A stretch of DNA of 64,000 nucleotides, from the NCBI GenBank assembly GCA_947184155.2, contig CAMXCT020002079.1:299004-363003 (forward strand), in the 5' to 3' direction. The DNA is from Cladocopium goreaui (lineage: Eukaryota > Sar > Dinophyceae > Suessiales > Symbiodiniaceae). This document shows positions 1 through 64,000 of the stretch, one piece after another. The notes under the pieces are model-generated. The model was not told the DNA's origin. It did not search any database and saw only the letters and a program-made list of their open reading frames with translations. Position 1 is the first letter of the stretch. Each line of letters starts with the position of its first letter. A program made the position numbers and the translations under genes.

Positions 1-104
1 GCTGACCATTCTGCAAGATCAGGTGCATTACAGCGATACGTCTAAGCTGTGGTCGACAAGCACAAAGAATATCAACTGGGTTAAGTGTCACTGCGGCCTG
101 AAAA

Positions 105-689
105 TCAACATTTCTGAAGAAGTAGACAGCAGACACTTGGTACGCCCCAGCGATGACTCGTCGAATAAATGTCGATTGTGCGTCCAGTGAGTTGCGGGCA
201 ATCGTTGATTTCCTCGGCAGTGTTACCTCTGGTCAAATGTTGGATAGTATCATCTCCGAATATCATTTGTAAGTCTGAGAATTCGTATCCACATTCCAGA
301 ACGTAGGTGACCAGCTTCTTGAATACGAGGGATCCATGGTATGCATTTGTGAAGCCCTCTTCACCCAGGTCGTCCTTCGCATTTGGGTTGCCGATCTCTT
401 GGTAGAGCTCTCTCATTCGGTCGTCCGTCGGCTCAATGAGATATCCGTCATCATCTTCCCCTAAGTATGGTACTTTGGGGTCAAGGTCCAACCTGTAGTA
501 TGGATTCCTTTGAAATTGCTGCCATCCAGATTCAATCTCTTCACAGAAATTCCGTTGGAAGTGTCTGTAAATTCTGAGCATGTTGTTCCCGATTTGTAGC
601 AACAAGATCTTGATTAGGTCGGGTTGAGCATCACCGATCTGGCATGGCTCGGACGGTAGGACTTTGGATCCAAATTCCACTCGTTTCAT
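105..689 (-). CDS. E1 extension, small downstream frame of unknown function
   Basis: This 194-residue frame starts at an ATG whose last two bases form part of the stop of the upstream frame (ATGA at 686-689). That arrangement permits re-initiation, or it may simply mark an indel. The first 170 residues look protein-like (LLLQIGNNMLRIYRHFQ, YYRLDLDPKVPYLGEDDDGYL) and acidic, with no recognisable motif. The final residues look like out-of-frame sequence. The E1 polyprotein may continue beyond the window edge in another phase. Confidence 0.4.
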   Translation of the reverse strand: MKRVEFGSKVLPSEPCQIGDAQPDLIKILLLQIGNNMLRIYRHFQRNFCEEIESGWQQFQRNPYYRLDLDPKVPYLGEDDDGYLIEPTDDRMRELYQEIGNPNAKDDLGEEGFTNAYHGSLVFKKLVTYVLECGYEFSDLQMIFGDDTIQHLTRGNTAEEINDCPQLTGRTIDIYSTSHRWGVPSVCCLLLQKC

Positions 690-3625
690 CCATGCAGGGT
701 ATGCGATGTATGCATTTCTTGCTTCACCGGCATGGTATTCCCCAATGTCAATGTCGGCATCATCTGCTCCTTCCTCTTCAATAGTCTCGGCTTTCTCACG
801 TTCTTCTTTGAGGAAGTCATCAACTTCATCTTGTTCCCTGAAGTCTCTTTTCTCCGACTTGAGCTCGTCCGTGTCAGGCTTTTGACTCGTATCGTCATTG
901 TCCTGCTGAGTCTCTCCGGTGGACTCGACATTTTGACATCATCATCCTGCTCGATTTCCACATCCTCTTCGTCGTCACTGGTCAGGTCAATCTTGATCTT
1001 CTCCCAAGTCTGTTTGACGTGATCCTTGACGTCATCCTCATGCGAACGTTGTTCGGCAGTTGGAACGCTGGCAATGGTGATCTTGACACGCTTTCTGAAG
1101 CCATGGCTGATCAGATATCCTTTACAGAATACACAAACTGCCAGTGTCGCCGGAGTTTCACATAGACAAGCTGGGCAAAGTCTGTGACCTTCTTTGTTCG
1201 GACGATGAGTAAGTGCGAGCAATGCGATGGCATCATTCCAGTCATTGTGTTGTGGGAAAAGTCGGCATGTAAAACTTTCATGTGCCATTTTGATGTCAAT
1301 GAGTTTGCGGAGCTCACTCAAATCTGGAGAAGATTCATCAGGCACTACATTCCCGATGAGGTTGTCAAATCGATCGATGGTTGCAATTTTCTTTGCACCT
1401 TTCACGGAGAGCACGAGTTGTTCGTAACCTTTTGTGACCATCAGACGATAAAATTCTCTCCTGTTCCAGTCATAATGCCATACTGCATCAAAGGCACTGA
1501 ATGGGATCGTCTGTTGCACTAGGATGTGTCCATCTGCTGAAACTCTTGGAGCAAATTTAGCAATGGATTCATGTGTCATGTAGATGTAGACAAGGTCTGC
1601 ACCTTCGATCTTCTTGAATCTCAAAATCGATTGACTTCTTTCATCCCACGGTGCGAAAGGTACGAAAAACGTGTTGATTCGATCTCCTCCTCCTCCGGGG
1701 CATAGACCTTCTCGGAAGATTTGCGATATGCATTCAAATGTGGTACAGTGAAAACCTCCTCCGAGTGTATATCCTACACCAGGATTCATCAAATAGGAAG
1801 TCTTGCTATCATCGATTCGAACTCCGCCTGGTGTTCTGGAATGAGCCATCGGTGCCCTGATCGCTACTGGCCAAAGCCATATTTCTCGATCATTGTTGCC
1901 GATCTCGATCCTCAATCTCTGGCGGTTGATCCTCCTCGTGAATGCATTTTCTGTTCTCAAAAATCTTTCCAATTCACCCTTGGTGACTTTCAAACCAAGG
2001 ATCTGTGCTCTGATCCTTCTCGTCTGTTTGTATTCAGTGAAGATGATTTTCTGGAAGTTGTCCCACCTCTTGACGATGATCTTGCAATCAGGTTCTGAAG
2101 TTCCTGCCAGGGTGTATCCATCTCTCCATATGTGGTCATATTTCATGATGTGTTCGACATTGACCCATCCAGCTTCGTCGCAAGGTAAGCCAAAATGATC
2201 TTTCTTGTCTTTGACACATCCTACAGAATGACGAAGAGCGGCATTGAACCTCTTTGACAAATCAATCTCCCATTGAGGTGTTTCCCATTTCTTTCCCATC
2301 CACTCGTTTTCGGCATATTTCTTGACATTGCACCAACCATTGCCAACATATTCTTCACCAGAAAGTCGGGCCATTTGGAGGATGCCAACGTCGTTGCCAT
2401 AGGTGTATGGTTGAAGATAACGGAAGTTCCAGTTGGTTCCATGTTCACTTCGTTGATCTCTCATCCATTTTTGGAATTCATCTGCGCTCTTGGGGTTCAG
2501 GCCATTGAGTTCTTGAATTGTGGGCAGTACCGGTGGAGATTCTTCGGCTGCTCTCTCAACAAGTGCATCAAGCTCTTGACGATTCCTCACGCCTTGGCCT
2601 GGAGGATGAACTTCGACTCCGTTCACGATGAAAGATCCACCTTCTTCTCGATCGCTAATCTCGTACATGAAGGCAGGTTGGCTGTAGAAGCTCTTGGTCA
2701 CTTCCTCCTTCTCCGTGAATCTCGTTCTTCTCCATCTCTTTCCTTCAGGCATGATTCCTTTCTTCGGGAGCTTGTCCTTTCTTCCCCTTGTAGCAGTTCT
2801 TGATCTTTCAGAAGAAGATGGGGATTTCGATTGCTGCTCCATCATCAATCTCATGCGCATAATTGCATCAATCACCGCTTCGTTGTCCTGTGCTTGGCAT
2901 TCATCCAGATTGTGATCGCCTCCACACACTAGACAATATCGGGCATTTGATGCGTCTGCGACAACTTTCTCAAACTGATCACGGAGACTTCGAACCTCTG
3001 TTCGGCGTTTCTTCGCTTCGGAAGGTTGACCCCCCATGTCCTCTGCATCATCATCAACTTCGATGTCATCAACCCCGGTGTCTGTCTCCCCTGAAGTTTG
3101 TTCCGTCCGAGTACCACGCGCCGTAGGCGACGGAGGTTCATCTTCTGGTTCTTCAACTTCAACTTCTTCTTCATCTTCACTAGATGAGATCTCGATCATC
3201 TCAGGGTTGTCATCGTAGTTCGCTGTTGGGATGATCGGCATTCTTGTGATCTCCTTTTGCATGAGCAGATCGAAAATCTTTGCCTCCCTCAGGATTGCGA
3301 TCACCATCTCGTTCTCGACTGGAGGAATGTATGCCTTCCTTGATCGATTGCGTTTCGTGTTGATGGTGTCGGTGTGACGACAAGAGCTGCTAAACAGCCA
3401 GAAGGATTCCTCAAGTCCAGCAAGGCAACTATCGATGTTCTTCCCCCATCCTTTGAACATTGTGGGGAATTGAATTCCCATCTCAAGCATTCCAAGCCAA
3501 AACTCAAAGATGTCGCCAATGTATTCTGCAGAGGCATTGGGAGGTAGAACCGACTCAACCTCCTCTTTGGTCAGCACCGTTTTCATGTAGTCATGGTATG
3601 CAACGTTTCCTCCATCCCAGAGCAA
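686..3625 (-). CDS. E1 extension: Tpt1/KptA-type RNA 2'-phosphotransferase domain with zinc knuckle
   Basis: This 979-residue frame has an acidic N-terminal region, then a zinc-knuckle-like C-x2-C-x3-H-x4-C (CLVCGGDHNLDEC, about residue 230). The Tpt1/KptA domain spans about residues 455-720. The family's N-terminal signature is seen as ALRHSVG (about 463) and GLPCDEAGWVNVEHIM (about 480-495). IRAQ (about 537) stands in for the IRAxQGHS box. FHCTTFECISQIFREGL (about 625) equals the LYHGT...I...GL box, and DRINTFF (about 646) stands where the family has RxHVHL. The later AVWHYDW fits the GVWL strand. So the four residues needed in yeast Tpt1 (Arg, His, Arg, Arg) all have counterparts. Known enzymes move an RNA 2'-phosphate to NAD+. 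A zinc-ribbon-like CPAC...CVFC follows at about residue 855. The GHS of the third box is not conserved, so activity is unproven. Confidence 0.65.
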   Translation of the reverse strand: MLWDGGNVAYHDYMKTVLTKEEVESVLPPNASAEYIGDIFEFWLGMLEMGIQFPTMFKGWGKNIDSCLAGLEESFWLFSSSCRHTDTINTKRNRSRKAYIPPVENEMVIAILREAKIFDLLMQKEITRMPIIPTANYDDNPEMIEISSSEDEEEVEVEEPEDEPPSPTARGTRTEQTSGETDTGVDDIEVDDDAEDMGGQPSEAKKRRTEVRSLRDQFEKVVADASNARYCLVCGGDHNLDECQAQDNEAVIDAIMRMRLMMEQQSKSPSSSERSRTATRGRKDKLPKKGIMPEGKRWRRTRFTEKEEVTKSFYSQPAFMYEISDREEGGSFIVNGVEVHPPGQGVRNRQELDALVERAAEESPPVLPTIQELNGLNPKSADEFQKWMRDQRSEHGTNWNFRYLQPYTYGNDVGILQMARLSGEEYVGNGWCNVKKYAENEWMGKKWETPQWEIDLSKRFNAALRHSVGCVKDKKDHFGLPCDEAGWVNVEHIMKYDHIWRDGYTLAGTSEPDCKIIVKRWDNFQKIIFTEYKQTRRIRAQILGLKVTKGELERFLRTENAFTRRINRQRLRIEIGNNDREIWLWPVAIRAPMAHSRTPGGVRIDDSKTSYLMNPGVGYTLGGGFHCTTFECISQIFREGLCPGGGGDRINTFFVPFAPWDERSQSILRFKKIEGADLVYIYMTHESIAKFAPRVSADGHILVQQTIPFSAFDAVWHYDWNRREFYRLMVTKGYEQLVLSVKGAKKIATIDRFDNLIGNVVPDESSPDLSELRKLIDIKMAHESFTCRLFPQHNDWNDAIALLALTHRPNKEGHRLCPACLCETPATLAVCVFCKGYLISHGFRKRVKITIASVPTAEQRSHEDDVKDHVKQTWEKIKIDLTSDDEEDVEIEQDDDVKMSSPPERLSRTMTIRVKSLTRTSSSRRKETSGNKMKLMTSSKKNVRKPRLLKRKEQMMPTLTLGNTMPVKQEMHTSHTLHG

Positions 3626-5112
3626 TCGATTGTGCGGATACCAGCGTCCCCTTCCTCACATCGTGTCTCACGTTGGACTGTGAATTGGCAAAGTAGGTTT
3701 CGTCTGCATTTGCCCTTCACCATGTATGCAGGCATTCGGATCGCACCTCGATGAGATACTTGCTTCAGGACGTCGTTTGACGTTTTGTATCCAGAAATCA
3801 TCGCAAGTGTGGCTGCCATCAAGAATTTCATCAAATCTCGTTCTGCATGAAGTTCTCTCCAATCAATGCAACTATTGTAGATATTGAGGAGTCTGGCGGC
3901 AACCCGAGCATCTTGCGAGAATTCGTCCATACCAATGACTTCAGTGCCATAAGTTCCAGATCTTGTCCAATTGCTCGCGCAGTTCAGACAGCTTGTGCGA
4001 TTCTCAGTGATGGTGTCCATACGAGGGTCACCATAGATGAGGCTTTTGCAAGTGTCACACATCAGATCGGAACGTTCAGTCACTTCAATCCAGTGTTCAT
4101 CTGCGTCAGTCAAAGGTTCGGGGGTGAATACGCCTCGTCGGATGTCCGTCCATGCCCTTCTCTGACCTGAGTCCTTCATGTGCTTCATTCCTCCAATGAT
4201 GTCAGCAGATCCAGTTTGTGCATCAGCTGTCTCTCTGTTGCGGAGGTTCGGGATGACCCCAGGGTGATCAGTGCATCTTTTGATCGTCTCTAGGTCAAAG
4301 CCCGTGTTCTTCACATGAACACATTCTTCATTCAATTCATGGACCATGTAATGATCCATTGCACAGTGAAGGAAAACCTTTTGTCGCATCAAGGATTTCT
4401 CCAAAATGGCCCAGATGATCTCCTTGCCATCACCTTGCCTCCAATAGAAAGGTTCAGATCCACATGCATAAATCTGTTTCCCAAATCTTTCGTGTGTGGA
4501 ATGCATGATGCCTTTGTTCCTCAAGATCTCGGCGAACTCCTCAGCGATGGAAACGATCGATGATTGGGATCCAAAGAATCGGGCGTCCTTCAAGATGTTG
4601 ACAAAGATTGGAGTAGGTGAATATTGACTGATTTCCTCAATGATTCCAGCCAGATTTTTGGCAAAATCATCCTCGGGGACCAAAATTCGATTCTGTCCTC
4701 TAAATAGCGATGCAAAAGATATCCAGACATGTACGGTGATGTTGGTGAGAGTGTCAGCATTGTAGCGAAGAAAATTCAACGCATTTCTGGCAATCTGCAA
4801 GAATGCTTCTGGATCTTCAAGTGATTCATAAGGTAGCTGGTAGACCTTGATGGATGCCACGCCCATGTTGTTGAGACCTGCTTCAATGTCATGAGTGGTC
4901 TTTGAGGTCGACTTCGTCTGGTACGTCAAATCAGTCAGGATAAGACATTTGTTCATCCTCACCTGCCCTCCTAGCTCATCCCATGACTCAATCCACGGCC
5001 TTCCTGCGACAAATTGACCGATCTGGTTGCTCAGGCTCCTGAGTCTCCTGCGAAGGCCGCCTTCCACAGTGTCCTGAATACCTAATGTCAGCATCGCTAA
5101 GACTTCCGTCAC
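3583..5112 (-). CDS. E1 extension protein part with zinc-ribbon-like CxxC pairs, function unknown
   Basis: This 509-residue frame overlaps the previous one by 125 bases in another phase. Its protein-like sequence starts at TEVLAMLTLG, so it is probably the continuation of the polyprotein after an indel near 5110. The first half alternates hydrophobic strands and helices (KCLILTDLTYQT, ITVHVWISFASLF, PIFVNILKDARFF). I do not recognise this fold. The middle has a Cys/His-containing stretch (VFLHCAMDHYMVHEL). Two CxxC pairs about 19 residues apart (CDTCKSLIYGDP ... CLNC, about 3975-4055) look like a zinc ribbon. It lies directly upstream of the Tpt1-like part, again with a short overlap (3583-3625). 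Confidence 0.55.
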   Translation of the reverse strand: MTEVLAMLTLGIQDTVEGGLRRRLRSLSNQIGQFVAGRPWIESWDELGGQVRMNKCLILTDLTYQTKSTSKTTHDIEAGLNNMGVASIKVYQLPYESLEDPEAFLQIARNALNFLRYNADTLTNITVHVWISFASLFRGQNRILVPEDDFAKNLAGIIEEISQYSPTPIFVNILKDARFFGSQSSIVSIAEEFAEILRNKGIMHSTHERFGKQIYACGSEPFYWRQGDGKEIIWAILEKSLMRQKVFLHCAMDHYMVHELNEECVHVKNTGFDLETIKRCTDHPGVIPNLRNRETADAQTGSADIIGGMKHMKDSGQRRAWTDIRRGVFTPEPLTDADEHWIEVTERSDLMCDTCKSLIYGDPRMDTITENRTSCLNCASNWTRSGTYGTEVIGMDEFSQDARVAARLLNIYNSCIDWRELHAERDLMKFLMAATLAMISGYKTSNDVLKQVSHRGAIRMPAYMVKGKCRRNLLCQFTVQRETRCEEGDAGIRTIDCSGMEETLHTMTT

Positions 5113-8100
5113 TGGATATCCTCTGCACCTGACGAGTTCGGTAGTCGTAGTGAGATAGGTAAAGCTTCAGCCATTCATGGTCGTTCTCATTGAGCATCTG
5201 GGCATCCAATTGTCCTTCAGTCAAGATGTTGAAGGAAAGTGCTGCATGGAAGGTCAAGCGTCTCAGGTACTGTTTCCATACTAAATTCGATCCATAGACA
5301 TGAGTGGAGTGAGGACCCTCGACAGTGGAGATGACGAATTCTTTGCCCGATCTCAGAAATGCGATCCGCTGTTCTTGATGGGCATAGTCTTCGGCTGCGT
5401 AAATGTACGTCGTCACATTTGAGGGTTTCTTCCTCTTCACCCAATCAACATTTGGCGTTTTGTCCTTGTCTTCCTCTTCCGTCTCCTTTTGCTCACTTGA
5501 TGATGTAGGTCCAGGTCCGGTTCGAAATGCGGACTGCGAGGACGAGGTAGCTCCGCCGCTTGTGGATGGTCTTGGCATTCTCTTAGGCTGAACACTGCCG
5601 CCCGGCGTTGCCGTGGGTTGGGCTTGTGATCCACCTTGAGATGTTGTCCCTCCAGGCGCGCTTGATCCTCCAGTTGGGTCATCTTGTGCCCATGATGGTT
5701 CTTCATTGTTCCATGCATCAAGTTCATCCGGCAACCTTCCATCATTGATCAGAAGAGGTTCATCCCATCTGTCGAAGTTGTGCAAGTTGCCACCAGTTCC
5801 TGCTTGCGTCTCAGTCATTGTCGTGATGAAGTCTTTGAGTTGACTGTGGCAGGCATGGCGTCGTTCCTTTTCAGAATATCTTGCACCTTCGTCTGCGATG
5901 GTAACATTGTAGCCCAATCCAATCAGAATTCCCAGCGGTATGTCGAATGAGTAGATGATCGACGTCTGGATTTCCGTCCATGCGGCGACTTTGGCAAAGT
6001 TTCCATCTCCTCGAGCACTAGTCTTATGACGTTCAATTGTCGAGCCCAGTGTAAGCAGGCATAGAAAATGATTCTGAGCTGCACTCCTTCCCTTCGGGCG
6101 TTCAGTCTCGAAGTCCACAGAGTCTCTCATCACATCTTGGAGAATGATCAAGTCGTGAGGATTGTGTTGGTTGTGGTATCTCAACGAAAATCTCAAAAGT
6201 TTGATGTGGGTCTCTACCATCTGCCGCATTGTTGCAAAGTAGTTCTCATTGTCAGAGGGAGATCTTGGATTGACTTTTGCCAACTCATCCATGACCTTGA
6301 AATACTCGGCAGTTCTTGTGACAGCTAACCACGATGTTGCGCTCGGTTCTGTGTTGAATGATGGTGTGCCACGATACAACTGTTTCATGTCTCTGATCTT
6401 GGCTTCGGCAAATGCGGCACTGTGTGTGTCGTCGAATGGTTCCGGAAAATGTCCCTTGGTGAGAACGATCCACAGCTCATCAAGTCTCGAATAGATGTTT
6501 TCATCCATCAGCAGACCCACCATATTATCCTCATAGGGGCATCTCGAGGTAAAGACCTTCACAAATCTTGACCCTCTCGACACAAATTCCCAGCCTAAGC
6601 ATTCTTTCTCGGAGTCCAGCGATCTCTGCAGGATCTTGTATGCTAACTCCAGAGCTTCACCAGTGGCTTCATTGGTGTACCTGGTGTTCGCAAAGTATGC
6701 AGAATACACGATCACTGGAGGCATGCCAAATCGAATCCATTGATTGACAGTGTCCTCCGAAGAGAGCAAGCGGGGTCCCGTGTTTCGTGTGTCCCTGAAC
6801 GGAGGTGGCGTTCGAGCCGTGATCACTTTCTCATATGTCTCTTTGAGAATCGTCTGAACTATTGTGGTTCTTTTGTTTGAGAATTGTCCTAGAGACTTTA
6901 AATCAACTCCTTCCGTCATTGTGATTTTCAATGGTTCAGTCCGTATCGACAAATAACAATGCGACAATGCCCCAATCAACTCCAATAATTGTACGGACCG
7001 TTGGTCGCGAAACAAGAAATTGTCGTTGAATTCAGAAAGCAGATGCCACAGAAATGCCGAAGACCACGAAGATCTTGTCAAAGGTGATGTTGATCTCGAA
7101 AGGTACCAGTGCAGAAGAGAGCGCTCGAACGAAAGGTCGATGGCGTCGGGCCCTCGAATGGCACAGGCGTTTGTCGACACCAGCTTGATCGGGTGACTGC
7201 GGACATTCTCCGAATCACGAGACAATTCACTCAGCCAATCATCATCAGGCGCAATGATTTTCCAATGCTTTCTCACCTTGACGTTCACAAATGGACTATT
7301 CTTGATCACATGTTCATTGATGCCTTTCATAATAATCTTGGCTATCCATTTTGTATAAACTTGAGTGATGCGAGTTTCCCTACCGGCACATTCCGCATGG
7401 TCATGACGGCGATCACACTTTCTACGTAGTTTTGGAAACGATACCCCCCACGTGACAACCTTCCAAGGTTTCTTGATTGGTTTAGGAGTTTCTTGAGATT
7501 GTGATTTCAGGCCATACATGCAACCATCGAATTTGTGCTCATGAGATACAGTTCCTTCCACGAGATCAGTCATCCTACGGTCCTTCCAGTAACCACAACC
7601 TCTAGGCAGTTCAAGCAAGGCTGGCGACCCCATGTTGATGAGTTCACATAGCATTGACGTAAACACTTCCCACATGGCCCAGAAGATCTGCTTCTTTGCT
7701 TCAATGAGTTGTGTCGTCGCTTCACTGACCCATCGATTGATTCGGTTCCATGGGGAACCTCCTGTACATGGACCTGCAAAGAACACTGAATCGAGTTTGG
7801 TCCTGAGGCACCGTCTTGCTTTGCATATTCCGTATGGTGAGAGCATGTCATCATCTTCAGTGATGGGCACGACATGGAACTTCATTTCATCTTGCATCTT
7901 GTTCTGCAGAAATGTGAACCAATTTCTCTCTTCGGAACACAACAAGACGAAGCATGGGACGTCTCGAGGAACTTCAATTAGATTAATTGCAAGGGAAAAC
8001 TTGGCAAACTTGGATGTCATTAAGTCACAAGGTGATTTGGATAATTGAAATTCTAAGGTTCTGTTCTCACGATCTCTCCACAGGATTACCGACACTTTGG

Positions 8101-10711
8101 GATGGTCAACCTCATGTTTGCTTACTTCAATGTGATATTGATAGGGGACAAAAACATCAGTGATAGGGATGGTATTCAGCTCACTGCAATGGGTGCAGAG
8201 CGTGATGACTCCCTGGCTCACTTTATAGCTCTTATCACTATCGATCACTTCGGCATTGGCGAGCACCTTGAATGTCGATCTCCCTGTCCAGAATTCATTC
8301 AGTTTGTTTGTCGTTTCATTGTTGTCACCTTTGAACCTCCACATGTCTTTGATCACTCGAGTGTTCGTCCTGAATTTCTGCTCAGTTTCCCTTTCATCAC
8401 ATATGATCCTATGGTCACAAGGACAGTCTTCGCAATCCTGTGGCACGAAATTCTGCCGTCTAGGCGTTTTGTGAATTCGGATCAATGTCTCTTCCCCTTC
8501 CCACTGCCAATAGTCTTCATTTTTCTTACTAAGTCCTTGGGATTTTCGAGTAGGACTAACATGAGGAATATTGTCATTAATTTCCGGATGTTTTTGACAT
8601 GCACCATTTGAATGCGAATGCCACCCCTCACTCCCCCCATGAACAAGGCGCATCAGCGTGTTGATCACACGTGTGGCTGGCTGAAGGCATTGGTGGGTGG
8701 GTTTCGGGTGTTGAGACGGAGATGTCTGTGCGTCTAAAAACAATGCATCAACCGAAAACATCAGCATAGGTGAATCGGCCGGATGCTTGACACGACTATT
8801 GCGTGTGGACACACCAGAGTCCCGGTGGGAGCTCGAGTGGGCAGTCTGGGCGTGTGCGTACGTTGACGACGACACCCGTTGGGTTGAAGTCGTTGATGTG
8901 GATTGTGGAACAGTTTCCGGAATCAACGGCGGCTTGCTGGGCGAATGATATTGAAAACATGCGCGCTCAACCCATTTATCAAATCGGACTGCCTGCTCTG
9001 GTGGAGATGCACGGTGTTCGACCTTTGTCCATGTGCCATTGAGAAGAATCCATGTGGATCTCAACATGTCTGGCGGTACCAGCAATCCAGGTGGCTTGGG
9101 GCGATAAAACACCGGCTGCTTGACAACAAAGATCGGATCCATACCAGGCAAGTACTGAAGCTTTTCTTTACTGGTCAACCCTTTCCTATACACTTCTTTT
9201 GGCAAAATAGGGGTTTCGGTGTATGGGAAATTAGGGATGTCCTCAGTTTTGGATTGAAAGACTTGGCGAGTAGTCATGTCGACATCAGTGCTGGGTTGCA
9301 ACATATCTAACACTTCTTTACTCTGTAAGTCTTGAGGCTCCAATAGGTTGATCAACATGCAAGCTTTCTTCCATGCCATGGGATTCCTGAACCCTTTAGT
9401 ATGGATGTCAGCTGCCATTTTGGCTGTAATTTCATAGATCAAAACGAAATGATCCTTTTGGAAATGCTCATGCATGGAGGCAATGGAGATACCATGTGTG
9501 CGCTCCAAATGACGTATGGTTGGATTGCGTCCTGATCTGACAACACCAATCATACCTTGATTATCGTCATGAAACAGGAGCTGGGGAAAAACTTTGGCTA
9601 AGACTTTCCACAGACTTAATGCGGGGATTCCCAAAGTCCTAAGAGCAGTATCAGCGGCCACTATTTCAGCTTCGGGGGTTGAATGACTAACACACCCTTG
9701 TCGCTTACTTCCACCAGCAAGTGGGAACCTTGTGAACTTACCTTGGACTTGTAAGTGCGATCCTGAAGTTGATCTTAAGGATTGAGCACATCCGGCGAAA
9801 TCCGCATCTGCAAAGAGTCCTAACGATAAATCTTCAATTTTGTCACCGACCCATCCTATCATTTTGAGGGACAATGTGGAATTAACGTAACACATTAAGT
9901 GATGAAGACGGGCGTCATCATCCTTAGTCCACTTGGTCACATTGCGTGCCGATGCATTGATGGATCTTAAAAGGTCAAACCGCGCAATGCGGGCTGCATA
10001 CAGCAGCTTCATAAGCACACTAGCTGCATGCGGAGCTAGATTCCCTCGATTCAGCGTCTCACTGTCTTGGCCAGGACGTGAGTTGTCGGTCTCGTTGAGA
10101 GCCGACATCTCCGGATCGAAAGAATGTGCACACCACGGACACTCGACTTTGCGTCTTCCATCGGAAGGAGCTCGGTATGGGCTGTATTTCGTTTCCTCTG
10201 GAAGGCTAGGAGTCGAAACCTTTTTCAGTTTTGTGTCCTTACCAATTATGTCAAGATACTTTTCTACCGATAACTTCAACAACCCTTCCATGTTGTAAGT
10301 TATGGTCTTGACTCTCTTTCCATTGTGGAGTTGGGTCTCGCCTTGGGAAAGTACACATCCAAGATAAAGACCTAAATCGGTTTCGGGTTCGATGCGCAAA
10401 ACTGTGCGCAACATTTCCCAACCTTTGGCCAAGTTTTCAGATGGTCCAGCTAGTTTGAGGTCATCTACATAGATTACCAATAACAGTTTGAGCTCATCAT
10501 GAAAATACATCGACGGCCATTCCTCTCCGATGGGTTTGAAACCAATTTCTTGGACCTTCTTATCACAATGTTGTTCCCACATCGTGCCTGAATCGGGATG
10601 TCCATATAGAGCTTTGTCAAGTCTTACGACAGGGCGTCGAAACTTCCAGTATTGAATCTCGGGTGGCCAAGCGTCGGTGGGTAATTCCACCCAACATAGA
10701 GGTCCCTTCAA
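4988..10711 (-). CDS. E1 RT C-terminal part, RNase H and 3' extension with methyltransferase-like domain
   Basis: This open frame encodes about 1907 residues; its listed start is a TTG that only marks re-entry into frame. Residues 1-130 are RT, including KALYGHPDSG and the catalytic YVDD (LLVIYVDDLKLAG, about residue 80). RNase H follows at about 290-470, with FADADFAG, STPEAEIVAAD and DDNQGMI. After a proline/serine-rich linker comes a segment with RIHKTPRR and FWTGRSTF, then a C-x2-C pair (CTHC). At about 7920-7330 comes a Rossmann-like region with FVLLCSEERNW, GPCTGGSPW, LELPRGCGYW, FDGCMYGL, KKPWKV and CDRRHDH. This series parallels motifs I, IV, VI and VIII and the C-terminal Cys/His part of C5-methyltransferase-like proteins. 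The remainder is helical, with a low-complexity G/S/P/T stretch near 5480-5720. No other function is recognised. Confidence 0.75.
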   Translation of the reverse strand: MKGPLCWVELPTDAWPPEIQYWKFRRPVVRLDKALYGHPDSGTMWEQHCDKKVQEIGFKPIGEEWPSMYFHDELKLLLVIYVDDLKLAGPSENLAKGWEMLRTVLRIEPETDLGLYLGCVLSQGETQLHNGKRVKTITYNMEGLLKLSVEKYLDIIGKDTKLKKVSTPSLPEETKYSPYRAPSDGRRKVECPWCAHSFDPEMSALNETDNSRPGQDSETLNRGNLAPHAASVLMKLLYAARIARFDLLRSINASARNVTKWTKDDDARLHHLMCYVNSTLSLKMIGWVGDKIEDLSLGLFADADFAGCAQSLRSTSGSHLQVQGKFTRFPLAGGSKRQGCVSHSTPEAEIVAADTALRTLGIPALSLWKVLAKVFPQLLFHDDNQGMIGVVRSGRNPTIRHLERTHGISIASMHEHFQKDHFVLIYEITAKMAADIHTKGFRNPMAWKKACMLINLLEPQDLQSKEVLDMLQPSTDVDMTTRQVFQSKTEDIPNFPYTETPILPKEVYRKGLTSKEKLQYLPGMDPIFVVKQPVFYRPKPPGLLVPPDMLRSTWILLNGTWTKVEHRASPPEQAVRFDKWVERACFQYHSPSKPPLIPETVPQSTSTTSTQRVSSSTYAHAQTAHSSSHRDSGVSTRNSRVKHPADSPMLMFSVDALFLDAQTSPSQHPKPTHQCLQPATRVINTLMRLVHGGSEGWHSHSNGACQKHPEINDNIPHVSPTRKSQGLSKKNEDYWQWEGEETLIRIHKTPRRQNFVPQDCEDCPCDHRIICDERETEQKFRTNTRVIKDMWRFKGDNNETTNKLNEFWTGRSTFKVLANAEVIDSDKSYKVSQGVITLCTHCSELNTIPITDVFVPYQYHIEVSKHEVDHPKVSVILWRDRENRTLEFQLSKSPCDLMTSKFAKFSLAINLIEVPRDVPCFVLLCSEERNWFTFLQNKMQDEMKFHVVPITEDDDMLSPYGICKARRCLRTKLDSVFFAGPCTGGSPWNRINRWVSEATTQLIEAKKQIFWAMWEVFTSMLCELINMGSPALLELPRGCGYWKDRRMTDLVEGTVSHEHKFDGCMYGLKSQSQETPKPIKKPWKVVTWGVSFPKLRRKCDRRHDHAECAGRETRITQVYTKWIAKIIMKGINEHVIKNSPFVNVKVRKHWKIIAPDDDWLSELSRDSENVRSHPIKLVSTNACAIRGPDAIDLSFERSLLHWYLSRSTSPLTRSSWSSAFLWHLLSEFNDNFLFRDQRSVQLLELIGALSHCYLSIRTEPLKITMTEGVDLKSLGQFSNKRTTIVQTILKETYEKVITARTPPPFRDTRNTGPRLLSSEDTVNQWIRFGMPPVIVYSAYFANTRYTNEATGEALELAYKILQRSLDSEKECLGWEFVSRGSRFVKVFTSRCPYEDNMVGLLMDENIYSRLDELWIVLTKGHFPEPFDDTHSAAFAEAKIRDMKQLYRGTPSFNTEPSATSWLAVTRTAEYFKVMDELAKVNPRSPSDNENYFATMRQMVETHIKLLRFSLRYHNQHNPHDLIILQDVMRDSVDFETERPKGRSAAQNHFLCLLTLGSTIERHKTSARGDGNFAKVAAWTEIQTSIIYSFDIPLGILIGLGYNVTIADEGARYSEKERRHACHSQLKDFITTMTETQAGTGGNLHNFDRWDEPLLINDGRLPDELDAWNNEEPSWAQDDPTGGSSAPGGTTSQGGSQAQPTATPGGSVQPKRMPRPSTSGGATSSSQSAFRTGPGPTSSSEQKETEEEDKDKTPNVDWVKRKKPSNVTTYIYAAEDYAHQEQRIAFLRSGKEFVISTVEGPHSTHVYGSNLVWKQYLRRLTFHAALSFNILTEGQLDAQMLNENDHEWLKLYLSHYDYRTRQVQRISSDGSLSDADIRYSGHCGRRPSQETQEPEQPDRSICRRKAVD
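7330..7960 (-). other. DNA C5-methyltransferase-like domain inside E1 extension
   Basis: In order on the minus strand: beta-strand-like FVLLCS (about 7950), FHVVPITEDDD, SVFFAGPCTGGSPW (7745-7785; Pro-Cys as in motif IV), a helix with FWAMWEVF, LELPRGCGYW (7587-7617; in the place of the ENV motif), FDGCMYGL (about 7510-7530), KKPWKVVTWG (about 7450-7476) and CDRRHDHAECAG (about 7390-7420). Methyltransferases of this fold often have a C-x-Y-G ... RKPTRIWTN segment and a Cys/His cluster at the same place. The canonical ENV and QxRxR signatures are absent, so activity is uncertain. A structure-based comparison would be needed to settle the fold. Confidence 0.45.
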
Positions 10712-11364
10712 CTTCGCCTGGATATAAGCTTAATTGCATCTGCGAGCTTGACAGAATGCCCAGGAAGACATCCGAAGAAATCGGCCCATCGTGAGGCTTC
10801 GAAGGATGCAGGGGAGTTCCCTAAGTCTTGAAAGAACGCTGCTTCCCAATGTTGGTTCTTCACTTGATTGCCCAGTAGAACACCTCTCCCTTTGAACTTT
10901 CGACCAGGATTACCTTCAGGAAGTTGGTAATTCTTCTCGACACATATACCATGAACTCTAGCCATATGAACTTCCTTCTTGTTCTTCTTGGCTTCCGCAA
11001 CCACGTCATCATATTCTCGGACCATTGAGAAATCAAACACTTCTTGATCTCGGAGTCCTTTCCACTCCTTGAGCATTGCTTCCTTTGCTTTGGGATTGGA
11101 TTCAATCTCTGCTCTGCCAACTGGTCGTGAAACCATGGCGTTGAAGAGCTTTCCCCCCAGACCTCCAGGAGGTACTTTGGTTCGATGGATGTTACTGGGT
11201 GCAGATGTACATGGCATAGTAGGGAATGCTATGAAATCGTCATCATCGTCTGTGGTTGTGTCCTTCATGTTCTTGACGTTGACACACTTGCCATTTTTGA
11301 TCATGGTCGATTCACCCGGCGTTGCCGTGGAAGACTTCGAGATCACACCAGCGAAGTGTTCCAA
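10708..11364 (-). CDS. E1 reverse transcriptase, N-terminal part (frameshifted)
   Basis: This 218-residue frame carries the start of the copia RT domain: EAMLKEWKGLRDQEVF near 11030, followed by KGRGVLLGNQV and ASFEASRWADFF. It breaks off just before the segment equivalent to DIxxAYLQA. The next frame picks up at about 10730 with the sense of YIQAKLKGP. At the junction the DNA reads AAGCTTATATCC. The expected reading would need one more base in the AAG-CTT step, so a single-base deletion is the simplest explanation. The N-terminal 60 residues are low complexity with a run of aspartates. Confidence 0.7.
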   Translation of the reverse strand: MEHFAGVISKSSTATPGESTMIKNGKCVNVKNMKDTTTDDDDDFIAFPTMPCTSAPSNIHRTKVPPGGLGGKLFNAMVSRPVGRAEIESNPKAKEAMLKEWKGLRDQEVFDFSMVREYDDVVAEAKKNKKEVHMARVHGICVEKNYQLPEGNPGRKFKGRGVLLGNQVKNQHWEAAFFQDLGNSPASFEASRWADFFGCLPGHSVKLADAIKLISRRS

Positions 11365-12713
11365 ACTTCACCACTCCACGATGCTTTCGGGCCACGCCCT
11401 TTCTCGACCTCCGACCACTCGTCCCATTCAGTGAGATATTCCTCGTCGTCCGGGACGTCAGTAGAAGCATCGGAACATGGGCTCGCATCAGCACTCCTTC
11501 CAATCTTCCGACAATCAATGTAACGTTTTCCATGGATGTCATCGTCATCAACGATGTCGTACATGTCAAGATATGCACTCGTACATGTGATAGGCAAAGT
11601 AACTTTGTTCTTCATCACCTCACCAACACCTGCATCGGATTTCTTCGACTTTGAGTGCGGATCGTCCTGCCCACCTTCATCGTCTTTCTCGTCATCGTCT
11701 TTGGACTTTGACATGCCTTTGTCCTTCTTTGAATCTTTCTTCTCCTTCTTCAGTGATTTCTTCTTCACTTCCTCAATCTTTCTTTTGTTCTTCTCATCGG
11801 CCTCCTTCTTTTCCAACTTCTTCTTCTCAGCCTTGAGGATGACGTTTCGGTCAGATTGAGACAGCTTTCGCCATTCTTCTGGAGAATAGGTGCCCTTAGG
11901 TCTTAATGACGTTTTGAAGAGTCTTCTACCATCTTCTCCAATCTTGTAAGGGTTTCCTTTGATATTCAATTTGACCTTCTCGCCGTCATCATTGAGGTAT
12001 ACCTTCCCGTCCCCAGCTTTGCCTGACTTCCAGTGATCTGGTTGTGCATCTATGAGTTCTTGTAAAGTCATCTCTTCTGGGTCCTTGTCATCGAAGATAT
12101 CCTCAGAGGCTTCGAGAGGCTTCTTTGAGGCTTTTCCACCACTAGGTCCAGGTCCACCGTCGTCTTCGTCATCAAGCTCATCATCGTCTTCTTCCTGTTC
12201 ATCTTCTTCATTATCATCGTCACGAGGTCTTTTGGATGAGTCACCATCAAGGAGTTCCTTTTCCTTCATTCCCTCCAAAGTCGTATTCATTCTCTCATAT
12301 TCTTGTTTGCATGGGAATGTCAATGGCGTGACCATCTCAACTTTCTCGGTCAGATGAGGTTTGAGAAGACGATGTTCTGGCTTGCTGGCATCATCACCAA
12401 GATTCTGATGTACAAACTCACTCAATGGCCAGACTTTGTATTGTCTTGACCAATGGATCCCTGGGCCAATGTGATATCCTGCGCAAACTCCTGGTATGGA
12501 ATCAGGCCCAAATTTGTGGAGTTGACCTGCTTCTCTTGTCTTCGGAGGCCTGTAGTTCACACGAGCACCATAGGGAATGAGTTTTCCAGCAAAGTCGGTC
12601 CCATGGAGTTTACACCAAGCACTGAGTTCATCATCATTGGGTTCTACGTTGAGTAGATGGCATACACAAAGGATTGCAGTTCTCCAGAAACATGGTGGTA
12701 ATCCGGCTTCTAA
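11343..12713 (-). CDS. E1 integrase C-terminal part and acidic linker
   Basis: This frame is in phase with the upstream Gag-protease-integrase frame and is separated from it only by the amber codon at 12714. The first ATG after the stop is at 12560, but homology-like sequence starts immediately (LEAGLPPCFWRTA, then RPPKTREAG). The N-terminal third is the end of the copia integrase core and its GKF/Y-type C-terminal region. The rest is a very charged linker rich in D, E and K, with a lysine-rich stretch around 11650-11850. It ends where an adjacent frame (11364-10708) takes over. The linker region is common between integrase and RT in copia elements; I see no separate domain in it. Confidence 0.7.
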   Translation of the reverse strand, partial: LEAGLPPCFWRTAILCVCHLLNVEPNDDELSAWCKLHGTDFAGKLIPYGARVNYRPPKTREAGQLHKFGPDSIPGVCAGYHIGPGIHWSRQYKVWPLSEFVHQNLGDDASKPEHRLLKPHLTEKVEMVTPLTFPCKQEYERMNTTLEGMKEKELLDGDSSKRPRDDDNEEDEQEEDDDELDDEDDGGPGPSGGKASKKPLEASEDIFDDKDPEEMTLQELIDAQPDHWKSGKAGDGKVYLNDDGEKVKLNIKGNPYKIGEDGRRLFKTSLRPKGTYSPEEWRKLSQSDRNVILKAEKKKLEKKEADEKNKRKIEEVKKKSLKKEKKDSKKDKGMSKSKDDDEKDDEGGQDDPHSKSKKSDAGVGEVMKNKVTLPITCTSAYLDMYDIVDDDDIHGKRYIDCRKIGRSADASPCSDASTDVPDDEEYLTEWDEWSEVEKGRGPKASWSGEVWNTSLV

Positions 12714-15700
12714 CTAACATGTAGATGTTGCCGTCAGAATGAATTGATTCGTTCTTTCGGCGATGGAATTTGTCTGAGGTCTTCCAGGCAGTGAATGATC
12801 AATTGGAATCTTCATCTCATTCATTGCTTCAATGAATTGTGGGGCATGATCAGAGTAGGCCTGTCTGACCTTTTTTGCGCCGATGAACTGTTTCACCGCT
12901 CTGACTACATCATCCTTGGTCATTCTGTCGGACGGATAAGCACCGATGATCCCTGTAAAACAGTCTCTGACGACTAACACTTCCTTCTCCAGCACCAATA
13001 CATCATCATGAACTTTGGATGTATCGACAGCATCGAATGTGATGAGGTCGCCGAATTTCTTGAGTTCCCTTTTGTATGATCCTCTACGAGTCTTGAAATG
13101 TTTCATCTTTGCGCGAATGCATAAATCACAGTATGGATTTTTGTATCTGTGAGTCAACTTGTGGTTCAAACTGTTTGCTTCCCTTTTGAGTGTTCCTCTC
13201 TTGGCTACCCTGGATTCACCTTCAACAACGTCGATTTCGATGTCGTCTTCATCATCTTCAGCGACTTCTTCAGGGGCTCCATGTCCTTCATCCTCCAGGT
13301 CAGTCTCTTCACCAACTGGGGGGCCATCATATGGAGTACCTGGTGCGTATCCTTCATCATCAGATGGAACTTCTTCTCCAGGTGATGCCATTTTTCTTCG
13401 TCGATTCCCTGCCTTCCTTTTCTTCTTCACCTTGAGCTTCTTGACGCGTTGGGAATCGTCTTGACTATCATTTGATACCTCGAATCCACTTTCTCCATCA
13501 AGATATACTCTTCGGGATGTTCGGCCTATCCCATCTAAGTCATCGAAGTTATCGATGCTTTCTTGGAAATGTTCAAGTAGATCACGGATCTTCGATGTTT
13601 GATGGCATTCATATGGAGTACATTCGTATGTCCCAAGATCAATGTAGGGGATGTTGTCGTGGATCGTCAGATCAATGCGTTCCCCATTCTTTGTGATCAT
13701 GAATGGCATCTTACCAGAAGGCCACACGAAGGAATATCCCTCTTCCATACATCGTTTCCCAAGAGACATCACTGATGGAGTATCATCAAGGACGTAGGCT
13801 TGTGAGATCACGTCAAAGGTTCCCAAGTCAATCTCGGCTTCTGTTGGAGTAGCAGTTGAACCGTTCGCAGTGTGGAACATGATGGGATCACAAATCCTTT
13901 TCTTCAAGTTCATTCTTTCAGCTTTTCGTGCAGAGATAAGATCATGTCCGCTACCGGAATCAAGAATGAATCTTCTATCTTTGGCTTGTACAGGTAGTGA
14001 AATGCACATAAGATTCTTGGATTTCTTGAGGGATCCTTCAACTTCGTGCTCAACAAGCTCTTCCAAGAAGACTAAATCCTCGTTGTCATTGTCCAATTTG
14101 ATCAGCATATCGAACTTCGGGCCGATAATAATTCTCACCTCATCCACGTCGCGATGGAATCCGGTGTTGGTCATGATGATAGCTTTGGCTCTTGCCCGAG
14201 TTTGACCAAGAGTACTGTCAGATTTGGACTGATCATCTATCAGGTCTTCGATCTTCCTGAACACATAGGGCTTGTTGGGATCACGATATCCCTCCGGGTA
14301 GTCCTTGATAGGAATCTTGTGGACTTCAGGTTCCAGGTCGAACGTGATCTTGCGAGCATCGGGAGACTTCTTTGCGCTGGCTATCCTCGGTGAGGAATAA
14401 TCCTTTGCATCTTCGGTGTCGCTATCAAAGAAGGAATCAATAGTAATGGGAACCGCTTTCTTCTTCTTGTCTTTGTTGCTGGCTCTTTCAGAGGATGCTG
14501 ATGGGGATTGGTCTGCATGTAGAAACTTGCATTTGCTTCCAAATGTACAGGTACCTTTCTGCCACTGCCAGCATACTCTCTTCTTGGGTCCAGCTGATGA
14601 AGAACTTCCCTTACTCCTCCTTCCAGATGAGTCTCTGCTTCGACTTCTACCTTTCTTATCTTTCATCTTGGCATCGTAGACCTTCTGAGAATGACTGTAG
14701 AGACACTTATCACCTTTGTTACATCCACCTTTATTGAAGAAGTAATTGCAGAATATCTTCTTCTTGTCAGTGGGTGATGATGATCTTCCCTTCCCACCTT
14801 TGCCCTTGCCTTTCTTGTTCTTGTCGGCATGGGACTTCGGAGAAGGTGTGGGAAGGACAGATGCAGCTTCACTTTTCGCCTTGGCTTTGGGCTTCCCTTT
14901 GGGAGGATCACCGGCGGATGAAGCAGCTGCAGCGTCTTCCTTCTTCGTCTTGGTGGGCGCAGCAGTTCTTACGTCGTCTTCCAAGGCTGGTGAAGTCTTG
15001 TTAGAAGTCAACGACAACTTGACTGCACGCTCTCTATCTTTCAACAGTCTTTCTTGCTTCCCTCTGGCAATGTATCCTTTGATCATGTTGAGTAGGAAGT
15101 CATAGGTCTTTTCAGGATGCCCTTCATCAAAGGTACGATATCGGCTGATATCAAAGTGCATAAGCTTTGAATGTTCAATTTTCCGGAACCGCGTGTCACG
15201 CAGGGAGTTCGTAGAAGGTCGATCATCATGCTTCATGTTGTACACAATGTCAAGCCATTTGTTGTAGAAGGCCTCAAGTTGGTCATCTCCATAATAACTG
15301 AACACGTACAAATGATGAGAGTTGTAGAGGACTTCAGTGTGGTCAGGTGACTTGAAGCTTATCAAAATCATTGCGAATAGCTCTCGTCCCTTAATGAAGT
15401 CTCCACTCTTCCCATACATCTGGTTCTTCATGGACATGTCATACTTCACTTGCATAGACTTGTCCCCAGCATTGTCGATGACTTTCCTCAAAGCATTGGA
15501 GAGCTTAGCATCTATGGATTGGAATCTCACTTCAGGTGCCTTGGCTAGTGCTTCCAAGTCTGGTTGATCTGCGAGACATGGGGCTAGCCTTGCTTTCCAA
15601 TCTTCATAATGTCGATCTCCGCTTGCAACGCAAACTTCATGAACAACACTTCCCTTCCAGGATGAAAGTTCAGTGGTCTTAGGCCATGGTTGTAGATTGA

Positions 15701-17888
15701 TCTTCTCTGCTTCCCGTTGAGAGACAGATGAATTTGACTTGTCCTTCTCAAGGTTCTCCAACTCAATGACGTTGGCGTTGTACTCATTCCTGAGTTTCTC
15801 GAAAGCTTCAGCTTCGGCACGAAACTCTTGTTCCTCATCATTGGCGCGATCCTCGGCTTGGGAAAAGTTGTTCTTGTAGTAGTCTTTACGCTCTTCCATC
15901 TTTGCTAGTTCATCTCGAAGAGCGTTGACTTCCGACTTCTTTTCCTGTTTCATCTCTTCCAGTTCAGCTTTCAACTTGGCACACTTCTCTTCACACTCAT
16001 TTCGAGGAAAAGCATTGTTGGATGATCCATACATTATTGCTTGCATGTTCTGTGCTGAAGATGAAGCGGCCTGATTCTCAAGCTTCAGTGCAGCGATGGT
16101 GCTCGACATCTCTTCCACCTCTGTCTGACGTTCACTGACCAGATGGTGCATTTCTGTCAGGTGACTCTCAGGAATAGAATAATCTGTTGCTCCCTTGATG
16201 ATGAGCCGTCTATCATTCAACATGCTGATAGCTTTGTTGGCATCTCGTTGAACACGATCATGATATTCCTTCTGAGTAGCAACTTCAGTGTTGAGTCGAT
16301 TGATCGCTTCATCTCTGTCACTGATCTCATTGTGTAATTTATCGAACATGTCACTGGAAGTGTTTGGATTGGTATTCAAGAAATCGATCCTTTCCAAGGC
16401 ATCTTGATACTTCTTCCCAAGCGACCCATATGAATTTTGATAGGTCTTGAGCAGTGCGTCGTTGTCGGCGAGTTCGGCTCTAGCTCTCTGTAGTAGAGTG
16501 TCGACATCATCTTTGGATTTCATGACCTTTTCATAGTCACATCGTACCTGATTGTACATCTCATAGTAAATCCCATGTGATGGAGAAACACTTGGAGATG
16601 ACTGTCTGGCTTGTTGGCATGAAAGTTCATGATACTGATTCTTCGATTCAGTCAGTTGTTGTTGCATTCGATTCAAGAGGCTTTGTTTCATGTGCAGTTC
16701 AGAGCGTAGTTCCATGATCCTCATGTCACGCATCCCACTCACCTTAGAGGTCAGCTCTTCAGAATACCTGCTTTCAGATGCGGCCAGTTGCGATTGTAGC
16801 CCTTCATTGCGGATAATCTGTAGCTGAAGTTGTGATTCCTCCAAAGCTAGACGGTGTTCACATTCAGAATATCTGTTGTGTTCGGATCTCAGGTCACTAC
16901 GAAATTCTCTCATGATGTCTTCCCTCTTCGCATCAGCAGAATCAAGCTCCGTTTCCAGTCGTCTGATGTTCAATGACATAGTGCTCTTCATCATTTGGTT
17001 TTGATTCGCAACCTCGAGCATCTCAATATGAAGTGCACATGTCTGGTCATTGGCATACCCGACAGCTAGGGCTTCCTGTTTCGCGTTCATCTCTGCGTTC
17101 TCCAGTTCCAGTCTGAGTTGATTGATATGTGCATTTGCATCCGTGCCCACATGTACCATGATTGCATTCGCTTGTCCCATTTGTTCATTAAATTCAGATC
17201 TCAATTGTGAATATCGAAATTCCAGATGAGATGCTGCTTCATTTGACATAGTTCGATACCTCTCCAACTCTTCAATCCTGTAAGTTGCACCTTCATCTTC
17301 CTGTTGAGCGGCGAGCAACTCAGAGTTCAGGGTTTGAAGTTGTTGAGCCATCGATGTCATCTCTTGATGAGTGGTGTTCTCCAAATAGTTAAACTGTTGA
17401 TCGGCATAGGCGGCCATCTCGGTCAATCTCGCTTGAAGCACAGATTCTTCTTCAGTAGCTCTGTCCAGTGATGCTTTGTACTCTGACAGTTCACTTTGAT
17501 ATGCAGTGAAGACGTCGGTACCACTCGATGGAGCATTCACTTGTTGAAAAGATCCTACCCCTGATGGTGTAGCGTCCTGAATCGGTGAAGGCGGATTCGA
17601 AGATGTAGGCTTCGCCTTAGTCCTCGGAGTCATCGGAGGCGACGATTGTCGTGCGGACGATCTCCTCTTTCCAGGTGTATTGTCCCTGTCTTCGATTGCT
17701 TGCATTGTCGGCATTAATCTCCCTCTCGGGGCAACCAGAGGTCGTCTGGATGTGCTAGGTCTCAGTTCTGAGGTTTCGCTTCCACCAGTATCGAAACTCT
17801 GTGAAGAATTTGACTGTGTGCCGGCAGCTGGTGCGGCGGCATGTCCAGCAAATGAGAATGCGTTGTCGCTACTGTCCTCTTCAGCCAT
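12714..17888 (-). CDS. E1 Gag-protease-integrase polyprotein, ended by in-frame amber codon
   Basis: This 1724-residue frame starts at the ATG at 17888. Residues about 130-720 are rich in E, Q, L and R in heptad-like order and look like a long coiled coil, probably the capsid scaffold. Two CCCH zinc fingers lie near residues 1044-1064 (C-x8-C-x5-C-x3-H) and 1102-1120 (C-x7-C-x5-C-x3-H); they are the likely RNA-binding part. The aspartic protease motif DSGSG is near residue 1308, with a matching HTANG further on. The integrase follows: an H/C zinc site (THRYKNPYCDLC) near 1580, then the catalytic residues D (FDAVD, about 1617), D (YSDHAPQF, about 1678) and E (NSIAERTN, about 1708). A TAG at 12714-12716 interrupts the integrase. 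The same frame continues at once with LEAGLPPCFW, the usual copia continuation, so this is a nonsense change and not a true end. Confidence 0.85.
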   Translation of the reverse strand: MAEEDSSDNAFSFAGHAAAPAAGTQSNSSQSFDTGGSETSELRPSTSRRPLVAPRGRLMPTMQAIEDRDNTPGKRRSSARQSSPPMTPRTKAKPTSSNPPSPIQDATPSGVGSFQQVNAPSSGTDVFTAYQSELSEYKASLDRATEEESVLQARLTEMAAYADQQFNYLENTTHQEMTSMAQQLQTLNSELLAAQQEDEGATYRIEELERYRTMSNEAASHLEFRYSQLRSEFNEQMGQANAIMVHVGTDANAHINQLRLELENAEMNAKQEALAVGYANDQTCALHIEMLEVANQNQMMKSTMSLNIRRLETELDSADAKREDIMREFRSDLRSEHNRYSECEHRLALEESQLQLQIIRNEGLQSQLAASESRYSEELTSKVSGMRDMRIMELRSELHMKQSLLNRMQQQLTESKNQYHELSCQQARQSSPSVSPSHGIYYEMYNQVRCDYEKVMKSKDDVDTLLQRARAELADNDALLKTYQNSYGSLGKKYQDALERIDFLNTNPNTSSDMFDKLHNEISDRDEAINRLNTEVATQKEYHDRVQRDANKAISMLNDRRLIIKGATDYSIPESHLTEMHHLVSERQTEVEEMSSTIAALKLENQAASSSAQNMQAIMYGSSNNAFPRNECEEKCAKLKAELEEMKQEKKSEVNALRDELAKMEERKDYYKNNFSQAEDRANDEEQEFRAEAEAFEKLRNEYNANVIELENLEKDKSNSSVSQREAEKINLQPWPKTTELSSWKGSVVHEVCVASGDRHYEDWKARLAPCLADQPDLEALAKAPEVRFQSIDAKLSNALRKVIDNAGDKSMQVKYDMSMKNQMYGKSGDFIKGRELFAMILISFKSPDHTEVLYNSHHLYVFSYYGDDQLEAFYNKWLDIVYNMKHDDRPSTNSLRDTRFRKIEHSKLMHFDISRYRTFDEGHPEKTYDFLLNMIKGYIARGKQERLLKDRERAVKLSLTSNKTSPALEDDVRTAAPTKTKKEDAAAASSAGDPPKGKPKAKAKSEAASVLPTPSPKSHADKNKKGKGKGGKGRSSSPTDKKKIFCNYFFNKGGCNKGDKCLYSHSQKVYDAKMKDKKGRSRSRDSSGRRSKGSSSSAGPKKRVCWQWQKGTCTFGSKCKFLHADQSPSASSERASNKDKKKKAVPITIDSFFDSDTEDAKDYSSPRIASAKKSPDARKITFDLEPEVHKIPIKDYPEGYRDPNKPYVFRKIEDLIDDQSKSDSTLGQTRARAKAIIMTNTGFHRDVDEVRIIIGPKFDMLIKLDNDNEDLVFLEELVEHEVEGSLKKSKNLMCISLPVQAKDRRFILDSGSGHDLISARKAERMNLKKRICDPIMFHTANGSTATPTEAEIDLGTFDVISQAYVLDDTPSVMSLGKRCMEEGYSFVWPSGKMPFMITKNGERIDLTIHDNIPYIDLGTYECTPYECHQTSKIRDLLEHFQESIDNFDDLDGIGRTSRRVYLDGESGFEVSNDSQDDSQRVKKLKVKKKRKAGNRRRKMASPGEEVPSDDEGYAPGTPYDGPPVGEETDLEDEGHGAPEEVAEDDEDDIEIDVVEGESRVAKRGTLKREANSLNHKLTHRYKNPYCDLCIRAKMKHFKTRRGSYKRELKKFGDLITFDAVDTSKVHDDVLVLEKEVLVVRDCFTGIIGAYPSDRMTKDDVVRAVKQFIGAKKVRQAYSDHAPQFIEAMNEMKIPIDHSLPGRPQTNSIAERTNQFILTATSTC

Positions 17889-17935
17889 TGATTGTGAGGT
17901 CCGCAGTTACCCGCTCGCAGGCTCTGTGAGAGACC

Positions 17936-17950
17936 TACGGCTGATAACCT
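17936..17950 (-). promoter_or_regulatory. E1 primer-binding site, half-tRNA-iMet type
   Basis: Directly inside the inferred LTR the minus strand reads GGTTATCAGCCG. This matches GGTTATGAGCCC at 10 of 12 positions, the complement of the anticodon arm of initiator tRNA-Met. Drosophila copia and yeast Ty5 are known to prime from a cleaved initiator tRNA-Met at such a site. The match is weaker than in E2. Confidence 0.4.
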
Positions 17951-18183
17951 GTGAATCGCAGATACCTTGTGGTATTGCTGTTGTTGATCCTTAAGTGTTG
18001 AATAATGCTCGATAGTTCCAATGGTCAAGCGGAAGGCAGCTTCGGCATAGCTCTGTTTTATTGTGGACCTGCAGTTCGGGGTCTTGAGCCAAAGGAGCAT
18101 CATGATTCGTGCCCCTTGGCTGGAGGTTATACGACTATGTACTTGGGGATACAGATTGTACTGTGGGTGTATCCCCATTCGCA
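17951..18183 (-). repeat. E1 5' LTR (inferred boundaries)
   Basis: On the minus strand this 233-bp segment starts TGCGAATGG and ends GCGATTCACA, so it has the TG...CA termini usual for LTRs. On its outer side it abuts a TATG-type microsatellite, and on its inner side a primer-binding-site-like sequence. The Gag start codon lies 62 bases further in. It contains the stretch TTTGGCTCAAG (18083-18093), which resembles the end of the dinoflagellate spliced leader. The second LTR is outside the window, so the boundaries are inferred from termini and context, not from a repeat comparison. Confidence 0.5.
18083..18113 (-). promoter_or_regulatory. Spliced-leader-like motif plus GGCACGAATCA box in E1 LTR
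   Basis: The minus strand has GGCACGAATCA (18103-18113), then 9 bases, then TTTGGCTCAAG (18083-18093). The latter equals the last 11 bases of the dinoflagellate spliced leader; upstream of it the match is only partial. The same GGCACGAATCA occurs in both LTRs of E2, again followed by a leader-like CATTTTGG. This could be a relic of a trans-spliced RNA that was reverse transcribed, or a promoter element. The role is inference. Confidence 0.35.
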
Positions 18184-18575
18184 GTATGTGTATATGTATG
18201 TGTATATGTATGTGGATATGTATGTGTACATGTATGTGTACATGTCTGTGTATATGTATGTGTAGATGTATGTGTATATGTATGTTTCTATGTATGTGTA
18301 CATGTATGTAGTGTACATGTATATGTACATGTATATATATATGTATGCATGGATTTAATGTAAGGTAAGGTAATGTAATGTAATGAAATGTAATGTAATG
18401 TATGGTATGTACGTCTGTCTCTCTGTCTGTATGGATGTATGGATGTATGTATATGTATGTATGTGTTTACGTACGAACGTACGTACGTACGTGCCTACTG
18501 TATATGTATGTGTACACTATGTAAGTACGTACGTACGTACGTGCATACTGTATATGTATGTGTACACTATGTAAC
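18184..18575. repeat. TATG/TGTA microsatellite and ACGT-rich duplicated units
   Basis: 18184-18356 is an impure TATG/TGTATA repeat. 18357-18420 is TAATG-like. 18468-18572 holds two copies of a roughly 50-bp unit made of an ACGT run followed by GTGC(C/A)TACTGTATATG. Open frames across it only reflect the repeat. E1 abuts this microsatellite. Confidence 0.85.
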
Positions 18576-20461
18576 ATCCTTGTGCAGTTATGCGTGTATC
18601 ATGTATACATATTCTATGCAATGGTTATAGAATGGTCCCAAACACTTCACGGCTTTGTGGCTGTTACATGATGGAAACATCACATAGGTGGTACATGGTG
18701 GTCCTTGTTCATAGTTCGTCTGTCAACTTCCTAGGTCCAGTCCAATCACTTCACGTTCGGGGTTTCTCAGAGAGGCACCAAGCCGACGCCAAAAAGCGCT
18801 GCAACGGAGTGCCTGTCATATAGGTAACACAGGAATGACACGACTGGAAGGCCAGAAATGTGATGTGTGCTTTCGTCGTCACATTGTCTAGAGGAGCAAA
18901 ATTTGCAAAACTTAAGAAAAGGCGATTTTTCTTGGTTCCAAATATCAACACCATTTTCTTAAAACATAATCAATGCGCCAGCAGTTCAAACATCGATGCA
19001 GTTGGTTCACAGTGACTGCAATGACGAAAAGAACTTCAATTGTTGTTCCATTGTTCTCTTCGGGATCGGAGCCTCCTGCAGCTTTCTTCTTATGGGCTTC
19101 CACCTCCTGTGCCTTCGCAAGCTGGTAGCCAAACAAGTAGAATGAAGCACGTCGGGGACAAATGGATCGCTCAATCAAAGATTGTCGCCCATGATGAGAG
19201 AAAGAGAAGGAATAAAGATGACTGAAAAGGATATACAAGGGATAATAGCAAATTCATGAAGACATAAAATGCAGATGAAAAAAAAAAGGGTCAAATAGTT
19301 CTGGGAGGGGATGAACGCGGGAAGGAATGATGGGGATCCAGAGAGACAAAGAGACTTCAAAGCCAGGAAGGGGAACACGGTGAAGACACGTGAAAACAGT
19401 AGGCTCAGTGGGATTGCTCTGGCGTTGCAGACATTACAGTAGAAACCCGTTGATCCACCCTGCCCAGCGAATTTGGTCTTGTAGTTTGTGTGGGCGTGCT
19501 ACGTTGAGCTGTCAAGAAAAGTCGGGCGTGGAAAAGAGATTCTTGCGTGTCATCGCTTTGACCACTGGATCCTAAGTTTGTACGAATGCTACTGTAACGC
19601 CGTAGGGCAAAATGTCCTGTAGTTGGTGATCTGTGGCACAAACATCGTCAGAGCTTGGCACCACGGAAAAATGTTGAGGACTGATTTGATTCTCATTTCA
19701 AATGATCCGAGGAACATGTTTCCTATTTGAGAATGAATCAATCACATACAGAGAGAGAGAGAGAGTGCAGAAGTACTTCAAAAAGCAGAGGAAAGAAAGA
19801 AGAAAGAAGGACTCTTGCCATCTGTATTTGAGAATGGAGAATGCACAAGAAATAATGTGAACATGATTGAGAATTTGTGTACAATTCCGTACATAATATG
19901 TTGTGATATGTTGTGTATAAAATGTTACATATATATTGTATTATATTTAGTACATGTTTAATATATATATATATTAATGATTAATGTAATGGAAATGAAT
20001 GGAATCTGTTTAGAATATGTTTGTTCAGCAATTTGATGTGTGGATTTCGCAAAGTTTCGGCACCTCTGCAAGGTCACAAACCAGGAAGCTCCAGGCATGG
20101 ACAGGGTGACTCGCCTTGCCAATACGGTGAGAAAAGTGACGTGGAAATTTCAAGCAAGAAATATATATATATATAGATAGATAGATCTTACAGATCTTAC
20201 ATACATCAATTCTATTTCATGATATTTCGATGTATTTATACATATTTATGATTGTTTATGTACATATAGTCCTTACATTGTCTGGTTCAACGAGATGATT
20301 GCTCACTAAATCTTCCAACAGTCTGCCTCTTTTATCGAAGTGTTGAATAAAAAGTGTAATGGCATTCGTTGGAAAAGAATAGATTGCGATCCGATGTTCT
20401 ACGTTCGTTGTTTTTTTGGCCTTCCTTTTCCATGTCTTTTCCAAATCCATTCTGGAGCCAG
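18576..20461. other. Intergenic or intronic DNA with one candidate minus-strand exon
   Basis: No complete gene is seen. On the minus strand an acceptor TTGGCTACCAG ends at 19122, followed by about 70 open bases (19121-19050) reading LAKAQEVEAHKKKAAGG, which is protein-like. Short AG/GA and TA microsatellites occur at 19750-19800, 19925-19980 and 20158-20185. Nothing else can be supported. Confidence 0.3.
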
Positions 20462-23190
20462 AAAGACACTGAAGTCGAATGGTTCGTTTCGCTGGAGCTG
20501 TCTGAGTCACAGGCGTCGAAAACGCAGGCAGATAAAGGTGAAGCCGGCGCGGAGGCAATCGGAGTGGAACCACCTCAGAGAAAGTTCCAGTCCGACAGGG
20601 TCCGACAGGGTCCGACAGGGTCCGACAGGGTCCGACAGGGTCCGACAGGGTCCGACAGGGTCCGACAGGGTCCGACAGGGACACATGCACAGAGTGCCAC
20701 AGGGTGCACAGGCAGGAAGACAGACAAAGATTGCAGACAGAATGAGATGACATGAAGAGCAAACAAATCACGCTTCCTATGACAAAACATGGAATCCGAA
20801 AGAGTAAGCCCCAGGGACATACACGTTGCAATAATGCCCGTGGGGCTCATCAACATGTGGCTGCATAGCGCCTGATCTTTACAAAGTTCTCACGTCCATT
20901 GTGGCAAGGATCTATGTCAAGTGCGCGCAAAGGAATTCATCCACAGGAGGAGACTTAGAAGACGAACCCACAAGCTGCAAAGTGTGGAAGTTCTTGAAAT
21001 CACGGGTTCAACTTGCAACTTTGAATCCACTTGAGTTCAAGAATGTTCAAGAAATATTTTCAAGTGCAGCTTTGTGGCCAGAGTCCATGACCGTGGTGGG
21101 TGGAAGGAGCAAAGGCACCTCAGCAGCGCATTTTCGCATAAAAAGACAAGCCAACTGCAATCAACTACGACAGTACCTCTCCATTCACTACGTGCACCGA
21201 ACCACTGCGATGAAGTTGGCAAACTGTTCAACATGATTCAATCTTGATTCAATATGTCAATATGGATTCAACATCATTCATTCAGAATCATTCAACATCA
21301 TTTGGGCGTCAGAGAAGCTTTGTCCCAAATTCAGTTGGGTGTTCGAAACACCGAGGACATTGCCAAACACTCATCGGCCAAGAAGGCCATGGTCAAATGC
21401 AGAAAGACAATGTCATCGCTGAAGCTGCGAAGACCTGCTGGGCGAGCCGCTAAAATTGTGGCAATGCAATAGTTCCAATGTGTTCCAAGCTTCAAAACGC
21501 TCCCTTTGCTGTTTGCACCAGTGTTCTGTGAAAGGCAGAGACCAGAAGTATGCAAGTGATGCTGAACGCTTCTGGTCCACTTGCGGAAAACTACTCTCGC
21601 AGAAAGGATAAACCGCAGTTGAGCTTTGCTGCATCTGCGCTCTCCATGCCTTGTGTCTGGGAATCTGTAGCACCTTTGGCCAGAAAAAGTTCAGCATCCC
21701 AGGCCTCAGATCTTTCTCAAACGTACTGCACAACGGCAACAAAGCCCTCACAGCCTCTTAACATCTCTTAACTACACCTACATGGCTGCAGCCATTCAAA
21801 ATTGCATGTCGGAAATCTAAACAAAACAATGCGTCAGAGCCAGCGGATACTAAGCCTTTACTAAGCCACTCTGTCACTCAGTTGAGTCCTATGGAAAACA
21901 ACTGTCGAGTGAAAAGGTCATGGCTGGGCCCCATTCCGCGCCTCCACGGCTCTTGCTGCATGAGTCCAAGGCCTTGATTTCAAAGTGGGACATGGACGAA
22001 GAACAAACATGTACACGCAGTACACGCCACACTGGATTGGGAAGGATGCCTGCTGCTTTGCTCAGTCCTTCTGCATATATCTTCGAGAAGGAGATGCGCT
22101 CTTGAAACTACGTGGACCAACGATCCATCTTGCATAAACAAACAGCAAGTTTATAGCACGACTCGAAAAAAGAAAAAAAAATGTGACTATTTTCTTCACA
22201 TTTCTCCTGCTAGCTGGCTTCAAGAGCACAAGATCATGCAATCTTCGCACACTTGCAGCAAATCGCTGAATGCCAACACCCCCTACATACAAATCCATCT
22301 GCTAGAGATGGATGCTTTGGCATTGGGCATGGTTCACATGGTTCAGGAGGTTCAATCAGGATAGATTAAGCAATCGCAAACCATGGACATCCAAGAACAC
22401 ATTGCTTGTCTCACAGCACCAAATTCTGTCTGCAGCCCCAGGCAGGTCTCGTCCATCTTCCAGAGAAACGCGCAAAGCGATATGCTGCAGGAGTCGTTTG
22501 TCCTAGTCCGCACAGAGCCAGAGGGTTGCAAAGACACCAGCAGCCCTCATTTTTGACCTACCGACCTACCAGTCATTCTTGGGCCTCAAACTAGGCACTT
22601 AGTCGTTCGGAAATCCAGGAAAGACGGACTCCAAAGTGAATAGAGTGAATAGTTTACATTCCTTTGAACCATTTGAACAAAAACGGTTGCACCATCAACG
22701 TAATTACTTTGTGGAACCCAGGGTCAAGAAAGGCAATCACTCTAAAGGCAGCCAGATCCATGGGGAGGATCTCCCCAACACCAGACTCCCCCAACATCCA
22801 ACATGTACAGACTTAGCTCCTTCGGCACATCATCAGGCGCTTGCGTCCAGGGTGGCAGGTGATAAACATCTTGAGCTGTCTGCACGGCGTGGTGCCTGGG
22901 CCGCTGTACTTGAAAAGCACAAATTTCAGATCCGTGTATCGTCATGTTGAGTCATGTAAGTGTTTGACGCAAAGTGCGATTTTGACTGCTTTGGCTGCTT
23001 CCGCTGCTTCGTGCAGTTACAGTCTTGAGCAGCACATGCGTTGAAAATAGCCGACACGACACGTCCAGTATGTATGTGACATGCTATTGTGAGACATTGT
23101 GGACCACAGCTGAACGCTGAATTCTCCGAAGCTTCACAGCAACAGGAACAGAGTTTTCCACAGGAGACAGGCAAAGAAAAGCAAAGAAGA
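20462..23190 (+). CDS. Candidate multi-exon host gene, plus strand, unidentified
   Basis: Several short plus-strand stretches have protein-like composition and splice-like borders. 20462-20590 follows a TGGAGCCAG acceptor and reads KDTEVEWFVSLELSESQ onward. 21313-21461 reads ALSQIQLGVRNTEDIAKHS onward and is lysine/arginine-rich. 21539-21600 reads DQKYASDAERFWSTCGK. 21920-22020 is another candidate. 22436-22540 follows TCTGCAG and reads RQVSSIFQRNAQSDMLQ onward. 22837-22933 follows CATCAG and reads ALASRVAGDKHLELSARRG onward. 23102-23190 is Gln/Glu-rich. Frames between these pieces are closed, as expected for introns. No family is recognised and joining the pieces is inference. If real, the gene runs toward the cyanase gene, so the two would be convergent with 3' ends near 23.2-24.3 kb. 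Confidence 0.3.
20591..20680. repeat. Ten-base tandem repeat TCCGACAGGG x9
   Basis: Nine exact copies of TCCGACAGGG lie directly after a candidate exon and in one open plus-strand frame. Three DNA units (30 bases) encode ten residues. The copies are perfect, so the array is young or actively homogenised. Confidence 0.95.
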
Positions 23191-24134
23191 GTCGGTCAAA
23201 ATGGAATCTGGAACTTGAAACTTGATTTGGCATCTTCCCAGTTTCCTGGAACCTTCCCGCAGAACTGTGCCGATATTCACGGAACCGCGGGCAAACACGG
23301 CCTCTGCTTGATTAAAATTGGAACCTGGACTTTGAACCCCAAACCTCCACACCTTCCAAGCCTTTCCCTATCGCCTGCAACTAGGTCCCACCCACCAGCC
23401 CGAGCTCCAAACCAAACCCAACCCAACCCCATTCGCCTAGACCCACATCCAACCCTATGCCCTATTCGAGGAGACCTAGAAAAAGCATCAAAAAGCTATC
23501 AACAGCTGGAGAGATTCAAGATTCATGAGTGTGAACAGTCCTTCGGAACAGGTAAACCATGTTTTCTGGCGTTCATCACTTGGATTTTCTCTGTGCTTCA
23601 AAAGCTGCAGACAAATCTAAGCAAGCGGACCAAAGACGAACCTCTGCGCGACTCCTGGCAGTGACAAGACAAGAAGCTCTGGCTGAAGGGCCCTGTGAAC
23701 TGTGAACGGGGGCTTGAGCTAAGCTACTCAGCATCACTTTGCCTCAATTACACTGGAAGGGCTGACAGCAGATCTGAGCTATAGCACTATGACTTGAGAA
23801 GTGCAAGTGCTATGAAAGGCAAAGCAAAGTCTTGAAGGGAACATAAGATACATAAGTTGCTTGTTTGGGAGAGTCGAAACTGACAACGGCCACACGTTTT
23901 AATTCATGAATGGCAATACGGAAGTCTTTTCTGTTTGGCTTTCCACTCAATTCAAATCAATGACTTTTGCATTAATTTGGTCAGAAAGCACATACTAATC
24001 AGATATAATCAGACCACACCAGTCTGAGTAGTCTCTATACTTTGCCTATCCAATGGCTTTTCATTTCCCACAAAAAAACTCTTGACGGTCGGTACTTTGA
24101 CACGAGCTCAGTCTCTAGGGCCTGGTACCTGACA
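23191..24134. other. Non-coding stretch between convergent genes
   Basis: No convincing exon, RNA gene or mobile element is seen here. It contains a C-rich patch (about 23380-23460, CCCAACCC-like) and otherwise ordinary AT-rich sequence. It probably holds the 3' ends of the plus-strand candidate gene and of the minus-strand cyanase gene. Confidence 0.4.
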
Positions 24135-24209
24135 AAATGGACCAAATGGACCAAATGGACCAAATGGACCAAATGGACCAAATGGACCAAATGGACCAAA
24201 TGGACCAAA
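24135..24209. repeat. Nine-base tandem repeat ATGGACCAA x8
   Basis: Eight exact copies of a 9-base unit. The length is a multiple of three, so every frame stays open (one reads KWT repeated). That alone does not indicate coding. It lies just 3' of the cyanase reading frame. Confidence 0.95.
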
Positions 24210-24263
24210 CATCAAGGCAATTCTGAAGGCAATTCATGGCAATTCTGAATCTGATGGGCTGTA

Positions 24264-27200
24264 CTACTGTACTGATGGTACTGGACAAAATGTTGGCATT
24301 TCCCAATAATTACAGTACATTGGATTTCCATTGGCAATTCTGATCTGCCCAGGCACTGTATTGTCAGCTGCGATCTGCTCAACATGTGGAAGAAACTTCC
24401 CATTCATTGTAATAACTACACGCTTTTCGCCCTTCTTTCCAACCTGGGAGCACAGGACCGTGGCAACTAAGACATGCATGAAATGACAGCAAGACGTCGC
24501 TCTCCGCATCCGCACGGTGACAGCTGCACCAGCCTAAAAACTCTGATATGCCCGTGCAGTTGATGTTTGTGTCGCCAGTTATGTGTCTGTGCAAGCAAGC
24601 AACTGTGGTTCCAACATCCAGGTAGAAATCTATTGCACTCATAATTCCATCACCACACTGTTCGTTGACCAGGGCCTCCAACCGATGCAGTAAACAATTA
24701 CAGAACAAAAACACGTGCAATAACTAGCAACATGACCAATGCTTCCAACATCTCTCGTCTGACAGTGCACAGAGGAATCCAGTCCTCACATCACAACGAA
24801 AGAAAGCATTCAGCGAAGCATTCAGAGATGATGAAGCTCCAAATTGTTTCAATCGTAATCGAATCGTTTCAGTGGATTTATGTTGAGAAATTTAGAGCGC
24901 AACCTAATGTTTCAAATGCCTAGACTGGATTGACAAGCAGTCGTCTTGGTCTTTGTTCATGACGCGTTCAAGGTCCATAAGAGCACACCAACCTTTCCCA
25001 GAAGCTCTTGCCTTAATCGCTTCACCATAGTGCGTAATCCTTGGCAAAATGTGTGGTGGAATTGCCATCCCGCATGCCCCATTCTGCTTCACACCCAAAA
25101 CAAATTTCCCGACCAATCAGAGTACCTGAGTGGCCACACGCCTCATAGGTCCTGTACACATTTGGCTCCTCAGCAAAGTGCAAGACATATTTGTTGAATC
25201 CCTACTTCCAGTGATTTCTAGTGGTCCTAGTATGAGATTGGACGGCCACAGGAGCCAGGTATGGGTCTGCACTATCAGGTGAAGTGAGCAAGGCAGCCAG
25301 GACGCATCCCCAAAAGCCAATACTATCAGTGTTACCTTCCGAACTGCTTTTAGGATTTAAACAGATCTAAGACAGTGCCTTGAAATGGCCATCCAGCAGG
25401 AAACTCATGAAAAGTCTTACTGCAAAGGACGGATCAGGCACAAACCTGTCGTTGACCTAGAAACGTTCTAAGTCTAAGTCTCTAAGTTTGTCGAGTTGGA
25501 TTGGTGGTTTCAACTTCCCTGAAAAACGTTTAGTTGCGGATCGTTCCAGGTAGGTTCGAAAATAGGCAAAAATCAAGCCATCAAATCAACCAAATCAACC
25601 AAAATAGGGAATTTTAGACGGGGATCCGAGAGTGGAAAAATGCTAACCTCAAAGTGAAGAGCTCCTTTGAGCTAATTTGGACGAGGATTTAGCCACGCCA
25701 GTCCAGTCTCCCAAAGTTTGGCCCTCTCCTGCAGAATGGCCGGATCAAAGCTGCGCATAGGTGGCTTTTGCATGGCCTTCAAATCCTCGTCGTTGATGCC
25801 CGGCACCAACTCCTCACGTTAGTCTTCCCACAACCAAACGTGCTTGTCACTGCTTGTCATCCATGCAATGATGCAACATGATGCAACGCTCAAAACTGCC
25901 TTTTAGGTCTCGAAACATAGAAACTGTTTCAATCACCAAATTTGTCTGAATTACCTTAAGCACCCCTTGGGCAACATGACCTGTACGGCCTGTACGGCAA
26001 GGATCTCACCCTCTCATGAGCCACATGAACGTTGAATAACATTTTTGCTCTATGTAAGCAAAATGTCTTGAAATGTTTGACAGTCTGTCCGGACCGCTTT
26101 GTAAGCTGAACCCTGACAAGCAGTGTAGAGAATCTATCAAATCCGACGTTAGACTACCATCACAAGTGAGAGAATTTGCATTGGATGGCTACTGTGACTA
26201 CAACGCTCTTTCCCGGACCACACCTGGCCCTTCACCAATTGCAAACCCACTACTTCTCCTTTATCTTGGCAGCAGCGGTGGGTTTCAATTGCGCCTGGTT
26301 GAAAAAGAGATTTGCCTAGGCATGACCCAAACCGCAAATGTCTGGGAAGTAGCAGTGTGAAATTCACAAAACATCTACAAGTCTAGCCGAGTCTAGCCAA
26401 ACCATCCAGCTTACATCAGTGGACTCTGTTCAGTGCAGAGGACAGGGAAAAATGAGCTGCGAAGACACAGAAGACACATTGATATTATGATCGTATTTGT
26501 CAAAGCTGCACCTCGGATGTCCTGCTAGTGTCTGAATGTGGAGTATCTCATGCGATTGTCTGTGACTTCAATTTCTAGTGGCTATAATGCACGATGTGAT
26601 GTAGTGTCTCCTCTTGCACTGTATCAAACAAAACAAGCTGCGCAGGCGCCCTTTTCCAGTTTCTGGATGTTCCTGGGACACATGTTCTATCATTTTCTCC
26701 ATTTCTCTGGGACACAAGCGCTTAGTTTTTGTTTTAGCATGTCTGCATGCAACTGATGCAAATTCAAAGGTGTTAGTTTTGGGGTGAAGTCGGGGAGGTG
26801 TGTGTGTGTATGTATATAATTATATATATATCCGGCATATATGGGGTGGCATTTTGTGATGCATCTGCTATGCAAATTCACTTCAGCTGGCTCAGTTGGA
26901 TTGGCATGTGTAGTTTGATTCTGCCAACGGTCAACAGTTTCACAACAACAAAACATGCCGCGCGACATTCCTCATGATCTATCATTTAAAAGTCACGGGT
27001 CTGGCTCTTCGCACACTGGCAAAACCATGCGTTGCAGCAGGAATTCTTTTCCAGCGCCTTTATTTGGGTATGTAATGTATATGATGCTTCAGAGCAGGGC
27101 CTTAGTACGTCCTGATCGAGTCTTTGCTTGTCTTGAATTGTCTTGATTCATCAGTCTGCCCAAGTTAGTCCTTCTGCAAATCAATGCTTCAGAACCTGAT

Positions 27201-27836
27201 GCAACTTTTCTAGGACAATTGTCCAGGGATCTTCAGCTCTTTTTGATTATTATGATCATGTGGCCTAATTGCCGTCTTTGTGGATCTTCATCGGGGATCA
27301 TGGTCGGCTTGGATTAGGAAGCAATCAGCTTGAAATGTTGAGTGCTCGCCTGTTACGTCTGTGAACTGTCCAAGAAGAACTTTCAGTGCAAGTCACTGTG
27401 TAGGCATTGGTCAGCCCAAGGCCCAGCGCAATCCTTCGTGCCCGAGAACCATCCAAGGTCACTCACATAAATAGCCATGAACTGACCATGAACTGACCAG
27501 ACCACGAACCATGGATTCCATGGATATCCTCAAAATGTGTCAAGTCAACTGCGGTCGGATGTTCGGAACTGACTTGGATTGGCTAGAACCTGGCTTTGTA
27601 CAGGTGCTGGACACCTTCTCAACCTTGTCTCAAAAAACTATTTCCAAAGCAGTACATCCACATCATGACATGGACAATCAGAGTCAAAGGGTAAAAAAGG
27701 CTTCGTTGTTTTCCTGCTAGCTGTGAAGAGAATCTGGAATCGCTGCTTCGCTGCTTCTGCTGACCAGGCGCTCGTCAAATGTTTTTCCACTCTGTTCTTT
27801 TGCCGCCAGGAGCCGCGCAACCAAGGACGCTTTCTC
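24264..27836 (-). CDS. cynS: Cyanase (cyanate hydratase), split over at least nine exons
   Basis: Cyanase converts cyanate and bicarbonate to CO2 and carbamate, which gives ammonia. Minus-strand exons, 5' to 3': 27836-27772 (KASLVARLLAAKEQSGKTF), 27433-27396 (IALGLGLTNAYT), 27045-27026 (FLLQRM, tentative), 26294-26259 (AQLKPTAAAKIK), 25812-25729 (VPGINDEDLKAMQKPPMRS onward), 25168-25140 (EPNVYRTYEA), 25039-25012 (ITHYGEAIK), 24675-24616 (GDGIMSAIDFYLD) and 24443-24264 (VVITMNGKFLPHVEQ). Joined in this order they follow the cyanase family, especially plant-type members, without gaps. The catalytic Arg and Glu are in YRTYE and the Ser is in GIMSAIDF. Introns start with GT, GC or GA and end in AG; the intron before 27045 does not fit this rule. 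The N-terminal exon or exons are not identified. The last exon runs about 23 residues past the usual end unless spliced further. Confidence 0.85.
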
Positions 27837-28261
27837 CTGAACATTATATAATACTTCAAATCATCTCAAATTGTCCACTGGAAACGGGACAGAACAGTGG
27901 CGCCATTTACAGCATCTCGATCCCATGGCTGTCCTCCGGGCAGGATTTCATCCGCTTTGCAGGGGGAAGCTCCATTGCTCAGGGCTACTGATATTTCAGC
28001 TGCTTTCAAACGGCCTCTGAGCAAGCAAAGCAAGAAAAGTGAGAAAGGGAAGTACCTTCGAATTTCTTGTGATTCCCCGACCTCGCCCCATGGACCATGC
28101 TAGGCTATGCACATCATGTCGTGCGGTGCTATCGAACATTCCATCAAATTGCCATGTTCCTTGCCACTGCACTGACCCACTTGTGAAAATGGCTGGTGCT
28201 TCTCACTCGAATACTTTCAAACCATTGCTCTCAACAGACTCCCTCTGCAACTGCATGAAGT

Positions 28262-29355
28262 CCGGGGGCAAACATGGCAGCTGCACAGAAGCTTCAGAGC
28301 AAATTCGCGAACTGTGATGTCACCAGCCTGTGAGTTTACCACTTGAAGACCCCGGAGACTGTATTGGTCAAGTAAACAACCGACAACCAGCTGCGAAATG
28401 TGTGTATACCGTATGTATGTGTATGTATATGTATGTATATATATATACATATTATTATCATTATCATTGTCATTATTATTGTTATCATTATCAATTATTT
28501 ACTACTATTATTATTACTATTATATATATGTGTGTGTGTGCATATATGTACGTCCAATGATATGCCATGTACAGTAAGCAACACAGGGACACCGTTTCAA
28601 TAGCAGGTGACATGAGCTGCGCTACAAAATCATTATGGCCAGGTTTTCAAAAGTTGAAACCTTGCAGATTCAATATAAAAGCAGCATATCAGACTTTCGG
28701 CCGCCGCCTGTTTCTTCTCTTGGAGCAAGGCAATAAGCTGCTGAAGCAAATATCGCAACCTGTGACGTTTGATCCAAGCTGTTAGAGCATTAAGCCCCGT
28801 GGGTCATTCGTGAGTCATTCTGCCATTGTGACCACAGGTGGTTATCCGCGCTTATCCATTCTTTCCTTATGGCCCAAGTTTGCTAGACAAAGACTGAAGA
28901 AGAATCACTGGCATGTCGGAAACTTCTTTGAAAGCATGTTTGTTCAGGAGCCCTTACAAATTTATCTTATTCCCTGTGAACCAATATAAACCAATAACAT
29001 TTGTTTAATCAATCAGAGTGAACCACTTTGAAGTGATCTGAATCAATGGCATCTTCAGAAACAATCTCAGGCCGCAGCAGGGACACAGCCTCAGCCATGT
29101 GCAATAGGATAAAGGGTGACAGTCTGTGTCAGACACAAGGAAACTTTGAAAACTGACTACGTTTATGGCCTCCAAACCATCCAAACCCCAGCTAAAAATA
29201 AGCTGATAAGTGATCATGTCCTGATGACACACATAAGAACGATCAGACTTCCAGCCAAGCAAGACAAGAAAGGTCCGACTCTAGTTATCAAACGTGGCCC
29301 TGGCAGCAGGCCACATGGGCTTGAAGGCAGCATTGAGCAATTCTTCTGCAAAGTC
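28262..29355 (-). CDS. Candidate minus-strand exons upstream of cyanase
   Basis: Three short stretches look coding on the minus strand. 29355-29290, after a CCGTGAG acceptor, reads DFAEELLNAAFKPMWPAAR. 28759-28696, after GTCACAG, reads LRYLLQQLIALLQEKKQAAA. 28311-28262, after ATCACAG, reads REFALKLLCSCHVCP. They lie between the stop of an upstream gene (29991) and the first recognised cyanase exon (27836). They could be an N-terminal extension of the cyanase or a separate small gene. No family is recognised. Confidence 0.3.
28400..28560. repeat. TATG and ATT-rich microsatellite
   Basis: Impure GTATGTAT and ATTATT/TTATCA repeats with a short TG run near 28530. Open frames here are repeat artefacts. 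Confidence 0.85.
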
Positions 29356-29990
29356 CTCACGGTGCCGATTCCATCACTTGCAGATTGGATCTCTCGAAGT
29401 CTCGAGCATTGAACAGAGTCACATGCATCGGGAGTCAAAACATTCCGGACAAGAAGTGAAAGAAAAAACGTCATAGGTTGCTCTGCAAAAGCTTCATTGT
29501 GCACGGAAATAATTATGTTCTGACTACCAAGAGAAAATGAAGATCTTAAGGTGCCTAGAAAATCTCTGCAATTGGACAAGTACAAAGTCATGCAAATGGA
29601 ACTAGTGGGGCAGACTTCATCCAGATCCTACAATGACAATACTGCACCTCGAGGATTCCTCGAGCCTCTTCATCTTTGCCTCAGCCCAAATCGATTGACC
29701 AAGTAAAGCAATGTGTCACACTATCAGAAGAAATTCCTCCAATTGCTACCAAGATCGCACAGCCGTGAAACTACTGGACCGCACCCACAAAATACCTTTT
29801 CCAAGAAACAAGCGCCTTACATACAATAGCATGAAAATGAATTGCAACATGTAATTGCAATGGATCCTGTGGCGCGAACCACTGCCCACCCTGGGCTAAG
29901 CACTGCGGGATAACACCAAACGTTGCAGCAAACCGGCCATGAGCTGGGCAATGACCTGAGTCTGATGGCCCACAGCTGATCAAAAGAGAA

Positions 29991-30110
29991 TCAGTGCGGT
30001 TTGTTTTGCTTCAAGAGCATAGTGGCGTCCTGTACCGCTGATTCTTCGAGAAGATTCCCCCTTATACTCGATCCCCGAATGCCCAGAATGCACCGATCCA
30101 GCAGTTCGTT
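29991..30110 (-). CDS. Candidate terminal exon of an upstream minus-strand host gene
   Basis: After the acceptor-like CTCTGATTCCAG the minus strand reads NELLDRCILGIRGSSIRGNL and continues through EESAVQDATMLLKQNK to a TGA at 29991-29993. Composition is strongly protein-like and the frame closes upstream of the acceptor. The gene points the same way as the cyanase and lies upstream of it, fitting the head-to-tail gene order common in dinoflagellates. Earlier exons may include a short stretch at 30186-30140 (AHVDFEAVVQQKPG). The product is unknown. Confidence 0.4.
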   Translation of the reverse strand, partial: NELLDRCILGIRGSSIRGNLLEESAVQDATMLLKQNKPH

Positions 30111-30839
30111 CTGGAATCAGAGTTGGAGACTGTTTGTAGACCGGGTTTCTGCTGCACGACAGCCTCAAAGTCCACATGGGCACCTGGAGTACTATGACAG
30201 AGCACAAAGCCAAACAAAGCAGGTCAAATCACGCTCTTAGAGCTATTAGAGCATGCCATGGTCCCATGGTCAAGTCAAGATCAAGGCAGCAGGAGCTCCG
30301 TTTCTAGACCTACTTGAGGTGCTTTTCAAATCTGCGGGGGATACCAATAGGCTCTCGGAGTGGAAGGCAGCTTGACTGGCAGAGCCGTAAGAGCCTCGGG
30401 TAGCAGCATTTGAAGATGTTCAGTCCCCAATGTGCACATGTCTAACCACAAGGGAGAGATGATAGAAAGGGAAAAGCAAAGGTTTCAACATCTGTAAGGG
30501 GCCGTGTCGGTGACGACATCAGACAATGACATGATGGTGGTTGAAGTGTCCGAAACTGTAGTGATTTGCACATTTTGGTTTTTCTTCAGTAAATTTGTGG
30601 TTCAAATTCCATGGAAGGGTCGCCTCAAAAGTGGAAAATCTAGTGTTTTACCACAACGAAATTGTAATTCTGTATACCAAGAGCTCCGTGAAAAAGTTCG
30701 TTTTTTTTGATTCAAGTACAAAGTTGTCTGAGTTTGTTGAGGACATTGCCTGTCACGCTTTTGCGCCAGACTGCAGCATACAGGTACTTCCAAAATTTCA
30801 TGAAGTCTTGTCTACAGTCTTTGTGTGTATGTAACTGCC

Positions 30840-31040
30840 TCGGAATCGGTCTTTTAAACTGTAGAAAGTGCAAGAGAACGTCCGGCAGCGTAGCATGACG
30901 TGTGTGTGTGTGTGTGTGGAAGTGCAAGAGAACGTCCAGCAGCGTAGCATGACGTATGTGTGGAAGTGCAAGAGAATGTACTATGTAGTTGAAGTCGAAA
31001 TGAACGTTATTCTCCCACCCCACCCCCCCCACCCCCAAAA
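30840..31040 (-). repeat. Minisatellite of about 40-60 bp units with TG run and C-rich end
   Basis: Units with the core GTGCAAGAGAACGTCC and CAGCGTAGCATGACGT occur two to three times at 30868-30990, separated by a GT run, and end in CCCCACCCC near 31020. Read on the minus strand, the core ATGCTACGCTGC and the G-rich flank are shared with the larger minisatellite at 43195-43790. Confidence 0.7.
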
Positions 31041-31341
31041 TATCAACACGCGCATGGCCTCTTACTGGCGTTGACACCAAAAACAACTATAGTTCGGCTT
31101 TTGACCAGGTGGCAAAAACATCAAAAACATGGCTCGGGTCCTTCAGAATGCATCAAAGAAAGGGAGTCACTATCACAATTTATCACTATCCTCTTGCATT
31201 GACAAACTGGTCATCAGACTGATCAGTCTCCGCTTTCCACAGGCTCCAGGCAAATGCGTCCATGTGCTCAGGCCATAGGCTGCGTTATCCTGCTCAAGCA
31301 AGTTTAGCTTAAGTCCAAATTAAGTCTAAGACTTGGCAGAC

Positions 31342-31665
31342 TCAGCACGAAATTTCAGAAATGACAAGTTTTGTAACAGTTTGATCACAGTTTTGCATCT
31401 CAGGCTCCGTGTGCCAAGTTGGCCTCGGTCGCCGGTAGTTGAAACTTCTTGGCACGTTTGCCACAAGGTAGCCTGAAACGAGGAATGCCAGAGTCGAATC
31501 CAACACTTGTCCCGTTCTGGTCCTCTGTCCTCTGCCAATTCCCAACCACACATTGTACCCTGTGGCCTTGGTGCTCGAGACAGGAACTCCTGTATCACTG
31601 AGCCCCTGAGGGCACTGTTCCGCGAGAAGATGGTCACCAGCATCTGACAAAAAAGGCAAGCACAT
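31342..31665 (-). CDS. Possible exon or unidentified reading frame
   Basis: A 107-residue minus-strand frame has moderately protein-like sequence (SDAGDHLLAEQCPQGLS, then GYNVWLGIGRGQRT). A second frame on the same strand is also open, which weakens the case. It would belong to the host gene ending at 29991, upstream of the E2 insertion. No family is recognised. Confidence 0.2.
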   Translation of the reverse strand: MCLPFLSDAGDHLLAEQCPQGLSDTGVPVSSTKATGYNVWLGIGRGQRTRTGQVLDSTLAFLVSGYLVANVPRSFNYRRPRPTWHTEPEMQNCDQTVTKLVISEISC

Positions 31666-31751
31666 TTCGAAGGAATCATTGTGAAGCAGGAATGTTTTGG
31701 TCCACCCTGAAACGATATTTGCCTCACAACATCTATATATATATATACATA

Positions 31752-31833
31752 CCCGTTCAGATAGGCACGAATCACCTTTTACATGGAGGCATTTTGGTAC
31801 AAAAACAAGGTTTTACCCCTCGGCTGTGACAAG
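31752..31833 (+). repeat. E2 5' LTR (82 bp)
   Basis: This copy is identical by eye to 40648-40729. It starts CCCGTTCAG and ends TGTGACAAG, without the usual TG...CA ends. It contains GGCACGAATCA (31764-31774), the ATG that opens the Gag frame (31783) and a spliced-leader-like GCATTTTGG (31789-31797). At 82 bp it is among the shortest LTRs expected for an autonomous element. Confidence 0.85.
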
Positions 31834-32253
31834 GGTTATGAGCCCAAGTCAGCGTTTCCCACGGTTCCTGGCAATCCCTGGTACTCGGAGAAGGCCCAGG
31901 CTGAATGCAGGCTTCAGGCATTTAGGCCAGCGGACCTGCCAACGAGTCCAGATGGTGGCGGCAGCATGATGGAGCCTTTGCAGAGCTCAGCGGGTGGAGA
32001 AGGGCAACTTTTTCAGACGGCGATGGGTCCGACTGGGAAGGGCCGTGGATGCAGTTCGGCAAGTGAGTCTGTGCTGCAGCGGCCTACAGTTCGAGGCCAT
32101 AGCAATCTGAGGACGGAAGGGGCCATGCCTGCTGGAGAGACTGTAAAGAAATCTATGGGGTCTGTTAGCCAAGCAGCTGGGAATCAAAATGGGGGTCAAG
32201 ACACAGAAGGGCTTCAGAGGGCACTAGAAGGTGAGCTGGTGGACTTTTTTTGA
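31783..32253 (+). CDS. E2 Gag N-terminal frame, starting inside the LTR
   Basis: This 156-residue frame opens at the ATG at 31783 within the 5' LTR (MEAFWYKNKV). It reads through the LTR end and the primer-binding site (CDKGYEPKS) and ends at a TGA directly after a run of seven T (32245-32251). The next long frame begins in the -1 phase at that point (LRRQNSMLMEELATLK). A one-base deletion in the T run or a frameshift signal could join the two. The sequence is low complexity, rich in G, S, Q and E, with no recognised domain. Confidence 0.55.
   Translation: MEAFWYKNKVLPLGCDKGYEPKSAFPTVPGNPWYSEKAQAECRLQAFRPADLPTSPDGGGSMMEPLQSSAGGEGQLFQTAMGPTGKGRGCSSASESVLQRPTVRGHSNLRTEGAMPAGETVKKSMGSVSQAAGNQNGGQDTEGLQRALEGELVDFF
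31833..31850 (+). promoter_or_regulatory. E2 primer-binding site for cleaved initiator tRNA-Met
   Basis: Directly at the LTR end the sequence GGGTTATGAGCCCAAG complements the anticodon stem-loop of initiator tRNA-Met, whose conserved GGG...CAU...CCC stem makes this recognisable. Drosophila copia and yeast Ty5 are known to use a tRNA-iMet half-molecule in this way. The site also lies inside the open Gag frame. Confidence 0.75.
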
Positions 32254-35200
32254 GGCGACAGAATTCAATGCTAATGGAAGAATTAGCAACTCTCAAGACG
32301 AAACTGGAGAATGATGGGTCCAACAGGGCCAACTCTGGGATGGAATCAACACCATGGTCTGCTGTCAATGGGGGAGAATCTTCTACTAGCGGTGCAGGTG
32401 GTGTAGAGGTTTTTCAACAAGTGCGAAGCAGTAGACATGGTAGCAGGACTCCCAGGTCATCCAAGAATCGAGATGCAGCGGTTAGTCCTGAGAGGAACAA
32501 GGAACCAGCCAGGTTCACGCCGAATGGAACCAAGGTACCAGCCGGGCCGCCACCTCAGTCTGAACCTTTTTGGCCGCCGGTACCACCAATTCCAATGGTT
32601 GAGAATGGTCAGGATGTGGTAGAGAAGGAAAACATGAGTGGTATCTATGATACATGTGAGTCAAAGCCACGTGTGAGAAATGGAGATCGTGAATGGAAGC
32701 CTCAGTGTGAGGGTGTTGTGACGGCAAGTGAAGCAAAACAGTTTTGGCTGGAACAAGAAGTTCAAGCACTTCGTTCTGTTTTGAACAAGGTTTCAATTCC
32801 AACAGCGTTTCATGAATCTGGATACTGGAATGGAGGTTTTGAATCTAGGGTCAACCCGCAGCATGCGTCTTTTGTGCCTGGAGCTTCTTTGAGCGTTGGC
32901 GGAAGCGGCGCTGATCGTCTTCTGCATCGGGCCTCAATGGAGCTTGGTGGAAGTGGTAATGAACACCTTCTGCATCGGGCACCGCATGGGAGCAATGGAC
33001 TAGATCCACATCAAGGTCGGGCTCCATTTGCAGGTTCTCTGACAGGCGGCGCTCGGGCTGAGCATGTGCATGGAGAACATCTTTGCCACGATCGGGCTGG
33101 CCAGCATGGTGGACACCAAGGAGACGCTCGGGCTTCTTTGGAGCATGGTGAACATCGTTGCGACGGTCGGGCTTTCGCGATGCATGGAGATCTACCTGCA
33201 CAAGCTCGGGCTGCATCGATGAGCGCTGATGGAGTGGGTCTACTTGACAAAGGTTATGGACGCTCTCAAGACCTTCCACGGCATGGTGTGGGGGGAGGTG
33301 GATTCGGAGATGGATCATATCCGGGCAGAATCTATGGCCCGTGGACAGAGCACTCAGGTGGATCGATGAACACCAAGGGAGAGCTTCCAGATCTGCCTGC
33401 GGATTCTTCTCCTCTGCAATTTGGAGATTGGCTTCACCTGATTACGCCAATCATGAAGGACATCAGTGCATCAGCAGACTGGTGGTGGGAATCAACGTTG
33501 AGAGAGGCAAAGGTTTTCTATGAGAACTGGCGGACAAGCTCGCCTCTGCAGAGGATCCAAATACAACCACGACTTCCAGAAGACATGCAGAGCTCCCAGT
33601 TCCAACGAACAGAACAACGTGGAATTCAGATGCTTCTCAAGGCGATTCCTTCCACGGAGCAGCAAGCTTTGGTGACTGATCGAATCCTTTCTTCAACTGG
33701 CATCATCTTCAAGCTGTTGGTCAGATTTCAACCAGGTGGTCCAGGTGAAAAACAACTTTTGCTGACTCACTTGACGACGTTCCCCAAGTGCAAGGACATC
33801 CAAGAAGTGGCATCAGCACTGAGAAGCTGGAGACGGCATTTTGGCCGTGCGTTGGAAGTGGAAGCTACACTTCCAGATGGTGTACTCCTTTTGAAGAACC
33901 TGGACTTGCCTCAACAGAAGCTGGGCACTATGGACAATCAGGCGGCATTCAGGCTTTCTCAGAGCCGCATGGAGTTGCAGTTGGACCAGAAGCCAACACA
34001 GCAAAGCCTTTGGGCATTCAGCCAATGTCTTCTTGCAGAGGCTGAAACACTGGCACTGTTCCAATCATCTACCACTACGACAACGGATCAGTCTCCTTTG
34101 AAGCTGAAACAAATGCAAAATGATCCGAAAACACCTTCAAGAACTACGGCAACTGAAGGCAATACCAAATCAAGTCCTATGGCGGAAAAGCCATGTCGCT
34201 ACTTCATCTCTGATGGTGGATGCAAAGCTGGAAAGTCATGCAAGTGGTTGCATTCTTGGGATGGGGTGACGGACAAGTCATCAAGATGTTGGATATGTGG
34301 TGCAAAAGATCATCGGAAGTCCGAGTGCAAGGTGAAGGCTGCTCCGAGAAAACCAGGTGAGCCATCTGGCTCAGGGGGAGGAACAGGCCAAGGACGTGGG
34401 GGGAGCAGCAATGATGTGTCAACTTCCACAACTACGGCAACCTCTTCAGCAACAGGTGGAAAAGCCGGTGCAGCAGCGGCAAAGGTCTTGCAGAACACGG
34501 ACAAGATGAGCACTGCATCCACTTCATCAACTTCAGCATTTCCGGCGGAGGTGAAAAATCCCAATGGACTTCCTGAAGAAGGTGTCAATTCAGGAGATGG
34601 TGGAACGGGAGGTGATCCAAAAGGAACCAAGGCTGATGAGTTGCTACATGAAGCAACACAACTGCTGAAGTCACTGCGAGTTCAGCCCAAGGTCAATGTC
34701 ATGCAACTGGCAGGACTGGAACAGGCGGAGAATGATTGGGTGCTGATTGACTCAGGCGCCACACATGCTCTACGTCCTGCACATGATCTACAAGAATGGA
34801 CCAATGCAGAAAGAACTGTAGTGCAACTTGCCAATGGTGAGACGGAGGCTTTTCGTCTCAAGAAGGGCACCAAGGTGTTGCTGGGACACCCTACACAAAC
34901 GACTTCAAGAATCGTGCCCATGGGTGGTCTCACAGCACTGGACTTCACACTGCAGTGGTCTGGGGATCAATGTCAGCTGCGTGATGATGAGGGCAGGGAG
35001 TTTGAAGTTCGAGTTGTTCAAGGCTGCCCTATGGTGTCTCTTGCAGATGGCCAGAGAATTTTGGAGTGGCTTGAGTGGTATCAGGCGCATCAACAACGGA
35101 AGTTGGCGATGGTGAGAACTCTGCTGGCTGATGACACCCAAGTGGATCGACAGCGTTTGGACCTGGAGCTGGCTTTGACCTACAAGTTGCGGCAGCTTTT

Positions 35201-38200
35201 TCCACATCTTCCTGATGAAGTCATGATGCGAATAGCACCGCATCTGGAAATGGTCAAGACAGAGAACTTTGAGTCCAACTTGCCATGGAACCGGCACAAA
35301 CGCCGACGATTACGTCAGGCCAAGCACGTGATCCTCCACTTGTTCTCAGGCCCAGATCACAACTACTGGGATCAAAGATGTGCCAATGCCAATACGGAGG
35401 TGCTTTGTATTGATACCACATGCTCTACGCCTGCCAACCTCCATGATCGGAATGTGTTTGGCTATCTGCTCACACTTTGTGCCAGTGGGCGTGTCAGGGC
35501 AATTTTGGGTGGTCCACCTTGCAGGACGGTGTCAGCTTTGAGGTATCAACAGGATGATGGTCCTGGAGTGCTTAGGACAGAGGAGCACCCATATGGCCTC
35601 CCAACTTTGGGTCCTGCAGATGCGGAACTGGTGATTGCGGACTCAGTCCTGATGTTTCGTTTTTGGTCGTTGCTCATGGTCGCTGAGGAGATGCGTGAGG
35701 AAACAGAGCCTCCGACGCAGTTTTTCATGGAGCAACCTGAGGACCCAAAACGATACCGCTCACAAGAAGATGTGCAACAACATGGGTACTTCTCAGTTTT
35801 TCGCACTGCGGAGTGGAAGGCCTTGGCGGAGAAGTACAACTTGGTGCAGTATCATTTTGATCAACATCCGATGGGGCATCCAAAAAGGAAACCCACGTGT
35901 CTGGCCACGAACGTGCAAGAAGTTCGGCATCTTGATGGAGTGCGTGGAGCCCCCAGCAATGAAGCTGAAGCTGGAACCCAATTTAGGGCCATGACAGTTG
36001 ATCAAAGATGTGAAGTTTCAAGAACGTGGTCTCAATGGGCCCTTGGACTGAAAAATGCGATTTCATTGGCCGTGAGTCAGCGGGTTCAGTGGCTTGACCG
36101 GCATCCTGATCAACCACAACAACCAGCGGTCAGGACCCTGGGCTCTGCAGCTCTCGAGTCATGGAAAACGCATTACCTCCACGACCACATGCCCTCTCGT
36201 AGAGATTGCCAACAATGTGTCAGAGCACAGGCTCGGGCACGCCCACATCGGCGAGTTCAACATCCGGAAGCGTTCACGCTTTCAGTGGACCTGAGCGGCA
36301 AGTTCACGCCGGGCATCAACCAGGAGCAGAAGCAGTGCAAATACCTGCTTGTGGGTGTTTACACCTTCCCAATCACAAGAGATGGGGTGCCACTTGCTTC
36401 TCCGGATGGTGTTGAACCTCAAGATCAACCACTTCCTGGTTTGGATGAGTTCCCAGCGGATGATGGAGCTGAAGAAGGGCCAGATCTACTACAAGAGCAA
36501 GAAGATGGCAATGTGGATGTGGAGGGTCAGGGCGAACATGAGGACCAAAAGGCCGAAAAAACGGCACATGGCTGCTTGTTGGCATGGCAGAAACTTGTGG
36601 AGGAATCCATGAACGTGACGGTGAAAAACATCACTTTTGTGGAGACCATTGAAAGCCGTCACTCCCAACATGTTCTGCCTGCCATTGCCAAGATCTACAG
36701 CCGCTTACGACAACTTGGCCTTCCGGTGATGAGGTTGCACTCGGATCGAGCCAGAGAATTTCTTGCAGCTCCTTTGCGAAGGTGGGCACAGCACAGAGAC
36801 ATTGTCCTCACGAAAACAGCAGGGGATGACTACAAAGCCAATGGACGCTGCGAAGCAGAACTTGGAGTCACCAAGCGAGCAATCCGCACGGTGATATCTG
36901 CTGGCAAGTTCAACATCAACTTGTGGCCGCTTGTAGCAAGACATGTGGGCGAACGTCGTCTCCGTGCTCAACTGCGTGCCTGTGGCTATCCTGTTGGTGA
37001 TTTGCTGAAGTTTGGAACTCAGGCATTTGCTCTTCGAAAGTGGTGGCAAGATAACCATGAGGAATGGGGTGACATCAGACAGCCAGTCCTGGTGCTTGGA
37101 CCAGATGCCTGTAGTACGTTGACCTCAACAAACTACTTTGTGCAGTCCATCGACACAGGTAAGTACTTCTTCACGGCCGATGTCATCACCCCTGACTTTG
37201 AGGCGACGGAGACGGCAGTTCTTGGTCAAAATGATGATCACCCAGTTCATGACGATGCTGCTCCGCGACCAATAGGGGCTGACAATGCCATCTACTTGCC
37301 TGAACGAGATGAGGCTTCTCGCCCTGCTGGCATGGATCTTCAACCAGCAAGACGATTGCGAGGCAAAACAAAGCCTGCTATGTTGCATCGATTGATGCGG
37401 GCACCAATCGAGGGGGAGGATGACCCTTTTGAACATCTTGGCCGAGTCAATGCGCCATCGTGGGAACGAGACAGCGATGATAGCTGGACTCTGGAAACAA
37501 TTCCATCACCAGACTCATCTCTTGACGGATCTGGAGGTGGGGAGGAGGAGGAGGCGCCTAATAGTCAGTGCGGTGGCTCAAGCCTGACAGCCTCACAGGA
37601 ATATGAAAGCTTCCTACAAAAGGTGCAACACAACTTGCACATGTTGGTGATGGATGAGATGGCCCACATTGATGGCACGGCTGATCAACAGGCGTGGTGC
37701 ATGCCCGTTTTGAAAGAGATGTTGGTGCAAAAGGCGGAGGTTGAAGAGGAGCTGATCATGATCAACAGAGGGAAAAAGGAAGTTCTGGCATGTGAAAATG
37801 AGTTTTTGGTAACCAGAACGGTATCAAACAAAGAAGTGTGGGAGAATGTCAAGGATTGGGAGCCCTCGGTGAGAGCTGAGTATGAGCAGCTGGTGAACCA
37901 GAAGCAGGCAGTAACGCAGATGACGAAGTCTCAGCTGCGACAACTTGCACAAGAAAAACAACTCCCAATCGAGCTTCTTCCAGCAAAAATGGTCCACACG
38001 CGAAAGGCCAACACCGGCGCATACAGATCTCGGGCGGTGGTATGTGGCAACTATCAAGAAGTTGGCACAGGAGATCGGTACGCTGGAGGTGCTGATGGAT
38101 GTCAAGTCAGGGCCTTGATCAGAACCGCGGCTTTGCGGGGATGGTGCCTGGCAGGCAGCGACATCAGGGTGGCGTTTTTGAACGCTCCAAAGCGTGACAC

Positions 38201-38543
38201 AACAAAGATCACGGCGATGGAGGTGCCGACCATCTTCAAACACCTTGGTTTGGCTGACGCTGAGGATGTGTGGATCATTGAAAAAGCCCTTTATGGGTTG
38301 GTGTCCTCGCCAAGGGACTGGGGCATCCATCGAGATGAGGTGTTGCCCACTTTGCGCTGGCACCGGAAGATTGGAGATGTAGTTCTCGAAGGGCGATTTG
38401 TCCACTCAAAGGATGAGAACTTGTGGCGCCTGGTTGAGATCAACAAGGAGACGGGCACTGAAAACTGGGCAGGTTTGATGTCAGCTCGCTATGGAAGCTA
38501 TCCAGAACACCTGGGCACTATCGGAGGTGGAATGGGCATCTGA
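32250..38543 (+). CDS. E2 Gag-protease-methyltransferase-integrase-RT polyprotein
   Basis: The long frame encodes about 2097 residues. Its first codon is only a re-entry point after the T7 run; the first ATG follows a few codons later. Residues 200-330 hold His/Gly/Ala-rich repeats. Residues 380-620 are a helical Gag region. A CCCH finger (CRYFISDGGCKAGKSCKWLH) lies near 648 and a CCHC knuckle (CWICGAKDHRKSEC) near 680. The protease motif is DSGATH (about 833). The methyltransferase-like domain spans about 1026-1240. The integrase has a zinc site (HYLHDH...CQQC, about 1308-1325) and catalytic D (VDLSGKF), D (HSDRAREF, about 1497) and E (NGRCEAELG, about 1534), with an acidic insertion between the first two. 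RT starts near 1870 (IRVAFLNAPK, KALYGLVSSPRDW). The frame ends at GLMS plus unrelated residues where the YxDD box should be. Confidence 0.85.
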   Translation: MRRQNSMLMEELATLKTKLENDGSNRANSGMESTPWSAVNGGESSTSGAGGVEVFQQVRSSRHGSRTPRSSKNRDAAVSPERNKEPARFTPNGTKVPAGPPPQSEPFWPPVPPIPMVENGQDVVEKENMSGIYDTCESKPRVRNGDREWKPQCEGVVTASEAKQFWLEQEVQALRSVLNKVSIPTAFHESGYWNGGFESRVNPQHASFVPGASLSVGGSGADRLLHRASMELGGSGNEHLLHRAPHGSNGLDPHQGRAPFAGSLTGGARAEHVHGEHLCHDRAGQHGGHQGDARASLEHGEHRCDGRAFAMHGDLPAQARAASMSADGVGLLDKGYGRSQDLPRHGVGGGGFGDGSYPGRIYGPWTEHSGGSMNTKGELPDLPADSSPLQFGDWLHLITPIMKDISASADWWWESTLREAKVFYENWRTSSPLQRIQIQPRLPEDMQSSQFQRTEQRGIQMLLKAIPSTEQQALVTDRILSSTGIIFKLLVRFQPGGPGEKQLLLTHLTTFPKCKDIQEVASALRSWRRHFGRALEVEATLPDGVLLLKNLDLPQQKLGTMDNQAAFRLSQSRMELQLDQKPTQQSLWAFSQCLLAEAETLALFQSSTTTTTDQSPLKLKQMQNDPKTPSRTTATEGNTKSSPMAEKPCRYFISDGGCKAGKSCKWLHSWDGVTDKSSRCWICGAKDHRKSECKVKAAPRKPGEPSGSGGGTGQGRGGSSNDVSTSTTTATSSATGGKAGAAAAKVLQNTDKMSTASTSSTSAFPAEVKNPNGLPEEGVNSGDGGTGGDPKGTKADELLHEATQLLKSLRVQPKVNVMQLAGLEQAENDWVLIDSGATHALRPAHDLQEWTNAERTVVQLANGETEAFRLKKGTKVLLGHPTQTTSRIVPMGGLTALDFTLQWSGDQCQLRDDEGREFEVRVVQGCPMVSLADGQRILEWLEWYQAHQQRKLAMVRTLLADDTQVDRQRLDLELALTYKLRQLFPHLPDEVMMRIAPHLEMVKTENFESNLPWNRHKRRRLRQAKHVILHLFSGPDHNYWDQRCANANTEVLCIDTTCSTPANLHDRNVFGYLLTLCASGRVRAILGGPPCRTVSALRYQQDDGPGVLRTEEHPYGLPTLGPADAELVIADSVLMFRFWSLLMVAEEMREETEPPTQFFMEQPEDPKRYRSQEDVQQHGYFSVFRTAEWKALAEKYNLVQYHFDQHPMGHPKRKPTCLATNVQEVRHLDGVRGAPSNEAEAGTQFRAMTVDQRCEVSRTWSQWALGLKNAISLAVSQRVQWLDRHPDQPQQPAVRTLGSAALESWKTHYLHDHMPSRRDCQQCVRAQARARPHRRVQHPEAFTLSVDLSGKFTPGINQEQKQCKYLLVGVYTFPITRDGVPLASPDGVEPQDQPLPGLDEFPADDGAEEGPDLLQEQEDGNVDVEGQGEHEDQKAEKTAHGCLLAWQKLVEESMNVTVKNITFVETIESRHSQHVLPAIAKIYSRLRQLGLPVMRLHSDRAREFLAAPLRRWAQHRDIVLTKTAGDDYKANGRCEAELGVTKRAIRTVISAGKFNINLWPLVARHVGERRLRAQLRACGYPVGDLLKFGTQAFALRKWWQDNHEEWGDIRQPVLVLGPDACSTLTSTNYFVQSIDTGKYFFTADVITPDFEATETAVLGQNDDHPVHDDAAPRPIGADNAIYLPERDEASRPAGMDLQPARRLRGKTKPAMLHRLMRAPIEGEDDPFEHLGRVNAPSWERDSDDSWTLETIPSPDSSLDGSGGGEEEEAPNSQCGGSSLTASQEYESFLQKVQHNLHMLVMDEMAHIDGTADQQAWCMPVLKEMLVQKAEVEEELIMINRGKKEVLACENEFLVTRTVSNKEVWENVKDWEPSVRAEYEQLVNQKQAVTQMTKSQLRQLAQEKQLPIELLPAKMVHTRKANTGAYRSRAVVCGNYQEVGTGDRYAGGADGCQVRALIRTAALRGWCLAGSDIRVAFLNAPKRDTTKITAMEVPTIFKHLGLADAEDVWIIEKALYGLVSSPRDWGIHRDEVLPTLRWHRKIGDVVLEGRFVHSKDENLWRLVEINKETGTENWAGLMSARYGSYPEHLGTIGGGMGI
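32925..33215 (+). repeat. Cluster of TCGGGC(T) motifs in E2 Gag region
   Basis: Eight TCGGGC boxes, six of them TCGGGCT, occur at roughly 35-50-base spacing near 32927, 32975, 33017, 33052, 33091, 33127, 33167 and 33206. The spacing does not follow one exact unit length, so it is the box that is kept more than the surrounding sequence. A matching cluster lies at 39795-40340. Confidence 0.7.
35326..35990 (+). other. Cytosine-5 DNA methyltransferase-like domain between protease and integrase of E2
   Basis: Seen in order: HVILHLFSG (motif I type), VLCIDTT (second strand), VRAILGGPPCRTVSALRY (about 35492-35545; motif IV with Pro-Pro-Cys), FFMEQPEDP (about 35723-35749; in the place of ENV) and YHFDQHPMGHPKRKPTCLATN (the motif VIII region, as in Dcm-like proteins with RKPT.xxTN). 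Motif IX/X is not obvious. Capture of cytosine methyltransferases by copia elements of Symbiodinium-type dinoflagellates has been reported, so the presence is expected for the group. Whether this divergent copy is active is unknown. Confidence 0.65.
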
Positions 38544-40575
38544 CAAACCCCTGCGCTACTGCGGCTTCGAGATCAGCATGGGTGCTGCTGGAGATGGGTT
38601 CTATGTGTCCCAAGGCATGTATGAACAGGAGTTGATGACACGATGGGACATCAAGGAATCGCTGCAGTATCCTGCCTTCAAAGTCACTGAGGACGATGAG
38701 CAGTTTGTGGGGGAGATCGACCCGAATGATGTCCGCACTGCCCAGATGATGACTGGAGCGCTCCTATGGCTCTCAACCAGAACCAGGCCAGATTTGGTTT
38801 TTGGCGTTTCTGCAATGAGCAGGCTGACAACGAAGAATCCAAAGAAGGCGGTGGAGATTGGGTATGTCTTGCTCAAGTACCTGTATGGAAATCCTGGTGG
38901 AATGCACTATCCACAAACGATTCCTGGAGGTGATTGGGGGCGCCGAGACCAGTTGAAGGCGAAGCGGCATCAAAAGATGTTAGAAGTTTTTTCTGACATC
39001 TCATATGCTGCGGGCACGGACCACAAGAGCATCCAAGGCTTAGTGGTATACTATGCTGGAGTTCCCATCGCGTGGCAGTGTGGAGTGCAAACATTTGTGG
39101 CGCACTCAACAGCGGAAGCTGAACTCATCGCATACTGCGAGTCCTTGGTGGTGGGAAGGGCGACAGAAGCACTTTTGGCATCTATCTGGCAACAGTGGGA
39201 TTTTGAGGTCATTTATGGGGACAATGCGGCGGCCATCAACTTGGCTCACGGTGTCACCACAGCATCGTGGCGCACGCGGCACCTCAGAATCCGAGCCAGT
39301 GTGCTGAAAGAGGCTTTGGATGAATCAAAGGGCAGAATTGGTGGAGGATGGAAACTTCTGCACCTCAAGGGCACTGAGTTGGTTGCTGATGGTTGCACCA
39401 AACCTCTTCATGGCCAAGCCTTCACGCAGTTTGTTGATGACCTTGGCTTGAGAAGAACGAGGAGGGTGCAGCAACCTGTTCGCGAGGACAGACCCGCGGT
39501 TGGCGGTGAACACCATGGTGCGGCAATGCGCGCAATGATGGTTGGTGGCGTGCTGCTGTCTACAGCAGAAGCTCATGGTGAGGAGAATGAGGAGGTCTTT
39601 GACCGAGTTTGGACAGCTGGCATTCTGCTTGTGGCTTTGGGAGTGATTTACTCTGGCCAGCTTCTTTTTCAAGCATCGCGGTGCTGTTTGAGGAGGATGC
39701 GACAGTGCTCAACAAGAAAGGAAGATCAAAAGCGTGGCGAAGCAGAACCTGAAGACGTGGATGAAAGACCATCTACAAGGTTGAGATCGACCTCACGATC
39801 GGGCTCGAGCAGCGATGGTGGCGTGTCTGCGAGGCAGTGTATGACCTCACAGTCGGGCTCTATGAGCATCGGACGTAGCGGTTCTCCGAGGCTGAATTTG
39901 ACTTCACGCTCGGGCTCAGCATGTGATGACGGTGCTTTGAGGTTGAATTTGCCTTCACGTTCGGGCTCTGCGTGCAGTGATGAAGCATCTATGAGCTTGT
40001 GTTTGACTTCACGCTCGGGCTTCGCATGTGGCGATGGCGGCTCAGCGAGATTGAAATCGTCTTCACATTCGGGCCCCATGACATGCACAGAAGCGCCTAC
40101 AAGTCGGAGTTTGTCTTCACAGTCGGGCTCCGCGACCAAAGCAGGCGCATCATCGAGAAGAACATCCGCGAATTTGGATGTGAACAGTGAGAAGTTTGGA
40201 AAAGGTGCTGGAGCATCTGTGACATCAACGAAGAGCTTGGCAAGCGCTGGGAGCACTATGTCAACGAATTTGACACGAAGCTCGGGCTCGGAAAGCGCTG
40301 GCGAGGGCTCTACATCCTTGAAGAGGAGGACACGATCGGGCCTTGAACTGGAGGCGTCAGCGGGAAATCCTGCTGATGTAGCTGATTTTGTAGCTGCATC
40401 TGAGATCAGAGGGGATCTCGTTGGAAGTAGTGTAGGCGAAATTAGCGGAAGTTCTGAGGGGCACGAAATCCAGAACCCTTGGAACAAGTTTCAACATAAA
40501 TATAAGGGTTTGGGGATGACATCGACGGCACTTGCAAAGCTGTACAAAGGCCGCATGTCCAAGGATTCCCCGTAG
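38491..40575 (+). CDS. E2 RT end, RNase H and membrane/RSGS-repeat tail
   Basis: This 694-residue frame overlaps the previous one by 53 bases. It begins after the lost YxDD segment (EAIQNTWALSEVEWASDKP). The RT connection follows (LLWLSTRTRPDLVFGVSAMS, about residue 90). RNase H at about 155-320 has SDISYAAG, STAEAELIAY, GDNAAAINLA and VADGCTKPL, so its acidic residues are intact. Beyond it, residues 343-362 (AAMRAMMVGGVLLSTAEA) and 373-393 (VWTAGILLVALGVIYSGQLLF) are hydrophobic, and the second looks like a membrane helix. Residues about 430-620 are a serine-rich array with SRSGS-type repeats every 15-20 residues. The last 40 residues are ordered (NPWNKFQHKYKGLG). A membrane-anchored tail is unusual for copia and might be envelope-like; that is inference. 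Confidence 0.75.
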   Translation: MEAIQNTWALSEVEWASDKPLRYCGFEISMGAAGDGFYVSQGMYEQELMTRWDIKESLQYPAFKVTEDDEQFVGEIDPNDVRTAQMMTGALLWLSTRTRPDLVFGVSAMSRLTTKNPKKAVEIGYVLLKYLYGNPGGMHYPQTIPGGDWGRRDQLKAKRHQKMLEVFSDISYAAGTDHKSIQGLVVYYAGVPIAWQCGVQTFVAHSTAEAELIAYCESLVVGRATEALLASIWQQWDFEVIYGDNAAAINLAHGVTTASWRTRHLRIRASVLKEALDESKGRIGGGWKLLHLKGTELVADGCTKPLHGQAFTQFVDDLGLRRTRRVQQPVREDRPAVGGEHHGAAMRAMMVGGVLLSTAEAHGEENEEVFDRVWTAGILLVALGVIYSGQLLFQASRCCLRRMRQCSTRKEDQKRGEAEPEDVDERPSTRLRSTSRSGSSSDGGVSARQCMTSQSGSMSIGRSGSPRLNLTSRSGSACDDGALRLNLPSRSGSACSDEASMSLCLTSRSGFACGDGGSARLKSSSHSGPMTCTEAPTSRSLSSQSGSATKAGASSRRTSANLDVNSEKFGKGAGASVTSTKSLASAGSTMSTNLTRSSGSESAGEGSTSLKRRTRSGLELEASAGNPADVADFVAASEIRGDLVGSSVGEISGSSEGHEIQNPWNKFQHKYKGLGMTSTALAKLYKGRMSKDSP
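39795..40340 (+). repeat. Cluster of TCAC(G/A)NTCGGGCTC motifs in E2 tail
   Basis: Nine TCGGGC boxes, most within TTCACG-N-TCGGGCTC, occur near 39798, 39853, 39910, 39961, 40014, 40069, 40122, 40281 and 40336. They correspond to the SRSGS repeats in the protein. Confidence 0.7.
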
Positions 40576-40640
40576 AAATGCCTTGAGCCTCAGAGCACAT
40601 TTTGTGCAAAGTTTTTCCCCGATGATTCACTGACGTGAAT

Positions 40641-40647
40641 GGGGGAG
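40641..40647 (+). promoter_or_regulatory. E2 polypurine tract
   Basis: GGGGGAG lies directly before the 3' LTR, the expected place of the plus-strand primer. It is short but correctly positioned. Confidence 0.6.
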
Positions 40648-40729
40648 CCCGTTCAGATAGGCACGAATCACCTTTTACATGGAGGCATTTTGGTACAAAA
40701 ACAAGGTTTTACCCCTCGGCTGTGACAAG
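40648..40729 (+). repeat. E2 3' LTR (82 bp)
   Basis: Direct copy of 31752-31833, immediately preceded by the purine run GGGGGAG (40641-40647) and followed by a TA microsatellite. No poly(A) signal is evident inside it. Confidence 0.85.
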
Positions 40730-43190
40730 TATATATATATATATACATTTTCAGGACCAGGGTGCTTCTTGGTTCAACATGACAACGAACCATGCTACTC
40801 TCTACTGATATGAAACCATCTCCAAACATCCATGCTCAATGTAGACCACTTCTATCGTTGCAACGCGCTTGCTTTTATTCGAGAGTTTTTTCTCTGCTGT
40901 GCAAAATCTTTGAGAAACAAGGAAATCATAGCTTATCAAAGACTTCTTGAGATTGTATGAGCAACTTGGCAACTGTAAAATCATGTGGATTATCGAGCCA
41001 TCTATGTATGCATAAGCATTTTATTTCTGTATATAAAATACCTTTACACCAATATATGAATAACATATATATATATGGGATAGTTCAGATTACTGTAGAG
41101 TGGCTTGCTAATGACAGATACAAAGGATATAAGAAGTACATACAACATCCACCCAAACCCCACAAGACACCCAACCCTAGACGACGCCCGACCAAACCAG
41201 AAGGTGGGAGCCCCCCCTATGTTCTATCAAACGTTCGAAACAGTGCAGCCTTTTTTCAAGTAAACTATACCCAATAATGAAATATTGTCTCTATATATAT
41301 ATACACACATGAAATGTGCTGGAAGCAAAGCTTGCCGCAAAATACGGGCCAAAGAATGCTGAAGACATGCCTCTTCAGCAGCACTACAAAGCCGAAAGTT
41401 GGGCTCCGCAAAGAAGAAGACGGAGAGCGACATGTGAATCAGTTGATGTAGCCTTGAGTCGTCGTGGGCTGTCTGAATGAAAACGCAATAAGGCACTCGT
41501 CTCGGATCATACTTACATTACCTTAACGGCGGCAGCACAAGACTCAGAAAGGCGGTGATGAAAGTATTGTGGTTCATGTTGAGAACATTCCAAACAGTGG
41601 TTGGGGGACCGACCATCGGGAAGGCATGCACACTTGAAAGGATGACTTTTTGGGCAAGCTCTGATGGGCCTTAATGTCCTTACAGGTAACTCACACAAGT
41701 CATCCCGTTGAGTTCACAACATCCCTCTTCGGATTAGTGGGTGTAATTGCACCTGAATTTCCAATCAAGCTTCCACATGTGCCCGAGTTTTCTGGAATCC
41801 GCCAAAAACCCGCGATTACAAAACATGGACGCTTGAAACATGGACACCCACACCTGAATCTTGTTTTAGGGTGGGATTTAAGGCATGGCATGTTTTGCAG
41901 ACCCCGTTCAAGTCCAGCCAGAGTAAAAGCAACTTTCAGAAATTGAGTAACCACAACTGTTGCAGAATTTTTGAACCAAGGTTCCGAAGCCAATGATCAA
42001 GGTAGTCTATTCAGATTGAGACAAATGGAGAAATCTGAATTCTGGACTATCTTGATTGACGCTTGGGACATTCGCCGCAGATTTCACGTCAGATTCGGTC
42101 AGTTCTGCATCCCACTGGGAGCCTTTGACAAGAAAGGAGAGGAGAGAACTCGGAGAGAACTCGGAGGGAACAGGATCGACTTTGATGGCATCAATCCGCC
42201 GAGGAAACGATCCAATGCATCGCAGCATGTCGGAGTCATAGTGCTGTCAGGTAGCTGATCTTCACCAAGCTTGTGACGGCTCAGAAACTCATGCAACGCC
42301 TGCAAGTTGGGTGAATCTATGCCTGTTTGAAGCCTTTGCTGCGAAATCACCTTATGTTGCTGAATTGAAGAAAAGAAGTGAATGTCCTATACTTTTGGAA
42401 GCACTTTGATACCTTGATGCAGGAAGCTTCCATGACAGCAATAGCCACTGCGGAAGATGAAAATATCATATAACTCTGGCGAAGGTGCTGCAAACCTTCC
42501 ATTCGGTGGTTGCCGTCTGTCCTTCAAAATTCATTATTCCGTGTTATTGTCTCCCTTTGAAGTCCTGGCTTGGCTATGTCTCCCTTTGGGCTAAGCTAAA
42601 GTTGAATTTGCGGAAGAGGCTGTGCCAAATGTTCCTGGACAGGCAGTCGACCCCAAGTTCTTTCCTCACAGGCAGAGTTTCCTTCACCCCCAATCTTCCA
42701 ACATTACCAACATTCGCCATATTTCGCCATGCTTTTTGCATCTTGTTTCTATGTTTTGAGCGATTCTCGTTCATATTTGTTTATGGATTTTTCAACACGA
42801 CACACATGTGTATGATTTAAAAAAAATGTATATACACAAGGAGGTTTACAATACATGCGTTGCTCCTGCCTATGAAGCATTGGATCTCTTATGATTTTTC
42901 TATACAAAGCATGTTGTCGTTTATATTTTTTTACAGATCAGTCACAATCAATTGCGCAGTAGAATGTCCAATGGGCAGTCAACATATGTGCCGGGTCTCA
43001 ATTCAAAACCATCCTGATACCGCCTGCATCAAGTCAGAGACAGCAGTACAGAGAAGCGCGTTTTCTTCTGCACCTCGGATTGGCACAGTGCCATGGAGAG
43101 CTTTGCAGAGCACCAACTTAGTGCAGCATCATCCTGAAGGAAGGAACAAAAATATGCAGACGGACCTTTTACCGGCCCACAAATTGGGGT
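40730..43190. other. AT-rich host DNA with candidate minus-strand exons
   Basis: Short TA microsatellites occur at 40730-40745, 41066-41078 and 41290-41305. Two minus-strand stretches look coding. One is about 41420-41310 (RLCSAAEEACLQHSLARILR). The other is about 42345-42180 (RLQTGIDSPNLQALHEFLS), continuing in another frame to about 42010 (VKGSQWDAELTESDVKSAAN). A Cys-rich frame at 41698-41513 is weaker. These could be exons of the minus-strand gene that ends at 29991, with E2 inserted in an intron; this is speculative. No family is recognised. Confidence 0.3.
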
Positions 43191-43194
43191 CGGG

Positions 43195-43790
43195 TGGGGT
43201 GGGGTGTGATAGCATTCGTTACTACTGCAAGACATGATGTGAGGCTACGCTGCGCATGGTGTGGGGTGGGGTGGGGGTGTGATAGCATTCGTCACTACTG
43301 CAAGACATGATGTGATGCTACGCTACGCATTCGTCACTACTGCAAGACATGATGTGAGGCTACGCTACGCATGGGGTGGGGTGGGGTGGGTGGGGTGGGG
43401 TGTGATAGCATTCGTCACTACTGCAAGACATGATGTGATTCGTCACTACTGCAAGACTGATGTGATGCTACGCTACTCAGCTACTGTGATGCTACGCTGC
43501 ACATGGTGTGGGGTGGGGTGGGGTGTGATAGCATTCGTCACTACTGCAAGACATGATGTGAAGCTACGCTACGCATTCGTCACTACTGCAAGACATGATG
43601 TGATGCTACGCTACGCATTCGTCACTACTGCAAGACATGATGTGATGCTACGCTACGCATTCGTCACTACTGCAAGACATGATGTGATGCTTCGCTACGC
43701 ATTCGTCACTACTGCAAGACATGATGTGATGCTACGCTACGCATTCGTCACTACTGCAAGACATGATGTGAGGCTACGCTGCGCATGGGG
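43195..43790 (+). repeat. Minisatellite, about 42-bp unit, with G-rich spacers
   Basis: A unit of about 42 bases (CATTCGTCACTACTGCAAGA followed by CATGATGTGATGCTACGCTACG) repeats about a dozen times. Some units are separated by GGGGTGGGGTG blocks. The last five or six are head-to-tail and nearly identical. As 42 is a multiple of three, long frames (VTTARHDV repeated) arise without selection. Confidence 0.9.
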
Positions 43791-44197
43791 TGCCACCTCC
43801 AGAGTCGCGAGCTAGGGTGAAAGGCACCGGTTGCATGAATGCTTTGGTCCCGAGTACCTCCACTGGTATCCGTTCCTTGTTGATTTCAGACGGGGCCCCG
43901 GCCTATGTTTCGCTGGCCAAGAAAAAGAAAATCAACTTGTTGCAATGTAACCATTCCAAGGGAATTTTCTCAAAATGGGTCAAAGTCCACAAGCGCAACT
44001 GGGCACACACAGGCGGCGTCGATGGCTACTGGAAATTGGTGAAAAAGTCAATTCCAGACAGCATTCGTTCCCAAGTCCAAGGCAAACGCAATGGTTTGTT
44101 GTTCCAATACGTTCGAAGTCACCAATGGAGATGGGAACACACTGGCTTCGACTTGCTGACCGCCACTGGCGAAGCTGTAAGATCTCTCATGCGGTGA
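43790..44197 (+). pseudogene. Fragment of an IS1595/Merlin-like DDE transposase
   Basis: The 135-residue frame has RSLLISDGAPAYVSLAKK, an Asp-Gly setting like the second catalytic Asp of ISXO2/IS1595-type transposases. It then has CNHSKGIFSKWVKVHKRNWAHT followed by GGVDGYWKLVKKSIP, in the position of the family's HTN.IEG.W..LK box. The third acidic position appears as Asp in GVDGYW. The N-terminal half, with the first catalytic Asp, is missing; the minisatellite begins there. No terminal inverted repeats were found. The identity rests on these motifs only. Confidence 0.45.
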
Positions 44198-46070
44198 AGA
44201 GAAAAGGCCACTTTGATCGTTCGTCGGATTTTGAAGCACAAAACCCTGTAAGGGTTGCAAACCACAGTAAAACGGATGTTTTTTTTTCATGGTTGTTTGC
44301 CACATGAAATCGAGCTGTCGCCACAGCGAAACAAGAATTTTTAAGAAATCATGGGCCGGTGCCAGGTCCGCCGGGTTTATAACAAAAATATCACAATGCG
44401 TCTACCAGTTGTAGTCTCAACCACCCTGTCTGACACAAATGTTCACCAAGTGAAAATAGCATGGTTGCAAAATGCATTGGACGAGGGCCCAAAAACAGAC
44501 TCCTGATCTGTCTTGCTTTTCTGAATGGCATCCTCAATGAATGGCATCCTCAGCTCTGCACTAAACGGAAGATCACCTCAAGGTTTGGAGACAGATGGGC
44601 ACAAGAATGCAGTCTACGTGTCTACAAGCAACTGACTGTAAGTCCCTCAGCTGTTTTGGAAAGATCCAATGACACAAGCTCTGAATCAAAAGCACAGACT
44701 CTTGTGTCACAAAGATCCGACCTGTTCTCATGGCATCCAAGACTTGTTCAGGGAGGTAAACAAAGAGCAGCTCACAAAATGAGATGCATTGGATTACATT
44801 TGGAATTAATTACATATTCCACTCAATTCCACTCCCAGGCAAAGCCGCCATAAAAAAGAAACAATTTGAGTAGTACTAGTGGTGCAACTTGAAAAGTGAT
44901 TGTATTATATAACATGGAGAATGAACAGCGTGCACACTGCGTACACTGCCTACACTGCGTACAGTCAGTGAGTACAGTGCGTACAGTCAGTGAGTACAGT
45001 GCGCAGAGTGCGCTCTAGAGTGCGTACAGTGCGTCCAGTGCGTCCAGTGAGTATGAACGCTGTGTATGCACACCAGGGCCAGGCTGTGGCAACCGGCCAC
45101 CGCTGGCCACCGCTGTCTTGGTGGCTCTGCTTGCTGATTTTAGGTGTGTGGCCGTGCTGTTTTTTCCTTTAAACGCTCCTACCATGCAGTCTGCCTTCAA
45201 GATGGATAAGTACTCAAATTAGGAGTAGGACCAGGAGTAAATCGCTATCAAACTAGTCATGCTTGACGAGCATCCACACCGGAAAAAACGAATTCTCTTT
45301 CAGAAGTGTTTCATAATTTGTAGTCCCATACTTTTCCCTGCTTAGCAAGTTGTATTTGCGGCAACTAGTAAGCATTGTTTTATCAATATTTGTCTATCAG
45401 CATCAAATGATGCGGAGGCAATTCTGGCAACCACTTCAAGGCGTACATACAGCAAACCGGCACATCAAATGCAATTGAAAGGGCAGTGGTTTCAACTCAT
45501 CGCATCCATTACACAATGCTGCTCAGTGCCTGCATCGTCGTTCTTCGACCCCTTTTTGCCCCTGCCAGGCCGACTGGTCGAACTGCGAAACCCCATTGTC
45601 AAATACTAATGTGCACGACATCTTGGAGCAAACTTACCAGAGTTCCAGACTTACTCCACATTTCTCACATATTGTGCTATCTATACCATTCCCCCCTCCC
45701 CTGCCTTTCACCATCTGATGACAACATAGGTGTGATCACTTGCCGCAGAACCTCCTTCAAGCACTTGACAATGCCAAAACTAACCTGCAGGTCTCTGGCT
45801 GCACAACATGCTGATTCGAGAAATCTAGCGAACTTCAGGTGTCCAATGACAACGCAAATTCTATCAGCGGTTACAGCCACAGCGATCAACCCAAGTGCGT
45901 TCTTTTTACCCCAAACAATTTTTTCAGCTACATTTTCCCCCACATGATTGTCCAGGGTTCTTTTTCTTTTAGCCTGCGGCCTTGCATCCCGCACCTCCTT
46001 CCTCCTCCCATTTTTGCCGTCAAGGATAAATTCTACCAAACAAATTTTCATCTATCATACCTACCTCTAT
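44198..46070. other. Host DNA with a short repeat and one candidate exon
   Basis: 44926-45055 is an impure repeat of GTACAGTGC/GTACACTGC units. On the minus strand about 45935-45710 reads ALGLIAVAVTADRICVVIGH and onward, a protein-like stretch that could be an exon of unknown type. The plus-strand frame at 44461-44853 is long but of nondescript composition. Otherwise nothing is recognised. Confidence 0.25.
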
Positions 46071-46074
46071 GATT

Positions 46075-46600
46075 TGCATGTATATATACATACACATGCA
46101 TATATATATATATATAGATGTAAATAGATGTATATAAATTTAAATACATATACATATATACATATCATATATATATACACACACACAAAACATATATTCA
46201 TCTACATCCACAAATACATATACTATATATAACTACATATTTATATATATAACCTCATTTATGTATCTATAATGACAAATTATATACATATAGTGATATA
46301 AATATATATATACATACATGTTTGTATCTTCGTATATGTATATATATATATATATATACGTGTGTTTGTGTATTTATGTCTTTACATATGTATATTTAAT
46401 TACGTACATATAAATACAGTCATATATATACACACATACATTTTTAGTTATGTATATACATATAAAGATATACATATACAAATACATATCTATATATATA
46501 TACATGTTCACCTATATGAGCCTATATGTATGTATATATATATATATATATTTATTTACATACACATATGTATGATATATATATATATATATATATGGTC
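46075..46600. repeat. TA/TATACA microsatellite
   Basis: More than 500 bases of impure TATA, ATACAT and TATG repeats. Tyr/Ile/His-rich open frames here are repeat artefacts. Confidence 0.9.
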
Positions 46601-47430
46601 CCACCCGGCGCCTGGCAACCCCCCAATGATTTCCCCCCCAGCAACCACCCCAACACTCAATGGGGGGGCCTAGCCATCTACGACCATCCGTCAAGATCTC
46701 ATATGCTATACTTACATGCTGGCCTCGTGCCACCTAAACACTACATCACGGATACCTCCATGCAGTGTTCACTACTGCCTACATGCCCATACAATCTATT
46801 TCCAACCTGTTACTGCCTATAAGTACCTTTATACTAGCCATATACTAGCTACTATCAAGATCTCATCTGCTGTACATACGTGCTGGCCACGTACTACCTA
46901 TACACTATCTACATGATACCTCCATAACACCCCGCCCATCCCACCGGGGGGGCGTGGGGGTAAGCTACACCCTACATCATTCTATTTACAATGTATTACT
47001 GCCCATAAAGTTCCTTTATAGTGGCCATATACTAGCTACTGTCAAGATCTCATATGCTATACATACGTGCAAGTCATGCGCTACCCATACACTATCTACA
47101 TGGTACCCCTAGAACACCTACCCATCCTATAGGGGGGTGTGGAGCATTGTAGCCACATACTACCTATATACTTTTTGCCATACATGCTAAAAACACACTA
47201 CCTAGCCCCCACCCACCCCACAGGGGGGCAGGGGTGAAGTAGAACCTACATCGATCATATATATATATATACATATACAGTATATATATATATACATATA
47301 TGCTAGCGGCAAGTCAACCATATCCGACACCAAGCCTCTTACATACAGCGTCCCTACAGGACCATGACCGTGAGGGGGGGACGGGGTTTGGCTGGGCTGG
47401 ACCATATATATTTATATATGTATATATATA
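46600..47430. repeat. Three degenerate 165-185-bp units with GGGGG blocks
   Basis: The phrase TCAAGATCTCAT(A/C)TGCT recurs at about 46692, 46856 and 47042. Each time it is followed by (C/A)ATACGTGC or CTTACATGC, TACACTATCTACAT and GATACC(T)CC, and between units by CCTTTATA(C/G)T(A/G)GCCATATACTAGC. C-rich and GGGGGG runs punctuate the units. TA runs follow at 47258-47300. Confidence 0.7.
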
Positions 47431-47504
47431 ATGATAGATATAGAGGCAGTATACATACATATATATATATGTGTGTGTGTGTGTGCGTGTAACAGATTTT
47501 TGAA

Positions 47505-48500
47505 AATCACTATCACCACTAGCACAACATCACCGCTATCACAACATCACCGCTATCACAATATCACTACTGTCACAATATCACCACTACCACAACATCA
47601 CCAGTATCACAAAACCACCATTATCACAATACCACCACTATCACAACATCACCACTACCACAATATCATCACTATCACAACATCACCACCATGACAATAT
47701 CACCACTATCACAACCCACCACAATCACAATATTACAAGTATCACACCATCACCACTATCACAATACCACCACTATCACAAAACCACCGTTATCACAGAA
47801 TCACCACTATTACAGCACCACCACGATCACAACACAACCACTATCACAATATCACGGCTACATGGCCATTATCACAAAACCACCACTATCACAATATCAC
47901 CACTATCACAGCACCACCACAATCACAATATCACAAATATCACACCATCGCCACTATCACAATACCACCACTATCACAATATCACCACTATCACAGCAAC
48001 ACCCATATCACAACACCACCACTATCACAATATCACGGTTACATGGCCATTATCGCAAAACCACCACTATCACAATATCACCACTATCAAAACACCACCA
48101 CTATCATAATATCACCGCTATAACCACATCACCACTATCACAACATCACCACTATCACAACATCACCAATATCACCACGATCACACCATCACCACTATCA
48201 CAAAATCACTGCTTCATCACCATTATCACAATATCACCACCATCACAATATCACCATTACTACAACATCACCGCCATCACAACATCACCACGACCACAAC
48301 ATCACCACTATCACAACATCACCACTATCACAACATCACGACTATATCACCACTATCACTATCACAATATATCACCACTGTCACAATATCAAAACGATCA
48401 CATATCACCACTATCGCAATACCACCACTATCACAGGATCACCACTATGACAACATCACGACTATATCACCACTATCACAATATATATATATATATCCAC
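47505..48500. repeat. ATCACCACTATCACA-type satellite, about 1 kb
   Basis: About 1 kb is built from 9- and 18-base variants of TATCACAA(C/T)ATCACCAC, ending in a TATA run near 48480. The frame reading HHYHNITT is a product of the repeat. Confidence 0.95.
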
Positions 48501-48523
48501 AATCACAATACCACCACGATCAA

Positions 48524-48895
48524 ATGTCTCGCACCAAAGCTTCGTTTTCACATCTTCCACTTTGACTTTTTGAGGGAAGTCTCGCACCAAAGCTTCGCTT
48601 TCACATCTTCCACTTTCACTTTTTGAGGGACGTCTCGCAGCTTTGTTTTCACATCTTCCACTCTCACTGAGGGACGTCTCGCACGAAAGCTTCGTTTTCA
48701 CATCTTCCACTTTCACTTTCTCAAGGAAGTCTCGCACGAAAGCTTCGTTTTCACATCTTTCACTTCCAGATTTTGAGGGAAGCTCACACCAAAGCTTCGT
48801 TTTCGCATCTTCTACTTTCACTTTTTGAAGGAAGTCGCGCACCAAAGCTTCATTTTCACATCTTCCACTTACTTTTTTTGAGGGAAGTCTCGCAC
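48524..48895. repeat. Tandem repeat of about 60-bp units
   Basis: About six units with the phrase GTCTCGCACCAAAGCTTCG, then TTTTCACATCTTCCACTTT and a CACTTTTTGAGGGAA end. Unit length varies from about 50 to 64 bases. Confidence 0.9.
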
Positions 48896-50960
48896 GAAAT
48901 GTGTTTTCGAAAGTTAGCGGATGCACGAAATGCTGTTTTGCAAGACAAAACGTGCCTCGGAAGATGGATGGGGAAGCTTGTCCGGCGGACGGTTTCGAGA
49001 CGGTCTGGGCTATGTTCGGATCATGGTCGGATCGGCCCCGCAGTGGAACTGACAGTTCAGGTGCCTTTTTGCTAACGTTCTTGCGCGTATTTCTTTTGTG
49101 TTTCGCAAATCCGTCTTTGCAGATCATAGTGGAACGGACGCTTCAGCCGTTGCTTTGCTGACATTCTTGCGCATAATTTTTTTTGTGTTTTGCAACTCAG
49201 CCTTTGCCGATCGCATTGTACTGACTGCGTCAAGGTTGTTTGGAGCTGCGGCTGTGTGCATAATACTATCGTCTTTTGCAGCTGGACATCGTAAATCGTA
49301 TTGGAGTGGCTGCATCCAGGCTGCGATAATCATTTGTCAGCAGATTTGTTCGATTTTGGCGCTAGTGATTTTCCTTTTAAAATCCTTTTAAAAAGTGCTT
49401 CAAAATCGTCTTTTTTTTGCTTTGGCGTCGAGATTCATTCGGTTTTGGAGCTGCAAATTCTGATGCCGTTGCGCATAGTTTTTTTTGTGTTTTGCAACTC
49501 AGCCTTTGCCGATCGCATTGTGCTGACTGCGCCAAGGTTGTTTGGAGCCGCGGCTGTGTGCATAATACTATCGTCTTTTGCAGCTGGACATATTGGAGTG
49601 GCTGCATCAAGGCTGCAATAGGGATTTGTTAGCGGATTTTCTCGGTTCAAAAGCTTGGTGTAAAATCTTCTCTGTGCAAATGCTTCTCTGTGTAAATGCT
49701 TCTCTGTGAAAGGGCTTCTCTGTGTAAAAGCTTCTCTGTGTAAAAGCTGGCTGTGTGTAAAGCTTTTGTGTGAAAAAGTTTGCTGTGCGTAAGAGCTTCT
49801 CTGTGTAAATGCTTCTCTGTGTAAAAGCTTGCTCTGTGAAAAAGCTTGCTCTGTGAAAAAGCTTTCTGTGAATAAAAGCTTCCCTAATTCTGTGTAAAAG
49901 CTTGCTGTGTGTAAAGGCTTCTCTGTGTAAAGCCTTCTGTGTGTAAAAGCCTTTCTGTGTAGGAGCTTCTCTGTGTGAAGGCTTGCTGTGTGTATCCCAA
50001 TGCAAACACGGATCAGAGACCGCGCTAACACCTACTCTGAACTTTTTGTGTCGTCTGCATGGAAAAAGCTGCTGCGGTGTCTTATTGTTGGGTTTGGGAA
50101 AGAGGTTGAATGGCAAGTGTAAGAAAAATTGATGAGAGATCAGATGTTTTGACATGAGATGAACAACCATGAAATACCACAAGAGAGCAAGTTGATTTCG
50201 AAGAAAATGCAATGACATCAAATGAGCTGAGATAAGATGACATGGGCTGCGAAGAGCTGAGATGAGGTGAAAAAACTCAGAAGACATGAGATGAACTGAG
50301 ATGGATGCAGTGGGCAATTTCCAAGAGAAGCTACGATGCGATGGGATCAGATGAAATGAGAAAAGATTCAACATTCGAAAGACATGGCATCAGATTGACA
50401 AGTCCAGAGGCTTGCCTGTCACCTATAGGCACAGCCTTTGCTCCGCTCTATAGGCTATAAGCGTTTCAAATTTGAAACTTACGCCCCCGGCTTGCCCGGA
50501 ACTACTTGTATGTATACGTGTATGTAATAGTATATACATTTATGTATATTTATATATAATTATACATATATATATATATATATCCATTGATTTTCCCCCT
50601 TTCAAATGTGTTTCCATCGAACTATTTGCATCAAACTCATCAAACTGACCTCTGGCAAGTTAATCGTATCAAATTTACCTTGCACTAAATTTATCTTAGT
50701 CAAACTGATTTGCATCAGACAGACCTCCGTCAATGTTTTTCCTGTCAAACTTCTCCTTAGCAAACTTATCTCCATCAAGTTTATTTCTGTAAAACTTACC
50801 CCAAGAGATAAGTTTCATAGAGATAGGGTTGGTACAGAAGAGTTTGTTGGAAATGAGTTTGGTAGAGATAAGTTTGATACAGAAAAGTGTGGTTCAGGTA
50901 GGTTTGATAGAGGAAAGTTTTTTCAAGTTTGATAGGGAGTTTGGCAGGCATAAGTTGACG
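48896..50960. repeat. Repeat block 1 (modules A-B-C-D-E)
   Basis: Module A (48889-49080) is a diverged copy of the unit found at 52272-53600, with TCTCGCACGAAAT, GACAAAACGTGCC and CGGATCATGGTCGGATCGG. Module B (49190-49620) is a 302-bp repeat in about 1.5 copies. Module C (49640-49995) is a 15-17-bp GCTTCTCTGTGTAAAA minisatellite. Module D (50484-50509) is the 26-base motif GAAACTTACGCCCCCGGCTT plus GCCCGG. Module E (50625-50935) is a 12-base CAAACTTATCTC / GAGATAAGTTTG repeat. The same order recurs at 52205-55410. A degenerate GATGAGATGA stretch lies at 50130-50350. Confidence 0.75.
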
Positions 50961-51174
50961 CAGCAGAAACTCACAAAGTGCTATGCTTGTCACGCAAAAC
51001 GGCCACTGCCATCACAGCGAACACGGTGACCAGACGCCAGAGAGTCACCAAGCACTGCCTCTGCCACACCAAAAGCAGATAAATGCCACCAAGGTTGATA
51101 GGGATAAGTTTAAGAGAGATAAGTTTGATCAAAGGAAGTTTAGGGGGAGAAACTTCCGTGTTACGGACTTTTAG

Positions 51175-52200
51175 AATGTCAGGGAAAGAGTTAGTCAAAG
51201 AAAGAGTTAGTGAGGGAAAGAGTTAGTCAAAGAAAGAGTTAGTGAGGGAAAGAGTTAGTCAAAGAAAGAGTTAGCAAAGAAACAGTTAGTCAGGGAAAGA
51301 GTTAGTCAAAGAAAGTTAGCAAAGAAAGAGTTCGTCAGGGAAAGAGTTAGTCAAAGAAAGAGTTCGTCAAAGAAAGAGTTAGTGAGGGAAAGAGTTAGTC
51401 AAAGAAAGAGTTAGCAAAGAAACAGTTAGTCAGGGAAAGAGTTAGTCAAAGAAAGAGTTAGTGAGGGAAAGAGTTAGTCAAAGAGTTAGTGAGGGAAAGA
51501 GTTAGTCAAAGAAAGAGTTAGAAAAAAAAAACGGTTAGTCAGGGAAAGAGTTAGTCAAAGAAAGAGTTCGTCACAGAAAGAGTTAGCAAAGAAAGAGTTC
51601 GTCAGGGAAAGAGTTAGTCAAAGAAAGAGTTAGTCAAAGAAACAGTTAGTCAGGGAACGAGTTAGTCAAAGAAAGAGTTAGTCAGGGAAAGAGTTAGTCA
51701 AAGAAAGAGTCAGTGAGGGAAAGAGTTAGTCAAAGAAAGAGTTAGTGAGGGAAAGAGTTCGTCAAAGAAAGAGTTAGTGAGGGAAAGAGTTAGTCAAAGA
51801 AAGAGTTAGTGAGGGAAAGAGTTAGTCAAAGAAAGAGTTAGTGAGGGAAAGAGTTAGTCAAAGAAAGAGTTAGTGAGGGAAAGAGTTAGTCAAAGAAAGA
51901 TTTAGCAAAGAAACAGTTAGTCAGGGAAAGAGTTAGTCAAAGAAAGAGTTAGTCAGGGAAAGAGTTAGTCAAAGAAAGAGTCAGTGAGGGAAAGAGTTAG
52001 TCAAAGAAAGAGTTAGTGAGGGAAAGAGTCAGTCAAAGAAAGAGTTAGTGAGGGAAAGAGTTAGTCAAAGAAAGAGTTAGTCAGGATATATGAGGTAGTG
52101 AAAGAGAGAGTTAGCAAAGAAACAGTTAGTCAGGGAAAGAGTTCCGCAAAGAAAGAGTTAGCGAGGGAAAGAGTTAGTCACAGAAAGAGTTAGCAAAGAA
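51175..52200. repeat. AAGAAAGAGTTAGTGAGGGAA-type minisatellite, about 1 kb
   Basis: A 1-kb array combines two roughly 16-base half-units, GAGTTAGTCAAAGAAA and GAGTTAGTGAGGGAAA, in alternating and occasionally doubled order. Few bases vary. Confidence 0.95.
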
Positions 52201-52204
52201 ATTG

Positions 52205-53845
52205 TTCCCTCACTGTAAATGGGATTGCAAGTGGTGCTGGTGGAGGAGTTGCCGATGGAGTTTTGAAGGAGGTCTCGCACGAAATGCGTTTTTGAGAGAT
52301 AGCAGATGCACGAAACCCTGTGTTTTTCCAGACAAAGTGCGTCCCCGAACGTCGATGATCTACCTCTGCGGTGCGACGGGTGCGAGACGGTCTCGTGTGT
52401 GGTCGGATCATGGTCGGATCGGTCTCGGACCATGGTCGGATCGGTTCCGCATTGTAAATGGGGTGTCGCCTGTGTTTCGTGCATTTGCGGTCGACAGAAT
52501 TCCATTGTGATTTGCAACTGTAGGATCGTTCCCGCAATGTAAATGGGATTGCAAGTGGTGCTGGTGGATGAGTTGCCGATGGAATTCCATTGTGATTTGC
52601 AACTCTAGGCTCGTTCCCTCACTGTAAATGGGATTGCAAGTGGTGCTGGTGGATGAGTTGCCGATGGAGTTTTGAAGGAAGTCTCGCACGAAATGCGTTT
52701 TTGAGAGATAGCAGATGCACGAAACCCTATGTTTTTCCAGACAAAGTGCGTCCCCGAACGTCGATGATCTACCTCTGCGGTGCGACGGGTGCGAGACGGT
52801 CTCGTGTGTGGTAGGATCATTCTCGGATGATGGTCGGATCATGGTCGGATCGGTTCCGCATTGTAAATGGGGTTTCAAGTGTTTTTCGTGCATGTGCGGT
52901 CGACAGAATTCCATTGTGATTTGCAACTGTAGGATCGTTCCCGCAATGTAAATGGGATTGCAAGTGGTGCTGGTGGATGAGTTGCCGATGGAATTTCATT
53001 GTGATTTGCAACTGTAGGATCGTTCCCGCAATGCAAATGGCATTGCAAGTGGTGCTGGTGGAGGAGTTGCCGATGGAGTTTTGAAGGAAGTCTCGCACGA
53101 AATGCGTTTTTGAGAGATAGCAGATGCACGAAACCCTATGTTTTTCTGGACAAAGTGCGTCCCCGAACGGCGATGATCTACCTCTGCGGTGCGACGGGTG
53201 CGAGACGGTCTCGTGTGTGGTCGGATCATGGTCGGATCGGTCTCGGATCCGTTCCGCATTGTAAATGGGGTGTCACCTGTGTTTCGTGCATTTGCGGTCG
53301 ACAGAATTCCATTGTGATTTGCAACTGTAGGATCGTTCCCTCACTGTAAATGGGATTGCAAGTGGTGCTGGTGGAGGAGTTGCCGATGGAGTTTTGAAGG
53401 AAGTCTCGCACGAAATGCATTTTTGAGAGATAGCAGATGCACGAAACCCTATGTTTTTCCGGACAAAGTGCGTCCCCGAACGTCGATGATCTACCTCTGC
53501 GGTGCGACGGGTGCGAGACGGTCTCGTGTGTGGTCGGATCATTCTCGGATCATGTTCGGATCGGTTCCGCATTGTAAATGGGGTTTCACCTGTGTTTCGT
53601 GCATTTGCGGTCGCCAGAATTCAATTGTGATTTGTAACTGCAGGATCGTTCCCTCACTGTAAATGGGATTGCAAGTGGTGCTGGTGGATGAGTTGCCGAT
53701 GGAATGTATGGAATTCCATTGTGATTTGCAACTCTAGGATCGTTCCCGCAATGTAAATGGGATTGCAAGTGTTGCTGGTGGATGAGTTGCCGATGGAATT
53801 CCATAGTGCTTTGCAACTGTAGGATCGTTCCCGCAGTGTAAATGG
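52205..53845. repeat. Higher-order satellite, 409/409/313-bp units with 96-bp subunits
   Basis: The phrase GTCTCGCACGAAATGC starts units at 52272, 52681, 53090 and 53403, giving periods of 409, 409 and 313. The difference equals one 96-bp subunit (GATTGCAAGTGGTGCTGGTG ... CGTTCCCGCAATGTAAATGG). Extra subunits follow at 53640-53840. The long frames on both strands follow from the repetition and differ between copies. Confidence 0.9.
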
Positions 53846-54590
53846 CTGTGTCAAGGTTGCTTCGTGCTGTGGCTGCATTGGTAATACTATTGTCTTTTGC
53901 AGCTGGACTTCGTAAATCGTATTGGAGTGGCTGCATGAAGGCTGCCACAGTGATTTGTCAGCAGATTTTCTCCATTTTGGCGCTAGTGATTTTCCTTCTA
54001 AAAATCCTTTTAAAAAAGTGCTTCAAAATCGTCTTTTTTTTCGCTCTGGCGTCGAGATCCGGTTTTGGAGCTACAATTTCTGACGCCGTTGCGCGTAGTT
54101 CTATTGTGTTTTGCAACTCAGTCTCTGCAGATCGCATTGTAATGGCTGCGTCAAGGTTGCTTCGTGCTGTGGCTGCATTCGTAATACTATTGTCTTTTGC
54201 AGCTGGATCTCGGAAATCGTCTTGGAGTGGCTGCATGAAGGCTGCGACAGTGATTTGTCAGCAGATTTTCTCCATTTTGGCGCTAGTGATTTTCCTTCTA
54301 AAATCCTTTTAAAAAGTGCTTCAAAATCGTCTTTTTTTCGCTCTGGCGTCGAGATCCGGTTTTGGAGCTACAATTTCCGACGCCGTTGCGCGTAGTTCTA
54401 TTGTGTTTTGCAACTCAGTCTCTGCAGATCCTATTGCAATGGCTGCGTCAAAGTTGCTTCGTGCTGTGGCTGCATTTGTAATACTATTGTCTTTTGCGGC
54501 TGGATCTCGGAAATCGTCTTGGAGTGGCTGCATGAAGGCTACGAAATAAATTTGTTAGCAAATTTTCTCCATTTTGGCATTAATGTTGTT
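53841..54590. repeat. 300-bp tandem repeat, about 2.5 copies
   Basis: Units start at about 53843, 54143 and 54440 (GGCTG(C/T)GTCAA(G/A)GTTGC). They are homologous to the 302-bp units at 49222 and 49524 in block 1. A hydrophobic open frame (AAFVILLSFAAGS) crosses them but is interrupted elsewhere in the family. Confidence 0.9.
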
Positions 54591-54617
54591 TTTGTTGCAC
54601 GTAGGTTTAGAGCAGTG

Positions 54618-54890
54618 TGAAGTGTGGGGCGTAAAGAGTGCAGTGTGAAGTGTGAAGTGTGAAGGAATCAGTGGGAAGTGAGAAGTGTGAAGTGTGGAGT
54701 GTGAAGTGTGAAGTGTGAAGTTTCAGTTTGGAGTGCGAAGAGCGCAGTGTGAAGTGTGAAGTGTGAAGTGTGAGGTTTGGAGTGTGAAGGAAGCAGTGTG
54801 AAGTGTGAAGTGTGAAGTGTGGAGTGTGAAGTTTGAAGTTTGGAGTGCGAAGAGTGCAGTGTGAAGTGCGGAGTGTGGAGTGTGAAGACT
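54618..54890. repeat. GTGTGAA/GTGTGGA heptamer-type minisatellite
   Basis: Impure 7-base units, mainly GAAGTGT. This array occupies the place that the GCTTCTCTGTGTAAAA array holds in block 1. Confidence 0.9.
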
Positions 54891-54983
54891 TTGCTTCGTC
54901 TCTCGCTGAAAAAATCAAACGGTTGTCGAGGGAAGGACACGGTCGGGACAGGGTGTCTTTGAACTATAGGTCATTTATGTTTG

Positions 54984-55420
54984 GGAAACTTCCGCCGCCG
55001 GCTTGCCCGGGTCTATGTTAGGAGTTAAGCTGAGAGAGGTGAATTTGATGGAGATAATTTTGATGGAAGTACCGAGTTTCACTCCATCAGCTCTACCCCC
55101 AACAAACCTACCTCTATGACACTTATCTCTACAATGTTTTTATCTATGAAACTTCCCTCATCAAACTTCCCTGTCTTAAACTACCTCAATTCAACTTCAC
55201 TCTACCAAACTTCTCTTCCAAGCCTATCTCTATTAAACTTATCTGTATCAAGCTTACCTCCACCAAACCTATCTGCAAAAAACTTCTCTTATCCCTATCA
55301 TTAACTTTTACTGTATCAAACTTCTCTACCAAACTTACCTCTATCGATCTCATGTCCACCACGTACCTCTATATACACGTCCCACCTCTACCAAACTTAC
55401 CTCCATCAATCTCATATCTT
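54984..55420. repeat. Motif D copy and CAAACTTACCTC minisatellite
   Basis: 54984-55009 (GAAACTTCCGCCGCCGGCTT plus GCCCGG) matches 50484-50509 at 24 of 26 bases. A 12-base repeat of the CAAACTTACCTCTA type follows at 55030-55410, as in block 1. Confidence 0.8.
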
Positions 55421-56076
55421 GGTTTCACGTAAGTTTTGCTCGTGGAATCTTGCTCTTCCTAACATGTGGGGTTCACATATCCTCTTTCGATCCACATATC
55501 CTCTTTCGATCATGTATGCCCACAGCGCTGCCAGCTGTCCGCTGCTGCGTTTAGAACACTTTGTAACATCATAGGGGCAAAAGGAAGGGCATGCGAAAGC
55601 CTCTTTTGGATCATGACAGAGCGCCATCCTTTTCCGAATTAAACCAAAAAGGAGACATTGGACATGAAAGGGAGCCAAAGATGACGGAAGCAGACCAGAA
55701 GGAAGACAAGTTATACAAGTTGGAGACATTGGTGTTCCGAGGCAGCCACCATGACGAAACAGCAGCCTTTTCCCCAAGAAAACCATTGTGACAGAGCGAC
55801 ATCTTTTCTCACAACCAAACCAAAAGGATCCAAAAGGCAGAATGCAGTCGGGAGTCAACAGTCAACGGGTGACAAAAGATCAAAGAGAGTCAGTAGAAAA
55901 ATCCAGCGGAACACCTTCCTCTTTCAGAAGCAAATGAAGGAAGATACATGGGAGACAAAGGGAGAAAGAAGAAGGGAGACAAAAGGAAACAAGTGAGAGA
56001 CAAGTGGGAGACCAGGAGGTGGCACGGAGAAAATATTGATGGAACGAGATCCGTTTCTTTGCAAGAATGAGCAACA
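55421..56076. other. Unassigned DNA with a diverged internal duplication
   Basis: Two diverged stretches near 55600-55680 and 55770-55840 share GACAGAGCG(C/A)CATC(C)TTTT and ACCAAAA(A/G)G. Frames exist on both strands, but none has a recognisable domain. No gene is called. Confidence 0.3.
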
Positions 56077-56202
56077 TCAGCTGCTGCTTGTGGAAGAATC
56101 TTCGCGCCACACATCTGATCCCAGGGCCATCCAAGTTGCAACATGCTCCTGCAGTCTCTGAAGCCAGCTGTCAAGCAGCTTCAGAAATCCCACAACACGG
56201 CC
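56077..56202 (-). CDS. Candidate terminal exon of a minus-strand host gene
   Basis: After the acceptor-like CGTCTTGAAAG the minus strand reads RVVGFLKLLDSWLQRLQEHV, then ATWMALGSDVWRED and a serine-rich end, to TGA at 56077-56079. The composition is clearly protein-like (an amphipathic helix) and the frame is closed upstream. A partner exon could be the GC-rich stretch at 58354-58240, which would place the 57-kb tandem repeat in an intron. No family is recognised. Confidence 0.4.
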   Translation of the reverse strand, partial: GRVVGFLKLLDSWLQRLQEHVATWMALGSDVWREDSSTSSS

Positions 56203-56870
56203 CTTTCAAGACGTGGGCCCTTCTTAGTCAAAAAGGTGACCACTCCCATCCCATAGAATGGGAAGCGACGGCTTCGGTTGCATCTTCACTTTGAAAGTAT
56301 GGTTAAGTCATGTTTCTGCGCACAGTCTTGATGCTGTCCCCACCAAAGTTCCGTTTTTGCGTTTTTGCTATGGGACAGAATTGTCAAAACCTTTCCCCAG
56401 CATTGCCCTGCTGCTCCTGCCTCTTCTACAACCAAGGTGACTGGCACTCCAAAGCTGCTTGCAAGCCTGGTCCAGCAATGTGTCTGAGCATCCTAAAGGA
56501 ATATCCGCCGACCCCGGCCGACGCAAGGGGGAGCACGTAAGGGAAAAAGAGATTTGGATATACACACACACAGTATTCCTACTTCTTATTTCTAGCCTGT
56601 CCTGTATACTTCCTCTTCCTATCCTATTTATCCTATCCTTCCTATTCCTATCCTTTCCTATATCCTACCTACTAGTTTTTTGTCCTATATATATACTTCC
56701 TAATATATATATATATATTATTTATATTATATACTATATATATACTATTTCTCCTATCCCTATCCTATCCTACCTATCCTACCTACTAGTTTTATTAAAA
56801 GGGTTTCAGCAGTGACGTTAGGCAGTGTTTGGAGCTTCTCGGGGTACGTATCGGGAACGAAATCTGCTTC
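56203..56870. other. Non-coding DNA with TATCC-type microsatellite
   Basis: 56590-56790 is rich in CCTATCC/TATATA repeats. The remainder shows no supported gene. Confidence 0.5.
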
Positions 56871-56871
56871 T

Positions 56872-58180
56872 ATGGATTTCAGAAAGGACGTTAGGCACTT
56901 TTTCGGTGCGATTCTGTGGTTTGTTCGTCCTTCCGTGCCTTGCTGTTTTGCTGCCGGGAGGTGCTTCTCTTGCTCTTCTGTCGGAATGCTGTTGAATGCT
57001 TTATTCAAGTTGTTTTTTCGTTATCTAGATCTTTGCCTCTATTTTTGTCCTTTTGGCTGCTGGTTTTTGCTCTCGTTTCTCTTGTACCTATGGATTTCAG
57101 AAGGGACGCTAGGCACTTTTTCGGTGCGATTCTGTGGCTTGTTCGTCCTTCCGTTGCTGTTTTGCTGCCGGGAAGTGCTTCTGGTGCTCTTTGCTCGGAA
57201 TGCTGTTTGATGCTTTATCCCTTTTTTTTAGAAATCTCTGTCTGTCTCTATCTTTGTTCTTTGGCTGCTGCTTTTTGGCTGTGTTTGGGTGTGTTTGGCT
57301 GTGTTTGGCTGTGTTTCTTCTGATTTTATGGATTTCAGAAGGGGCGTTAGGCAGGTTTTCGGTGCGATTCTGTGGTTTGTTCGTCCTTCTGTGCCTTGCT
57401 GTTTTGCTGGTGGCAGGTGCTTCTGGTGCTCTTCTGTCGGAATGCTGTTGAATGCTTTATTCAATTTTTGTTTAAATCTAGATCTTCGTCTCTATCTTTG
57501 TCTTTTTGGTTGCTGCTTTTTGGTCTCGTTTTCCTTGTTTCTATGGATTTCAGACGGGACGTTAGGCACTTTTTCGGTGCGATTCTGTGGCTTGTTCGTC
57601 CTTCCGTGCCTTGCCGTTTTGCTGGTGGCAGGTGCTTCTGGTGCTCTTTGGTCGGAATGTTGGTTGATGCTGCCGGGAGGTGCTTCTGGTGCTCTTCTGT
57701 CGGAATGCTGTTTGATGTTTTTTTCAGTCAATATTAAATGTGCTGTTTCTTTGTCTCTCTGTCTCTATCTTTGTCCTTTTGGCTGCTGCTTTTTGGTCTC
57801 GTTTCCCTTGGTTCTATGGATTTCAGAAGGGACGTTAGGCACTTTTTCGGTGCGATTCTGTGGCTTGTTCGTCCTTCTGTGCCTTGCTGTTTTGCTGCCG
57901 GCAGGTGCTTCTGGTGCTCTTCTGTCGGAGTGCCGTGCTGTTTGATGCTTCTTTCAATTTGTTTTTTCTTTATCTACCTGTCTCTATCTTTGTCCTTTTG
58001 GCATTGCTTTTTGGCTTAATTTCTCATGTTTCTATGGATTTCAGAAGGGAAGTTAGGCAGTTTTTCGGTGCGATTCTGTGGCTTGTTCGTCCTTCCATGC
58101 CTTGCTGTTTCGCTGTCGGCAGGTGCTTCTGGTGCTTTTTGTTGTTGTTGTTGTTGTTGCTGTTGTTGCTGTTGTTGGTG
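56872..58180. repeat. Six tandem units of 215-273 bp
   Basis: Unit starts (GATTTCAG...) lie at 56875, 57093, 57331, 57546, 57819 and 58037. Each contains CACTTTTTCGGTGCGATTCT, GTTCGTCCTTC and GCTTCTGGTGCTCTT. Several frames are open on both strands, but they change phase between units as lengths vary, so coding is unlikely. A TTG run (58139-58190) ends the array. Confidence 0.9.
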
Positions 58181-58201
58181 GTGGTGGTGTGGTCTTTCTC
58201 T

Positions 58202-58354
58202 CCTCCTCCCTTTCCAACCCTGCTGTCTCCGAAACTGATCTGCTGATCTCCCGGAACGCACCAGCGCCCGAGGTATCCGCACCCACGAAGGCCACAGCCC
58301 CGCAAAGCAGGAAATACGTGTCCGGGGTCAGCGGCAGGGGCGGCAGCCCTTAAA
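58202..58354. CDS. GC-rich candidate exon, strand uncertain
   Basis: This GC-rich island stands out from its surroundings. Minus strand, after ATTTAAG: LPPLPLTPDTYFLLCGAVAF and onward. Plus strand: LLISRNAPAPEVSAPTKATA onward to a TAA at 58351. Both readings look plausible, so I cannot choose. The minus reading would fit with the terminal exon at 56202-56077. Confidence 0.3.
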
Positions 58355-58499
58355 TGTGCAAGCTGTGCAAGCATGATTTTGGAAGCAATGTACTTCAGGA
58401 CAGAGATTTAATCCATGTATCGGATACGTCAAATTTTCAGAACTTGCCTAGGGTCACCTCAACATTTGATATTGAGTAAAGCAAACTAAGCAAGCTCAC

Positions 58500-59333
58500 A
58501 AGCGTCACAAGTGTGGTTTGATTCAGGCGAAGTCGGCTAAGTGTGTCAATACTCAGCGTGTCAACCCGTCTATGCTTCACTCGTCTCTGGGGGTTTGGGT
58601 TCATTTCGTTAAACTCTCCACGCTGTTTTTTGCGCTCCGGCAGACTTCAAACTTTCTGATCTGATTGTTATCCAGAACAAAATGCTGTGCCAGTTGTTGC
58701 TCCTCTACATCCACAAAATCACAATCAAGACGGTCAACGTTCATTGTTCCTGTTATGTCATTGCTGTCATGCCTGTCATCGGCATGGTTGCTACATCTAC
58801 GTTCTTGCGTTCATTCCGGCAGGAAATGTTTGAAGATGACCCACCAACATAGTGTCTGGGGGTTGAAAAACTTTGAAGATTTGGACAGTACGGAAATACA
58901 TAATTTGTTTCTAGTACTTGTAGAGTCAGGACAGAAAATATACACTGGGAACCCTGCACGCAATAGAGTGTGGAGATCTCCAAGCCAAGAAGGTATGCAC
59001 CTGCAACTTGATGCTCATGTGCCCGAATTGAAATCAAAACCGCAAGATAAGTCGAAGTCAACAACAGAGCACAAAAAATGTTAAAATAAAATCTTGCCAA
59101 AAATGGTCAGATGATCCGACAACCCTCAACATCCAAGTAAATAGCCTAGAACATTGGCAGAGCTCGCCCCCTTGTCCAGGCAAGCTTGTAGGTCAAGGCC
59201 TCGAAGTAAAAGCAGCAAACCGAAAGTTCCGAAGATTCGGTGCTCGGAAACATTCAGAGACAAGTCACAAGAAAGGATTGTCCCTTGTGCACTGCTAGAG
59301 TATGACGAGTATGAGGACAACCGGGACAACTAG
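58500..59333 (+). CDS. Candidate plus-strand host exons ending at a TAG
   Basis: The best stretch is 59192-59333: after CTTGTAG it reads SRPRSKSSKPKVPKIRCSET and continues, with acidic residues at the end (LLEYDEYEDNRDN), to TAG at 59331. A shorter stretch near 58990-59080 (GMHLQLDAHVPELKSKPQDK) may be an earlier exon. No family is recognised. Confidence 0.35.
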
Positions 59334-59941
59334 GGGTGCTTTGCATCTGAACAATCTCAAAAATTCTAGTCTATCTGAAGTTGCGTGTGCAGTCTTTTAG
59401 CGGAGTCAATTGTTGCGAGCATTCTCAGGGGCCAACCTTATCAAAGGGGTGTCTGGGAGATATTTTGAGAGTATCACATTCCAAGGTAACAAAGGGTAAC
59501 AAAAGCTGAAATTCCAAATGCAGCTTCAGAAACAACTGTGTACTCAAATCCGACAGGAATGTCTGGGCACATGGGGTGGTGTAGGGCACACCGGCACACC
59601 GGTAATGATTTTCCAAGCCACCTCCTACTGAAGACACCAAGACCTGTATCACTTGCAAAGGCTCTGCAAAAATCTCACAGAGCTTCTCTGCCTGTCAAGG
59701 ATTCGCACCTATGAATGGATCACTGGATGCTGAGAGGATCTGCAGTTTTTGTCGTAAAATCAAATTGACGTGCTGTCATTCTTGAAACTGATCCTCTCCA
59801 AGAACTTATGCAGGATTCTGAAGCTCAACATTTCCTTTGAACCACCTTTGACGGAATCACCAAGCATGAGGTGCAAAAAAATGACTCAAGACCAGGTGCT
59901 GCGGAAAAGCCTTAGAAAGTTCACCGTCCAGCCTGATCCTG

Positions 59942-60238
59942 ATGAAGCGAAGTCCTGCAAAATATCTTTGGGAAAGCAAGAACCAGCTTCTGAGAGCTGC
60001 GAAGAAACACAAGTCTTATCAAGTTTTTACATGCCAAACCCGGACTCCAAACGAAGCCGAAGAATGGTTGTGGATTGAAACTGAGCAGTTGGACACATAT
60101 AAAGTCCAATATGAAGTCCAAGTTGGATTCTCTGCAGCTTCATGAAAAATGCCATGTGTGCCGTGGTCAAAAGATAGTGTACGGTGATGGCCGTCCCACC
60201 ATGATTTTTGACTCCTTATACACATTGGCAATGCCACA
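59942..60238 (+). CDS. Candidate plus-strand exons with a CxxC motif
   Basis: About 59960-60080 reads LWESKNQLLRAAKKHKSYQV onward to EAEEWLWIETEQ. After a TCTCTGCAG acceptor, 60138-60238 reads LHEKCHVCRGQKIVYGDGRP and onward, with a CxxC that could bind metal. Both have protein-like composition. Whether they are joined is unknown, as is the product. Confidence 0.35.
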
Positions 60239-60429
60239 TGTTTACACCGTTTCATAAATTCGATACACATTGTATCACCCTTGGGGAAGCAAGGGCCTAG
60301 AGGCCCTAGAGTAGAGGGCCCTAGAGCCATCTCTGTTGATCTCTATGGAGGCAGGATCCCGTCTGCCATGACAGCCATGACTTGCTCGTGCAAACATCTC
60401 AAAGCTATTCTGAATAGATCAATTAATAT

Positions 60430-61235
60430 TCATGAATACTGTATAACTTGTCAAACTTGTCTAACTAACTTGTATAACTTATACAACTTATCTAACTTGT
60501 CTAACTTGTATATTTTGTATAACTTGTACGCTGCGAACCCCACGTTTGCCCGCATCGGATCCCGCATATCCTTTGACATGCTCAAATCCCTGCGTAGGGC
60601 TAGCGTTTTTTACTTTCCAAAGCCTAAAACCCTAAATCCCTAAACTCCTCCTAAAACCCTAGATTAAAACCGTAAATCCTCCAGACCTAAAGTCAAAATT
60701 GCTGCGTATAGCCAGTGTTTTCATTCATCCTCTGGTGACAAGTATACGGTATTGTTTGGGTGTGTTATTTGGGTGTGGGCGAACGTGGGGTTTGGAGGGA
60801 ACTTGTAATAACGTGTATAACTTGTCCAACTTGAATAACTTGTATATTTTGTATAACTTGTAATAACGTGTATAACTTGTATGATTTGTATAACTTGTAC
60901 AACGTGTCCAACTTGTATAACTTTTACATTTTGTATAACTTGTAATAACTTGTATAACTTGAGTAACGTGTATAATGTGTCTGACTTGTATAACTTGTGT
61001 AACTCATCTAACTTGTTTAACTAACTTGTATAACTTGTGTAACGTGTATATTTCTTCTAACTTGTCAAAATTGTATGACTTGTAGAACTTGTATAGCTTG
61101 TATATCTTGTATAACTTGTAATAATAACATTTATAACTTGTATAACGTGTATAACTTGTATATTTTTGTAATAGCGTGTATAACTTGTATATATAGCTTT
61201 TGTATTGTATAACTTTTATATGTATACTGTATACT
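60430..61235. repeat. ACTTGTATAACTTGT-type repeats in two blocks
   Basis: Impure 9-10-base units (TATAACTTG, TCTAACTTG, TATAACGTG) occur at 60440-60530 and 60805-61200, separated by a C-rich stretch with CCCTAAAACC-like units at 60600-60670. Confidence 0.85.
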
Positions 61236-61477
61236 TTTTAAAAATCCCATCTAGGACGATTGTAGTGATGGCAGTCGACCCAATGCATTGCTCTGTCAAA
61301 CTGATGGAATTGAATTACTGCATTCGGAAGATATCATTACTGCTCTGACACACTCTACAGTCCAAGGCTTAAGGCCACGGTTTGGCTGACAACCTCAACC
61401 AATTGGTTTTCAGATGAACTTCTTCGGCTTTATGTGCATGTCTTTGTTTCCAAGCCCAGTCATTCATGCCTTCAAAC

Positions 61478-63905
61478 TCAGCACCCATTGACAATGTGGT
61501 TTCGAAGATTGTGGAAGTATCTGGGGTACAGCTCCTCCACGAAAGATCGCGGAAATGCCACACAACCTGCACCATGATGAGTCGAAAAACTCAATCCAGT
61601 AGTGCCTGAGTACCCTTGGCATCTCATCTGAAAAGTTTGTTCCTGTTTGGACAGCAAAAAGCAATGAAGTCAAGCAAGCGATAGCAAAAGGACTAATCTT
61701 GGACTGGTGCAAAAAATTGAAAAAATAGCATTGAGGAACATGTCTTTTTGTGGTAGGCTAAGTTCCAGCGCCTGCCGCAAATTCTTTGCAGGTCCCCAAT
61801 CAGGCTCTTCGGCCAGAAGGTCTTTGCCATCCGACTGACCTTGCTGTATTGGCACACTTACACGACTTACACCATTGCGCAGTTTGAAGATGTTTGCAGT
61901 GCGAGCCGAAATGTAATTGAAGATATCGAAGTGCTCAAAATGCAACACTACACCTTCGCTGTTTCCCTGGAGGTAGGACAAATGCATGGCCACATATTAA
62001 AAACTATCACTGTTTATGGGAGACGTGGGAGACTTGATAAGTTGATAAGCATCATGCAAGGCTTCAATTCAACAGATCCTTCCAAAGAGTGGTTCCTGGT
62101 GCTGTACAAAATTTCACGGATGTCATTATCTACTGTATTGAATGGACTGTCGAACACATAAAAGGTTGCCCTGGGAGTGCCATCAAATTGACCAAACATA
62201 GTTCGAAAAAAGGCAGTGTGTCCTGGTTTACACTTTCCACATCCAGTGATAGTGATAGCGGCACCCTAGCGTCCCATTGCAAGCAGAACGGCACCCCAGC
62301 ACTTTGGTATCAAGTGGAGCGGCATCCAGCCCTTAGGGCCCTTCTATGTCAAAAAAAAACAATAGCTCCACTTACAGCTCCACCGTCCAAACACATGAGG
62401 CCATACCAGGCAAACCAAACCTTGGAGTCGAATGACTTCAATACGTTCTTCTTACGTCCAATTTTTTATTTTCAAATCATTTTCTTCATTTGTTTCTTCA
62501 TTTTTCTTCATTATTTTTCTCTTTCTCCATCTTTCTCCATCTCCCAGTCTACCATCAATTCAGAATTGATACAACATGAAATAGAAACAAATTCTCTTGT
62601 GAAGCATGACTTCTGAAAAGAAAAAACATTTGCAAGAGGGCTACACTCTCTGACAAGAACGTGCATTTTTTTCAAGTAGCATTGAACATTTTGTTCTGAA
62701 GGGTGCAATTTTTAGGTGCATTTCTCAATGTGTCTCTTGGGAAATGTCCAATGTGCATCTCTCAGAAAACCGATCTGCTCGCAAAAAATGATTCATTACC
62801 AATTGCTCATCTTTTCGAATGGAAAGCAGCAAACATTGCATGTGTTTTTTTCCAGAATATATTCTTTACACCAATGTTTGTTATTAAAGAGTACAGTGCA
62901 TCAATTCGTTTCACACGGTTTCTCCTGCGAACGCAAGAATCATGAGCCGATCGCACTATATTGTTGCAATGACGAGAAAGAAACAAATCCTGCAGAATCC
63001 TGCACCATGTCTATTGTTTGGTGATTGGAAATGGATTGTCTTGGTCCTGCATATTTCTGATGATAGGACGTCCTTCCAAGCTATTCCCTGTGCTTAGATT
63101 TCGTGTAAATTTGTTTGATTTTTGTACATTTCATGGAAATTTGCCATCTTTCTGGAATAGTTCCTTTCGAAAAGATAATCGAGATGGTATAGTTCCTCTG
63201 TCACAAGGTGGCAGCCAGTTTTCAACGCATCAGCTACACTCCGTTTTTTGTAAAGGACTATGTTCACACGCCCAGGAACAATGTACCTCAAAGTGTTTCC
63301 TTCGAAACTATTTTGCCTTTTTTCTAACCCGGTACACTCCCCTGTAAGGAATATTGTTTGAAGGAATGCCACATTTTCTTTGCTGAAGAGGTTGGTACAA
63401 TTTGTAGCGCACCATCTAGTAGGGCTAGTAACGGCTAGTAGAGTTGTTTTTTTGTTCTGTTCCAACCTTGTTGTATTCTCACTATTCTCACTATTCTCAC
63501 TGTCCGCTAGGAGGCGGACCATACACTGCCATGAAATCTTTCACAGCCTTGGGCAATTGCACCAAGATGCGATCCATCTCAGGGAGGCTGTCAGCGGCCT
63601 CCAGGAAACGGGTGGTCACTGCGCACAAACATATGCAAACAATGTTGTTTAAGTGTATATTGAATCAAAAAACTGTCATAAACATACCGCAGTACCACAT
63701 ACACTGATGCCAAACAAGAGTCATTGACGCATCACTGGGGTGTTGAATTGCAACAAAGATTCAAATTTCGACAGACCCAGGGCACAACAAATTCGATATT
63801 TTTAAATCTGACAGTGCCTTCTGCAAACTCGACCGGACCATGCGCTCCACATGACTTTCCTTGGCCACTGGCGTGGCGGAATCCACGTTTTCCACGTGTT
63901 TTTTC
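61478..63905 (-). CDS. Candidate multi-exon host gene, minus strand, unidentified
   Basis: Four minus-strand stretches look coding. 63905-63804, after TGTGCCAAG, reads IAKKHVENVDSATPVAKESH onward. 63619-63525, after TTTGTGCGCAG, reads TTRFLEAADSLPEMDRILVQ onward. About 61851-61765, after CCAATACAG, reads GKDLLAEEPDWGPAKNLRQA onward. About 61550-61478 reads FVEELYPRYFHNLRNHIVNG and ends in TGA. Frames close in between. The second stretch loosely resembles lipid-transfer (GLTP-type) helices, but not enough to name. Grouping into one gene is inference. Confidence 0.3.
62180..63500. other. Intronic or intergenic DNA, nothing clear
   Basis: 62215-62360 has an open plus-strand frame with two imperfect copies of GCGGCA-CC / ACGGCACCCCAGCA phrases. 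TTCTTCATTT repeats occur at 62480-62530. No gene, RNA or mobile element can be supported. Confidence 0.3.
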
Positions 63906-64000
63906 GCGATCCTTGGCACAACACACTGAAACAGTGCAATGACTCAATGCAAACGCAAAAATCAACCTCTGGAAACACACATTTGTTCCAAGTGATAAAC

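Follow-up and report, generated by a model that had tools for sequence, protein, structure and literature searches.

What would an RNA 2'-phosphotransferase do inside a retrotransposon? The question is raised by a 64,000-nucleotide stretch of the Cladocopium goreaui genome (contig CAMXCT020002079.1), hereafter the window, where a sequence-only reading had placed a Tpt1/KptA domain with six family motifs in a giant copia element. Every one of these motifs is located in the minus-strand open reading frame (ORF) 686-3625, starting at residues 463 (ALRHSVG), 486 (GWVNVEHIM), 538 (IRAQ), 625 (FHCTTF), 648 (DRINTFF) and 714 (AVWHYDW). The features of the surrounding element are:

105..689, minus strand: downstream fragment of the C-terminal extension, in a different frame here; P0010 and others read it in frame with the Tpt1 part
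686..3625, minus strand: ORF of 979 residues with the Tpt1 domain, a piece of the polyprotein's C-terminal extension in a broken copy
1406..2269, minus strand: Tpt1/KptA-like domain, residues ~453-740, with tetrad counterparts R465, H466, R539 and R649, IRAPMAHS at 589-596 and HCT at 626-628
3583..5112, minus strand: upstream fragment of the C-terminal extension, in a different frame here; P0010 and P0062 read it in frame with the Tpt1 part
4988..10711, minus strand: remainder of the reverse transcriptase (RT), RNase H (no Pfam match; assigned from position and by eye) and extension with a block common to relatives
10708..11364, minus strand: N-terminal part of the RT, by colinearity with relatives
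11343..12560, minus strand: region between integrase and RT, by colinearity with relatives
12714..17888, minus strand: gag-like part with CCCH zinc fingers, aspartyl protease and integrase-like end (a weak IS481-type match)
17932..17949, minus strand: candidate primer-binding site GGTTATCAGCCGTAGGTC, adjoining the 5' LTR
17950..18183, minus strand: 5' LTR of 234 bp, TG...CA, its start set by similarity to the C399 3' LTR (91% over 117 bp) and its end by the conserved primer site

The shared block within 4988..10711 looks methyltransferase-like by eye. Pfam detects the protease and RVT_2 in the window, and the integrase-like end has a weak NCBIfam match; the Ty1/copia order of protease, integrase, RT and RNase H is present, with RNase H assigned by position and eye only. 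ORFs 4988-10711, 3583-5112, 686-3625 and 105-689 are pieces, and P0010 reads across these junctions in one frame. Because its polyprotein is split over several frames, the window copy itself is probably dead.

We assessed the domain's identity by profile comparison. PF01885 matches a 331-residue piece of the window with an E-value of 4.3e-4 (20.8 bits) and the whole ORF at 17.6 bits, both below the curated cut-off of 26 bits. Of the 27 rows of A1, 22 match PF01885 at E ≤ 0.01 (best 1.9e-5), the window piece being one of the rows. On rescanning, none of nine relatives exceeded the cut-off (best 25.3 bits), and P0064 and P0075 gave no PF01885 match. The related copia polyprotein P0323, which carries RVT_2 in the same frame, matches at 7.2e-23 and 82 bits. 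The check proposed by the sequence-only reading, a PF01885 match, thus divides: the window alone stays under the cut-off (20.8 against 26 bits), but the match is strong in relatives, and the Tpt1/KptA identity itself is borne out by the E-values and by this canonical relative. Comparison of the window and KptA families using hhalign returned a probability of 24.8% (E-value 7.8e-4) and placed KKRF beyond R539, its global mode gave no useful alignment between them, and a single AlphaFold2 model of the domain (pLDDT 42.5, pTM 0.36) was uninformative on the family's fold, a winged-helix RNA lobe joined to an NAD lobe of ADP-ribosyltransferase type. These profile comparisons confirm the observation that ORF 686-3625 holds a predicted, divergent Tpt1/KptA domain, which related copia polyproteins bridge to canonical Tpt1.

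Counterparts of the Arg-His-Arg-Arg tetrad could be assigned from alignments, R649 partly by hand, and the set first proposed stands, with the IRAQ Arg (R539) on the K-x-R-F Arg of KptA. This placement recurs in three alignments; an earlier profile alignment sets KKRF further along. The IRAPMAHS Arg and R572 were both considered as the third tetrad Arg and rejected on the alignments that favour R539. IRAPMAHS (from residue 589) aligns with IRAxxGHS of KptA, and R539 and R590 are 51 positions apart versus 11 in E. coli KptA. The placement of R649 varies, falling on the VHL His of KptA in A2 and on the GER Arg in another alignment and by hand. S457 and K458 correspond to Ser10-Lys11 of CthTpt1. 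Among the 27 rows of A1, R465 is kept in 25, H466 in 26, R539 in 27 and R649 in 26; H626 and T628 of the HxT motif, counterpart of the HGT that contacts NAD+ in Tpt1/KptA, are invariant (27/27 each), with Cys between them in 24. All eight checked positions are kept in each of the 12 closest genome copies, including the window's place (L030). In element families E and F, Gly replaces the tetrad His, which suggests that the RNA substrate may vary among elements and, because a tetrad residue is affected, that some elements may have altered chemistry. Compared with Tpt1/KptA (PF01885; E. coli KptA, CthTpt1), the window domain has counterparts of LRH, K-x-R-F, IRAxxGHS, HxT and the GER Arg, but differs in having HCT for HGT, AHS for GHS, a long insertion in the RNA lobe and a location in a retrotransposon polyprotein.

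Several intact relatives join the domain to RT. RVT_2 and Tpt1 share one frame in P0323 and P0271 by Pfam, and RT and Tpt1 do so in P0288, P0242, P0253, P0268 and P0235 by an HMM built without them. Five of the eight proteins matched by a later HMM had gone into building it, and independent support for those five comes from the earlier HMM and Pfam; in P0294, Tpt1 was found by the non-independent HMM and by a PF01885 match below the cut-off (18.8 bits). At five of 20 places in the window's own genome examined with our own HMMs (L022, L023, L024, L027 and L028), protease, integrase, RT, the shared block and Tpt1 lie in a single open frame. C825 has an open frame of 6,125 residues, in which gag start, RT and Tpt1, the three parts compared, share one frame key; its RT is 97.7% identical to that of the window over 430 residues, and its LTRs (229 bp, ~19.4 kb LTR to LTR) are 100% identical. 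In family A (L010-L017), no RT was found within ~8.5 kb upstream, and copia membership is therefore not demonstrated for that family. The one-frame fusions and the C825 LTRs bear out carriage by a giant copia element: a giant LTR retrotransposon of the Ty1/copia type encodes a polyprotein in which the predicted Tpt1 domain is fused behind RT.

The termini of these elements agree with this assignment. The window, C825 and C1535 all have a candidate primer site beginning GGTTATCAGCCGTAGG (from 17949 on the minus strand in the window) that abuts the LTR, placing a primer site in the same element as had been claimed; its GGTTAT start resembles that of the half-tRNA site of Drosophila copia. Matches to two copia primer-site patterns were no more frequent in the window than in shuffles. 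The LTRs of C1535 are 94.5% identical, with GTTAT flanking both sides as a 5-bp target duplication. Only the 5' LTR of the window element was located; a search reaching 3.7 kb leftwards beyond the window turned up no 3' LTR. That 5' LTR contains TTTGGCTCAAG, as in DinoSL; DinoSL itself is absent from the 64-kb window at up to three mismatches. The order protease-integrase-RT is typical of Ty1/copia (Pseudoviridae), which the giant elements also resemble in their TG...CA LTRs, LTR-adjacent primer site, 5-bp target duplication (C1535) and G-run ahead of the 3' LTR. They differ in size (C825, ~19.4 kb with an open frame of ~6,100 codons) and in the extension of thousands of residues, Tpt1 included, behind RT.

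Our search of the window's own assembly (1.17 Gb) shows that the domain is highly repeated. PF01885 yielded 1,496 candidates; the best 150 were scored and all exceeded the cut-off, the window's place being outside these 150. Absence from other copies, named beforehand as counter-evidence, was not seen: the window-type domain is present in 121 of 121 scored places (window included), each covering at least 328 of 331 residues, with an internal stop in three and 25 lying within open frames of at least 4,000 residues. Across 12 copies (66 pairs), median dN/dS was 0.107 (range 0.056-0.202) at a median dS of 0.418; by lobe, it was 0.113 (N lobe) and 0.085 (NAD lobe) in 65 of the 66 pairs, one being dropped (dS ≤ 0.1 or too few codons). 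Values outside the domain are also low (0.076-0.137), so the constraint applies to the whole tail and not to the domain alone. These ratios indicate that, across many copies in the genome of the host, selection keeps the Tpt1-like domain intact. A tree of 22 Tpt1 rows grouped the window with P0288 and P0242 (100/100) and family E with F (99/95); its backbone is open, and the tree therefore does not settle the domain's origin. No relatives emerged when IMG/VR was queried with A1 or P0323, or genome contigs with A1, searches from which near records may be omitted.

Among Tpt1 substrates, the most thoroughly studied is an internal 2'-phosphate next to a 3'-phosphodiester (PMC6333775). By sequence, the RT-fused domain belongs to the Tpt1/KptA line and is preserved by selection, and we lean towards an active NAD+-dependent RNA 2'-phosphotransferase serving reverse transcription as its most likely function. 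The conserved tetrad and HxT suggest that it still strips 2'-phosphates from RNA with NAD+, and, because it is made in one polyprotein with RT, it would probably act on RNA that serves the element as template or primer. Targets could be 2'-phosphate scars at resealed cuts in element RNA or tRNA, or phosphates at primer ends, which, if left, would halt reverse transcription.

Other activities were weighed against this reading. According to PMC9458441, bacterial and fungal Tpt1 and TRPT1 ADP-ribosylate 5'-phosphate RNA in vitro, and the domain might protect the element's RNA or cDNA by capping 5'-phosphate ends with ADP-ribose. The methyltransferase-like block (by eye) in the same polyprotein region would suit such capping, but the window family keeps the junction-binding residues, tetrad His included, and we consider it unlikely. 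The sequence-only reading had the domain clear the 3'-end phosphate of a tRNA half to allow RT priming; the primer site beside the LTR of the window, C825 and C1535 fits, and a subset of Tpt1 enzymes reportedly removes terminal 2' or 3' phosphates. However, a 2',3'-cyclic phosphate needs opening by another enzyme before Tpt1 could act, ordinary half-tRNA-primed copia elements, to our knowledge, do without Tpt1, and the window's element 2 has a similar site without a match to the Tpt1-like domain, which leaves this role rather unlikely.

We regard as improbable a counter-defence in which the domain helps repair host tRNAs or element RNA cleaved by a host RNase: Pfam scans of the window ORFs, L022 and L027 gave no ligase or 2H domain, although RNA repair is proposed for phage KptA and KptA occurs in a few RNA-virus polyproteins (PMC9503650). 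HCT in place of HGT, a Gly where the tetrad has His (families E and F) and the long insertion could also mark a catalytically dead module that binds RNA or NAD, which the near-invariance of the tetrad and HxT residues in the window family makes very improbable. Chance capture of a host gene by one degenerate copy would fit the broken window copy and its missing 3' LTR, but is refuted by the domain's presence in all 121 scored places, the one-frame RT fusions and the identical C825 LTRs.

We found no Tpt1/KptA-bearing retrotransposon in the searchable literature, judged mainly by titles and abstract openings, with most subscription papers outside it. The closest parallels are the Beihai picorna-like virus and Botrylloides leachii nidovirus, in which the polyprotein of an RNA-copying element likewise embeds KptA (PMC9503650), and the Symbiodinium LINE/DIRS elements, which are dinoflagellate retrotransposons that have captured an enzyme domain and kept its key residues (PMC5890265). 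The former are positive-strand RNA viruses, whereas here the carrier is an LTR retrotransposon, and no word starting with 'transpos' occurs in the text of PMC9503650; the latter carry a DNA methyltransferase on LINE/DIRS rather than Tpt1 on copia.

More broadly, and with somewhat less than even confidence, we propose that a giant copia clade runs NAD+-dependent repair of RNA ends or scars inside reverse transcription, that its copy number makes Tpt1 one of the host genome's most repeated enzyme domains, and that divergent elements (the window type, E, F and perhaps A, C and D) carry versions that have diverged, with the active site altered in some. Tpt1/KptA is common among organisms in which the enzyme has no known substrate, a puzzle stated in PMC6333775. 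A selfish element that keeps Tpt1 in its RT polyprotein under strong selection suggests a natural substrate within the RNA-copying cycle. The RT-fused domain makes the natural-substrate question testable, and with it RNA repair would join the functions that LTR retrotransposons have captured.

The minus-strand ORF at 686-3625 encodes 979 amino acids and contains, in the order stated, all six motifs from which the sequence-only reading had proposed a Tpt1/KptA domain. Scanned with PF01885 (cut-off, 26 bits), it stays under the cut-off both as the whole ORF (E = 0.004, 17.6 bits) and as a 331-residue piece (20.8 bits), but relatives bridge it to canonical Tpt1, among them P0323 (82 bits). In an alignment of the window-type domain (A1), 22 of 27 rows match PF01885 at E ≤ 0.01. 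Among nine relatives rescanned, six match profile positions 4-122 or 4-123 at ~25 bits, slightly below the cut-off, a seventh matches over 4-82, and P0064 and P0075 show no PF01885 match. Sequence comparison places the window domain in the Tpt1/KptA family.

Using the reverse transcriptase (RT) part of the neighbouring ORF (residues 1-480 of 4988-10711) as query, we retrieved 223 proteins, 120 of which were listed. P0323 (2770 aa) carries RVT_2 and PF01885 in one frame, the latter covering 5-175 of 177 profile positions, and P0271 carries both, with PF01885 at 25.5 bits. An HMM built from the window-type domain identified five further carriers among the 120 listed RT relatives: P0268, with a weak PF01885 match (E = 0.0047), and P0288, P0242, P0253 (Symbiodinium sp. 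KB8 according to NCBI) and P0235, with no Pfam match to PF01885 at E ≤ 1.

Genome scans covered the assembly of 1,165,616,438 bases that holds the window (contig C2079, 299004-363003), and the resulting copy counts are lower bounds. PF01885 gave 1496 first-look candidates; the best 150 were scored, all exceeded the cut-off, five had an internal stop and the window's own place was not among them. The frames around the three top-scoring places are 185-335 aa long; one of these places is on a 7.4-Mb contig and is probably from a bacterial companion. Neighbouring domains were called in 20 places fetched from these 150, using HMMs built in this analysis. Protease, integrase, RT, a shared block and Tpt1 occupy one open frame in five (L022, L023, L024, L027 and L028), and the same order is spread over two frames in L025 and three in L026. 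No RT was seen within the fetched stretch in L010-L018 (families A and B), although L016 has the shared block upstream; family A (L010-L017) has a full-length Tpt1 domain (95 bits in L010, 88 bits in L017), and its frames reach 2760 aa. L019-L021 likewise showed no RT, with an integrase-like match in another frame of L020, and L029 is a stand-alone gene. The carriage of a Tpt1 domain by copia elements is borne out by one-frame fusion with RT in P0323, P0271 and 5 of 20 genome places. Scanning with the window domain gave 923 candidates, of which 121, the window included, were scored. Every scored place covers 328 or more of the 331 residues; an internal stop interrupts 3, and 25 lie in frames of at least 4000 aa, 8 in frames of at least 5900 aa. 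The domain recurs in other copies of the element family and is present in many copies in the genome.

Counterparts of the Tpt1 Arg-His-Arg-Arg tetrad were placed in a wider alignment (A2), whose 30 rows include 11 relatives of Escherichia coli KptA. The R465 and H466 columns hold Arg and His in 29 of 30 rows (one gap), the R539 column holds Arg in 29 of 30, and R590, H595, H626 and T628 are invariant. RIRAQ of the window aligned on K-x-R-F of P0323 in two alignments, in one also on K-x-R-F of KptA, and in the same two IRAPMAHS aligned on IRAxxGHS. An earlier and weaker hhalign alignment placed KKRF further along than R539, but the later alignments uphold the original choice of the IRAQ Arg as a tetrad member. 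For R649 the alignments differ: in A2 the 11 KptA rows place their VHL His opposite it, whereas in the alignment just mentioned that also took in KptA it faces the GER Arg; reading P0323 (RRRRALVHCSPF) and P0288 (GSRDHAFFGEFAPWD) by eye favours the GER Arg.

The domain is under purifying selection. Across 12 copies (L030-L041; NG86, 331 residues, two copies with one stop each, those codons skipped), median dN/dS over 66 pairs was 0.107 (range 0.056-0.202; median dS 0.418). Values over 65 pairs each were 0.113 for the N lobe, 0.085 for the NAD lobe, 0.130 and 0.137 for stretches upstream of the domain and 0.076 downstream; because dN/dS is low in all parts and lower in the NAD lobe than upstream, the whole extension is constrained, the NAD lobe more so than the upstream linker. 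Between the window and the copy on contig C825, RT (window 9422-10711) is 91% identical in DNA (L049, L050; dS 0.475, dN 0.015), whereas Tpt1 (window 1316-2308) is 72% identical with dS saturated and dN 0.167, a disparity that suggests recombination between element subfamilies.

The C825 copy has an open frame of 6125 aa in the genome scan, with gag start, RT and Tpt1 co-framed at the points listed here with the window 5' LTR.

Window 18183-17950, minus strand: 5' LTR, start set by a 117-bp match to contig C399
C825 89674: gag start, sharing one frame key with RT and Tpt1
C825 82489-81200: RT, 97.7% identical to the window's RT, same frame key
C825 74038-73046: Tpt1, same frame key

The C825 LTRs are 229 bp (TGCGAAT...GATTCGCA) and identical at both ends; those of C1535 are 94.5% identical, with GTTAT on both outer sides. 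The G-run GTGGGGGG lies ahead of the 3' LTR. Immediately past the 5' LTR, C825, C1535 and the window have GGTTATCAGCCGTAGG, and C399 diverges at this site after GGTTATC. Joined to the primer site just after the 5' LTR (L042/L044) is the palindrome CCGTAGGACTCCTACGG, which C825 and C1535 share. Were tRNA-Ile(IAU) to serve as primer, an imprint of inosine might explain the C at the wobble complement. The window copy's coding part is broken into several frames, which P0010 reads straight across and P0062 across the first junctions; a search of the 3.7 kb left of the window showed no 3' LTR for this copy.

The LTRs of C825 and C1535 also contain GCCTCTTTGGCTCAAG, which resembles the 3' portion of DinoSL, the spliced leader of dinoflagellates, at 14/16, and the window LTR (17950-18183, minus strand) contains TTTGGCTCAAG, matching at 11/11. 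For these stretches, 0, 1 and 2 of 500 base shuffles were equally good, and a DinoSL-like stretch is visible by eye in the C399 LTR (LTRs of C825, C1535 and C399: L042-L047). Together with Symbiodinium names among the relatives, this stretch makes a dinoflagellate host likely. The element RNA may start with a trans-spliced leader or an imitation of one.

Published accounts describe KptA embedded in a small number of RNA-virus polyproteins, and also in sawfly nucleopolyhedroviruses and Bodo saltans virus (PMC9503650), and Symbiodinium LINE and DIRS retrotransposons with captured DNMT (PMC5890265). Among the papers listed by our literature searches, whose coverage mostly excludes subscription journals, none was seen to describe a retrotransposon with Tpt1. 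By precomputed Pfam accession, other cargo occurs in relatives belonging to this RT line: dUTPase (PF00692; P0296, P0299, P0321 and P0324), the PABP C-terminal domain (PF00658; P0298 and P0300) and Tet/JBP dioxygenase (PF12851; P0276). A second copia-like element in the window (31752-40729, plus strand) is bounded by identical ends of 82 bp, at 31752-31833 and 40648-40729, with GGTTATGAGCCCAAGTC immediately following the first of them; it has a block (GGPPCRTVS...EQPEDP) resembling C5 methyltransferase by eye and no match to the Tpt1 domain. Window 43000-62000 is dense in tandem repeats, with periods including 9, 14, 16, 17, 42, 53 and 85 bases.

Reverse transcriptase is blocked by 2'-phosphate scars, and Tpt1 is used for taking such scars off in cDNA cloning. 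Tpt1 transfers the RNA 2'-phosphate to NAD+; Arg18, His19, Arg68 and Arg121 of CthTpt1 bind the junction 3'- and 2'-phosphates, and HGT binds NAD+ (PMC6333775). Two other copia families, E and F (L022, L025, L027 and L028), have Arg-Gly in place of the tetrad Arg-His while retaining the first, third and fourth tetrad Arg and the other motifs; with Gly for the tetrad His, not all Tpt1 domains may act alike. We propose that the element may carry the enzyme so that its own RNA or primer would stay copyable.
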